Virus record (IMG/VR): IMGVR_UViG_3300042876_000988
Location: 1 to 46,326 of that record
From: a virus
Length of the DNA stretch: 46,326 nucleotides
Reading direction: 5' to 3' (one strand)
A program made the translations under genes and the position numbers. Positions 1 to 46,326 of the stretch are shown here, piece after piece; the stretch's first letter is position 1, and each line of letters opens with the position of its first letter. A model generated the notes under the pieces. The model made no database searches. It was not told the origin of the DNA and saw only the letters and a program-made list of their open reading frames with translations.

Positions 1-46
1 CTTCCCAAGCTGAACGTCGTCGGTTCGATCCCGATCGCCCGCTCCA
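1..46 (+). tRNA. tRNA-Gly(CCC), 3' half only
   Basis: From the left the bases fit the last part of an anticodon loop with CCC at positions 34-36, the 3' anticodon stem (GCTGA), a five-base variable loop, a T arm (GTCGG, TTCGATC, CCGAT), the acceptor strand CGCCCGC, a T discriminator and an encoded CCA. That acceptor is typical of bacterial tRNA-Gly. The 5' half must lie just outside the window, so the tRNA should stay intact at the left junction, with its 3' end supplied by the phage. Confidence 0.85.
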
Positions 47-47
47 A
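1..47 (+). repeat. attL: attL core repeat (left prophage end)
   Basis: These 47 bases recur exactly at 46280-46326 and bound the window. The repeat starts in the anticodon loop of a tRNA-Gly and runs past its CCA end. Integration into a tRNA 3' half is the usual choice of tyrosine integrases, and such a gene ends 15 bases before the right copy. Because the window starts at the repeat, its true left limit cannot be seen. Confidence 0.93.
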
Positions 48-51
48 GAAC

Positions 52-83
52 AAGGCCCCGTGGTTTCAATACTTCGGGGCCTT
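52..83. terminator. hairpin just inside attL
   Basis: Nine-base arms (AAGGCCCCG and CGGGGCCTT) enclose a 14-base loop five bases after the att core. It could end transcription of the tRNA or of the leftward late operon, whose last stop codon (66-68) lies in the loop. No U-run follows on the plus strand, so termination is an inference. Confidence 0.5.
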
Positions 84-365
84 CGTGTTGGTGGATCTGA
101 TCGTCAGTTCTTGGGGTTTCGGGCTTAGATTTACCTGCGTAAGTGTTGAAAAAGGTATATCAATTTTGGGTGTTGTCCCCATAGCGTCCCCCTCGGAGCG
201 GTTCCCAGGATAGAGCCTCTGAATGCCCGAGACCTCGTCGGCAGCGAGGAATGCGGCGCCTTGAAGGCGGGGATCTTGAAGGCGTGAAATGGCCTGGATG
301 CTGGAACGGTCGGAACGCTCGATCGCGCGGTACAGGCTGAGGAGGCTGAGGGTCAGGAGGGCCAT
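66..365 (-). CDS. small membrane-anchored protein, last gene of late operon
   Basis: 99 residues. The frame is open further upstream to about 596, but the start at 365 has a clear GGAG five bases upstream, and the residues before it look non-coding. A short hydrophobic N-terminus (MALLTLSLLSLY) suggests a membrane segment; the rest is polar with no motif I recognise. It is the last gene before the left attachment site, where temperate phages often carry host-modifying genes. It is set apart from the tail genes by about 340 bases, so it may have its own promoter. Function unknown. Confidence 0.5.
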   Translation of the reverse strand: MALLTLSLLSLYRAIERSDRSSIQAISRLQDPRLQGAAFLAADEVSGIQRLYPGNRSEGDAMGTTPKIDIPFSTLTQVNLSPKPQELTIRSTNTKAPKY

Positions 366-703
366 GCGAACTCCAAACGCGAAACGGTCAACCGGGCGTC
401 GGGATGTTAGAAACCGCCAGCTAGGACGGCGCGCGGTATTTCCCGAAGGTGTTGTATTTCCGCGCCACCCCGACATGGGATGACCGGCCCTTCGGGGGTC
501 GGTGACCGCTAGCTGGTGGGTTTCTACGCCCGTTTTGAATGATATGGCGGGGTGAGGTTTGATGTTCCAATAAAACATGGAGCGGAGATTATTCAAAGGG
601 TGCGAATGGAAGACTTCCCCGCCCGAACGGCATGAATCGATTCACCAGCCGCGCCCTGGTGTTCCCCGCCCCGGGCCCCCACGAGGGCCTGGGAGGGGCA
701 GCG
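366..703. other. intergenic region after the tail fibre genes
   Basis: No convincing gene. On the leftward strand a GC-rich imperfect inverted repeat follows the fibre stop (about 665-700), and a stem with a TTCG tetraloop lies at 482-503. Either could weaken or end the late transcript, but neither has a U-run. Reading frames here lack a ribosome binding site and have biased composition. Confidence 0.4.
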
Positions 704-3544
704 TCAGAACGTGATGTTGATCTTCCGGATTCTGAGAGAAACCGTAATGCCGGCCCCTGCGGTGGCATTCGTCGCACTGGCGGCAATCCGGATGCCATAG
801 GTTCCGACCTGCTGGTCGATGAGCGGGTTGATATCCACGGTCCCGGTTCGGTTTACCCAGGTGACCGGGATCCCGTCCGATCCGGAGTAGCTCCAAGGAC
901 CGCCAATGAGGGTTTCGGTACCGGTGGCCACGTTGTAGAGATAGACCGAAACAGTCGCAGAACCCGCGGCGTCGTTCGAGAAATAGCCGGTGTCCAAGGT
1001 TAAATAGACCGGCGTTGAATCCGCCGGGATAAGGGCTGTGAATGTCCCTGTCAGGTTCGCAGAATCCGTCCCTGTGGTGCTGGAAACGTCATAGCCCCAT
1101 TCGATAATCGTGCTTCCATTTGACCACCATAAAAATCCGTCACGCGCCACGGTGTTCTGAGCCCACCCGCTCAGGCCACCGAAGAACTCCGGGTTGATGA
1201 CCCTATTGAATTTCATAAAAAGTCTATCAGTCATGGTCGAGGCTTTACGCCCATTAATATTGGCTGAACCTCCCAACTCCATCTGGCAGTTGGCGTCCGT
1301 GGCGCCACCAATGAAAGTGGTGGTGAACGTGGTCCCGGCGAGCCGGTAGCCGGTCGGAGCCACACTGGAAGTCCCCGCCGAATAGTTGAACGATCGGAGG
1401 TCGTTCGTGAGGACCAACAGGGCCGCCAGGGCGTTCGTGCCGATGGCCCCCGCGCTGATCTGGCCCGCCGTGAATTTCCCGACGATAGCGTCCGCCATCG
1501 TGGCGGCCATGATCCAGCGATACACACTCCCGGTCAGGTCGGATTTGTAGATCGTGGATGGCCACACCTTTCCAGCCGGCCCCACCACGCCAGAGGAATC
1601 GGTCCAGGGGGCCCCCAGGTACACGAGTTTCCCCGCCGGGTAGGCCGTGCCGGGGGAACTGGTTTTTTTGACGGAAACATTGTCGATCGACCCAACCCAG
1701 TTGGCGTCCGGCGTGAATGTGAGCCCACTGCCCACTCCGGTGCAGGACACCCCGCAGATGTAGCAGTCCAGAACCCCTTCCGACATGGCCACGGGGCCGG
1801 TCGAGCCGCCACCGAACTCGATGTTCAGAGTTCCCGGGCTGGTTGTAGTGATGGTGGCGCTGATCTGGAACCCCTCACCATTTGCTGGGGCCGCGGTCAA
1901 GTAGGCATTCCCGAGGGTGGCCGCGTTTGCCCCGGCGGCGTGTGCGAAAACGCCTCCGGAAACCGTCCATCCAGTCCCAGTCCAGTTACCGGCTCCAGAG
2001 AAGTCCCGGTTTGCGGCGGTGGTAATGAATTCCGCCCCGCAAGTCCCGGGGAGCGCGGAGGCGAGCGCAGGGGCGCCAGCAAGCGCGGCATTCGCAGCTG
2101 TGGCAAGGACGTTGTCCACCGCGCCCTCAAGGGCGTTCCATGCGGTGACGACGCCGGCCATGTTGGAGCGCAGGATGGCGCCGCCGCCTGCCCCCAGGTA
2201 CAGGGTGTTCATCGTCTTCCACACGTGGGTGGAGCTGTTCCACCCATCGGCGCTGGTCAGGGCGTTCAACCAGGTCTCCAGCGCGTCCACGGCGGATCCG
2301 GCAGCGGCCCAAGAGACTCCGGCGGCGATCGCACGGGCTTTAAGCCCGGTCGTGGCTGTGTAGAAGCCGTTGTAGTAGCGGTCCCGGTCGGCCTGCACCA
2401 GCACCTTGGCGGGGCCGGTCAGGTAGTCGCTGCCGGTCAAGGTGACGTTGAGGGCGGCGATGAGGGCCGTGCGGGCCGCGGTGATGTTGGCGAACCTGCT
2501 GCGTCCGGCCGCTCCCCCGCCCGCGCCCAGATTCAGGGTGTTGGTGGTCTTCCACACGTGGGTGGAGCTGTTCCACCCATCGGCGCTGGTGAGGCTGTTC
2601 AACCAGGTTTCCAGGGCGGCGATGGCGTTGTCGTAGGCGGTTTTTTCGGTGACGATGCCGGCCTTAGTGGCCTGGGCGTCCAGGCCGTTCACCCCGCCCT
2701 GCTCCGCCAGAATGTCGGTGCGCATCTGGGCCACGGTGATTTTCTCGGCGGCGGTCAGGGCGTCGTCCGACCACAGGTCGCCGGTGCCCGCGGAAATCGC
2801 GGTTTGGGTGGCTGCCTTCAGCGCGTCCCGCGCGCTCCAGGCAGCCCGGAACAAGGCCAGCAGGGTGGCGCCCGCGCCGGCGGCCAGGGCGGTGTCGCTG
2901 GCGGTGACGGTGTAGGCAGGGTTCCAGGTGGCGACAGAAGCCACCACGGCGGCCAGGGCGGTGTCATAGGGCCCGTGGTTCACCAGCCACAGGGTCGCCA
3001 GGGCGTCCAGGCTCGCCTGCTCAGCCAGCAGGGGGTCGTAGTAGTCGCCTTTGAAGGCCAGCTTTTCAGCGCCGGCGGCCACCAGGTCGTCGGCCAGAAT
3101 GCCTTCCAAGGTCAACGGGGCCTGGGCGTCCTCGGGCGTGGCGATGGTGGCCGGATCGTACAGGGTGGTCTGCCCGGCTTCCACCCGCCGCAGGCGGAAG
3201 ACATGCATGGCGCGGGGCAGGGGCGCATCCAGCAGCAGGGTGAACGCCGGGGCCTGCACCAGGGTTTCGTCCCATGCGGGCTCGGCGGGCGCGCTGCCTT
3301 GATAGGCGTGGTGCAGCAGGGTCCAGACCGCGGAAGCACCCCCGGGCAGGGCGGTCGCGGTGACGCGGATGCCCATGCGCCCGGTTTGCTGGATCCGCTC
3401 CAGCACCAGGGTCAGCAGGGAGCCGCCCAAGGGATCCGGGAAGTTGGGCAAAGGCCAGGCGCCGCGGGGATTCGGCCGCGGCCTTTTGTCCACCGTGCAC
3501 TCCAGGCGGATGCCGTCCTTGGTGATGACCAGCTTGGTGGACAT
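704..3544 (-). CDS. tail tip/fibre protein with lectin-like domain
   Basis: 946 residues, the largest of the distal tail genes. The N-terminal ~170 residues resemble a tail-attachment module. A middle region (~180-490) is Ala-rich and carries two copies of a segment containing LTSADGWNSSTHVWK at about residues 315 and 428. Residues ~505-625 form a beta-rich block (GNWTGTGWTVSGG ... GSIDNVSV) like the jelly-roll carbohydrate-binding domains of fibres. The C-terminal third has the ADAIVGKFTAGQISAGAIG-type linker seen in lambda J-like tail tips. The likely role is receptor binding. It follows 3548-4033 by three bases, so the genes are co-translated. Confidence 0.75.
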   Translation of the reverse strand: MSTKLVITKDGIRLECTVDKRPRPNPRGAWPLPNFPDPLGGSLLTLVLERIQQTGRMGIRVTATALPGGASAVWTLLHHAYQGSAPAEPAWDETLVQAPAFTLLLDAPLPRAMHVFRLRRVEAGQTTLYDPATIATPEDAQAPLTLEGILADDLVAAGAEKLAFKGDYYDPLLAEQASLDALATLWLVNHGPYDTALAAVVASVATWNPAYTVTASDTALAAGAGATLLALFRAAWSARDALKAATQTAISAGTGDLWSDDALTAAEKITVAQMRTDILAEQGGVNGLDAQATKAGIVTEKTAYDNAIAALETWLNSLTSADGWNSSTHVWKTTNTLNLGAGGGAAGRSRFANITAARTALIAALNVTLTGSDYLTGPAKVLVQADRDRYYNGFYTATTGLKARAIAAGVSWAAAGSAVDALETWLNALTSADGWNSSTHVWKTMNTLYLGAGGGAILRSNMAGVVTAWNALEGAVDNVLATAANAALAGAPALASALPGTCGAEFITTAANRDFSGAGNWTGTGWTVSGGVFAHAAGANAATLGNAYLTAAPANGEGFQISATITTTSPGTLNIEFGGGSTGPVAMSEGVLDCYICGVSCTGVGSGLTFTPDANWVGSIDNVSVKKTSSPGTAYPAGKLVYLGAPWTDSSGVVGPAGKVWPSTIYKSDLTGSVYRWIMAATMADAIVGKFTAGQISAGAIGTNALAALLVLTNDLRSFNYSAGTSSVAPTGYRLAGTTFTTTFIGGATDANCQMELGGSANINGRKASTMTDRLFMKFNRVINPEFFGGLSGWAQNTVARDGFLWWSNGSTIIEWGYDVSSTTGTDSANLTGTFTALIPADSTPVYLTLDTGYFSNDAAGSATVSVYLYNVATGTETLIGGPWSYSGSDGIPVTWVNRTGTVDINPLIDQQVGTYGIRIAASATNATAGAGITVSLRIRKINITF
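2214..2590. repeat. intragenic direct repeat in tail tip gene
   Basis: A 44-base identical stretch at 2214-2257 and 2547-2590 lies at a period of 333 bases (111 codons), with weaker similarity on either side. It encodes the repeated LTSADGWNSSTHVWK segment. Confidence 0.85.
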
Positions 3545-3547
3545 GGT

Positions 3548-4033
3548 TTATACCCAGTCCTGCAGGGCTTCAGTGGGCAGCAGGTCTTTCCCCCAGAAGG
3601 TCAAGGACACATTCCGGCCAAGGCTGGGCCCCGCCAGGCCCAAGGGGCCCTTGGTGACGCGCTCAACCCTGAAGCATCCCGTGCCCAAGGGCCCGGGGCT
3701 GACCCGCAGGAGACCGCGCACCTGGCCGCTGGTGAGGGCCCACAGGTCCATCAGGCTGGGGCGATTGCCCTCCGCTGTGCCGATGGTGACCCCAAGGCCG
3801 GGCAGGTCGTCGTAGACATCCCATTTCAGGGTCAACTTGGCGGTGTAGCCCGCCGTGAAGCCCGCCTCCGAGTAGTCCTCCAACTCGCGCTCCACGCCCT
3901 TGTGGATGAATTCCAAGGCGAGGCCATCACCCTTCTTCGGCGGGGGCAAGTGCAAGGTCTTCAGGACCACCCCCGCGGTGTTGAGGACGGCAAGGCGGGG
4001 AGGGCCAGCCAGGACCAGGAATGAGATCGGCAT
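3548..4033 (-). CDS. tail-associated protein of unknown function
   Basis: 161 residues, beta-rich, with no cysteine cluster or membrane segment. It sits between two fibre genes with gaps of three bases on each side, so it belongs to the same translated block. Residues LTLKWDVYDDLPGLGVTIGTAEGN and the following LMDLWAL are suggestive of a small structural tail protein. I do not recognise a family. A distal-tail accessory or fibre-assembly role is inferred from position only. Confidence 0.65.
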   Translation of the reverse strand: MPISFLVLAGPPRLAVLNTAGVVLKTLHLPPPKKGDGLALEFIHKGVERELEDYSEAGFTAGYTAKLTLKWDVYDDLPGLGVTIGTAEGNRPSLMDLWALTSGQVRGLLRVSPGPLGTGCFRVERVTKGPLGLAGPSLGRNVSLTFWGKDLLPTEALQDWV

Positions 4034-4036
4034 GGG

Positions 4037-4414
4037 TTAGGCTCCGCCTAGCCCGCCAGGGGACGGGTAGAACCGCGCAGCCAGGATGGCGTCGATCTTG
4101 CCGGCCACCAGCTCTCCAAGGGCGACATGGGTGCCGTCTTGGAGGGTTACCACCTCACCCCAGAGCGCCATCACTTCGGACGGATCCAAAGTGAAATTCC
4201 CCTTGAGCTTCCTGTTGTAGATGTCAATCCGGTTACCCGCCGCGTCGACCTCGTAGGCGATTTCCTCGGAGTCGATTTCGATTGGGTACTCTGCAGAATA
4301 GAAACCCGTCGCAGGATCCTTGCTAACCACCCGCCGCAGGAAAGTGGTCCGTGCGGTTAGTTCGGTCTGCAAATTATGGGTTACGGTTTCGTTGGGTTTC
4401 GGGATAACAGCCAT
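4037..4414 (-). CDS. small distal-tail protein
   Basis: 125 residues, acidic, no membrane segment. It starts 16 bases after the fibre stop at 4431 with a GGAG-type RBS, and three bases separate it from the next gene. The central part (IEIDSEEIAYEVDAAGNRIDIYNRK) predicts beta strands. It could be a fibre chaperone or attachment protein, but nothing in the sequence identifies it. Confidence 0.65.
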   Translation of the reverse strand: MAVIPKPNETVTHNLQTELTARTTFLRRVVSKDPATGFYSAEYPIEIDSEEIAYEVDAAGNRIDIYNRKLKGNFTLDPSEVMALWGEVVTLQDGTHVALGELVAGKIDAILAARFYPSPGGLGGA

Positions 4415-4430
4415 TGGGGCTCCTTTAATT

Positions 4431-6317
4431 TCAGGCCACTTGGGCGGTTCTTACACAGTCCCATTTGGTATAAAAAGCGTTGTATATCAGCCAAACACGT
4501 AGGAATTTACCGGCTACCGTTGTAGTCGGAAGCGCGGTACCGCCGTTGCGGTAGTACGTTCCCCAGGTCAACGCCCTCGCAGTGCCGTTATCCAACAATT
4601 CAAGCACCAGGGTTTGCCCATGGCCCGGAGTCCCGGATGGGTTATTTATCGTGAGTGCCCCCGCCAGACTGGTCGCCGCAACCAGGTCGTAGGCGTCAAC
4701 GTTAGGAGTAATACTGGAAGGGCTTGTGCTGTTCGTTGACCGCGGATTTGAAAGCAGGAAGGGAACACCTGAAAATTTCGGGAACCCGCCATCATTGTAG
4801 ATTTTGTCTGTGACGGTAGTGGGGACACCGCTCGGTATTTCCAGCCCAGCACCTGCCGCCGTTGAAGCCAGTTTGACCGGACCGGTGAAGATCGCGCCCG
4901 CGAGGGCGGCCTCGGACATATCCTCCCAGGCAGTTCCGTTCGATCTCTGAAGTTTCCCAAGATCTGTGTCGAAGTAGAGGTAGCCAGCATTACCGGCTGC
5001 TGCCGCAGGCTTGGCGGCGGTGGTCCCGCGGCCATGGATGGTGGACCAAGACAGCGCGTCGGCTCCGCCGGATTCATGCGCGCTGGCGTGGGCGGAGCCG
5101 GAGCCCCCAGCCTCGGCGACATCCTCCCAGGCGGTTCCGCTGGAACGCTGCAGCTTGCCCAAGGTGGTATCGAAGTAGAGGTAGCCGGTGTTCCCGGCGG
5201 CAGCCGCAGGCTTGGCGGCGGTGGTTCCGCGGCCATGGATGGTGGCCCAGGGCAGCGCGTCGGCTCCACCGGGTTCATGCGCGCTGGCGTGGGCAGAGGG
5301 CGCGAAGGTGGAAGGAACGCCGGACAATTCCCCCCAGGCCACGGTGCCCCAGACTTTATTCCCTTTCCAGACCTGAGTGGAAGTCCCAGCGGTGATGGCG
5401 GCCTCGTAGACGTCGGTGTGGGAATGGGTCGTGGGGGATTTGGCGTCCAGGGCCGCCTGAAGGTCCGTCTGGTCGGACAGCAGGCCTGAGATTGTGCCCC
5501 AGACGGCGGAGCTGGCGCCTCCAGCCTCGGCGACATCCTCCCAGGCGGTTCCGCTGGAACGCTGCAGCTTGCCCAAGGTGGTATCGAAGTAGAGGTAGCC
5601 GGTGTTCCCGGCGGCAGCCGCAGGCTTGGCGGCGGTGGTTCCGCGGCCATGGATGGTGGCCCAGGGCAGCGCGTCGGCTCCACCGGGTTCATGCGCGCTG
5701 GCGTGGGCAGAGGGCGCGAAGGTGGAAGGAACGCCGGACAATTCCCCCCAGGCCACGGTGCCCCAGACTTTATTCCCTTTCCAGACCTGAGTGGAAGTCC
5801 CAGCGGTGATGGCGGCCTCGTAGACGTCGGTGTGGGAATGGGTCGTGGGGGATTTGGCGTCCAGGGCCGCCTGAAGGTCCGTCTGGTCGGACAGCATGCC
5901 TACGATGGCGCCCCATGCGCTGCCGCCTCCACTCGCCAGATCGAAGCTGGGACGGTAATCGATGATGGATGTGATGCCCGTGGCCGAGGTGGCCACCAGG
6001 GCCATGGGAATCTTCCCAGCGGTGAAGCCGGTGGTGTTCTTGCTGACCAGGCCCGCGCTGGTGCGCTCGATGTAGTTGTTGGCGCTGGGGGTGAGGGCCA
6101 GGGTTCCGCCGGCCACCTGCGCGGCAGCTCCGGCAATCCAGGTAACGCCGCCCAGATAGGCGTAGACCAGGCCCCCGGTCCCAAACACGTTCTGCGCGAA
6201 GGCCTTGAGGGCTGCCGCGTCGATGGCAAGTCGGGTATTGTCCTCCCCCACCTTCCCGGGAGCTTCGCCAATCTGGAAGTCGTAGGGAATGCCGAGATAA
6301 GGGGTGTTCTGGCTCAT
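4431..6317 (-). CDS. tail fibre with recent internal duplication
   Basis: 628 residues. The N-terminus (IGEAPGKVGEDNTR, NNYIERTSAGLVSKN) matches the virion-attachment region of phage tail-fibre proteins. A 138-residue unit (SDQTDLQAALDAKSPTTHSH, then STFAPSAHASAHEPGGADAL, then GYLYFDTTLGKLQRSSGTAWEDV) is present twice without any change. A third, shortened and diverged copy follows. The HSH and SAHASAHE(P/S)GGADAL motifs are typical of trimeric fibre shafts. The C-terminal ~150 residues are unique and probably form the receptor-binding tip. The start has an AGGAGA RBS and overlaps the hub stop by four bases (ATGA). Confidence 0.85.
   Translation of the reverse strand: MSQNTPYLGIPYDFQIGEAPGKVGEDNTRLAIDAAALKAFAQNVFGTGGLVYAYLGGVTWIAGAAAQVAGGTLALTPSANNYIERTSAGLVSKNTTGFTAGKIPMALVATSATGITSIIDYRPSFDLASGGGSAWGAIVGMLSDQTDLQAALDAKSPTTHSHTDVYEAAITAGTSTQVWKGNKVWGTVAWGELSGVPSTFAPSAHASAHEPGGADALPWATIHGRGTTAAKPAAAAGNTGYLYFDTTLGKLQRSSGTAWEDVAEAGGASSAVWGTISGLLSDQTDLQAALDAKSPTTHSHTDVYEAAITAGTSTQVWKGNKVWGTVAWGELSGVPSTFAPSAHASAHEPGGADALPWATIHGRGTTAAKPAAAAGNTGYLYFDTTLGKLQRSSGTAWEDVAEAGGSGSAHASAHESGGADALSWSTIHGRGTTAAKPAAAAGNAGYLYFDTDLGKLQRSNGTAWEDMSEAALAGAIFTGPVKLASTAAGAGLEIPSGVPTTVTDKIYNDGGFPKFSGVPFLLSNPRSTNSTSPSSITPNVDAYDLVAATSLAGALTINNPSGTPGHGQTLVLELLDNGTARALTWGTYYRNGGTALPTTTVAGKFLRVWLIYNAFYTKWDCVRTAQVA
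5107..5896. repeat. 414-bp tandem duplication within the fibre gene
   Basis: Bases 5107-5482 are repeated without visible change at 5521-5896, a period of 414 bases (138 codons). A third partial copy lies at about 4912-5106. Identity at third codon positions shows that the duplication is recent or kept uniform by recombination. Confidence 0.93.
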
Positions 6318-8977
6318 GCGCTCTCCTGCCCGTAGCCCAGGCCGTATCCGGTTTCACCCACATCCACCAGGGTGGCTGTGGCTTCGCGGGTCTTGAGGTT
6401 TTCATCGAGGGCCATCACCAGTTGGGTGGTGGCGGCGTTGTTCACGCGGACCCGGGCGATGGGAGGCAGGGCCTCCCAGGGCGGGACCACGCTGGTATCC
6501 GGGGCCAGCCAGGTTTCCACGCTCGCCTGGCGCGGCTTTCCGAACCAAATCGCCAGGGACTTGGCCATGGCGCTGCAGCCGCTGGTGGTCCATACCAGGG
6601 GATGCGAGGTGATCTCCAGCAGCTTGCCGCCCTCCTGCCCCCTTGCGTCGGCGTACTGAGAATCGTCGCTGGTGGAGACACGGATCAGGGTGTAGAAGTG
6701 CTCCCATGTGCGGGTGACTTTCCGGGTCACGCGGGAGATCGTGAGGTCATAGACTTGGTCCAGGAAGGTGCGGGAGACCACCTGCAGCGTCCCTGTGGGA
6801 TCGGGAACGGCCACGGCGTTCATCAGCTGACAGATGTGCTCCACCAACTGCAGGGCGGCCATGCCGCTGGGCTTGAACCGCTCCAGCGTGAATGGCAGCT
6901 CGCGGTCCACTTGGAAGAGCCGACCGCCGATCTGGCCAATCACCCGGCCCATCTTGGTGGGGTCCCGGAAGCAGCCGATCAGAGACGGCGCGCCGTCGGT
7001 GACCTTCTCTGAGAAAACAACTGATGCGCGGGCGTCCCCGGTGACCGGAAGAGCCGTCAGCCGGAAGAAATGCGTTTCCGTCAGGGCATTCCCCTGGGCG
7101 TCCGAGGTATCGAAGCGGCCGAGCATGACCAGCTCGTCTGGAGTGATCCCGGCCAGGGTAGAGGGATAGAACCCGGTGACGGCATCGGTGAGGGTGACCC
7201 AGTGGAGGGTGACGCTGGTGGCGGTGCAGTCGACGCGGCCATAGCCCTGGGCGCTCACCAGGTAGGCCCCCCAAGGGGTGGTGGTCAGGATCCCTCCGGC
7301 GGCTTCGGCGGGGATGGCACAGGTCCCGGAGGCCCCGAGCCCCAGCACCAAGCCGGCATCCGTGCGCGCCAGCAGGGCCCCTGGCAGGCCCGGGACGATG
7401 CACGCCGACAGGATGGCCCCGCCCGACCAGGACTGGACCATATCCGCGCCCCAGGCGGTTCCGCTCCAAGCGTTGGAGACCACGGTGCTGCCGGTGCATT
7501 TCAACCGCCGCATCTGCGGGTAGTCGTGCACCACGATGAGACCCACCGCCGCGCCGAGGGCCGGGGTCCACTGGCCACTCCCCCGGAAGCCGTTATCCAC
7601 CTGCTGGAGCTTGAAGTCGGCATACCCGCGGTTCCGGCGCCGCGCCAGGACGTTGAGGGCGGCGGTCTCGTCGGGCATCAGGGTGGCGGGCGCGGTGGTG
7701 AGCTGGTCCGTCCAAATTGCCCGCTTGGCGGGTGTTCCGGGAACCGCCGTCCAGCCGATGGCGGGCGTCCCGTCCCAGGTTTGGCCGTCGCCCGCGATTA
7801 CCCGAAGATCGGTCAGGCCGGGTTCCACGTCGGCCACGCCCCGGAGATCCTCGCCCACGGCCGGGCGCAGGGGGAGGAAGGCGAGGACGGGATCAGGCAG
7901 GACTGGGGCGATGAGGCGGGAGATGTCGAGCCGGTACGGCATCACCGCGCGGTAGAGGATGGTCCTGGCGTCCTCGAAGACCAGTTCGGCTTGGGTCTCT
8001 GGGGTGAAATAGATGTGATTCCCCGCGGTGAGCGCGCGGCCGATCGGTTCGCGGGTGATGACCTGATTCAATTCGGCGTCGACGTTCAGCACCGTCCAGG
8101 TGGCGCTGGAGGTGCCGAGAATAAGGCCGATCTTGTCGCCAGCGGCGATGCCATCGGTGGTGTCCAGCGGCAGGATGTAGGTGGGAGTGTTGCTGTCGTA
8201 GGCGACATCCGAGGCCACGGAATAGTAGGTGGTGGAGGTGTTGCCACTGACGCTGCCATGCCGTGTGAAGGGGATGTTGGGGTTCATGGCCATGACGGCG
8301 GCGATCGCCGATGGAGAGGCCCCTATGTCGGCACCCAAACCAGGGAGATAGGCGTAGCTGTCCGCCACGGTGGAAACCCTGTAGGTCTTCCCAGGCAGGA
8401 TCGATGTGGTGACCTTGTCCCCTGATTGCAGCCAGTCGTTCGGGCCGGCCCACGAGAGCTTGTCGAGCCAACCGACCAGGCCAGCCTGCCAGCCGTATTC
8501 CACAGAGCAGTTTTTCGTCTGATCCGTGGTCCGGTTGGAGGCCGCCTTAGGCCCAGGCCGTTGCCATTCAGGGTCGGTCGAGCCATCCGCGACGATGCCC
8601 AGGGTGATGGCCGAGAGCTGGATGCTCCAGTCCTGAGCGACAATCTGCACCTCGCGGGACTTGGTTTCGATCTGCAGGCCCTTGGGGTTGACCACGCCCA
8701 GGAAGCGCCGCGTACCGTCCACGTCCACCAGCAGGTAGGGGGGCAGCAGTCCGCCGGCGATGCTGATCTGATCCTTGAGGAAGGTCCACAGGCCGCCGTC
8801 GTTGTCCTCCACCTTCAGGGTGAGATCGGCGGGTGTGACCTTGGTCAACTGCTCGTCGGCGCTGCGGGAGAGTTTGCCGACGCCGATCGTCCGTCCAGCC
8901 AGGCTGAAGCTGGACCCCGGCTGCCCGGTGCCCAGGTTCTGCCAGAGGGATGCGGAGATGGCGCGGGGGCTGCTCAT
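6314..8977 (-). CDS. tail hub / baseplate-type protein
   Basis: 887 residues directly after the tape measure gene, overlapping it by four bases (ATGA). The early part (ADLTLKVEDNDGGLWTFL, then YLLVDVDGTRRFLGVV) resembles the beta-sandwich attachment domains of tail hubs. A central stretch with KIGLILGT and ITREPIGRAL looks like a small beta-barrel insertion. The usual lambda M, L, K and I genes are missing between tape measure and fibre, so this large protein probably takes over much of the tail-tip role. The exact family is not identified by eye. Confidence 0.7.
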   Translation of the reverse strand: MSSPRAISASLWQNLGTGQPGSSFSLAGRTIGVGKLSRSADEQLTKVTPADLTLKVEDNDGGLWTFLKDQISIAGGLLPPYLLVDVDGTRRFLGVVNPKGLQIETKSREVQIVAQDWSIQLSAITLGIVADGSTDPEWQRPGPKAASNRTTDQTKNCSVEYGWQAGLVGWLDKLSWAGPNDWLQSGDKVTTSILPGKTYRVSTVADSYAYLPGLGADIGASPSAIAAVMAMNPNIPFTRHGSVSGNTSTTYYSVASDVAYDSNTPTYILPLDTTDGIAAGDKIGLILGTSSATWTVLNVDAELNQVITREPIGRALTAGNHIYFTPETQAELVFEDARTILYRAVMPYRLDISRLIAPVLPDPVLAFLPLRPAVGEDLRGVADVEPGLTDLRVIAGDGQTWDGTPAIGWTAVPGTPAKRAIWTDQLTTAPATLMPDETAALNVLARRRNRGYADFKLQQVDNGFRGSGQWTPALGAAVGLIVVHDYPQMRRLKCTGSTVVSNAWSGTAWGADMVQSWSGGAILSACIVPGLPGALLARTDAGLVLGLGASGTCAIPAEAAGGILTTTPWGAYLVSAQGYGRVDCTATSVTLHWVTLTDAVTGFYPSTLAGITPDELVMLGRFDTSDAQGNALTETHFFRLTALPVTGDARASVVFSEKVTDGAPSLIGCFRDPTKMGRVIGQIGGRLFQVDRELPFTLERFKPSGMAALQLVEHICQLMNAVAVPDPTGTLQVVSRTFLDQVYDLTISRVTRKVTRTWEHFYTLIRVSTSDDSQYADARGQEGGKLLEITSHPLVWTTSGCSAMAKSLAIWFGKPRQASVETWLAPDTSVVPPWEALPPIARVRVNNAATTQLVMALDENLKTREATATLVDVGETGYGLGYGQESA

Positions 8978-11900
8978 CCGCGCAACCCGGAATCGTTGTT
9001 CATCAGCCCGCGGAGGAACTTGCCCATGCTCGCGTCGTCGTTGGTGAAGATCTGCGCGCCGCGGAGGTCGATCATGGGGGCGCCGAAAGCCGGAAGACCC
9101 GCGGCCTGGCGTGAGGATGCCGAACCCGAGGCTGCGGCGACGTACCCTTGAGCGGCGAAGGCGTAGTCCTGGGTGCGGGCCTGGCTGGCCAGCAGGTTGC
9201 CCACCAGGTTGTCGGCCCAGGTACGGAAGGAGACCTCCGGGACCACCAGCTCGCGCCCCGCCTCGCCCATGAGGGCCAGGGTGGGGCGGTCGATGACACC
9301 ACCTGAGGCGAAGACGGTACCCGCGGCTCCGATGGCCTTGCCTTGGGCGATGTTCGCCAGCATGTCGCCCATCATCAATTCGATCTGCGCCAAGGCGAGA
9401 ACTGGACCCGCGAAGGGAATGTAGGCGTAAGCCGACCAGGTTTCGGCAGAGGCGAGAGTCAACGCGGCACTGATTTGGCCCGCCTTGGCCGCGGTGGCGC
9501 TCTTGTGGAAGATCGCTTCAGCCGTGGCCGCGACCAGCCACTGGGCAGCCATCTGGGCCAGGGCCTTCAGCACGGACCCGGCGATGCCCTTCCACAGGGC
9601 GTCCCATTTCTGGGCGCCGGTCATGCCGTGCTTGAAGATGCTCTCGAAGAAATTGGCGAAGCTTCCTTCCAGGCCTTGCAGGATCTGGGTGGTGACGTTC
9701 TTCCAGACCTGAAACTTGTTTTGCGCGGTGGTGATGTAGGTGTCCAGGGCAGAGCGCATGCCGTCGGCAGCCGTCGCGTCGATGCGCAACTCAGCGCGCA
9801 CGCGCCGGGCGGCCTCGGCAGCGGCATCGCCCTTGGCGGCGAAGGTGTCCAGGGAGCGGTTGAGGTCGTCCAGGTTGAGGGCGCTGCCTTTGATCTGGGC
9901 CTGCTCGCTCAGTTCCTGCTTGAGCTTGCCCATCTCCTGCTTGACCTGGTCGCGCCACGCCTGCAGTTTGACCCGCAGTTCGGCCTCATCGATGAGGTTG
10001 GCAGGGATCAGCTCGCCGCCCTTGGCGGCGTTGTCCAGGTTCTTGCGACGAATCTCTTGGAAAGTCTTGTCGATCTTGGCCAAGCGTTTTTCCAGGCCTT
10101 CTTCCTCCTGAACCTGGAGCTGGGCCATCAGGTCCTGGTGGGTGCGGGCGCGGTCGGTGGCCAGCTTCTTTTCTTTGGCGTCGATCTCCAGGTTCACCTG
10201 GGTTATCCGGGCCACGCGCAGATCTTCAAGGGCTGCTGCCTCTTGATCGAAGCGCCCCTTGGTCAGCTTGCCTTCGTCGCGTTCCTTCTCGAGTTTCAGG
10301 CGGCGGTCGAGGGTATCGGCCTCCACATCCGCCAGCTTGGCTTTGCGCTCAGCTTCCAAGTTCTCCGCAGCCTGGGTCTTGAGGATCTCGGCGTGCAGGC
10401 GCAGCAACCGGGCCTGGTGCTCTTCCTCGGTGAGTTGGGCGCTTTTGTCTTTGGTCCCGGCACTGGCCGAGGTCTTGGGCTTGGCGTCCAGGGCTTCCAG
10501 TCGGGCTTTGTAGTCGAGTTCTGTCTTGATTAAGACTTCGTAGTTCTCTTTTAACTTCTTTATCGCGTTCTTCGCCTGCTCTGCCTGCGCGTCCGCCTCG
10601 GCTAGGCCAAGATAGCGTTTTCCTTTCATCCCCATGAAATTGGTGTCAGTGGTTAGTTTCGTATCAGTCAGGCCCCGGGACCTTGCGAGCGCAATTTCTG
10701 ACTCGATAAGTTTGTAATTCGCTTCGGCGTTGGCCAGCGAACTTTTCGCGGCCTCTCTGTCAGCCGTGGCCTTTTTCAGAGTTTCTTGGGCGACCACCCG
10801 AGTCACTTCGGCGGCATTGGTGTACAGCCCGTTCTGTTCCTTCAGCAGGGCGATGGTCCCCGGCATGATCAGGTTGATCTGCTCCATCACCAGCCGGAGG
10901 CGGGCCTGGGCCTGGGCCTTTTCGTCGGCGCTGGCCTTGCCGTCGCGCAGGATCTTGTCGAGCCGCAGCGCTTCGTCGGAGAGGTCTTTGAACTTGGCGG
11001 CGTTGCCCTGGGCGTCCCGGGCGGCATCGAGCTGCTTCTGTGCGGCGTCCTCGGCGCTGTTGCCTACCATGACCCAGGCGCTGGCCAGGGCCATCAGCGC
11101 CATCGTGATGATGCCCCAGGGTCCGCCTGCGAGGGCGGCTATGGACGCGCCTGTGGAGGCGGCGGCACCGGAAGCAGCGCCGGCCTCCAAGAGTTTGGCG
11201 CGGGTGGTGGCGATGGCCTGGATCTCGGCTTCCTTGTCGGCCAAGGTCATGGCGCCCAAGGCGAAGGTGTTCTGGACGATGGCTTCGCGGCTGGCCAGCA
11301 TCGCCAGAGCGCGCTGGATCTCCGCGCGGATGTTGGAGGTGGCGGTGACGGTGACGCCGGCGCTCGCAAGGGATTCCTGGACCTGGGCCTGGGTGGCGGC
11401 GCGGGTAGCCGCGACGACCTCTACCTTGGCGGCGCCCCAAGCCACAAGGCTCTGGACGATGCGAGACACCTGCAGCGCGCCCCAGGCCGCCACCAGGCCC
11501 AGGATGGGCTGGCGCAACTCGAGGGCCTTGAGGGCGACGGTGGACAGGATTTGCGCAAGTTCGCCCAATTCCCGGCCCAGGGAACGGGCATTGGCGATGC
11601 CTTCAGGGCTGGCCAGGGAGGAATTGATTTTGCCCAGGGCCTCGCCGATCCCAGCGGAGGCCCCGGCCTGGCCCATTTCGTAGCTGAAGAGCTGGAAGGT
11701 GCTGCGGATCCGGTTGATGTTGGCCTGCAGGGAATTGGCGGCCTTCTCAGGCTTATCGCCCAATTCCTTTTCCATCTGCCGGGCGAACTTGGGCAGGAAG
11801 TCATCGGAGACCACCTTGCCGTTGCGCAGCAGGTTGTCCAGCTCGGCCGTGGTGACGCCCATGGCGCGGGCGGCGATCTGGAAGGCGCCGGGCAGATGCT

Positions 11901-12543
11901 CACCGAGCTGCTTGCGCATTTCCTCGGCCATCACCTTGCCCTTGGACATCATCTGGCTGAGGGCCAGGAAGATCCCGTGGGTCTTCTCGGCGTCCAGGCC
12001 CATGGCGGTGGTGGCGCGAGACACGGCGATGAACACGGCGCGAGCGCCTTCGCCTTCCATCTTGGTGCCGCGGGCGGCGTTGGCCAACATGCCGTAGCCC
12101 TGGGCGGCCGTGACGAGATCCAGCCCCAACTCGAAGGCGATCCGACGAACGAAAGCCATGGAGGCGGCGCCGTCACCGGTGGCCAAGGCCAAAGCGCGCT
12201 GGCTGCGCTCCAAATCCAGGTTGGCGGTCAATACCTGCTGGCCAACGTCCCGCAGGCCATACAGCACCGTGCGCACGGCCTCCAGAGCCAGGCCAGCCTT
12301 GATGATGGCTGGGGTCCAGGATTCGTGCGCGTTGCGCACTTCGTGAACTGCGGCGGCACCGCTGACCATGCTGGAGCGCATGGCTTCGGCCTTCTGCGCC
12401 GTTAGGTGGAACCCGCTCTCGCTGGCCTTGGCGACGGCGTGCAGATCTTTGACCAGGCCGTCCAGGCTGCGGCTGACCTGGGCCAGGATGGCCATCAGGT
12501 TGCCAGGGTCGGCGCTGAGTTGGACCTTCAGGTCGTCGGACAA
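8974..12543 (-). CDS. H: tape measure protein
   Basis: 1189 residues. The start is TTG, seven bases after a GAGGA, two bases downstream of the chaperone-fusion stop. Residues ~90-270 contain the conserved tape measure block (AAQGYGMLANAARGTKMEG ... ALSQMMSKGKVMAEEMRKQLGEHLPGAF; here only the ends are quoted). A Gly/Ala-rich hydrophobic stretch near 460-500 could span a membrane during DNA ejection. Long charged helices (~560-800) would form a coiled coil. By the usual ~0.15 nm per residue the tail would be roughly 170-180 nm. It sets tail length and guides tube assembly together with the chaperones encoded just upstream. Confidence 0.93.
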   Translation of the reverse strand: MSDDLKVQLSADPGNLMAILAQVSRSLDGLVKDLHAVAKASESGFHLTAQKAEAMRSSMVSGAAAVHEVRNAHESWTPAIIKAGLALEAVRTVLYGLRDVGQQVLTANLDLERSQRALALATGDGAASMAFVRRIAFELGLDLVTAAQGYGMLANAARGTKMEGEGARAVFIAVSRATTAMGLDAEKTHGIFLALSQMMSKGKVMAEEMRKQLGEHLPGAFQIAARAMGVTTAELDNLLRNGKVVSDDFLPKFARQMEKELGDKPEKAANSLQANINRIRSTFQLFSYEMGQAGASAGIGEALGKINSSLASPEGIANARSLGRELGELAQILSTVALKALELRQPILGLVAAWGALQVSRIVQSLVAWGAAKVEVVAATRAATQAQVQESLASAGVTVTATSNIRAEIQRALAMLASREAIVQNTFALGAMTLADKEAEIQAIATTRAKLLEAGAASGAAASTGASIAALAGGPWGIITMALMALASAWVMVGNSAEDAAQKQLDAARDAQGNAAKFKDLSDEALRLDKILRDGKASADEKAQAQARLRLVMEQINLIMPGTIALLKEQNGLYTNAAEVTRVVAQETLKKATADREAAKSSLANAEANYKLIESEIALARSRGLTDTKLTTDTNFMGMKGKRYLGLAEADAQAEQAKNAIKKLKENYEVLIKTELDYKARLEALDAKPKTSASAGTKDKSAQLTEEEHQARLLRLHAEILKTQAAENLEAERKAKLADVEADTLDRRLKLEKERDEGKLTKGRFDQEAAALEDLRVARITQVNLEIDAKEKKLATDRARTHQDLMAQLQVQEEEGLEKRLAKIDKTFQEIRRKNLDNAAKGGELIPANLIDEAELRVKLQAWRDQVKQEMGKLKQELSEQAQIKGSALNLDDLNRSLDTFAAKGDAAAEAARRVRAELRIDATAADGMRSALDTYITTAQNKFQVWKNVTTQILQGLEGSFANFFESIFKHGMTGAQKWDALWKGIAGSVLKALAQMAAQWLVAATAEAIFHKSATAAKAGQISAALTLASAETWSAYAYIPFAGPVLALAQIELMMGDMLANIAQGKAIGAAGTVFASGGVIDRPTLALMGEAGRELVVPEVSFRTWADNLVGNLLASQARTQDYAFAAQGYVAAASGSASSRQAAGLPAFGAPMIDLRGAQIFTNDDASMGKFLRGLMNNDSGLRG

Positions 12544-12546
12544 GGC

Positions 12547-13160
12547 CTAGTCCTCGGGCGGTTCAGGTGCGGGCGGTGGATCTTCGCAGTGGGGCGCGAC
12601 GGCGGCCCAAATGGTCTGGGCGTGCTGGTAGCCTTCGTATTCCTGCTTTCTCAGCAGTTCAGTGGCCCAAGCCAGGGCATCGTCGGCCGGAAGCAGGGCG
12701 GCGGCCCGCCAGCCCCCAGCGTGGGGGGCTAGGATTCGGCGGAGCGCGAATCCCCTTGGCTGTTCTCGGTCGTCTCGGAGGCCTTCAGCAGGCCGGAAAA
12801 GCCGGGAATGTTGAGTCCCGAGCTGCTGAAGTCGCCGAAAAAATCCGCCACCTTCGCCAGAATCTCGGCTGCCGGAATCAGGGCGGCGCGACGGTCCAGC
12901 TCTTTGGCCTTGGCGGGATCGCCTTCGGCGTCGAAGAGCTCTTCGCCGGTGGAGACCACCAGGACGGCCATCTTGCGCAAGGCGTGGGAGGCGCCCAAGG
13001 CGCTAAGGTGAGGCAGCATGTGGCGCAGGATGTCCGCGCGCTCGCCCTCTTTCGGGGCGTTGAGCAGGGCATCGATGGCTTCCCCCACGGCGGGCTCGCC
13101 CAAAAGGGCGAGCCCGCGCGAAAGGTGGGCCTCGGTCAGGACGATCGAGGGTTGGGCCAT
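12547..13160 (-). CDS. GT: tail assembly chaperone fusion (G-T type, -1 frameshift)
   Basis: Ribosomes that slip back one base at 12837-12843 leave the 143-residue frame after residue 108 and read 96 more codons to the TAG at 12547-12549, giving about 204 residues. The extension has no start codon of its own and includes WRAAALLPADDALAWATELL and KQEYEGYQHAQTIWAAV, which look like real protein. In lambda-like phages the short product binds the tape measure and the extended one recruits tail tube subunits. Position just before the tape measure, the slippery heptamer and the stem after it all agree. Confidence 0.85.
12729..13160 (-). CDS. G: tail assembly chaperone, short form (gpG-like)
   Basis: 143 residues, mostly helical and acidic, the product made without frameshifting. 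It lies between tail tube and tape measure, the fixed place of this gene in siphoviruses. The start overlaps the tail tube stop (TAATG). The sequence is too variable in this family for recognition by motif, so the call rests on position and on the frameshift signal inside the gene. Confidence 0.8.
   Translation of the reverse strand: MAQPSIVLTEAHLSRGLALLGEPAVGEAIDALLNAPKEGERADILRHMLPHLSALGASHALRKMAVLVVSTGEELFDAEGDPAKAKELDRRAALIPAAEILAKVADFFGDFSSSGLNIPGFSGLLKASETTENSQGDSRSAES
12783..12843 (-). promoter_or_regulatory. programmed -1 frameshift signal
   Basis: The coding strand has the in-frame heptamer T TTT TTC (12837-12843). Five bases later a perfect nine-base stem (CTTCAGCAG with CTGCTGAAG, at 12823-12831 and 12783-12791) encloses an inner CGGGA/TCCCG hairpin. 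Spacer length and order match known -1 frameshift stimulators. The -1 frame then stays open to 12547. Confidence 0.85.
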
Positions 13161-13825
13161 TACAAGGCCGCCGCGTCGGCGCTGTCGTTGAAGGCCACCA
13201 CGCCGTTGCCCAGGCTGTTGAAGGCATACGGGCTGGGCCGGAGGCTCATGGAAACCTTGATGTTGACGCCTTCTTTCTTGCTGAGCTTGACATCGATTTC
13301 AGGGATGAGCGCGGCGAGGGGAAACAGGAAGTGGTCGAATTCCCCGGGCACCAGGACGGAGGCCATCTTGTACATGGCGGTCACCAGGCCGTAGTTGGTG
13401 GAAGCGCCCAAGGCGACGATCTTGCGGCCGGCCTTGCCCGCGGCGGCGGCCACGGCGATGAGGTCGGAGGTCCCCATGCCGAAGACGTCCTTGAGGTGGG
13501 CGGGGTCCACATCCCAGAATTCGAAGTCGGTGGTGGCTTCGTCGATGCCTGAAAGCACCTTGTTCTTGGGGCCGTTGTTGTAGTCGAATTCGACGGTGGA
13601 GGGCTTCACTTTGAAGGTGATGCCGTTGGCGGTCAGGTTGGCGTAGGGGTTGACACCAGCCTTCAGCACCTTCTTGATTCCGGCATCCTGGTAGAACAGG
13701 CCGTAGTAGCCGTCGGCGGTGGTGGCCAGCGTCCCGGCTCCGGGGTCGGCGGAGGGCGCGGGGGCCAGGTAGAGCTGGCCAGCGCCCACCCGCTGAAAGT
13801 TGGAATTCATCACGGCAAGCGTCAT
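13160..13825 (-). CDS. V: major tail tube protein (gpV-like)
   Basis: 221 residues in the fixed slot upstream of the chaperones. The sequence alternates strands and loops (GITFKVKPSTVEFDYNNGPK, then GIDEATTDFEFWDVDP), as expected of a tube-forming beta-barrel. AAGGA lies six bases before the chosen ATG; a second ATG six codons in is also possible. The first and last codons overlap the neighbouring genes (ATGA and TAATG), so translation is coupled. High expression is expected. Confidence 0.82.
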   Translation of the reverse strand: MTLAVMNSNFQRVGAGQLYLAPAPSADPGAGTLATTADGYYGLFYQDAGIKKVLKAGVNPYANLTANGITFKVKPSTVEFDYNNGPKNKVLSGIDEATTDFEFWDVDPAHLKDVFGMGTSDLIAVAAAAGKAGRKIVALGASTNYGLVTAMYKMASVLVPGEFDHFLFPLAALIPEIDVKLSKKEGVNIKVSMSLRPSPYAFNSLGNGVVAFNDSADAAAL

Positions 13826-14016
13826 GACTTGTCCTTTTCTTTGGGGTTCGTGGAGGGTTCAAGGGCGAGCACGACGCCTTTCAGCGAAAGGGCGAGCTGC
13901 GCCTTGTCGGCGGGGATCTCCACCGCGAGACCGCCAGTCAGTTCGGGCAGTTCGTCGTGCTGGAGGGTGTAGAGGGTAGAGATCACCCGCACGGTGGCGG
14001 GTTTCTTGGGGTTCAT
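13822..14016 (-). CDS. small protein between tail terminator and tail tube genes
   Basis: 64 residues, overlapping both neighbours by four bases, which supports that it is real. N-terminal VRVISTLYTLQHDELPELTGG followed by a short strand-rich half; no membrane segment or metal site. Not part of the classic lambda order. It might assist tube assembly, but there is no motif to support this. Confidence 0.65.
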   Translation of the reverse strand: MNPKKPATVRVISTLYTLQHDELPELTGGLAVEIPADKAQLALSLKGVVLALEPSTNPKEKDKS

Positions 14017-14441
14017 GGCAGTTTCCAGAAGTGGGTAAAGGTGAAATCCAACACGGCGCCGGCGAGCTTGGAATCCAGGGCATCGCCGTAGGGTTCCCAG
14101 CCGTCCAGGCGGCCCTCGGTCGCCCTTCCACCCAAGGTGGGATCCCTGAGCAGGGTGCGGATGACCCAGGTCCGAAGGGCCAAGGTGCCCGCGATGATCT
14201 GGGCGGATTCCAGGCGAAGATCAACACGGAGCTTGGTTTCGCGGGTGTCGGCGGCGTGCTCCCCCCCGTCCTCCTTCAGCTTGTCTCCCTCCACGATGTA
14301 CACCGCCACGACCGGCCAGTTGCTTGGATTGACGGGCAGATCGGGGTGATCCAGTGGGCCATTGAGTCCCACAGGCTTGGTCGAATCCGAGGCCAGCAGG
14401 TTGATGGCCTCGGCGTGGAGATCGTCGGAAGTGGTGAACAT
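14013..14441 (-). CDS. tail terminator-like protein (gpU position)
   Basis: 142 residues, close to the length of lambda gpU. PSNWPVVAVYIVEGDKL and the following RVDLRLESAQIIAG are in the style of the minor tail/terminator fold. It lies directly upstream of the tube genes, where the protein that caps the finished tail is encoded. Its ATG overlaps the neighbouring stop (ATGA). Sequence similarity alone would not be enough for this call. Confidence 0.6.
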   Translation of the reverse strand: MFTTSDDLHAEAINLLASDSTKPVGLNGPLDHPDLPVNPSNWPVVAVYIVEGDKLKEDGGEHAADTRETKLRVDLRLESAQIIAGTLALRTWVIRTLLRDPTLGGRATEGRLDGWEPYGDALDSKLAGAVLDFTFTHFWKLP

Positions 14442-14444
14442 GGG

Positions 14445-14771
14445 TCAGGCCTTGGCCAAGGCCAAAAGGGTTGCCCCGTCGGCCTCGTCTTGAAGGTCTC
14501 GGACCTCCCAGGTTTCAGGAGTTCCGGGGTAGGGCGGGAGAGGCGCCGTGGTAAGGACGCTGCCCTGGACGACTCCAGGGAGGGCGCCTTTCACGATGCG
14601 GAGTTCCACCAGGTTTCCGGTGCTCTGAATCCGGCCGCTCCCGTCCTCGAAGAGCTTTGGTCGCGTGTGCAGGTTGCCCTGGATGGTGGTGGCCCCAAAG
14701 GAAACCACCACGCCCCCGGGCAGGGCGGTCAGCGCGGCTTGCAGATCGCGGGCGAGGAGGGCCGGGTTCAT
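14445..14771 (-). CDS. head-tail joining protein (FII-like by position)
   Basis: 108 residues, with a helical start (LARDLQAALTALPGG) and then strands ending in VELRIVKGALPG. Length and place between capsid and tail terminator genes fit lambda gpFII, which seals the filled head. Its ATG overlaps the previous stop codon by one base. No diagnostic residues seen. Confidence 0.55.
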   Translation of the reverse strand: MNPALLARDLQAALTALPGGVVVSFGATTIQGNLHTRPKLFEDGSGRIQSTGNLVELRIVKGALPGVVQGSVLTTAPLPPYPGTPETWEVRDLQDEADGATLLALAKA

Positions 14772-15076
14772 CAGGCGGTCTCCTGGACGGGCTTGAGGAC
14801 ACCGCAGGCCACGAATGGCGCGGCGTCTTCAGGAGTGGCCTCCACGCGGTCTCCCGCTTCAAGAGGTTCGTCGGCAAAGCCTTCGAACCGCCACTGGACC
14901 TCGTAGGCGGCCAGAATTCCAGCCGGGGCGTCCGGAGGAGGAGCGGAAGTTTCCTCCGGCCCGGGGGTCGGAGGAGGGGCGGAAGTTTCCTCCGGCCCGG
15001 GGGTCGGAGGAGGGGCGGAAGTTTCCTCCGGCCCGGGGGTCGGAGGAGGGGTGGAGTTTCCCTTCGGTTTGGCCAT
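14771..15076 (-). CDS. proline-rich head accessory protein with tandem repeats
   Basis: 101 residues from the ATG at 15074-15076. The N-terminal half is a spacer of three exact 12-residue repeats (PPPTPGPEETSA type). The C-terminal half is a compact domain (AYEVQWRFEGFADEPLEAGD, ending CGVLKPVQETA). It follows the major capsid gene, the place of lambda FI, which is also Ala/Pro-rich and helps packaging; the analogy is positional. The longer open frame upstream overlaps the capsid gene and is a shadow. Confidence 0.65.
   Translation of the reverse strand: MAKPKGNSTPPPTPGPEETSAPPPTPGPEETSAPPPTPGPEETSAPPPDAPAGILAAYEVQWRFEGFADEPLEAGDRVEATPEDAAPFVACGVLKPVQETA
14943..15050. repeat. three tandem 36-bp repeats
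   Basis: Three exact 36-base units (14943-14978, 14979-15014, 15015-15050) encode the proline-rich linker. Repeat number is likely to vary between related phages by slippage. Confidence 0.92.
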
Positions 15077-15084
15077 CGGATGGC

Positions 15085-16023
15085 TCAGGCGATGGCGTTC
15101 TGGAAGAAGTAGCCGCAATCCGTGGCGATGATCTTCTCGGCCACGGATTCGCCCACGCGGACGCGGACGCCGCCGCGCATCCCGATGTCGGGATCCTCGA
15201 TCTCGCCGGCCACGCGGGGTCCCCACTGGGCGGTAAGGCCGTAGGTAATGCCGCGGTTGGTGTCGGCGTTGGGGTCGATGTAGAGGAAGGAGGCGTGCTT
15301 GCCCCAGGCGCGGGCGATGCTGACGGCCTGGCCGGGCTTGGCGGAGTTGATGAAGGCACGGCCCACCAGGAGCTTCTGGAGGCCCAGCTGTTCGGCGATG
15401 TAAGCCAGGGGCACCAGGCCGTACTGGCCGTTGTTGCCGAAGTAGCCCGCCACCAGCTTGGGGTGAAGCTGGAGCTGGGTGGCCACCAGTTGACCGATGA
15501 CCCCCAGGGTGGGACGCATGATCATGCTGTCGAAGGCGGTCAGGATCGCCCGGAGAGGATCCGAGTTGGCGGTGTCCGACCACTGGTTGACGCCCGCCAG
15601 GGTGGTCTTGTTGGCGGCCGCGTAGTTGTTGGCGTCGAAGACGGCGCTGGCGACCCGGACCTCGCGGTCCAGCAGGATCAGATCGGTGGTGCTGGCGGTG
15701 GCCCGTTTCTTGGGGTCGTACTTCCCCCCCAAGGACTTGGCATTCTCCACATCCTGGTTGGGGATCGGAGCGTCCAGGGCGTAGTCGTTGGTGACGCCAC
15801 CCGTCTTGGTCCCGGAAAATTCAACCTGGGTGGGAGCGGCGGTGCGGCCCACGCGGGTATCGGGGACCGTGAAGGTCTCGCCCTTGTCGAACTGCATGTA
15901 CTCGAAGGCCTGGGTGCTGACAGGCACCCGGGGAAGCACATCATCAGCGATGAGGGTGGGGTTCTTGTACGCGACCGCGAGGGCGGTCAGTTCGGGGATG
16001 ATCGGAAAAGGAGCGTAGCTCAT
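15085..16023 (-). CDS. E: major capsid protein (gpE-like)
   Basis: 312 residues. The N-terminus (AYKNPTLIADDVLPRVPV) and the middle (FDKGETFTVPDTRVGR) are typical of HK97-fold capsid proteins of this lambda-like group, as is the gene order protease/scaffold, decoration, capsid. RBS AAGGAGA lies five bases before the ATG. The C-terminus (IEDPDIGMRGGVRVRVGESV) is a common end for these proteins. It forms the icosahedral head after scaffold removal. Confidence 0.88.
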   Translation of the reverse strand: MSYAPFPIIPELTALAVAYKNPTLIADDVLPRVPVSTQAFEYMQFDKGETFTVPDTRVGRTAAPTQVEFSGTKTGGVTNDYALDAPIPNQDVENAKSLGGKYDPKKRATASTTDLILLDREVRVASAVFDANNYAAANKTTLAGVNQWSDTANSDPLRAILTAFDSMIMRPTLGVIGQLVATQLQLHPKLVAGYFGNNGQYGLVPLAYIAEQLGLQKLLVGRAFINSAKPGQAVSIARAWGKHASFLYIDPNADTNRGITYGLTAQWGPRVAGEIEDPDIGMRGGVRVRVGESVAEKIIATDCGYFFQNAIA

Positions 16024-16032
16024 GAGTTCTCC

Positions 16033-16410
16033 TTAGCCCTGCATGACGGACTGGTTGATGAGGACGCGGAAGAGATCCCCGTTGGCGGCGGCCTCGTAGG
16101 CGATGCCAAGGATCTGGTTGTTGGCGCCGGCGGCGGGAGCGGCGGCCACGGCCTGCCCAGTGGCGTCGCTGGTCACTTTCGCGCCCCGGGTGATCGCCCC
16201 GCCGGCCTTCACGGTGGCGAGGCCCTGGAGGATCACATCCACCGGTTCGGTGTCGGCGGCGTCGACCTTGTTCTGGGAGACCCCGATCAACAGATCGGTG
16301 GCGGCGGCCGCGAGGGCCACGAGGTTGTCAGCGGCGCCGTGCTTGACGATGCGGTTGCCCGCCACGGCCCCAGACGCGGTGAATTTCTTGATGAGGATGG
16401 GATTCGACAT
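16033..16410 (-). CDS. head decoration protein (gpD/DUF2190-like)
   Basis: 125 residues, Ala/Gly-rich, beta-type. TASGAVAGNRIVKHG, DLLIGVSQNKVDAADTEPVD and the following GAKVTSDATGQAV are characteristic of the DUF2190 capsid-stabilising family. It lies between the scaffold region and the capsid gene, as in lambda-like phages. It likely trims the capsid surface after expansion. Confidence 0.85.
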   Translation of the reverse strand: MSNPILIKKFTASGAVAGNRIVKHGAADNLVALAAAATDLLIGVSQNKVDAADTEPVDVILQGLATVKAGGAITRGAKVTSDATGQAVAAAPAAGANNQILGIAYEAAANGDLFRVLINQSVMQG

Positions 16411-16413
16411 GGG

Positions 16414-16905
16414 TCACTCCTTCCCTTCGATTTCGTCGAGGGCTTCGACCACGGAAAGGGTCCGGCCCTTCCCGGCCTCAGCCTGGATGTGGCGGGTGAT
16501 GCGATCCGCCAGGACGGTGGATTCCGTCATGGGGCCTCTGTCGCTCTTGCCCTTGGGTTTCGGGTCGGGATCCCCCGGGGTGGGGGTGGGCGGTTCAGGA
16601 GCTTCGCTCTGGATGTTGTGCAGGGCAGCTCCCAGCTTCTGCTGATGGGCCGCCACGACCGCCGAAGCAGCCTGGTCCGGGGTGGTTTTGCCGTCGAAGG
16701 CCAGGGTCTTGATCAGGGCTTCGTGGCCGGGAACCGACTTGGCCAGAACGCCTTGAATGCGGGCGGATTCGGCAGCGGCTCCACTGATCCCGGCGGCTTC
16801 GAGTTCGCCGGCGTGGCTAGCCTCGGCTTCTGCCCTGCCCTCGGCCTTGATGGCTTCGAGGAGTTCCGGCGCCTTGGCGGCCAGTTCCTCGCGGGTGATG
16901 GACAT
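16414..16905 (-). CDS. nested in-frame scaffold protein (Nu3-like)
   Basis: Within the protease gene an in-frame ATG at 16903-16905 is preceded by a perfect AGGAGG with five-base spacing. This would give a separate 163-residue protein that starts MSITREELAAKAPELLEAI and shares the protease C-terminus. Lambda makes its scaffold Nu3 from an in-frame start inside gene C. The signal is unusually strong for coding sequence, so independent expression is likely. Confidence 0.82.
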   Translation of the reverse strand: MSITREELAAKAPELLEAIKAEGRAEAEASHAGELEAAGISGAAAESARIQGVLAKSVPGHEALIKTLAFDGKTTPDQAASAVVAAHQQKLGAALHNIQSEAPEPPTPTPGDPDPKPKGKSDRGPMTESTVLADRITRHIQAEAGKGRTLSVVEALDEIEGKE

Positions 16906-17802
16906 GATGTCCTCCTGGTGGGGGTTGAGGTGGGACGCGGCGACACCGGCCGCGGGCCAGGGGGCCGGAGGGTTCGCAGAGAGTTCGGAGATCAGGGCGT
17001 CAAGGGTGGAAACACCGTCCACCAATCCCGCATCGATCGCCTGGCTGCCCAGGAAGATCCGGCCATCGGCCATGGTTGAAAGGACTGTCTCGACCGAGAC
17101 GCCCCGGAAAGTGGCGACGGCATCCACAAAGACCGAGTAGATGTGATCCACGTGGGCCTGGATGGTCGCCCGCCCCTCTTCTGTCAGGGGGGCGTAGGAA
17201 GACGCGATGCGCTTGTAGCGCCCCGCGGTGATTTCGGTGGTCTTGAATCCGCGCTGGGCCTGGGCCTGGCTCTCATCCACATGCTTGGCCACCACGCCGA
17301 TGGAACCGACTTCGGTGGTATCCGACGTGATGTAGACCTTGCTGGCGGCGGAGCCAGCCCAGAAGGCGGCGGAGCACATGCAGCCATCCGCCAGCGCCAC
17401 GATAGGCATTTGGCCGCGGGCAGCGAAGACCGCATCGGCCAACTCTTGGGTGCCGTCCACGGTTCCGCCGGGGCTGTCAACGTGGAGGATTATCGCCTTG
17501 ACGCCGGGGTCCTCCAGGGCCGCCTGAAGGTCCCGGCGGATCAGGGCGGTGCTGCTCATGCCACAGAGGGTGGAGAGCCAGTTCGCGCGCTTGGTCATGA
17601 CGCCATCGATGGGAATCACGGCCACGCCGTTCACCACGTCGTAGGGCTGGCGGTCCGCTGAAGGCCCTTTGAAAACGGCGGTCTCGAACCCTTTGAGGTC
17701 GATCTTTTCGCCTCGCAGGTGCGTGGCGTAGACGGCCGCCATTTCCGTGAGCTTTTCGGGACGGATGGCCCATGGCGCAGTGACGATGTCGAGCGGGCGC
17801 AT
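16414..17802 (-). CDS. C: S49-family head maturation protease with C-terminal scaffold
   Basis: 462 residues. The first ~300 are a signal peptide peptidase A-like protease: HVDSPGGTVDG, then the nucleophile S144 in CMCSAAFWAGSAA and the general base K197 in ITAGRYKRIA. The C-terminal ~165 residues are charged, helical and Pro-rich (ELEAAGISGAAAESARIQGV) and correspond to the scaffold. In lambda the protease gpC carries the scaffold in its C-terminus in the same manner. It cleaves scaffold and portal during head maturation. Confidence 0.9.
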   Translation of the reverse strand: MRPLDIVTAPWAIRPEKLTEMAAVYATHLRGEKIDLKGFETAVFKGPSADRQPYDVVNGVAVIPIDGVMTKRANWLSTLCGMSSTALIRRDLQAALEDPGVKAIILHVDSPGGTVDGTQELADAVFAARGQMPIVALADGCMCSAAFWAGSAASKVYITSDTTEVGSIGVVAKHVDESQAQAQRGFKTTEITAGRYKRIASSYAPLTEEGRATIQAHVDHIYSVFVDAVATFRGVSVETVLSTMADGRIFLGSQAIDAGLVDGVSTLDALISELSANPPAPWPAAGVAASHLNPHQEDIMSITREELAAKAPELLEAIKAEGRAEAEASHAGELEAAGISGAAAESARIQGVLAKSVPGHEALIKTLAFDGKTTPDQAASAVVAAHQQKLGAALHNIQSEAPEPPTPTPGDPDPKPKGKSDRGPMTESTVLADRITRHIQAEAGKGRTLSVVEALDEIEGKE

Positions 17803-17805
17803 TGG

Positions 17806-19434
17806 CTACTCCTGGCCTTGGACGGAAGGAAGAGCTTCGTTGTCGGTGCCGTCGGGCGCCGATACCGGGGTGGCCGTCGCCGCGATCGGGGTAGGTTTTC
17901 CCAGGTGAACGTCCAGGGCTTCGATCCGCTGGTCCTCGGTGGCCCTTCGTTCGATCTCGACATCCCAGTCCCGGCCGAACAGGGCGGCGGTCGCCTCGGT
18001 CCGGGTGGAGAAGCCGGCATCCACCGCATCGGACCACGCGGCGATTTCTTTGCCCATGTCGATTTGGCCCAGGGAATCCCCGGTCCATCCGCCTGAGCAG
18101 TAAGCCAGGCGAAGGATCGGGTCATCAAAGAATCCAGGGGCGTCGACCAAGCCGCTGGCCACGCATTCCTCAAGGAAGGCTTCGTAGACGGGCTGGCACA
18201 GGTTGGTAGCCAGCCAAGCGCGGCGGGAGCGGACGAACTTGGCCAGCTCGAGCAGGGCGGCGCGCGCGGCGGAGTAGGAGGCCGTGAAGTGCTTGACCAG
18301 CACCTCGAAGGGAAGTTCCAGAGCTACGCCGATTTGGCGAAGCATGGCCAGCACAAAGGGATCGAAGGCTTGGTTGGGGCGGTTGGGTGAGAAGTTCTCG
18401 ATCTTCTCGCCCGGGTCGAGCTCGAAGGTGGATCCGTACCCCAGTTCGATGGCCTTGCGTGGGGCGGCTGGATTGGAGGAGGCGGGGAGATCGACCTTGG
18501 CCCCGTCCAGCAGGCCGCCTCCGTTGGCGGGATCGCTGGTGACGAAGAGGGTGTACATGCCGGACACCACGGCCGCCCGCAGCTCGCCTGTGGTGTACTC
18601 GCCCAACTCGCGCAGGGTCTCAATCACCGTTGAGAGGTAGGGCACGCCACGGTGCTGGTCGGGGCGCAAAGACACATACAAATGAAGGACGGCAGGGGTC
18701 CCGCGCTTCGTGCGGGCCGGAATTTTCTGGAAATCCTGTTCGCTCATGGCTCGCCGCGAGCCGGGATGGAACTTGGTGATGTGGTAAGCCGAAGGCGCTC
18801 CGTCGGAATTCAGTTCCACGCCCCCGCTGAAGTTGGCTTCTCCTGATTTATCCGGCGGGGTGAGAAGGCGGTCGCTCTCGACCACTTGCAGTTTCAGGCC
18901 CAGGAAATCCCCGGGGCGCTTCTTGTGGGGCAACACCACCAGGGAATCGCCGCTCTCGAGCGTGCTGCGGGTGGCGAGGGATTGGATTTCGTAGAAGTTG
19001 TGGAGCGTGTTGAGGCTGACGGATTTGGATTCGGCCCACAGGCGCCAGAGCCCTTCAACTTTTTTCGCCCAATCCGCCGATTGCTGTTCGTTCCACCCCA
19101 GGAAGGCCCGCTCAGGCTGGCTCCGCAGCATGAGTCCGGTTCCCACGACATTGGAGACGACGGTATTGACGGCGCCCGCGGCCAGGGGATTGTCCCGCAG
19201 CAGGGACCGACTGCGCTCGCGCAGGGTGGGCAGATCATCGAGCGTGTCCGCGTCGGGGTCTCCGCCACGGGTTGCCCATTTGGCGGTCTGGTCCCGATCA
19301 TGGCGGGCGCCGGCCCAGGATCCTGAAATGGCCATCACGCCCATGCGGGCTTTCATCCGCGCCAACTGCGCAGACGGGGAGAACAGACCGACCAGGCGGT
19401 CCATCTTCGTGGCCGTGAGGGTGGGGCGCCGCAT
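17806..19434 (-). CDS. B: portal protein (lambda gpB family)
   Basis: 542 residues. Key stretches are LRERSRSLLRDNPLAAGAVN near residue 75 and SNVVGTGLMLRSQP after it. Further on are VVESDRLLTP, then HLYVSLRPDQHRGVPYLSTV. All are typical of lambda-family portals. It forms the twelve-fold ring through which DNA enters and leaves. Order gpW-like, portal, protease is as in lambda, with four-base overlap at the start. Confidence 0.92.
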   Translation of the reverse strand: MRRPTLTATKMDRLVGLFSPSAQLARMKARMGVMAISGSWAGARHDRDQTAKWATRGGDPDADTLDDLPTLRERSRSLLRDNPLAAGAVNTVVSNVVGTGLMLRSQPERAFLGWNEQQSADWAKKVEGLWRLWAESKSVSLNTLHNFYEIQSLATRSTLESGDSLVVLPHKKRPGDFLGLKLQVVESDRLLTPPDKSGEANFSGGVELNSDGAPSAYHITKFHPGSRRAMSEQDFQKIPARTKRGTPAVLHLYVSLRPDQHRGVPYLSTVIETLRELGEYTTGELRAAVVSGMYTLFVTSDPANGGGLLDGAKVDLPASSNPAAPRKAIELGYGSTFELDPGEKIENFSPNRPNQAFDPFVLAMLRQIGVALELPFEVLVKHFTASYSAARAALLELAKFVRSRRAWLATNLCQPVYEAFLEECVASGLVDAPGFFDDPILRLAYCSGGWTGDSLGQIDMGKEIAAWSDAVDAGFSTRTEATAALFGRDWDVEIERRATEDQRIEALDVHLGKPTPIAATATPVSAPDGTDNEALPSVQGQE

Positions 19435-19679
19435 CAGGCTGGCCCGAAGGAAGGCATGGGCCCGCGAGTGCCACGCTGGGCGCGGCTAAGCTCGCGCTCC
19501 AGACGTTCGATGGTCAAGTTCACGTGCTTGATGTGGGCCCGGCTGACTTCCAGGTCTCCCTTTCGATAGCTCTGTCCCTGGGCGATCGCGGTGCGCGCCT
19601 CATACCAGATGTCGAGTTCGCCTTGGATCGCCACAGCGGTTCGTGCCATGCCGCGAAGGTAGGGCCGGGCCTGCGACAT
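19434..19679 (-). CDS. gpW-like head completion protein
   Basis: 81 residues, helical, ending in a short basic tail. IAQGQSYRKGDLEVSRAHIK and the following LTIERLERELSRAQRG give the helix pair and Arg-rich end expected for gpW-like or DUF6148 proteins. It lies between large terminase and portal, exactly the place of W. Its ATG falls inside the left arm of the 41-bp dyad at 19673-19713, so translation or transcription here may be controlled separately. Confidence 0.72.
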   Translation of the reverse strand: MSQARPYLRGMARTAVAIQGELDIWYEARTAIAQGQSYRKGDLEVSRAHIKHVNLTIERLERELSRAQRGTRGPMPSFGPA

Positions 19680-19713
19680 GGTTTGACGAAACAGTTTCTT
19701 CGAACTATGTCGC
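19673..19713. repeat. 41-bp dyad element, copy 1
   Basis: An imperfect palindrome with 20-base arms around a single A (19693), core GAAACAGTTTC, outer ends GCGACAT and ATGTCGC. It fills the gap between terminase and gpW-like genes. The same element is at 25081-25121 (34 of 41 bases equal, same orientation). Confidence 0.85.
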
Positions 19714-19716
19714 GGG

Positions 19717-21630
19717 CTACTTCTTGAACGGACCTGGGCTTAGCAATCTGCGGCCCTTTGGTGATGTTCCACGGGCTAAGTGTTCAGGATCATCAGCGTT
19801 GCGAATTTCGAGGGCCGCGCCCTTCGCCAGGGATCCAAGGTCTGAATAGCGGATGGGCCCAAGGATGTTTTGCAGAATCCAGAGGCCGGCGTGGGCCATG
19901 TGCATCAGATCCCAGGCTTCGTTTCGGTCGCGGGTCTTGATCCAGCGGGTGCTCACCTTGCGGGTGCGGGGATCGATGCGCTGCTCCAGTTTTTCGGAGG
20001 TGAGCTGGTCAAGGTATTCGTCGGGAACCCAGTCTGGAAGGTGGACATAACGAGGGCCTGGATGCAGCCTCTGCAGGGCTCCCATGGCCTTCTTCTTGGA
20101 GGAATCGGTGGCGATGACGAAGAGCTTCACCCGGGCTTTGCGGGTGGTGCTCTCTTTCGCCATGCCGGGCCTGTCGATGTAATCCTCTCCGACGCAGGCG
20201 AAGCAGCGGCGGGCGAGGGACTGGCGCGGCATGATGAATTCGTAGACGGCGGCCTGGTTGTACCGCGCGTCCACGAGCACGAGGTCCAAGGGCATATGCC
20301 GGCCGCTGGTGGCATGGTGCAGGGGCTGGAGCAACCAGGCATCGAACTCTTCAAATACTTCTGGCTGGCTGGTGTCTCCGTAGAAGGCTCGGTAGTCCAC
20401 GATCCAGGCCTCTTCGCCTTCACCAAAGGCGGTGTGCTTGGCCTCCAAGCGATCTTTCTGCACGTCACAAGTGGTGATGATGACCCCGGCCCCGTTGGGA
20501 ACGCGCCCGCGCTCGTAGGACTCCAACCTGGACTGCAACAGACCTTTTTCCAGGGCATCGCCTTTTTCTTCCCAGGTCTCGGCCAATTTTAGGTTGATGA
20601 AGGTCTTCAATTCGCTGGGACTGGTTTGGGCATCCACCCATTCCTGGGCGAGCTGCTCCCAGTTGTCCTTGACCACGCTATACAGGGAGTTGTTGCGGAA
20701 AGAGCGTACCTTGCGGACCTCGGGATGCTCGTGGATCCAGTCTCCGGCACCGACCATGGGCCGCTTCCAGCGTTCTTCAATGGGGTGGCCGCAATGCTTG
20801 CAGACGTAGAAGGTGCTTCCTGGGATCACCTTCCGCTTGGAATCCAACTCGTACAGCAAGCGATACTGGCCGCCCTCGTCGCGCCACACCAGGGTCTGCA
20901 TTCCGTTGCATTGAGGGCAGGGGACGAAGTACTGCGCCATGCTGCCTTTGAAGTAGTCCTGCTCGGTGGGATCGATTCCCCGAGGCATGGCGGGCGTGCT
21001 GCCCTGGAAGATCACCAGGTCTTCGTAGGTTTCACCGCGGCCCCGGGCGATCTTGCCAGGATCGCCTTCCCCGCCGACATCCACCCGGTAGGCGCTGCGC
21101 TCATCCAGAAGGATCATGCGCGAGCTGTAGGAACGCAGTTCTTTGGGGGCCGTGGCGCTGGCGATGACCAAGTAGGCGCCATTGCGGAAGCGCTTCTTGC
21201 GCACGGTGGACCCGCTGCGCCGGTTGGTGGCCGGGATGGCCAGGCCCGACAGGCTTTCGCAATGATCGATCATGGGCTGGATGCGATCCTTGGCGTACTC
21301 CTCGGCGGTCCCCTGACTGGGCTGTACCATCAGCATTTCCATGGCGTGGACGTCCAGGCCCCAGCCCACCACGGCGTTGAGGATGGTGCTCCAGCCAATC
21401 TGCACGGGCTTGATGTAGATCACCTCGCGCACGTCGGGATCCATCATGCAGTCCATGATCTCGATCTGGTACGGGTCAGGTTCGCAGGGGCCTTTTCGAG
21501 CGCCCATGGTGATCCACAGGTTGGCCCGCGCCCAATCCGATGGCTTGATGATGGCCGGCGGCTCCCACAGCGCCCGCAGGCGTTCATCCATCGCGTCCAG
21601 GGCGTCGAGTTGATCGGGATGGGAAATCAT
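19717..21630 (-). CDS. A: terminase large subunit (gpA family)
   Basis: 637 residues. ATPase motifs: EVIYIKPVQIGWST (atypical Walker A of the gpA family) near residue 75 and MILLDE (Walker B) near 175. A CPQC...CKHC zinc-type pair follows at ~240-280, then the nuclease half (IITTCDVQKDRLE, VLVDARYNQ). It cuts concatemers and pumps DNA into the head. gpA-family enzymes usually make cos ends. The start overlaps the small subunit stop (ATGA). Confidence 0.94.
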   Translation of the reverse strand: MISHPDQLDALDAMDERLRALWEPPAIIKPSDWARANLWITMGARKGPCEPDPYQIEIMDCMMDPDVREVIYIKPVQIGWSTILNAVVGWGLDVHAMEMLMVQPSQGTAEEYAKDRIQPMIDHCESLSGLAIPATNRRSGSTVRKKRFRNGAYLVIASATAPKELRSYSSRMILLDERSAYRVDVGGEGDPGKIARGRGETYEDLVIFQGSTPAMPRGIDPTEQDYFKGSMAQYFVPCPQCNGMQTLVWRDEGGQYRLLYELDSKRKVIPGSTFYVCKHCGHPIEERWKRPMVGAGDWIHEHPEVRKVRSFRNNSLYSVVKDNWEQLAQEWVDAQTSPSELKTFINLKLAETWEEKGDALEKGLLQSRLESYERGRVPNGAGVIITTCDVQKDRLEAKHTAFGEGEEAWIVDYRAFYGDTSQPEVFEEFDAWLLQPLHHATSGRHMPLDLVLVDARYNQAAVYEFIMPRQSLARRCFACVGEDYIDRPGMAKESTTRKARVKLFVIATDSSKKKAMGALQRLHPGPRYVHLPDWVPDEYLDQLTSEKLEQRIDPRTRKVSTRWIKTRDRNEAWDLMHMAHAGLWILQNILGPIRYSDLGSLAKGAALEIRNADDPEHLARGTSPKGRRLLSPGPFKK

Positions 21631-22103
21631 TCCGAGCCCTTGGCCAGAATTCGAAGGGTGCGCTGCACCTGCTCCTCCAAGGCGCGGGTGGATTCTGGGC
21701 CGATCTGGCTGCGCAGGCGGTTGGGGATGCTCAGGATGTGGGTGCGGGCAGCGACGATCAGGCGAGCGGTGCGCTCTTCGAAGGCGGTGATCGGAGCTAC
21801 CTCTTTGCGTTCGGCGGCCAGCTTGATTTCATCGCGTTCGGCAGCCAGGTGCTGGCGGCGGGCCTCGCTCGACGCTATGGGCGGAATTCCAGCCGACTCA
21901 AGGTCGGTTCGCGCGGCGGTCATCAAGGACCGGTATTCACGGTCCCGCCACCACCGGAAGGCCTCAGACCAGCGGTAGTGCAGGCTTTTCCCGGATCCAT
22001 GGCTGGGCAGCGGGGGGTCTTCCTTGCCCCAGTTGCGGACCGTGCGGTCTTCCACTTCGAAAAGCGCGGCAAGCTGGGCCTGGGTTAGTTTTTCAAGGTT
22101 CAC
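21627..22103 (-). CDS. terminase small subunit (Nu1-like)
   Basis: 158 residues from a GTG start. The N-terminus is a winged-helix DNA-binding domain (LTQAQLAALFEVEDRTVRNW) like lambda Nu1. The helical middle (ASSEARRQHLAAERDEIKLA) would dimerise and contact the large subunit. It recognises the packaging site and pairs with the gpA-like subunit just downstream. Confidence 0.88.
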   Translation of the reverse strand: MNLEKLTQAQLAALFEVEDRTVRNWGKEDPPLPSHGSGKSLHYRWSEAFRWWRDREYRSLMTAARTDLESAGIPPIASSEARRQHLAAERDEIKLAAERKEVAPITAFEERTARLIVAARTHILSIPNRLRSQIGPESTRALEEQVQRTLRILAKGSE

Positions 22104-22109
22104 AGGCCC

Positions 22110-22910
22110 TCAGATTCCGTCCGGGATCCCCGAAGTTGATCTGCCACGTCCAGCCCGCAGGAAAAACCGTTTATGGAAGGCCTCCTGGAATGCTGGGGCG
22201 AAGGCCTTTTGCGCGGTTTCAACGAAGTGGAGCATGGCCCTGAGCTTGTAGGCCCTGGCGAAGCTGTAGACCATGCGGATGTCATCCCGGCCCGGGCCGA
22301 TTCGCTGAAAAACCCCACCCATGGGGGCTTTCCGGCTGCTGCGCAGAATGAACGTGCGCTCGCGGCCTTTGATCTGCTCTTTTCCCCCGGTGGTGTGGAA
22401 GGTGGTGCCCTGGTCGTCCTTGCGGGTATAGGTGCGGCGATGGGAGCTCGTGTCCCAAGCAAGCCGGGTCCTGGATTTCTTGAAGCGGAGGGCCTTGAAG
22501 GTGAGTTCCTGCTTGACGACGCCCCCATAGGAGCCACCTTCTCGGGCGGTACCGGTAATGGGTCGAGCCACATGCGCCCCCACGAACGGCTGGCGGGTCT
22601 CGCCGGTTTCCCACTTGGCCAGCAGCAGCCGGTCTTTCCGTTCGATCCCAACCTCGGCCAGGAGTCGGCCCTGCCGCACGTTGGCCCAGGTGAGGATTTT
22701 CACTTGCTGGAGGATGAAGGAGCGTTCTGCCCCGCTCGCGCGCACCACGCGAAGGGTGAATCCCTGCCGGATGACTTGGCGGATCCTGGCTTGGATCTCG
22801 AGGGCGGAATCATTCAAGGCCTGGGCCAAGCTGAAGACGATGTGCTTGACGTTGCTGGCCTGGAGGTTGGCCAGGGCCAGGTCGGGGATGGTGGCGTAGA
22901 GACGGATCAT
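22110..22910 (-). CDS. putative minor tail/virion morphogenesis protein (gpZ-like)
   Basis: 266 residues, basic. AQALNDSALEIQARIRQVIR followed by QGFTLR looks like the N-terminal helix of minor tail protein Z and related virion proteins. RPFVGAHVARPITG and later basic segments are unassigned. A Z-like gene between the lysis module and terminase would be out of its usual place downstream of the portal. The family call is tentative. Confidence 0.5.
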   Translation of the reverse strand: MIRLYATIPDLALANLQASNVKHIVFSLAQALNDSALEIQARIRQVIRQGFTLRVVRASGAERSFILQQVKILTWANVRQGRLLAEVGIERKDRLLLAKWETGETRQPFVGAHVARPITGTAREGGSYGGVVKQELTFKALRFKKSRTRLAWDTSSHRRTYTRKDDQGTTFHTTGGKEQIKGRERTFILRSSRKAPMGGVFQRIGPGRDDIRMVYSFARAYKLRAMLHFVETAQKAFAPAFQEAFHKRFFLRAGRGRSTSGIPDGI

Positions 22911-23266
22911 CGCGGTGGACCGTCCTCCCGAGCCATCAGATCCGCCGGCCTGCGGCCAAGGGATGTGCTTCCAGCCACCGCGGCCAAGAGCTTCCCAAGG
23001 GTTTGGTTCACTTGATCAACGCTGGTGCGTAGGCCTGTGAATTCTTTCTCCAGGCGGTCCAGCGTGGTCTCCAGGCGGACGATCACCTGACCGGTTCGGG
23101 CTTCCTGAGTCTTCAGGGCGGCAATGTCGGATTCGGCTTTGCTGAGGCGCTGCTTGTCCTCGCGGTTGTGGTTCGCCCAGATGTGGGCGAGCAGAGCGAA
23201 CACCAGCAGGATCAGGCCACCAATCAGGCCGCGCATGGCCCAGGTCTCGAAGGTCGCGGGGATCAC
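22907..23266 (-). CDS. membrane protein with coiled coil, lysis module
   Basis: 119 residues. An N-terminal membrane helix (GLIGGLILLVFALLAHIWA, residues ~13-31) is followed by a long heptad-patterned helix (RLETTLDRLEKEFTGLRTSV). The shape resembles XhlA-like or other lysis-associated membrane proteins, although those often have the TM at the other end. It overlaps both neighbours by four bases and is co-transcribed with spanins and endolysin. Confidence 0.6.
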   Translation of the reverse strand: MIPATFETWAMRGLIGGLILLVFALLAHIWANHNREDKQRLSKAESDIAALKTQEARTGQVIVRLETTLDRLEKEFTGLRTSVDQVNQTLGKLLAAVAGSTSLGRRPADLMAREDGPPR

Positions 23267-23565
23267 TTGGGGGTCTCCTTCTTCACGACCTTTGGTGGGT
23301 CTGGTGACCGGTAGGCGTCCAGGGCCGCGGCCTGCCGGTCGCGGAATCCGATTTGCTCGGCAAGATCGGTAAGCGCGGCGGTGAGCATTTCACCCAGGGT
23401 GGCTTCGGGTTTCAGGGTGTGGATGCGCAGCGGGGGCGGGGTGAGGATCGGGGGCGGCGGGCAGGGCGCGGGCACGATGATGGGCTTGCAGCAGGCGACC
23501 ATTGCAAGCGCAAGCGCGGAGAGGGATGCGAGGCCCAGGGAGTTGCGGAAGGAGTTGTTGGTCAT
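23263..23565 (-). CDS. o-spanin lipoprotein (Rz1-like)
   Basis: 100 residues from the ATG at 23563-23565. The signal peptide ends in a lipobox (ALALAMVAC) with a second Cys, then a Pro-rich stretch (CPPPPILTPPPL) typical of Rz1-like proteins. It is expected in the outer membrane, bridging to the i-spanin encoded directly upstream (four-base overlap) to fuse the two membranes at lysis. Its presence shows a diderm host. Confidence 0.85.
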   Translation of the reverse strand: MTNNSFRNSLGLASLSALALAMVACCKPIIVPAPCPPPPILTPPPLRIHTLKPEATLGEMLTAALTDLAEQIGFRDRQAAALDAYRSPDPPKVVKKETPK

Positions 23566-23900
23566 CGGCCGATCTCCTTCGCGTGTTTCCAGAAGAAGGC
23601 CTTGGCTTCTTCGTCGGTGCGGGGCAGATCCTCGCCCATCTGCTGCAGCAGCCAGTCGGTGTGCATCTTGATGTCGTCCATGCGCCGCTGGGCCTGAGCC
23701 TGGGCAGCCTGGGTGGCCTTCGACTCGGCCACGATCTGCTGCTGGGCTAGTTGGGTCTTGGCGAGTTGCAGCTGCAGGGACTTGATCTTCCAGGACAGGA
23801 AGGCGAGGAGCCCCACGAGGGCAAGGGCCACGGCGCCGAAGGCGTACCAGCGGAAGGGGGCGATCTTTCCCATGGCGGTGGCGAAGAGTGCGGGAATCAT
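23562..23900 (-). CDS. i-spanin (Rz-like)
   Basis: 112 residues. One N-terminal membrane helix (WYAFGAVALALVGLLAFLSW, residues ~18-37) and then a Gln/Ala-rich coiled coil (QLQLAKTQLAQQQIVAESKA), the classic Rz shape. It partners the o-spanin next to it. Confidence 0.85.
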   Translation of the reverse strand: MIPALFATAMGKIAPFRWYAFGAVALALVGLLAFLSWKIKSLQLQLAKTQLAQQQIVAESKATQAAQAQAQRRMDDIKMHTDWLLQQMGEDLPRTDEEAKAFFWKHAKEIGR

Positions 23901-24109
23901 TTGGCCTCCGCAAATTTCCCGACCGTGAGGGCGCTGGCGGTGGCCCAGATCACGGTCTTGGTGAGATCCAGGGACTCGGCTGTCTTCTTCTGGTAGGAGA
24001 AGGCCACGGCCATGCCGAGGCCGAACCCGAGCGCCAAGGCGAAGAACTGGCGGCGCGAGCTGGGCCAGGTCTCATCCTCGGAGAAGGTGCGGCGCAGCCA
24101 TTCACGCAT
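23897..24109 (-). CDS. holin-like small membrane protein
   Basis: 70 residues from the ATG at 24107-24109. Two hydrophobic stretches (FFALALGFGLGMAVAF and TKTVIWATASALTVG) separated by a short charged turn resemble a class II holin. It overlaps the endolysin stop by eight bases. Because another multi-TM protein is the first gene of the module, holin and antiholin roles cannot be assigned. Confidence 0.6.
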   Translation of the reverse strand: MREWLRRTFSEDETWPSSRRQFFALALGFGLGMAVAFSYQKKTAESLDLTKTVIWATASALTVGKFAEAK

Positions 24110-24626
24110 GGGGTGCGTCCTTTGCGATCTGGCGATAGACCCAGGGCAGGTGGTTGCGCTCGATGCGTTCAACGTAGCCTTGGGTTTCGCGGGCGTGGTC
24201 GCCTGTCACCGCAGGCAGGCCCACATAAAGCCAGGCCTTACGTTCGGGCGTGTCGATGATGCCGCGCTTTCGCACCACGCGGACCCCGCGGTCGATGTTC
24301 CCTTGGCCGGCGTTGTATCCGGCCTCGGCCTTCTCCTCATCCCCGCGAAACCACGCCAGCAGGCTCCGCATGTAGAAATCCTGGGCACGGATGGACATGC
24401 GGGGATCCAAGGGAGAAGCATCCGGCGGAATAGCCCCGCGCCGAATCATTTCCCGCCAGGTCCCTGGCATGAACTGGGTGAGACCTTGAGCACCAACAGG
24501 GGAGCGGGCGGAGGGGTTGAACCCCGACTCCTGACGCGCTTGCGCCGCCCTTCGCGGGGCTCGCTCCCCAGCCTCTTCCACGAAGAGGCTCCAGAAGGGA
24601 ATGGTGACCAACAGCAGGGCCAGCAT
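24102..24626 (-). CDS. membrane-anchored lytic transglycosylase endolysin
   Basis: 174 residues from the ATG at 24624-24626. The SLT domain shows the catalytic Glu33 in ARQESGFNPSARSPVGAQGL, followed by TQFMPGTW, then AGYNAGQGNID and GYVERI, all typical of Slt/MltE-type transglycosylases. A hydrophobic start (MLALLLVTIPFWSLFV) could be a signal peptide or a signal-anchor-release segment, which would allow export without a large-hole holin. The longer upstream frame is a shadow of the next gene. Confidence 0.88.
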   Translation of the reverse strand: MLALLLVTIPFWSLFVEEAGERAPRRAAQARQESGFNPSARSPVGAQGLTQFMPGTWREMIRRGAIPPDASPLDPRMSIRAQDFYMRSLLAWFRGDEEKAEAGYNAGQGNIDRGVRVVRKRGIIDTPERKAWLYVGLPAVTGDHARETQGYVERIERNHLPWVYRQIAKDAPHA

Positions 24627-25045
24627 CACACGCCAAGCTGCTTGGAGAAGACCTGGGCCGAGGCGATCAGGGCCAGACCAATAAAGACGCCCCAGGCCAA
24701 GGTCTTGGCTGCCTTCACGAGGTCGCTGTCGATGGCGTCCCACCAGAAGGCCCACTTGGCTCCGCGGGTCGCATCGATAGCCTGAACGGTGAGATACCAC
24801 CCAATCATCACCTGCAGCCACGTCCCCCAACTCAGGGGGATGCGCATCAACCAATCATGGGCGGCCATGGGCCCGGCGGTGGTCGGATCCTTGCGGGCGT
24901 GGAAGAAGGCCACCAGCAGAACCACGGCCATCAGGGCGACGGCGAAGGCGCGGAGCTTGGGCCACCAAGCCCGGACTCCGGCCTCGCCGACTTTGAACGC
25001 GGGCTGAAGCCAGGTCTTCCAGAAAGCAGAGATCCAGGCGGGCAT
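24626..25045 (-). CDS. multi-TM membrane protein, first gene of late operon
   Basis: 139 residues with about three hydrophobic segments (LRAFAVALMAVVLLVAFF, LQVMIGWYLTVQAI, LAWGVFIGLALIAS). The start has a near-perfect AAGGAGGTGGTCC leader. As the first gene of a lysis block it is likely a holin or holin regulator. The Trp-rich N-terminus and size are unusual for a small holin, so another membrane role is possible. Confidence 0.65.
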   Translation of the reverse strand: MPAWISAFWKTWLQPAFKVGEAGVRAWWPKLRAFAVALMAVVLLVAFFHARKDPTTAGPMAAHDWLMRIPLSWGTWLQVMIGWYLTVQAIDATRGAKWAFWWDAIDSDLVKAAKTLAWGVFIGLALIASAQVFSKQLGV

Positions 25046-25080
25046 GGACCACCTCCTTCCGACAAGGTCAGGTGGTCAAT

Positions 25081-25121
25081 GCGACATTCTTCAAAGAAAC
25101 AGTTTCTTCAAACTACGTCGC
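25081..25121. repeat. 41-bp dyad element, copy 2 (late promoter region)
   Basis: Same design as 19673-19713: GCGACAT at the left, AAGAAACAGTTTCTT at the centre, GTCGC at the right. It lies 36-76 bases upstream of the first late gene, where an activator or repressor of the late promoter would bind. Confidence 0.85.
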
Positions 25122-32115: not shown

Positions 32116-32260
32116 GTGGAATCCTCCGTGTCTTTGCGCATTCCGGCCCGATGCCCCGGGCCCGGGATTCTTGCGAGGTCAGCACCCGGTCGCATCGTCT
32201 GCAGCGCACCGCCGGTTGGGGAGCCCACTCGGGGAAGAGGGCTGGGGCCTCGGGTTCCAT
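31910..32260 (-). CDS. DUF6011-like zinc-ribbon protein overlapping the Mor-like gene
   Basis: Starts four bases after the replication gene stop. Residues ~18-43 read VRCRRCDRVLTSQESRARGI and then GPECAK, the CxxC ... GxxC arrangement of DUF6011 ribbons. The frame then runs about 200 bases into the Mor-like gene in another frame, giving a composition-biased tail. Either the protein has lost its normal stop or only the N-terminal part matters. Confidence 0.55.
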   Translation of the reverse strand: MEPEAPALFPEWAPQPAVRCRRCDRVLTSQESRARGIGPECAKTRRIPHGDNSASQADRQVSGAAGRGGPELGMGPRLGAEADRRGVGGLWPGDPLPGEPAPAFGAGAQCEDPAGL

Positions 32261-32263
32261 CCG

Positions 32264-33400
32264 TCACCCGGTCCCCGCCTTCACCAGCTGCGGCCCATCC
32301 GCCAACCCGAAGTGCTGCAACACCGCGCCGTTCACCAGGCCCGCGGGCATTGCCGGGCTGGCCCGGGCCTGCAGCAGGGCCACCAGCTGCGCCCGCGGCG
32401 CCTTGGCCGCGTCCAGGGCGTACTGCCAGCGGTCATAGCCCGGCGTTTCAAAGGCATCCGGCCGGGTTTCCAGGCGCCGCGCCTCCACGTGGGCCTGCGC
32501 GGCCCGGTGCACGGCCCAGGCCGCCTGGATCTCGGGATCATGGCGCAGGTCCTCCGGCATGGAAAGCCAGCGGGCATCCCGCAGGGCCCCGCCCGCGCCC
32601 TTCAGCGCCGCCTCCAGGGCCTGCGCCAGGAAGGCCTTGCCTTCGGCCGCCAGCTCCGCGCCCTTGGCGGTGAGCAGCGCGCCGGGTCGCTTGGCCGGTG
32701 TCTTCATGCGCGCCATCGCCACCAGCGCCGCCCGCAGGCCTAGGGTGCCGAGGCGCCGGTGCAGGTCCGCCTGGTCCCTGGGGCCCACCTCCAGGGCGGC
32801 AAGATCCCTCGCCAGCCAGGCCGGAAGGCCAGGGGCGGTTTTCGTTTTTCCAGGCTTTTCAGCACCGCCAGGTGCGGCGGCGGGGGGCACTTCGATGGCC
32901 CTGGGACGTTGGGGTGGTGTCTCGCCGCTGAAAGCTCTTGCTTCTGTCGCTGTCGCTGTCGCTGTCGCTGTGTTACGCGCAACACCTGAATGTTGTGCGC
33001 AACATGTTCTCGACTCGCTCTGAGAATTCTCGGTCTTTTCCTTCTGCCTCTTGCGGTATCCACGGAAATAGGGAGCCCTGGAACCCTCCTTGCCCTGGGT
33101 CTGCTCACGGTAGCGAGGGAAGTTGAGGATCCGCCAGCCGCCGGGGATCTCCTCAATCCTCCGGCCCTCGTGCTCCTTCGTGCGGCTGTAGGCATCCGGA
33201 GAGCTCAGCCGGGCGATGGCGTGTTCAACTTCCTGGATAGAGTAATTCGTGATGCGGGCCAGGGCCGGGATCGAGCCCTCAACGTGCCCATCTGTGTCCG
33301 CAGTGGCGAGCATCCAGATCCAGACCCGGAAGGTCTGATCGTCCTCGCACCAAACGGTGGAGCTCACGATCGAAGAGAACAGCTTGGTATAGCCGGCCAT
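32264..33400 (-). CDS. replication initiator-like (phage replisome organiser) protein
   Basis: 378 residues. The N-terminal winged-helix region (CEDDQTFRVWIWMLATADTD, then ALARITNYSIQEVEHAIARL and IPGGWRILNFPRYR) matches initiators of lambda O-type systems. A linker of repeated Thr-Ala (hexanucleotide repeat at 32944-32972) precedes the Ala-rich C-terminal domain. Only this protein suggests replication; there is no helicase or polymerase gene, so the host machinery must be recruited. Confidence 0.8.
   Translation of the reverse strand: MAGYTKLFSSIVSSTVWCEDDQTFRVWIWMLATADTDGHVEGSIPALARITNYSIQEVEHAIARLSSPDAYSRTKEHEGRRIEEIPGGWRILNFPRYREQTQGKEGSRAPYFRGYRKRQKEKTENSQSESRTCCAQHSGVARNTATATATATEARAFSGETPPQRPRAIEVPPAAAPGGAEKPGKTKTAPGLPAWLARDLAALEVGPRDQADLHRRLGTLGLRAALVAMARMKTPAKRPGALLTAKGAELAAEGKAFLAQALEAALKGAGGALRDARWLSMPEDLRHDPEIQAAWAVHRAAQAHVEARRLETRPDAFETPGYDRWQYALDAAKAPRAQLVALLQARASPAMPAGLVNGAVLQHFGLADGPQLVKAGTG
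32944..32972. repeat. hexanucleotide microsatellite
   Basis: Four and a half units of CTGTCG within the replication gene encode alternating Thr and Ala in the linker. Length changes by whole units would keep the frame. Confidence 0.85.
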
Positions 33401-33756
33401 CAGGACGCCTCCTTCGGATCAAGAACCCGAAAAGCTTTCCTGTGGGCCGCGATGGCTTCGATGCATTCATTTGGGGTATTGCACAGAAAACGGAGGTCAT
33501 GGCAGGAGGCGGCGGAAAGCCTTCCGATGGGCTCCCAGACCGACCGCAGGGCCGCCAGGCGGTCGAGCAAGTGAACCCCCATTTCATGGGGCTTGGCGGT
33601 CAATACGCCCGCCCGGTCCAACAGCTCATGCGCACGCTGCCAATCGCTTCGGTAGGCCTTGAGATCGATCATCTCGCCGCGGATGGCTTCAAGAGCGGTT
33701 GCGGCCTCCTGGGTGGTAGCAACGCCTAGGAGCGCATCCAGGTGTTTGTCCATCAC
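33400..33756 (-). CDS. early protein of unknown function
   Basis: 118 residues from a GTG start (ATG three bases in is an alternative), GGAGG upstream. Helical (AATALEAIRGEMIDLKAYRS) with two Cys near the end (SCHDLRFLCN). It overlaps the replication gene ATG by one base, so translation is linked. No family recognised. Confidence 0.65.
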   Translation of the reverse strand: MMDKHLDALLGVATTQEAATALEAIRGEMIDLKAYRSDWQRAHELLDRAGVLTAKPHEMGVHLLDRLAALRSVWEPIGRLSAASCHDLRFLCNTPNECIEAIAAHRKAFRVLDPKEAS

Positions 33757-34199
33757 GACGCCACCTCCAGCGGCAGGCGGACCTGGCCGGTTAACTGCTC
33801 CACGGCGCGGTCGAAGGCGAGCAGGGCCGCCCCGTCCTGGGACTCCCAGAACTCCCGCAGATCGAGGTCGATGGGCAGGGCGCCCTCCTCGGGGTCCGTG
33901 GTCTCCCGGGCGTTCCGGGCCATTCGGGCGAACACCCGCAGCCGGGCCACCACCTCGCAGGCCGCCTGCTGGAAGGCCGATTCGTCCCGGCCTGGGAACC
34001 CGCCCGTCAGAATGCCCTCGAAGGCCTCCTGCCAGCGGTCCAAAGCCTCCTCATGCGCCGGAGGCCAGAACTCCCGGGGCGAGAGCGCCAGGCGCTGCAG
34101 GCCCTCCCGGGATGCCTGATAGGCCTGCCGCTGATAGCTGCGCAGGCACGAGGCCACCACCGCGGCGGCCTTCCGAAATTCTTGGGTGGGGGTGCTCAT
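33753..34199 (-). CDS. early helical protein, unknown
   Basis: 148 residues, all-helical, mildly acidic (ACEVVARLRVFARMARNARE). It overlaps the next start by four bases and begins at TGATG after a chain of tiny open frames. No recognised motif. Confidence 0.65.
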   Translation of the reverse strand: MSTPTQEFRKAAAVVASCLRSYQRQAYQASREGLQRLALSPREFWPPAHEEALDRWQEAFEGILTGGFPGRDESAFQQAACEVVARLRVFARMARNARETTDPEEGALPIDLDLREFWESQDGAALLAFDRAVEQLTGQVRLPLEVAS

Positions 34200-34320
34200 C
34201 AGGGATCCTTGGAGATGGGAAATTCAGGTCGAAAGCGCGGGCGGCCATGTGCTCCTCGGCGGGCCGCCCGCATCAAAATGGATAGCGTTCGGTTTTCGCC
34301 ATTTAGGTACTCAAGCGCAT
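34199..34320 (-). other. chain of three tiny coupled open frames with hairpin
   Basis: After a perfect AAGGAGGATCAC leader come MRLST (34303-34320), MAKTERYPF (34273-34302) and a 24-codon frame (34199-34273). The junctions are TAAATG, TGATG and TGATG. The third leads into the gene at 34199. A perfect ten-base stem (34237-34246 with 34262-34271) overlaps the last two. It may act as a leader that controls downstream translation; peptide function is unproven. Confidence 0.5.
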
Positions 34321-34441
34321 GTGATCCTCCTTCCCGTTGGGGGTTGTAAGGGCCTTGGGGTGTGTATCGTTTCAACCCTTGGGGCCGGACACCCGAAACG
34401 CCCGGACTTCACGGGCAGCGTCGGGGTGAAGATGGACATTC

Positions 34442-34765
34442 CTAGTTAACGATGCGCGTCACAAAAAGATTGACGCGGTTGCGGCGTGAAACCTCGGTGG
34501 GTTCGGCACCTTCGAGTTTCCCTTCAAGGCGCTGGATCATTTCTTCACAGTCCTGATCACTCTCCGCGCCCATCCCAAAGATCAGATTTTCGGTCCCGCG
34601 CACACCCTCCACCAGATCAACCACGGTATAGAGGACCGTGTGCTTGGGGTTGAAGGGTTTCGTGCAGACCAGATAGCGGTCGCTCCGAGCGCGGATTCGG
34701 TAGGGGCGGGATTCACCATGGAACCAAATCCGGGCGCCTACGGGTGTGGTCGTCAGATCGGTCAT
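34442..34765 (-). CDS. conserved-type early protein, unknown
   Basis: 107 residues from the ATG at 34763-34765; the longer frame upstream is a shadow. PYRIRARSDRYLVCTKPFNP and TVLYTVVDLVEGVRGTENLI are of a type often seen in siphovirus early regions. It is the last gene in the run with CTGTCC spacers. Function unknown. Confidence 0.7.
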   Translation of the reverse strand: MTDLTTTPVGARIWFHGESRPYRIRARSDRYLVCTKPFNPKHTVLYTVVDLVEGVRGTENLIFGMGAESDQDCEEMIQRLEGKLEGAEPTEVSRRNRVNLFVTRIVN

Positions 34766-34793
34766 CGTGGACCTCGGAAAAGGATGGACAGGA

Positions 34794-35198
34794 TTAGAGT
34801 TGAAGTGCATCGAGTAGGGCTTGTTTGATCGCATCGCCTTGAGCGTGAGCGGCGGCAATGTCCTCGTCTCGAAGGGTAGTAGTACCCTCCTCGCCCCCCC
34901 CCCAACCGTCGAAGTGGGTTCCATTGATCCAGTCGGTGGCAAGCTGACAGGCTTCGCGCAACTTGGCATTCTTCTCGCCAAGGCGTTGGGAGCCTTGCAT
35001 CCATTTTTCAAGTTCTGCCTCGGCTTTTTCGGCGCGATGAAAAAAGTGGTCGCGTTGTCGTAGAGCTTCAGCAAGCGGGGTTGGCATTGGAGTCCTTTCG
35101 GTGGATAGAGTGGGTGGGAGGATCTGCTTCAATGCTTGGGTGTAGGCATCCTTGCACTTCCAGTCATCGAACACCTTTTCTGAAATGGGAACCCACAT
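34794..35198 (-). CDS. early protein with possible internal start
   Basis: 134 residues. The start at 35196-35198 follows AGGAG and the spacer motif. An in-frame ATG at 35085-35087 has its own AAAGGA and a degenerate spacer (CTATCC), which could give a 97-residue form. The helical middle (FFHRAEKAEAELEKWMQGSQ) suggests a short coiled coil. It could be two former genes merged by loss of a stop. Function unknown. Confidence 0.65.
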   Translation of the reverse strand: MWVPISEKVFDDWKCKDAYTQALKQILPPTLSTERTPMPTPLAEALRQRDHFFHRAEKAEAELEKWMQGSQRLGEKNAKLREACQLATDWINGTHFDGWGGGEEGTTTLRDEDIAAAHAQGDAIKQALLDALQL

Positions 35199-35218
35199 GG
35201 CAACGCTCCTGGACAGGC

Positions 35219-35863
35219 TCAGGCCGAGGCCTGGGCGGGTGTCGTGACGGCGTCGTATTGGCGGATGCCCCAGGTGATGGCGTAGAGGCACCAGAGAAAC
35301 CGGAAGACGTAATCCGTGTTGTCCCATTCCCAGGAATCACTGAAGGTGAAGCCCTCATGCTCGAAGTCATGGGCCGCCTCGTGTGCCTCGTGATCGCTCT
35401 CGGATCTCAGGACGGAGGTTTCAATCTCCTTCCAGCACTCTTTGGCTGCATCACTTTCGAGGGCATCCTCGAAGTGGCTTTCCCAATCGTAGAGAGCATG
35501 GCCCCGAAGGCGCTCCAGGTCGAACGCTTTGATGCCCTCGCCTCGCCCGTTTCGGGTATCCATGGCCTCGCATTTCTCGGCCCAATATTGCGGGTTGATC
35601 GGGAATTCCTCATGGGTTCCGTCCCGATGGTCGGATGGCCTCGTTCGGAAGAACTGAAACATGTCATCCAAGCGGTTGAAAACGTAGGTCCCCATGTCCC
35701 CGCTGATGGCGAGATGACCGGGCCAGGTGGTCAGGTTGAAGCTCATGCAGTAGGTCCCCGGCTTGGCAAACCGGAGGTGACGGAATACACCACTGTCCTG
35801 CTGAGTGGTCAGGGCGTGGGCCGCCACATCGGCCAGGAATTGGGCTTCGGTGCATTGGCGCAT
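35219..35863 (-). CDS. phage early protein (PGTYCMSF/TWPGHLAISGDMG type)
   Basis: 214 residues from the ATG at 35861-35863. The stretch FRHLRFAKPGTYCMSFNLTT followed by WPGHLAISGDMGTYVFNR is a well-kept block in many siphovirus early proteins of unknown role. The acidic C-terminus ends in two Trp-rich segments. RBS GAAAGG with a longer spacing than usual. A longer upstream frame is a shadow. Confidence 0.75.
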   Translation of the reverse strand: MRQCTEAQFLADVAAHALTTQQDSGVFRHLRFAKPGTYCMSFNLTTWPGHLAISGDMGTYVFNRLDDMFQFFRTRPSDHRDGTHEEFPINPQYWAEKCEAMDTRNGRGEGIKAFDLERLRGHALYDWESHFEDALESDAAKECWKEIETSVLRSESDHEAHEAAHDFEHEGFTFSDSWEWDNTDYVFRFLWCLYAITWGIRQYDAVTTPAQASA

Positions 35864-35904
35864 GGGAGCTAGCCTTTCAATGGGTGGGAAGGATGGACAG
35901 GTGC

Positions 35905-36117
35905 TTACTCGGTGGGTTTCAGGGACCATTCGTGGCAGGAGTTCATTTGCTTGACGGCGAATCCGCCAACCCCGCACTTCTGGCTTCGGGTGCTGTATTG
36001 GAAGCCATGCATTCCGGTCTTCGGATTTTTCGTCGTGATGCAATGGGCGCAGGTTTTGCAACACATCGGTTCTTTGCCCCAGCCCTGCATTGTCTTGGCA
36101 TCGGATTGCTTACTCAC
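35905..36117 (-). CDS. small Cys-rich protein
   Basis: 70 residues from GTG with AAAGGA upstream. Cys at CCKTC, HCI, KCGV and SCHEW give at least six, arranged like one zinc-binding module. Likely a small zinc-binding or adaptor protein. Spacer motifs flank it on both sides. Confidence 0.7.
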   Translation of the reverse strand: MSKQSDAKTMQGWGKEPMCCKTCAHCITTKNPKTGMHGFQYSTRSQKCGVGGFAVKQMNSCHEWSLKPTE

Positions 36118-36150
36118 GGTTTCCTTTCAGTCCAGGAATCTTGGACAGGC

Positions 36151-36684
36151 TCAACGGAGCCCGATGTTTTCGATTCGACCGATGCGCTTGCCGCCCTGCC
36201 AAACCTCGATGGTTCCTGGCGGTAGGCTTCCGTCGATCCGCATTCCGATTTCCAAGAATCCGGGCAAGTTCTGGTTGATCATCGTTCCTCGGTCACAGCC
36301 GGGTGGAGGTGGCGGAACAACTTCGGAGAACTGTTTCAGTTCATGGGCGATTCCCGCGATGGCTTGGCGAAGCCGATGCAAGGTTTCGTTGGCATCGGGA
36401 TCAACAAAATGCCCAACCCTTCCGTCCGTGAGCTTCACATCCTCAGGCGGGAGGAGCCCGTAGATCCGCCCCAGCAGCATCCCGAAGGAATCCGCCCTTG
36501 CCTGTTCAGCGGCGCAGCGCATGACAGCCCGAACATGGTCGGCGGTTTCTCGGTGGAAATCATGGATCGCTTGGCGCAGTCGATCAATCCCGGCGCGGGT
36601 TGGGTCCGTGTTCTTGTGCCCAGCCGCTAGATCCTGGAGGTCGTCCAGAAGCCGCTGAAAATCGGGGTGCAGTTCTTCGGGCAT
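36151..36684 (-). CDS. early protein, unknown
   Basis: 177 residues: helical first 120 (RQAIHDFHRETADHVRAVMR) and a strand-rich end (GMRIDGSLPPGTIEVWQGGK). GAAAGG upstream. A short Pro run (VVPPPPPGC) separates the two parts. No family recognised. Confidence 0.68.
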   Translation of the reverse strand: MPEELHPDFQRLLDDLQDLAAGHKNTDPTRAGIDRLRQAIHDFHRETADHVRAVMRCAAEQARADSFGMLLGRIYGLLPPEDVKLTDGRVGHFVDPDANETLHRLRQAIAGIAHELKQFSEVVPPPPPGCDRGTMINQNLPGFLEIGMRIDGSLPPGTIEVWQGGKRIGRIENIGLR

Positions 36685-36714
36685 GGTGGACCTTTCAGCA
36701 GATGGACAAAAGCG

Positions 36715-36918
36715 TTACGACGACTGGCATTCGCAGCAGAGACAGGCGTTATCCCACCCTTCGGGATGGCAGGAGGCGCGCCTCGTTGCCTCAACGAAGT
36801 CGTATTCGGTCCACTTCACAAACCATTCCATCCAGAATTCTTGGTTCAAATTCTTCTCAAGCTCGATGGATAGCAGCCGGATCTCATCATCCGTGGGCTT
36901 AGGCTTGATGTTTTCCAT
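36715..36918 (-). CDS. small acidic protein with C-terminal Cys pair
   Basis: 67 residues, acidic and Trp-rich (NQEFWMEWFVKWTEYDF), ending in CLCCECQSS. AGGAG upstream of the ATG. No family recognised. Confidence 0.68.
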   Translation of the reverse strand: MENIKPKPTDDEIRLLSIELEKNLNQEFWMEWFVKWTEYDFVEATRRASCHPEGWDNACLCCECQSS

Positions 36919-36958
36919 TTCTGGCTCCTGCTAGAAGGGTCGTGCAGTTGGACAGGTG

Positions 36959-37315
36959 CTACCTGCCCTTGATGGTTGATGGAATGAGGTCTGTCTCTCG
37001 GAGAGCTTCAAGATCGTCCTCCGAGCAGAACTGGAGGTCGTCCTGGTTGACCTGGGTGAGCAAGTCCTTGGCGATGACCGGATTGCCGAAGGTCCGGCAA
37101 ACCTCGGCGGCTGCCCAGGTGATCCCCTGGGCGAAGCCGATTTTCTGAGTTGTCCCGCACCATCGGTCATTCCAGGACTGCTCTAGGTTTTCGCACCTAT
37201 CGTAGTGAAGGGCTGTACTGGCGTTGCACTGGGTGCAAGCGATGTACTGCCCGCCGTCGTCGGCTGTACGGCGTTCAGCGGGTCCACCACAGAAGGGGCA
37301 CAATTTCAGGTCCAT
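36959..37315 (-). CDS. Lar-like zinc-ribbon protein
   Basis: 118 residues. The N-terminus KLCPFCGGPAERR with ACTQCN ~20 residues later is the CPFCGG/CxxC ribbon of Lar-type proteins, in which the Rac-prophage member eases type I restriction. The C-terminal half (GITWAAAEVCRTFGNPVIAK) is extra. Counter-restriction is possible but unproven; many such ribbons have other roles. Confidence 0.7.
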   Translation of the reverse strand: MDLKLCPFCGGPAERRTADDGGQYIACTQCNASTALHYDRCENLEQSWNDRWCGTTQKIGFAQGITWAAAEVCRTFGNPVIAKDLLTQVNQDDLQFCSEDDLEALRETDLIPSTIKGR

Positions 37316-37350
37316 TTAGGGTTCCTTCCTCCAGGCGAGCCCGGACAGAT

Positions 37351-37581
37351 TCATCCGTTGAGTGTTTTGGTGCTGGTGGCGAACTGAGCGAAGGCCGCGT
37401 CAAGATTTGCTTTGCAGCCTTGCAGGGCATCCTTGGGGGTAGCCCCGCGCACATGTTTCACCTCGAAGCTGATCCCCTCGCCGATGACGAAGACTTCCAG
37501 GCGGCAGGCCCATTCGCCGTCCTTCATGCGCCAGAGCATCGGATTTCCGAATCGGGTTAGGTATTCGAGAAGTTGGTCCAC
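37351..37581 (-). CDS. early protein, unknown
   Basis: 76 residues from GTG at 37579-37581, with GAGGA upstream; the upstream extension overlaps the previous gene. One domain of strands and helices (GEWACRLEVFVIGEGISFEV). No recognised motif. Confidence 0.62.
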   Translation of the reverse strand: MDQLLEYLTRFGNPMLWRMKDGEWACRLEVFVIGEGISFEVKHVRGATPKDALQGCKANLDAAFAQFATSTKTLNG

Positions 37582-37585
37582 GGGG

Positions 37586-37771
37586 TTAATCCTCGAAGTG
37601 GTAGACGGCTTCGCCCCGAAGCTGGAGGCAGAGCCAAAGGAGGTAAGGGTTCCCGTGGTTCCAGGCAATGCAGGGCCGCCAGTTCCACCAGGACAGGTCG
37701 ATCGACACCTTGCCGGTCAACCCGACGATGCGTCGGCCGTTGAAGCGGCCGCGGGGCCATCGGATTTTCAT
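37586..37771 (-). CDS. small Trp-rich protein
   Basis: 61 residues with six Trp (SWWNWRPCIAWNHGN). Starts with ATGA overlap to the gene upstream and ends four bases before the next start. Likely a small beta-type protein; function unknown. Confidence 0.62.
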   Translation of the reverse strand: MKIRWPRGRFNGRRIVGLTGKVSIDLSWWNWRPCIAWNHGNPYLLWLCLQLRGEAVYHFED

Positions 37772-37977
37772 AGATAGGCCGTGGTCAGGGTTCGCCGCGA
37801 TGAGTCTGAGATCGCGGGATGCGCAGACGCATGGACCACGATTCCCGCGCCCTCTGGATCGACGGCCGCCAGGGCAAAGGCTGGGCCTTCGATCGACCGG
37901 GCGAGGGCTGCCACCGGCTCGCTGGCCACCAGCAGGAAGGTGAAGCGGGTCAAAAAGCGAGGGCAGGGCCTAACCAA
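37768..37977 (-). CDS. small protein with TTG start
   Basis: 69 residues. AAGGAGG six bases before TTG (37975-37977) sets the start, eight bases inside the upstream gene end. A hydrophobic stretch (FLTRFTFLLVASEPVAALA) precedes a mixed half (AFALAAVDPEGAGIVVHASA). Not recognised. Confidence 0.6.
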   Translation of the reverse strand: MVRPCPRFLTRFTFLLVASEPVAALARSIEGPAFALAAVDPEGAGIVVHASAHPAISDSSRRTLTTAYL

Positions 37978-38260
37978 GGCGGGCCTCCTTTTTGACGGGG
38001 AAATCAGGGTTGGGGATGAATTCCTCCTGGACTTCCCCTTGGGGACCCTCAAGACAGAGGCGGATTCCTTCCAGCCCTTCGACTCCGTCATCCTTCCACT
38101 CGAAGGATTCCAAGCTCAGGCCCGACTCGCAGAACTCCCGGGAGTTGGCGCAATTCGTCAGGAAGGCGGCGCATTCCGCCAGGCACAGGGGCCTGCGGTC
38201 CGCGGGCACTTTGGCGAAGTCCGCCAGGGCTCGGATTTTATAGACCGTCGCGGCCATCAT
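37970..38260 (-). CDS. early acidic protein, unknown
   Basis: 96 residues. Cys-containing helix (PLCLAECAAFLTNCANSREF) and an acidic second half. It overlaps both neighbours by a few bases. No family recognised. Confidence 0.65.
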   Translation of the reverse strand: MMAATVYKIRALADFAKVPADRRPLCLAECAAFLTNCANSREFCESGLSLESFEWKDDGVEGLEGIRLCLEGPQGEVQEEFIPNPDFPVKKEARLG

Positions 38261-38439
38261 TCCTCCTCGAAAAGGGGTGTTCCCTTGGCGGATTTCTTGG
38301 CTTCAGCCTCGGCCTTCACCTGGTCCCGCTTGGCCTGGGCCTCGCGCTCCTCAGGAGTCCACAGGCCTATCTGGCGGCGCAGGATCTCGCTCTTGGCCTT
38401 GGTGCGGCACCAAGCGGCATCGTGGCGGAGGCCGGCCAT
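38257..38439 (-). CDS. small charged helical protein
   Basis: 60 residues from the ATG at 38437-38439, which overlaps the preceding stop by one base (TAATG). Basic/acidic helix (TPEEREAQAKRDQVKAEAEA). Could bind nucleic acid or another protein. Confidence 0.62.
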   Translation of the reverse strand: MAGLRHDAAWCRTKAKSEILRRQIGLWTPEEREAQAKRDQVKAEAEAKKSAKGTPLFEEE

Positions 38440-38612
38440 TAGACGTTGACCTTGTCTGCAAGGGCGCGCAGGGCGACATGCCCAAAGACTCCCCCGCCGA
38501 CGATCCACCACCAATTCAAAGGCTTGAGGCCCCAGCTTTGGGTCATCACCAAAAGTTGCAGGCCGACCAGCAAGGCCATGAGAAGCAACTGCGCCAGGAT
38601 TTTATTCAACAC
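38439..38612 (-). CDS. 57-residue two-TM membrane protein
   Basis: Start GTG at 38610-38612 with GGAGG seven bases upstream. Two hydrophobic helices (ILAQLLLMALLVGLQLLVM and WWWIVGGGVFGHVAL) around a short turn, the shape of a very small holin or exclusion protein, but in the early operon. Below the length cut of many gene finders. Confidence 0.65.
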   Translation of the reverse strand: MLNKILAQLLLMALLVGLQLLVMTQSWGLKPLNWWWIVGGGVFGHVALRALADKVNV

Positions 38613-38614
38613 GT

Positions 38615-39385
38615 TCACACCTCCCGCTGGGGCTGGTGCTGGGGACGGATCAGGGCGCCGGGGGCTTCGGCGGCAAGGCGGCGCTGGATGGCCACCATGC
38701 CTTTCCCGGTCAGCAGGGTCTTTGTGTCCAAACGATCGACCTTGTGGCGATCCTCGAAAGCGATCTCCACCACCCGGAAAATCCCATTGTCGATGTACTG
38801 CTGGTAGGGCAGGGTCTTCCCTGGGATCAGGTACTTCCATTCCCGCAGCCACGCCCACAGCCGCCCCGAGCCAGTGCCCAACACCTTGGCGGCCTCCTGG
38901 ATCGAATGGCAGCCGTCGGAATCCGCCACCCGGTCATGGAAAGCGGCCTTGGGCTCCAGGACGGCAATCTCCACAGCTTTGGTTTCCAGTTCCTGCGCCT
39001 GACGGGCGGCCAGGGCCAGTGCCCCGGAAAAGGTCTTAGGAATGTCGAAGTTGCCGTCCACCTGGTAGGCCCCGGTCCTGCGGATCGAGGGCAACACCTC
39101 GTGGGTGACCCAGCGTTTGAAGGATCGGGCGGAAGGCTTGTCGCTGCGCAGGATGAGGGCGAACAGGCCCGCCTCGTTGACGGCCGCCAGGCGCTGCGGA
39201 CCGCCAGGGGTCTGAATCAGAATCAGGTCCTTTTCGTCCTCGTCCAGGCGGCGGGTGTGCTGGCCGGCGTCGCCCTGCAGGCCCAGCGCCTCGCACACGT
39301 CCCGGGCAATCCACCAGGGGCCGCTGGGCTCCACGATCAGGCGGACCGGAAGGGTGTTGAAAGTGAAGGTTTCGACAGGGTTCAC
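38615..39385 (-). CDS. phage antirepressor (Bro-N and KilAC type)
   Basis: 256 residues from GTG with GGAGG. The N-terminus is a Bro-N domain (GPWWIARDVCEALGLQGDAG, DEDEKDLILIQTPGG, VNEAGLFALILRSDKP). The C-terminus (HSIQEAAKVLGTGSGRLWAW, then GIFRVVEI) is the ANT/KilAC type. Antirepressors of this type inactivate CI-like repressors, here probably the one at 44.05 kb. GTGA overlap with the methyltransferase stop. Confidence 0.88.
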   Translation of the reverse strand: MNPVETFTFNTLPVRLIVEPSGPWWIARDVCEALGLQGDAGQHTRRLDEDEKDLILIQTPGGPQRLAAVNEAGLFALILRSDKPSARSFKRWVTHEVLPSIRRTGAYQVDGNFDIPKTFSGALALAARQAQELETKAVEIAVLEPKAAFHDRVADSDGCHSIQEAAKVLGTGSGRLWAWLREWKYLIPGKTLPYQQYIDNGIFRVVEIAFEDRHKVDRLDTKTLLTGKGMVAIQRRLAAEAPGALIRPQHQPQREV

Positions 39386-41037
39386 GCGACCTCCAGCGAG
39401 GGAATGAAAACGTGCGGGCGTTGCACCACCACGGCTTTGATCAGGGCCTTCACGGTGCCGACGGGACAGGCGTTGCCGATCATCTTCACGGTGTCCCGCT
39501 TGGTCAGGCCTTCGAAGCTGAACCACTCCGGGAAGCCCATGGCGCGGGCCAGCTCGCGCGGTTCCAGCATCCGCATGCCGATGTCGGTGATGACGTAGGT
39601 TTCGCCGTCGATCTCAACGGTGACCAGGCTGTGCCGGTCCACGGTGGTCACGGCGTGCAGGGGCTCCGAGGCTTCCTGATGCTGGCCTCCGGTGGAGTAG
39701 TACTGCTGGAGGAAGGCAGCGACCAGGCCGTGCTTCGATCCTCCAGCCACCACCGTCCCCAAGGGGGATTCGATGTCCAGGACCCGCGGCGCCTGGCCCT
39801 TCCGTTCTCCATAGCCGGTCTGGATCAGGGAGGCCGCCACCACCGAATGGTGATCCACGGCCGTCACGGTTCCAATTGGGCCATCCAGCGAGCTTCCGAC
39901 CACCCCGCCGTAGTGCTTGGCCAGGAAGGCAGAAACCAGGGCCGCATGGCCGCCACCGGCGGAAACGGTCGGCAAGGGTGCCTCCACGCTGCCCGCGCTG
40001 GCTTGGATCTGATCCTCGGCGGTTCCGCGCAGACTGACCATGCTGGCGGCCACCAGGGCTGTGTCAGCCTTGGTGGTTCCGGTCCCCATAGGCTCATTGA
40101 AGCCCCGCGGCGCCGACTGACCGGCTCGGCCGCCCACACCCACCAGAGACGGAAGAATGATGGCCTTTTCTCCGCGGGTGGCCGTGGTGATCGTCTTCAA
40201 GGGTTCGTCCACGTCCTCCAGCCGCCCGCCGTGGGTCAGGTTGACGATGAAGGGGCGTCCGTTCACCACGAAGCGCATCACCCCGGCGGCGATCCGGCGG
40301 AGGGTGGCCGCGGCCAAAGGGCGCTTCCGGTCGAAGATCGATGGCACCGGGAGGCTCCAGTCGATGCATTCGGCGGCGGTGCGCCAAGGGGGCAAGGCCG
40401 CGTCGAAAAGCCCGGCCCCTTTTCGGGGATCCCGGTGGGTGGGCTCAGGCCAGACGATAGGCAGGCCATCCCGCACCGCTTGAAGGAAGAACCGCCGGCG
40501 GATGGTGGGGTCGCCATAGTCGGCCGCGCAGAGCACCCGCCATTCCACCTGGTAACCCAGGCCTTGCAGGTCGGCGACGAAGGCGCGGAAGTCCTCGCCT
40601 TTTCGTTCCTTGATAGGCTGTCCAGCCTCATCCAAGGGGCCCCAGTCCTGGAACTCGGGCACGTTCTCCACCAGCAGCACGTCCACGCGGGCCACTCGCA
40701 GCCAGCGGTCCACCACTTCCCAGGCGTGGCTGCGCTGCTGCTCTTCCTTGGGCTTGCCGCCGCGGGCCCGGCTGTGATGGACGCAGCTCGGGGACGCCCA
40801 TAAGAGGTTGATGTGCTCCAGGCCGTAGTCGGCGGCCGTGACGGCAGTGATGTCCTCCTGATGCACCTGGATCCAAGGGAAGTTGCGGCCATGGGTGGCC
40901 ACGGCCAAGTCCCAATGGTTCAAGGCGTGGCTGGTCATGTCCTGGACCGGGATGCCCAACTCCTCAAAGGCTAGGTGTTTGCCCAGGCTTTCGCCGCCGG
41001 CGCCGCAGAACAGGGAGACCGTGGAGGGGTGGTTCAT
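39382..41037 (-). CDS. orphan C5-cytosine DNA methyltransferase with repeat region
   Basis: 551 residues from the ATG with GGAGG seven bases upstream. Motif I SLFCGAGGESLG, catalytic Cys85 in WASPSCVHHSRARG (PSC instead of PCQ), ENV (VENVPEF, residues 124-126) and RRRFFL follow in order. The second half holds about five ~50-residue units of the form PLxTVxxxxxHxLVxAxL, seen in phage Dcm-like enzymes, before the final motifs (GNACPVGTVKALI). No endonuclease gene lies nearby, so it likely shields phage DNA from host restriction. Confidence 0.9.
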   Translation of the reverse strand: MNHPSTVSLFCGAGGESLGKHLAFEELGIPVQDMTSHALNHWDLAVATHGRNFPWIQVHQEDITAVTAADYGLEHINLLWASPSCVHHSRARGGKPKEEQQRSHAWEVVDRWLRVARVDVLLVENVPEFQDWGPLDEAGQPIKERKGEDFRAFVADLQGLGYQVEWRVLCAADYGDPTIRRRFFLQAVRDGLPIVWPEPTHRDPRKGAGLFDAALPPWRTAAECIDWSLPVPSIFDRKRPLAAATLRRIAAGVMRFVVNGRPFIVNLTHGGRLEDVDEPLKTITTATRGEKAIILPSLVGVGGRAGQSAPRGFNEPMGTGTTKADTALVAASMVSLRGTAEDQIQASAGSVEAPLPTVSAGGGHAALVSAFLAKHYGGVVGSSLDGPIGTVTAVDHHSVVAASLIQTGYGERKGQAPRVLDIESPLGTVVAGGSKHGLVAAFLQQYYSTGGQHQEASEPLHAVTTVDRHSLVTVEIDGETYVITDIGMRMLEPRELARAMGFPEWFSFEGLTKRDTVKMIGNACPVGTVKALIKAVVVQRPHVFIPSLEVA

Positions 41038-41375
41038 GCCACTTCCTCCTTCCACTTCTCCAACTCAGAAAGCCCCTCGAAGATCGGCATGGCCTCGTCC
41101 TCGGCGAAATTGCGCTCGGCCACGGCGCCGCGGGACTTGTCCCATCCGGGCAACATCAGCACCGCATCGCAGCGGCTTAGGATGGCGAAGCACTCCTGCA
41201 TGGCCTGGCCCCAGGTCAGGTCCTCGTGGGGGACGATGGTGATGTGGGGGACCACCGGTACCAGACCCAGCGCCCGCACCTTCAGGCCCCATTCGCAGGC
41301 GGCCTTAACGTTGGCGGCGATCTCGTCGTCGGTGCACGAATAGGGGCCCGCGAGGTACACCAGGCGCGCCGTCAT
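41034..41375 (-). CDS. DUF4406 / deoxyribosyltransferase-like protein
   Basis: 113 residues. VYLAGPYSCTDDEIAANVKA, then VVPHITI and CDAVLMLPGWDKSRGAVAER are typical of the DUF4406 branch of the nucleoside 2-deoxyribosyltransferase fold. The fold handles nucleotides, so a nucleotide-handling role is possible. ATGA overlaps on both sides. Confidence 0.85.
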   Translation of the reverse strand: MTARLVYLAGPYSCTDDEIAANVKAACEWGLKVRALGLVPVVPHITIVPHEDLTWGQAMQECFAILSRCDAVLMLPGWDKSRGAVAERNFAEDEAMPIFEGLSELEKWKEEVA

Positions 41376-41551
41376 GGCCGCGCCTCGCCCTTTCTCCGCG
41401 CCCGGCTGGCGGCCTTGTATTCCTCGGCTTTTTCAGCGCAGTAGCCGCAGACAGTCTTGCCGGGCATAGGGATGCGGCGAAAGCACTTTTGGCAGGTTTC
41501 CTCGGCCTTGGCCGCGTCCCGCCGCGCCTTCGATTTCAGGTCCTTGAGCAT
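41372..41551 (-). CDS. 59-residue zinc-finger-like protein
   Basis: Starts at 41549-41551 and overlaps the next start (ATGA). Lys/Arg-rich with two CxxC pairs (TCQKC and VCGYC) 18 residues apart. Probably a small zinc ribbon that binds nucleic acid. Too short for many gene finders but well framed by both neighbours. Confidence 0.75.
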   Translation of the reverse strand: MLKDLKSKARRDAAKAEETCQKCFRRIPMPGKTVCGYCAEKAEEYKAASRARRKGEARP

Positions 41552-42171
41552 CAGGCGGCCACCTCAATCCGGCCCGTGGCCAGGTAGTTCGCCAGCTGGT
41601 GAGCCAGGGCGTCCAGGTTGGCGGCCGCGGTCAGGTGTTCCGCCCGCTGCTCAGGTGCCCAGCGGATCGCCTCCTGCAGGACGGACAGCACAGCCCCCTG
41701 GAGGGTGGCCAAGGCCTCGGTGGCGGGGATCAAGATCAGGTCGTGGGGATTCCGGGTGAAGGGCCGCGCCAGGCGCCGGGCCTCGTCGGCAGAGACCGGC
41801 GCCTGGCCCTCCGCTTCGACCGGGAGGCTGCGCGGCTTGGCGCTCTCTTTTTGGGCCCTGGGCACGGCCCGCGGCGCGAGCTGCGAAGCCTGGGCGGCCT
41901 TGTTCCGGGCGCGGGTGGCCACACCCTGGGCGATGGATTCGGGGGTGCGGGTCTGTCCTTTCAGGGTCACGGGCGATTCCTCCGGGGGTGGGGTGGGGCT
42001 GGCGGTCTGGTGGCCCTGTTTCATCAAGATCCAGGCCTCTAGGGCGTGTTCGCGGTCCATCAGGCGCCGCCGGTCGAGCGCAGGCAGGTCCGCGTCCATC
42101 AGCTGGTCCGCCACCTGATCCAGCTCAAGCACCGCCTGATCCAAGGACAATTCGTGGACAGGGACGCTCAT
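41551..42171 (-). CDS. early protein, unknown
   Basis: 206 residues: N-terminal helices (LDQAVLELDQVADQLMDADL), a Pro/Lys-rich linker, then a helical C-terminus (ATEALATLQGAVLSVLQEAI). No family recognised. It overlaps both neighbours slightly. Confidence 0.65.
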   Translation of the reverse strand: MSVPVHELSLDQAVLELDQVADQLMDADLPALDRRRLMDREHALEAWILMKQGHQTASPTPPPEESPVTLKGQTRTPESIAQGVATRARNKAAQASQLAPRAVPRAQKESAKPRSLPVEAEGQAPVSADEARRLARPFTRNPHDLILIPATEALATLQGAVLSVLQEAIRWAPEQRAEHLTAAANLDALAHQLANYLATGRIEVAA

Positions 42172-42536
42172 GCCGACACGCCCCCCGCGGCCAGCCGTGT
42201 TTCCAGGCTTTCGATCCGCTCCAGCAGGGCCCGGTTAGCCAAGGCCTGCAGCTTGGCGTCCGCGGCCGGGGGCTTGTCCTCCATCTGCGCGTTCAACTGG
42301 GCGATGCGGGTCTCGTGCATCTCGCAGGCGATCCGCGCAGCTCGAAGGCCGAGGGGCGCCATGACGATGCGCATCCAGGCGACGGCCTGATCCGGTGGCA
42401 GGGTGTCCGCCACGCGGGTCTTGATGCGGGTCAGCACCGCCAGGCCCAGGTTCAAATCCGTCTCTTTGTCCGACCACAGCGCCTCTTCCAGCGCAGCGAC
42501 TTCCTCGGGGTGGATGTGCAGGGCAAGCTCGGTCAC
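42168..42536 (-). CDS. early helical protein, unknown
   Basis: 122 residues. Helical throughout, ending in a coiled-coil stretch (LQALANRALLERIESLETRL). Overlaps both neighbours by four bases. No family recognised. Confidence 0.65.
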   Translation of the reverse strand: MTELALHIHPEEVAALEEALWSDKETDLNLGLAVLTRIKTRVADTLPPDQAVAWMRIVMAPLGLRAARIACEMHETRIAQLNAQMEDKPPAADAKLQALANRALLERIESLETRLAAGGVSA

Positions 42537-43180
42537 AGCAGCCGCCGCACGGCCAGGCGGGCCCGGTCAACGGTCTTGAGGCCCGAGGCCTCGGCCAAGG
42601 CCTCGCTCAGGTCGATATCCGCGCGCTTGCAAGGCAAGGTGCAACTCGGCCCATGCTTGCACCAGGGCCCGCGATCATTGCACCGGCCGCGCCGCCAGAC
42701 TCCGTCGAGCCCCAGCACTTCCGCCTCGTCGCCAAACGCCAGGGTCCGGTGGGCGAAGGTGAAATCGTCCGGGTTGAACGGCTCCCCGCTGGCGGTGGGC
42801 CGGCCGCGGTATTTCTCGCCATACCACGTGGCATCCATCGCCACCGCGCGGCCGCGTTCGGGGGGCGGCTCAGGCTCCACCACCGTGGCGCGGGCCTGGG
42901 GCAGGGCGTCCACCACGGCCTGGGCACGGCGGGCCTCCAAGGACAACACCAGCGCCAGGACCAGCAGCGCCCCGATGAACGCCGCCAAGGGGATTACCAG
43001 ACGCCCCGGGAAGGGCGCCCGCGCCGGGGGCTCCGGCGGGATCCGCTTCGCCAGCCGTGCGCTGGTCCGCTTGCTGCGGGCGGTCCACCAGATCAGCGCC
43101 CGGCCAATGCCGCGCCACGCCAGGTCCGCCACGCCGTACAGGGCGAGGACGATCACCAAGGCAAGTCCAATTCCATTCAT
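42533..43180 (-). CDS. membrane-anchored RlpA-like protein
   Basis: 215 residues. Two TM helices (IGLALVIVLALYGVADLAW and VIPLAAFIGALLVLALVLSL), then a double-psi beta-barrel domain of the RlpA type: DATWYGEKYRGRPTASGEPF, NPDDFTFAHRTLAFGDEAEV, then CNDRGPW and IDLSEALAEASGL. RlpA enzymes cut glycan strands; Cys pairs are extra here. In the early operon it may modify the cell wall or block superinfection rather than cause lysis. RBS GGAGA precedes the ATG. Confidence 0.82.
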   Translation of the reverse strand: MNGIGLALVIVLALYGVADLAWRGIGRALIWWTARSKRTSARLAKRIPPEPPARAPFPGRLVIPLAAFIGALLVLALVLSLEARRAQAVVDALPQARATVVEPEPPPERGRAVAMDATWYGEKYRGRPTASGEPFNPDDFTFAHRTLAFGDEAEVLGLDGVWRRGRCNDRGPWCKHGPSCTLPCKRADIDLSEALAEASGLKTVDRARLAVRRLL

Positions 43181-43209
43181 GGTCGATCTCCTTCAAGTCG
43201 AAAAGTGGG

Positions 43210-43277
43210 GGCGCGTCTCCCCAGCAGAGCCTCTTCCCTGTTCTCCCTTCCCCCTTCGGAGGCGTAGGAGACGCGCC
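43210..43277 (-). promoter_or_regulatory. large stem-loop in the early leader
   Basis: Perfect eleven-base arms (GGCGCGTCTCC at 43210-43220, GGAGACGCGCC at 43267-43277) with a 46-base loop. In the leftward RNA the loop is purine-rich and the stem is followed closely by ACTTTTC. It lies between the first and second early genes, like a lambda tR1/nut region, and may be an attenuator or an antitermination element. Confidence 0.7.
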
Positions 43278-43282
43278 TTGGC

Positions 43283-43687
43283 CTAGCCCGCGGCCTTTAC
43301 GGCCGTCCTGGGCACGAATTTGCCGTTCACTTGAATTCCGGCCGGTTCGGCGGGAACCATGCGCTTCTCGATGGCGGCCCGCACGTCCGGCCAGTGGTAC
43401 TTCCGCCGCCGCACCCCGGCGTGGGCGGTGCCGATGGCCAGGGTGTCGATGAAAGACGGGATCACGCCGTCCTCCACCCAGAGCTTGAACTGGGCTTCCA
43501 CGTACATGGCGCCCCGCAGCAGGCGGATCAGGTGCGTCAGATCGCCGTAGCCGATGTAGTAGGGCATGGGCCCGTCCAGGGTCAATTTGCTGCGGCGGGT
43601 CTTCACCCTCTGGTCAGGGGGCAGGGCAGGGCGCCCGGGCCGGCGTTTGGGGCCAGGGGCGGCGTTGGGTACGGCGTCCTTGTGCAT
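43283..43687 (-). CDS. first early gene, Cox/excisionase-like DNA-binding protein
   Basis: 134 residues from the ATG at 43685-43687 with AAGGA upstream. Basic N-terminus (GPKRRPGRPALPP, AT-hook-like), then a winged-HTH-like part (LWVEDGVIPSFIDTLAIGTA, RRRKYHWPDVRAAIEKRM) in the manner of Cox-type excisionases and repressors. It is the first gene after the immunity region, as cox or cro would be. No direct proof of function. Confidence 0.62.
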   Translation of the reverse strand: MHKDAVPNAAPGPKRRPGRPALPPDQRVKTRRSKLTLDGPMPYYIGYGDLTHLIRLLRGAMYVEAQFKLWVEDGVIPSFIDTLAIGTAHAGVRRRKYHWPDVRAAIEKRMVPAEPAGIQVNGKFVPRTAVKAAG

Positions 43688-44044
43688 GCAGACATCCTTT
43701 TTGTGGGTTGCAGGGAACACCAGTTGTGAGCCCCTACAATTTCGGGTTGCGAAATATCTTGAAATACTCTAAATTGTGGATGCGACGATCCAGGCCCTCA
43801 CATCCGCGGGGCCGGGTTGGAAAAAACAGGATGAAAGAGAGGGTTACGAGTGCGCCCGAGCGTTAGAACTGTGCCCAGAGGTAAGACCTGTTCCGTCCCT
43901 CCAGGGGGCTCCTGGTGATCTCAACATCTGGGGTCATGGGCGGCGTCCGGGGGGAGAGTCGGGCAAGACTTGGTGCCCTCATAGTTTCGGCTCTGAATTA
44001 TTGTGAGTCAAGGCCTGGTGCTCATTATTTTTGTGAGTGTTTTT
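43688..44044. promoter_or_regulatory. immunity/operator region between divergent promoters
   Basis: About 355 bases, AT-rich at 43730-43780. ATTTCG-GGTTG-CGAAAT (43739-43755) lies inside a larger ACAATTT/AAATTGT pair (43736-43742, 43771-43777). TTGTGAG occurs near 43724, 44001 and 44030. The leftward early promoter is probably near 43740-43780. The rightward frame at 43776-44006 has no RBS and is not counted. Confidence 0.65.
44001..44029 (+). promoter_or_regulatory. repressor gene promoter
   Basis: TTGTGA (44001-44006) then ATTATT (44024-44029) with 17-base spacing, about 15 bases before the repressor ATG. TTGTGAGT copies overlap both ends and would allow self-control. Confidence 0.6.
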
Positions 44045-44509
44045 ATGAATGAAAATGAGGGCTACCGGGTTAGAACGGCCAGGGAAAAAAAAGGCATGAC
44101 GCAGGTTAAAATGGCCCAAGCCATGGGTATCCATCCCAATACGATCAGCAACTGGGAAACCGAAAAGACCCCACTTCGAGGCGCCAACCGATTGGCCGTG
44201 GCCAACCTCTTGGAGGTAAGCGTCGAATACTTGCGAACCGGGGTTGGGTCACCAGAGGCGCCTGATCAACCCTATGTGTTTCAGCCCAGAGCAGATGACC
44301 AGGTGGCCGAATCTTGGGCCCGCGTCACCACCGACACCCCGACGGTCGGGAAGGCGATCGGGGTATTGATGCGCGCCCTGCGGAGGCGAGGCCTGGACCT
44401 GGACGATGCGCGGGCTAGTCGAGTTGTGTTGGCGATGGTTAGGCGGTCTGAAGAGACAGGGCAAGAACCAAATGAAGATTGGGCCATTGAAGAAGTGATG
44501 AAACCATAG
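44045..44509 (+). CDS. XRE-family phage repressor
   Basis: 154 residues. Typical Cro/CI HTH at residues ~6-60: YRVRTAREKKGMTQVKMAQA, MGIHPNTISNWETEKTPLRG. It lacks a LexA/S24-type peptidase domain, so induction is not by RecA-driven self-cleavage; an antirepressor (38.6 kb) fits. The ATG at 44045 lies about 15 bases after the promoter with no clear SD. It is transcribed away from the early operon. Confidence 0.87.
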   Translation: MNENEGYRVRTAREKKGMTQVKMAQAMGIHPNTISNWETEKTPLRGANRLAVANLLEVSVEYLRTGVGSPEAPDQPYVFQPRADDQVAESWARVTTDTPTVGKAIGVLMRALRRRGLDLDDARASRVVLAMVRRSEETGQEPNEDWAIEEVMKP

Positions 44510-44518
44510 GAGAACTAT

Positions 44519-45052
44519 ATGTTTGTGCGAAAAAACGTCGCACCAATAATACTGTCATTATTGGTTTTTAATGGCTGTATTACACCCGAGCCAGTGTCTG
44601 GGTCTGTTAATTATATTCAAGAAAATATTAATTCATTCGATGGTAAAATTATCTATAAGTCAAGATTTTTCCACATGCTTTCCGGCGATCAAGATAAGAT
44701 ATCAAGTCCTTTTTCTGCTAGTATTTATTTTGATCCCTCTGTTGAACCTTGGATTATTGTTTCATACAGAGATTCAATGTGGTTTTTCTTAGATAAATTA
44801 GAAATAAAAACTGATTATGGTGAAATTTTTTCAATGGACGGCTATTTGGTTTCCAGGGAAGTCCATCCAGGTTATGTAGATGAAATAATGTATTTCAAAT
44901 TTCCACCCAAAGACCTAATTTCAATGTCGAAATCAAACAAATTAGAATTCAGGTTTTCTGGTACAAAAATAGGAAGTAGTAAAACAAATTTTGTTCATGG
45001 AAATTTTATTTGGGCACTGCGTCAGTTTGTTAATAAATTCTATAACCAGTAA
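44519..45052 (+). CDS. AT-rich lipoprotein, lysogenic-conversion type gene
   Basis: 177 residues with AGGAGA before the ATG. Signal peptide with lipobox (LSLLVFNGC, Cys20), then a beta-rich mature part (SSPFSASIYFDPSVEPWIIV). Base composition is far more AT-rich than the rest of the window, with long A/T runs, so it is a recent import. It starts ten bases after the repressor stop and would be expressed in the lysogen. A role in superinfection exclusion or envelope change is likely by context; the fold is not recognised. Confidence 0.82.
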   Translation: MFVRKNVAPIILSLLVFNGCITPEPVSGSVNYIQENINSFDGKIIYKSRFFHMLSGDQDKISSPFSASIYFDPSVEPWIIVSYRDSMWFFLDKLEIKTDYGEIFSMDGYLVSREVHPGYVDEIMYFKFPPKDLISMSKSNKLEFRFSGTKIGSSKTNFVHGNFIWALRQFVNKFYNQ

Positions 45053-45070
45053 TTGTGGGTATGTAAATCC

Positions 45071-46264
45071 ATGCGCGGCGGACTCTACCGAAATCCTGGC
45101 GGCAAGGTTTGGCTCTTCGAGCTGCGCTGGCGCGGCAAGAAGCGCAAGGGCAGCACCATGCACGAAAGCCGGCCTGCGGCCGAGAAGTGGCTGGCCAAGA
45201 AGAAGAAGGACTGGGCGGATGAAGAGGTTGGCTTGTACGAGGGCCCGCCCATCACCCTCGCCGATGCCTTCGCCGAGTGGGACCGCCTGCAGAAGGGCCA
45301 GGTGGCGGCGCTCTACCGCGTGAACATGCGCTGCGCCGTCCATGTGCATGCGGCCGCCTACCTGGACCGCCCTCTGGCGGAGCTGGACAACAAGGCCATC
45401 GAAGAGATCCGCGTCGCCTACCTGGCCACGCCCGGAAAAGGCTACCGCCGCGGCCAGGACTGGGAGGCCGAGCGCGCGCACACCCCGGGTGGCGCCAATG
45501 GCGTCGTGAAGAACCTGAGCGCGCTGGTGGGCTGGTGCCTCAAGAAAGGACTCATCAAGGCCCGGCCCTTCACCGGCGGCCAGCGCAAGGCCCAAGAGAA
45601 GGCCAAAGCCATCCTCTGGCCCGAGCAGGTCCAGCCGCTCCTCGCCGTCGCCGACAAGGGAGGCAAGGAATGGGCCTCGCCGAAACCGCGCCCAGTCCCT
45701 GACAGCGCGACCGCCATCCGCTTGATGGTCGGATTAGGTCTGCGGGAAACCGAGGCCTTGAACGCGCGCTGGGAATGGCTCCAGTGCGGCGTCTACACCG
45801 TGGGGAAAACGAAGAATCGAAAGCTCCGTCGCATAGAAGTACCGGACTGGCTGCAGCAGCACCTTGAAGTACTACGCGCCGCCGCCGGCAGTCCCAACAG
45901 CGGCCTGATCATCCCCGCCAGGGAAGACGAGGAGGGGAACCAATTTCCTCACCACAAGACTTTCACCCAGAAACCTGTTGAGCGCTGTGGCCGATCCATC
46001 AAGATCCTGGGCCTGACGCCCCACTGCCTGCGGGCCACCTTCGCCACCACCCACTTTGAAGTCGGCACCACCATTTCCCAAATCCAGCTCATGCTGGGAC
46101 ACAAAGACCCGTCCACCACCATGAAGTACATCCACCAGCGCCCCAAAGGCCAAGCCCAAGCCCAGGAAGCCGCAGCCAAAGCCATGGGTTTCCTCAGCCG
46201 CCCCCATACTGCCCCTTCAGCAAAACCCAAAAAGAAGCCAAGTCGAACCAAAAAAGCAGTTTAA
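45071..46264 (+). CDS. int: tyrosine integrase
   Basis: 397 residues from the ATG at 45071; a TTG at 45053 is possible and neither has a strong SD. N-terminal arm-binding domain (GGLYRNPGGKVWLFELRWRG), core-binding domain (~60-160) and catalytic domain with GLRETEALNARW (Arg), KNRKLRRIEV (Lys), HCLRATFATTH (His, Arg), GHKDPSTTMKYIH (His, Tyr). It ends 15 bases before the right att core, so it serves the tRNA-Gly site. Basic Lys-rich C-terminus. Confidence 0.93.
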   Translation: MRGGLYRNPGGKVWLFELRWRGKKRKGSTMHESRPAAEKWLAKKKKDWADEEVGLYEGPPITLADAFAEWDRLQKGQVAALYRVNMRCAVHVHAAAYLDRPLAELDNKAIEEIRVAYLATPGKGYRRGQDWEAERAHTPGGANGVVKNLSALVGWCLKKGLIKARPFTGGQRKAQEKAKAILWPEQVQPLLAVADKGGKEWASPKPRPVPDSATAIRLMVGLGLRETEALNARWEWLQCGVYTVGKTKNRKLRRIEVPDWLQQHLEVLRAAAGSPNSGLIIPAREDEEGNQFPHHKTFTQKPVERCGRSIKILGLTPHCLRATFATTHFEVGTTISQIQLMLGHKDPSTTMKYIHQRPKGQAQAQEAAAKAMGFLSRPHTAPSAKPKKKPSRTKKAV

Positions 46265-46279
46265 AAGGCAAGATGTACC

Positions 46280-46326
46280 CTTCCCAAGCTGAACGTCGTC
46301 GGTTCGATCCCGATCGCCCGCTCCAA
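46280..46326 (+). repeat. attR: attR core repeat (right prophage end)
   Basis: Exact copy of 1-47. Here it is a tRNA-Gly 3' fragment not joined to a 5' half, as expected for the junction without the intact tRNA. The window stops at its end. Confidence 0.93.

Follow-up and report, generated by a model that had tools for sequence, protein, structure and literature searches.

A pair of 41-bp dyads ahead of two late operons as candidate Mor/C-family activator sites in a probable Holophagaceae prophage

Introduction

Phage lambda transcribes its late genes from a single late promoter with Q antitermination. In phage Mu, a Mor dimer centred at −43.5 replaces the −35 element (PMC4390567), and the C protein acts at Plys, PI, PP and Pmom (PMC4287176). 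Here we analyse a viral DNA of 46,326 nucleotides (IMG/VR record IMGVR_UViG_3300042876_000988; hereafter the window), the ends of which are a tRNA-Gly(CCC) attachment site. The host was assigned via the att core, and the window is probably a prophage of the Holophagaceae (Acidobacteriota). An initial annotation, made from the sequence, had noticed two 41-bp dyads bracketing the lysis and terminase genes and had proposed that they are activator or repressor sites, with a Mor-like protein as one candidate, or recombination linkers.

Results

Two related dyads precede two late gene blocks

The dyads at 19673-19713 and 25081-25121 lie in the same orientation, 5,408 bp apart, share 34 of 41 bases and have 20-1-20 symmetry, all as first annotated, with 17/20 and 15/20 symmetric pairs, respectively. 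Odd-centred 41-mers with at least 15/20 symmetry number two in the window vs a mean of 0.54 in Markov-1 shuffles (n = 100), the top dyad-dyad identity in 100 such shuffles is 25/41, and nowhere else in the window is either dyad matched at more than 22/41; we regard the two dyads as confirmed. Five of their seven differences fall in the left arm as read on the plus strand, which bears out for this pair the remark that the left arms have diverged more. The dyad at 25081-25121 is composed of an inner GAAACAGTTTC core and outer GCGACAT/ACGTCGC arms; taken by itself, the outer half-arm RTGTCGC is no commoner in the window than expected (11 matches vs 12.3).

One dyad had been placed before the first late gene and the other in the gap between terminase and gpW. 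Both sites exist, but with the late genes on the minus strand it is 25081-25121 that precedes the first late gene, and 19673-19713 sits between the terminase large subunit (TerL) and gpW. The first block comprises a late gene of 139 residues with no family match (24626-25045), an SLT-domain endolysin/transglycosylase (24102-24638, frame as scanned with an approximate start; PF01464, E = 2.6e-17; phrog_669, endolysin), the terminase small subunit (21627-22103; phrog_57, E = 4.3e-19) and TerL (19717-21630; phrog_15, E = 4.6e-172), and the second begins with a gpW-like head-tail adaptor (19434-19649; phrog_118, E = 3.4e-09) and the portal protein (17806-19434; phrog_21, E = 1.6e-109), all on the minus strand. 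The longest gpW reading frame begins at ATG 19679, within the dyad, and the dyad had been taken to include the start codon. This is probably not the case: the first ten residues of that frame are absent from five relatives in an alignment, so we place the start at the second methionine, ATG 19649, which leaves the dyad entirely upstream of the gene.

The site recurs at the same two positions in three other phages

The search of related phages suggested with the initial annotation finds a shorter related dyad, TTTGSCGAAACGTTTCGSCAAA, in phages of two Holophagaceae genomes (G068 and G071) and in one IMG/VR contig (L140), each time with a site ahead of the first late gene and another in the gap from terminase to gpW (13445 and 8389 in the G068 locus L098; 4969 and 10549 in the G071 locus L103; 495 and 5933 in L140). 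Absence from relatives, or random placement, had been named as the outcome that would speak against a function; neither is seen in these three phages, although other phages related by TerL do lack the motif. An unbiased search for repeated dyads in 15 sources (L137-L139 left out) returns the late-promoter sites as the top pair in L098, L103 and L140, and no pair in L099, L130, L102, L135 or L136. In the window it returns 14 pairs, and the five listed of these 14 are coding repeats; pairs of 18 identical bases in L100/L129 (which overlap), L133 and L134 were judged to be chance. One other pair, of 19/22, is found in L128 at 12466 and 12610.

With two or fewer mismatches, the 22-bp motif occurs at eight places in 77 Holophagaceae genomes, five of them in the late control regions of the G068 and G071 prophages, and its best match in other phage loci totalling 757,554 bases is at most 17/22. 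The window sites score 18 and 16 of 22 on the relatives' motif against a background maximum of 17; with scores so near that maximum, their kinship with the motif rests on position and on both arms. The cores differ in spacing by one base, 23 bp in the window and 22 bp in the relatives. Over 20 half-sites of the four phages, the blocks GTTTC and AAA are conserved; conservation of ATGTCGC is confined to the window, and outer arms GCGACAT/ATGTCGC are exclusive to the window dyads.

Wider searches place these sites in four phages only, the window included. The exact 41-bp pattern has no match in viral_contigs or genome_contigs, a looser one-and-a-half-arm pattern has none in viral_contigs, and single-protein searches of viral_contigs with the window Mor and TerL return no relatives. 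TerL matches 735 records of the phages collection, all below 60% identity (29.7-32.3% for the 25 listed of the 735), and a scan by TerL alignment gives 80 loci, the best of which (L008, 41%) is without the 41-bp dyad or a near match. Half-motif scans of viral_contigs find 64 and at least 118 stretches, 80 of the 118 being listed as loci; among 147 loci scanned for sites from the matches listed (L140-L286, three of them, L141-L143, supplied by the phylum search), L140 alone has a pair of sites next to late genes.

Promoter geometry resembles that of a Mor-activated promoter

The distance from the dyad centre to the gpW ATG is 44.0, 44.5, 43.5 and 43.5 bp in the four phages. Over all eight promoters the centre lies 42.5-44.5 bp from the ATG in six and 54.5-56 bp from it in the two with a Shine-Dalgarno sequence, and a −10-like hexamer of the form nAnnnT, read by eye, starts 30.5-32 bp past the dyad centre in every one. 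By our reading, the window hexamers are GACCTT (25064-25069, minus strand), which begins 32 bp from the centre and is followed by a Shine-Dalgarno sequence, AAGGAGG (25052-25058, minus strand), ahead of ATG 25045, and TACCTT (19656-19661, minus strand), 7 bp ahead of ATG 19649. Between 19400 and 25400 there is no TTGACA/TATAAT-type (sigma-70) promoter. The putative late promoters of the window have no −35 hexamer and a weak −10, as is expected of a Mor/C-activated promoter, and, judged from sequence, the late sites would have the geometry of a Mu Mor-activated promoter, with its centre at −43.5 and no −35.

A Mor/C-family protein accompanies the motif in three of four phages

The window encodes a Mor/C-family activator of 143 residues (31684-32115, minus strand; PF08765, E = 1.1e-11; phrog_532, late transcriptional activator), and PF08765 proteins are found in three of the four site-bearing phages (the window, G068 and G071). 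Mor is not seen in L140, the record of which starts about 500 bp ahead of its first site. Ten of the 77 Holophagaceae genomes encode Mor-family proteins, both motif-bearing genomes among them, and a class-wide search of 93 genomes returns the same ten and adds none. The G068 Mor has 103 residues and is 71% identical to that of G071, and the motif is common to both phages, whereas their TerLs are just 30% identical. For the G071 Mor, the best named phage match bears the annotation late regulator C protein; the window Mor has no match among phage records. The phage stretch G053b has neither Mor nor motif, G053a and G077 have divergent Mors (20-23% identical to the G068 Mor) and no such motif, and the other Mor-bearing loci (L099, L130, L102, L133-L139) have no motif match above 15/22.

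The C-terminal 49 residues of the window Mor match PF08765 positions 62-94 (E = 0.011; BLASTP was also used), which points to a second helix-turn-helix (HTH) at that end, similar to the HTH of Mor, and thus to a duplicated HTH in this protein. Its predicted structure is of low confidence (mean pLDDT 45.5), so the duplication rests on sequence.

Discussion

We consider it likely that the dyads are binding sites of the Mor/C-family activator at two late promoters; the conserved positions and the Mor/C-type distance to the −10-like hexamer lend good support to this part of the initial annotation. A Mor dimer on a dyad some 43-44 bp upstream of the start would stand in for the missing −35 and recruit RNA polymerase to the weak −10-like hexamer. 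One promoter would precede the lysis/terminase operon and the other gpW and the head/tail operon, and one activator binding both dyads would switch on lysis/packaging and head/tail genes together. The gpW transcript is predicted to begin at or next to the ATG and so to be leaderless. At the first late gene, transcription would begin about 11-12 nt ahead of the ATG, which would put the Shine-Dalgarno sequence at the extreme 5' end of the transcript.

Another activator, either a regulator of the host or a phage protein yet to be recognised, might use the dyads instead, as part of the phage proteins is characterised and the L140 sites come without a visible Mor. We give this a small chance: the motif does not behave as a host regulon, with one or no mismatch in just 2 of 396 phylum genomes and, at up to two mismatches, in only three scattered places of the 77 family genomes outside the two prophages' late regions. 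Slightly less probable is that a repressor of the phage, the CI-like protein (44003-44509) or another, silences the late promoters of the prophage from these dyads. Dyads at promoters are typical operators, and the phages of G068 and G071 encode homologues of this HTH_3 protein, the presence profile of which is nearly that of Mor; yet the repressor control regions are without the site (best match 13/22 in window positions 43500-44300 and in the regions covered near the L127 and L128 homologues), and a centre near −44 in the absence of a −35 speaks for an activator rather than a repressor.

A second tyrosine recombinase adjoins Mor, and protein identity between G068 and G071 shifts near the TerL-gpW junction (TerL 30%, gpW 63%), either of which could point to recombination sites for that enzyme or to homology linkers in module exchange. 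Site and recombinase do not keep company, however: the phage of G071 carries three sites, yet its searched stretches contain no homologue of the recombinase, and L100 and L102 encode the recombinase but lack the sites. Excision between direct repeats would also remove the terminase. The proposed swap of the 5.4-kb cassette finds no support either, since breakpoints also fall within the cassette and its lysis genes are 67-77% identical between G068 and G071 vs 30% for TerL, so that it has not moved as one unit. A dedicated recombination role is very improbable in our estimate, though the dyads may serve passively as homology anchors. Long inverted repeats in intergenic gaps might also act at the RNA level, as hairpins or as terminators separating transcription units. 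An intrinsic terminator would call for a G+C-rich stem, a loop of 3-8 nt and a T run, but the dyads are not among the seven terminator-like matches in 19400-25400, have no Rfam match and would leave a loop of only 0-1 nt; what is conserved is the half-site sequence, the relatives' pairs being often non-complementary (symmetry 6-9/11 in six sites), and we find this reading scarcely credible. Recombinase target, CI-like operator, RNA hairpin and cassette-swap linker each fit worse than a site for the Mor activator.

Within the Mor reading, we tentatively suggest that the window operators are doubled to match the duplicated-HTH Mor, with the inner GTTTC/AAA read by one HTH per subunit and the outer ATGTCGC by the other, the extra arms thus serving the extra HTH, and that the activator and both promoters changed together. 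If so, the window would have a late switch that does not cross-react with the single-HTH, 22-bp version of sister prophages, and the pairing of one HTH with a 22-bp dyad in the sisters, and of two HTHs with a 41-bp dyad in the window, would be a natural experiment on joint change of specificity. More broadly, the putative circuit offers a testable scheme of late-gene control for Holophagaceae (Acidobacteriota) prophages, and a leaderless gpW promoter, with 43.5-44.5 bp between its dyad and the start codon, would predict transcription starts almost to the base.

A close parallel is Mu Mor at Pm, with which the locus shares a PF08765 activator, the lack of a −35 and a weak −10; the Pm centre lies at −43.5 from the transcription start, and in six promoters the centres here stand 42.5-44.5 bp ahead of the ATG. 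The operator differs, as the 16-bp Mu Mor dyad of 5-bp repeats with a 6-bp spacer (5-6-5) is not seen here, where GTTTC repeats stand 0-1 bp apart in a 22-23-bp core, extended to 41 bp in the window; moreover, Pm drives the middle operon, whereas the sites in the window and its relatives precede late operons. In this respect the arrangement would resemble that of Mu C, where a single Mor/C-type activator goes with several related late-promoter dyads, that of Plys included. Mu C, however, serves four late promoters of a transposable phage, and here two late sites belong to a prophage that integrates at a tRNA and has head genes of lambda type, in which the gpW promoter looks leaderless and the window activator appears to carry an extra HTH. 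The head genes themselves (TerL, gpW, portal and head maturation protease) are of lambda type, but unlike lambda under Q control, this prophage has separate activator-type sites ahead of two late blocks, and would carry Mor/C-type activation, known in transposable Mu, over to prophages that integrate at a tRNA and have a head module of lambda type.

Two related dyads precede two late gene blocks

The 41-bp dyads at 19673-19713 and 25081-25121 are indeed identical at 34 of 41 bases, as the initial annotation held, with symmetry at 17/20 and 15/20 pairs in the window's two dyads. Chance alone yields single 15/20 dyads, on average 0.54 per shuffle in 100 shuffles, yet no pair sharing 34/41 bases, the best shuffled pair reaching 25/41. 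The late genes are coded on the minus strand; the 25081-25121 dyad lies upstream of the first of them (24626-25045), which is followed by an SLT endolysin, spanin-like genes, TerS and TerL, and the 19673-19713 dyad occupies the TerL-gpW gap. The suggestion that the latter dyad contains the gpW start codon probably does not hold: in a gpW alignment five relatives lack anything matching the window protein's first ten residues, and the gene therefore probably starts at ATG 19649, not 19679, with the dyad upstream. Upstream of the 25081 dyad lies a perfect 7-7-7 inverted repeat, CGTGTTC-N7-GAACACG (25156-25176), the sole match in the window even allowing three mismatches, which could be the operator of another regulator.

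The window, an IMG/VR record, has ends identical over 47 bp (1-47 and 46280-46326) that correspond to the 3' portion of a tRNA-Gly(CCC) gene; they are the att cores of a prophage, and in the genome collection this pattern is found in one contig only, from a Holophagaceae MAG, within a tRNA-Gly(ccc) gene. The prophage has a lambda-like head module (TerL, gpW, portal, head maturation protease) and an integrase (45053-46264); separate from the latter, an internal tyrosine recombinase (30650-31684) directly follows the Mor-family activator gene (31684-32115, minus strand), its start overlapping the end of mor; the G068, G053b and G077 phages, all from Holophagaceae genomes, have homologues ahead of their late blocks. 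The 28090-29073 product resembles the Aca2/YdiL-like HTH (PF08965) at a borderline level, with E=8.8e-05 falling just short of the cut-off; this family is associated with anti-CRISPR operons. A C-5 cytosine methylase (39382-41055) is 66-69% identical to the versions in the G068 and G071 phages and more conserved than the structural genes. Direct repeats of 300 nt (4890-5804; two copies 99% identical, 414 bp apart) lie in a tail-region gene (4431-6317), and about four tandem 36-bp repeats lie in the late region (14897-15076).

Related phages carry sites at the corresponding positions

TerL homologues are present in 8 of 77 Holophagaceae genomes, and reading their TerL-gpW junctions gave the 22-bp motif TTTGSCGAAAC(N)GTTTCGSCAAA, which was then used for scanning. 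Related sites are present at the two corresponding late positions in three relatives: the G068 phage (L098) has sites at 8389, 13445 and 13558 (20, 20 and 19 of 22), the G071 phage (L103) at 10549, 4969 and 4858 (21, 20 and 18 of 22), and a pattern scan of IMG/VR yields one contig, L140, whose two sites, separated by 5,438 bp, are perfect palindromes and precede the first late gene and gpW, respectively. The lysis-site to gpW-site spacing is 5,408 bp in the window, 5,056 in G068 and 5,580 in G071. Other phage loci, 757,554 bases in all, score no higher than 17/22, and when pairs of similar dyads are sought without reference to the motif, exactly these sites rank top in L098, L103 and L140. The window's own sites score only 18 and 16 of 22, and their kinship rests on position, both arms and the GTTTC and AAA blocks that the half-sites share, not score alone. 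As counter-evidence, the motif scan finds no site in the TerL relatives L099, L100, L102, L104 and L008; L101 and L092, both short contigs, also lack a match.

The weaker third site of G068 and G071 (L098:13558-13579; L103:4858-4879) is found 113 bp (G068) and 111 bp (G071) ahead of the site that precedes the first late gene; it may serve a second activator dimer, looping or another promoter, and no equivalent in the window reaches the scan threshold. Four loci where the dyad is absent (L099, L100, L008, L104) carry extra DNA at the TerL-gpW/portal junction, with ~1.2-2.7 kb from TerL to portal, and this junction may be an entry point for cargo.

The motif tracks Mor

Mor-family proteins are found in 10/77 family genomes, among them G068 and G071, in both of which the gene precedes the late block and is coded on its strand. 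The Mors of these two show 71% identity, and the two phages have the motif in common, even though TerL identity is only 30%; the window and G068 have TerLs of one type (51%), but the window's Mor (19% to G068) and dyad are divergent. The motif therefore tracks Mor rather than the adjacent TerL. The G053b phage (L100, L129), with related TerL, portal, protease and recombinase, has neither a Mor-family match nor the motif.

Activation through the sites by a host regulator or an unrecognised phage protein is unlikely: the motif does not mark a host regulon, since one-mismatch matches occur in just 2 of 396 phylum genomes, and at two mismatches the 77 family genomes hold 8 places, 5 of them within the two prophages' late regions (a reversed control pattern gave 4 matches). 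That a CI-like or another phage repressor uses the sites as operators is distinctly improbable; the presence profile of the CI-like repressor nearly equals that of Mor, but its control regions have no site (best 13/22). We give very little credence to recombination sites or homology linkers, including action of the internal recombinase: the G071 phage stretches hold no homologue of it, and two phages that lack the sites do encode it. The idea that the dyads let the 5.4-kb cassette swap is not supported by the mosaic of protein identities among the four phages, which breaks near the TerL-gpW site and also inside the cassette (G068-G071: lysis genes 67-77%, TerS 42%, TerL 30%, gpW 63%, portal 46%), so the cassette does not travel in one piece, although the sites may serve passively as homology anchors.

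Mor bound at the dyads, switching on the late promoters, is the reading we favor as probable. The window Mor has 143 residues against 103 (G068) and 106 (G071), and its last 49 align with the HTH segment of the Mor profile (E=0.011 over positions 62-94, below the cut-off) and with the HTHs of the G068 and G071 Mors (BLASTP E=4e-05 and 6e-04, each a single comparison), pointing to a probable HTH duplication. Among the four phages, outer arms occur on the window dyads alone: all four of the window's half-sites have A at position 14 and GTCGC at 16-20, bases that the remaining 16 half-sites do not conserve. We propose that the extra HTH would read the extra arm, a pairing that is an unreplicated correlation from one phage. 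Our literature search, mostly of titles and abstract openings, found no published account of Holophagaceae phage late promoters or of a two-HTH Mor.

Geometry of the putative promoters, compared with Mu

The dyad center lies 44.0 (window), 44.5 (G068), 43.5 (G071) and 43.5 bp (L140) from the gpW ATG, and 43.5 (G068), 42.5 (G071), 56.0 (window) and 54.5 bp (L140) from that of the first late gene, the last two with a Shine-Dalgarno. No sigma-70-type promoter is found in window 19400-25400; by eye and post hoc, all eight putative promoters have a hexamer with A at 2 and T at 6 starting 30.5-32 bp past the dyad center (TACCTT, CAATCT, GACTCT, CATTCT, GATCCT, GACTCT, GACCTT, CACCAT). In phage Mu, a Mor dimer on a dyad centered at -43.5 substitutes for the -35 element (PMC4390567), the C protein binds dyads of related sequence at Plys, PI, PP and Pmom (PMC4287176), and late promoters have their activator site upstream of -35 (PMC4461284).
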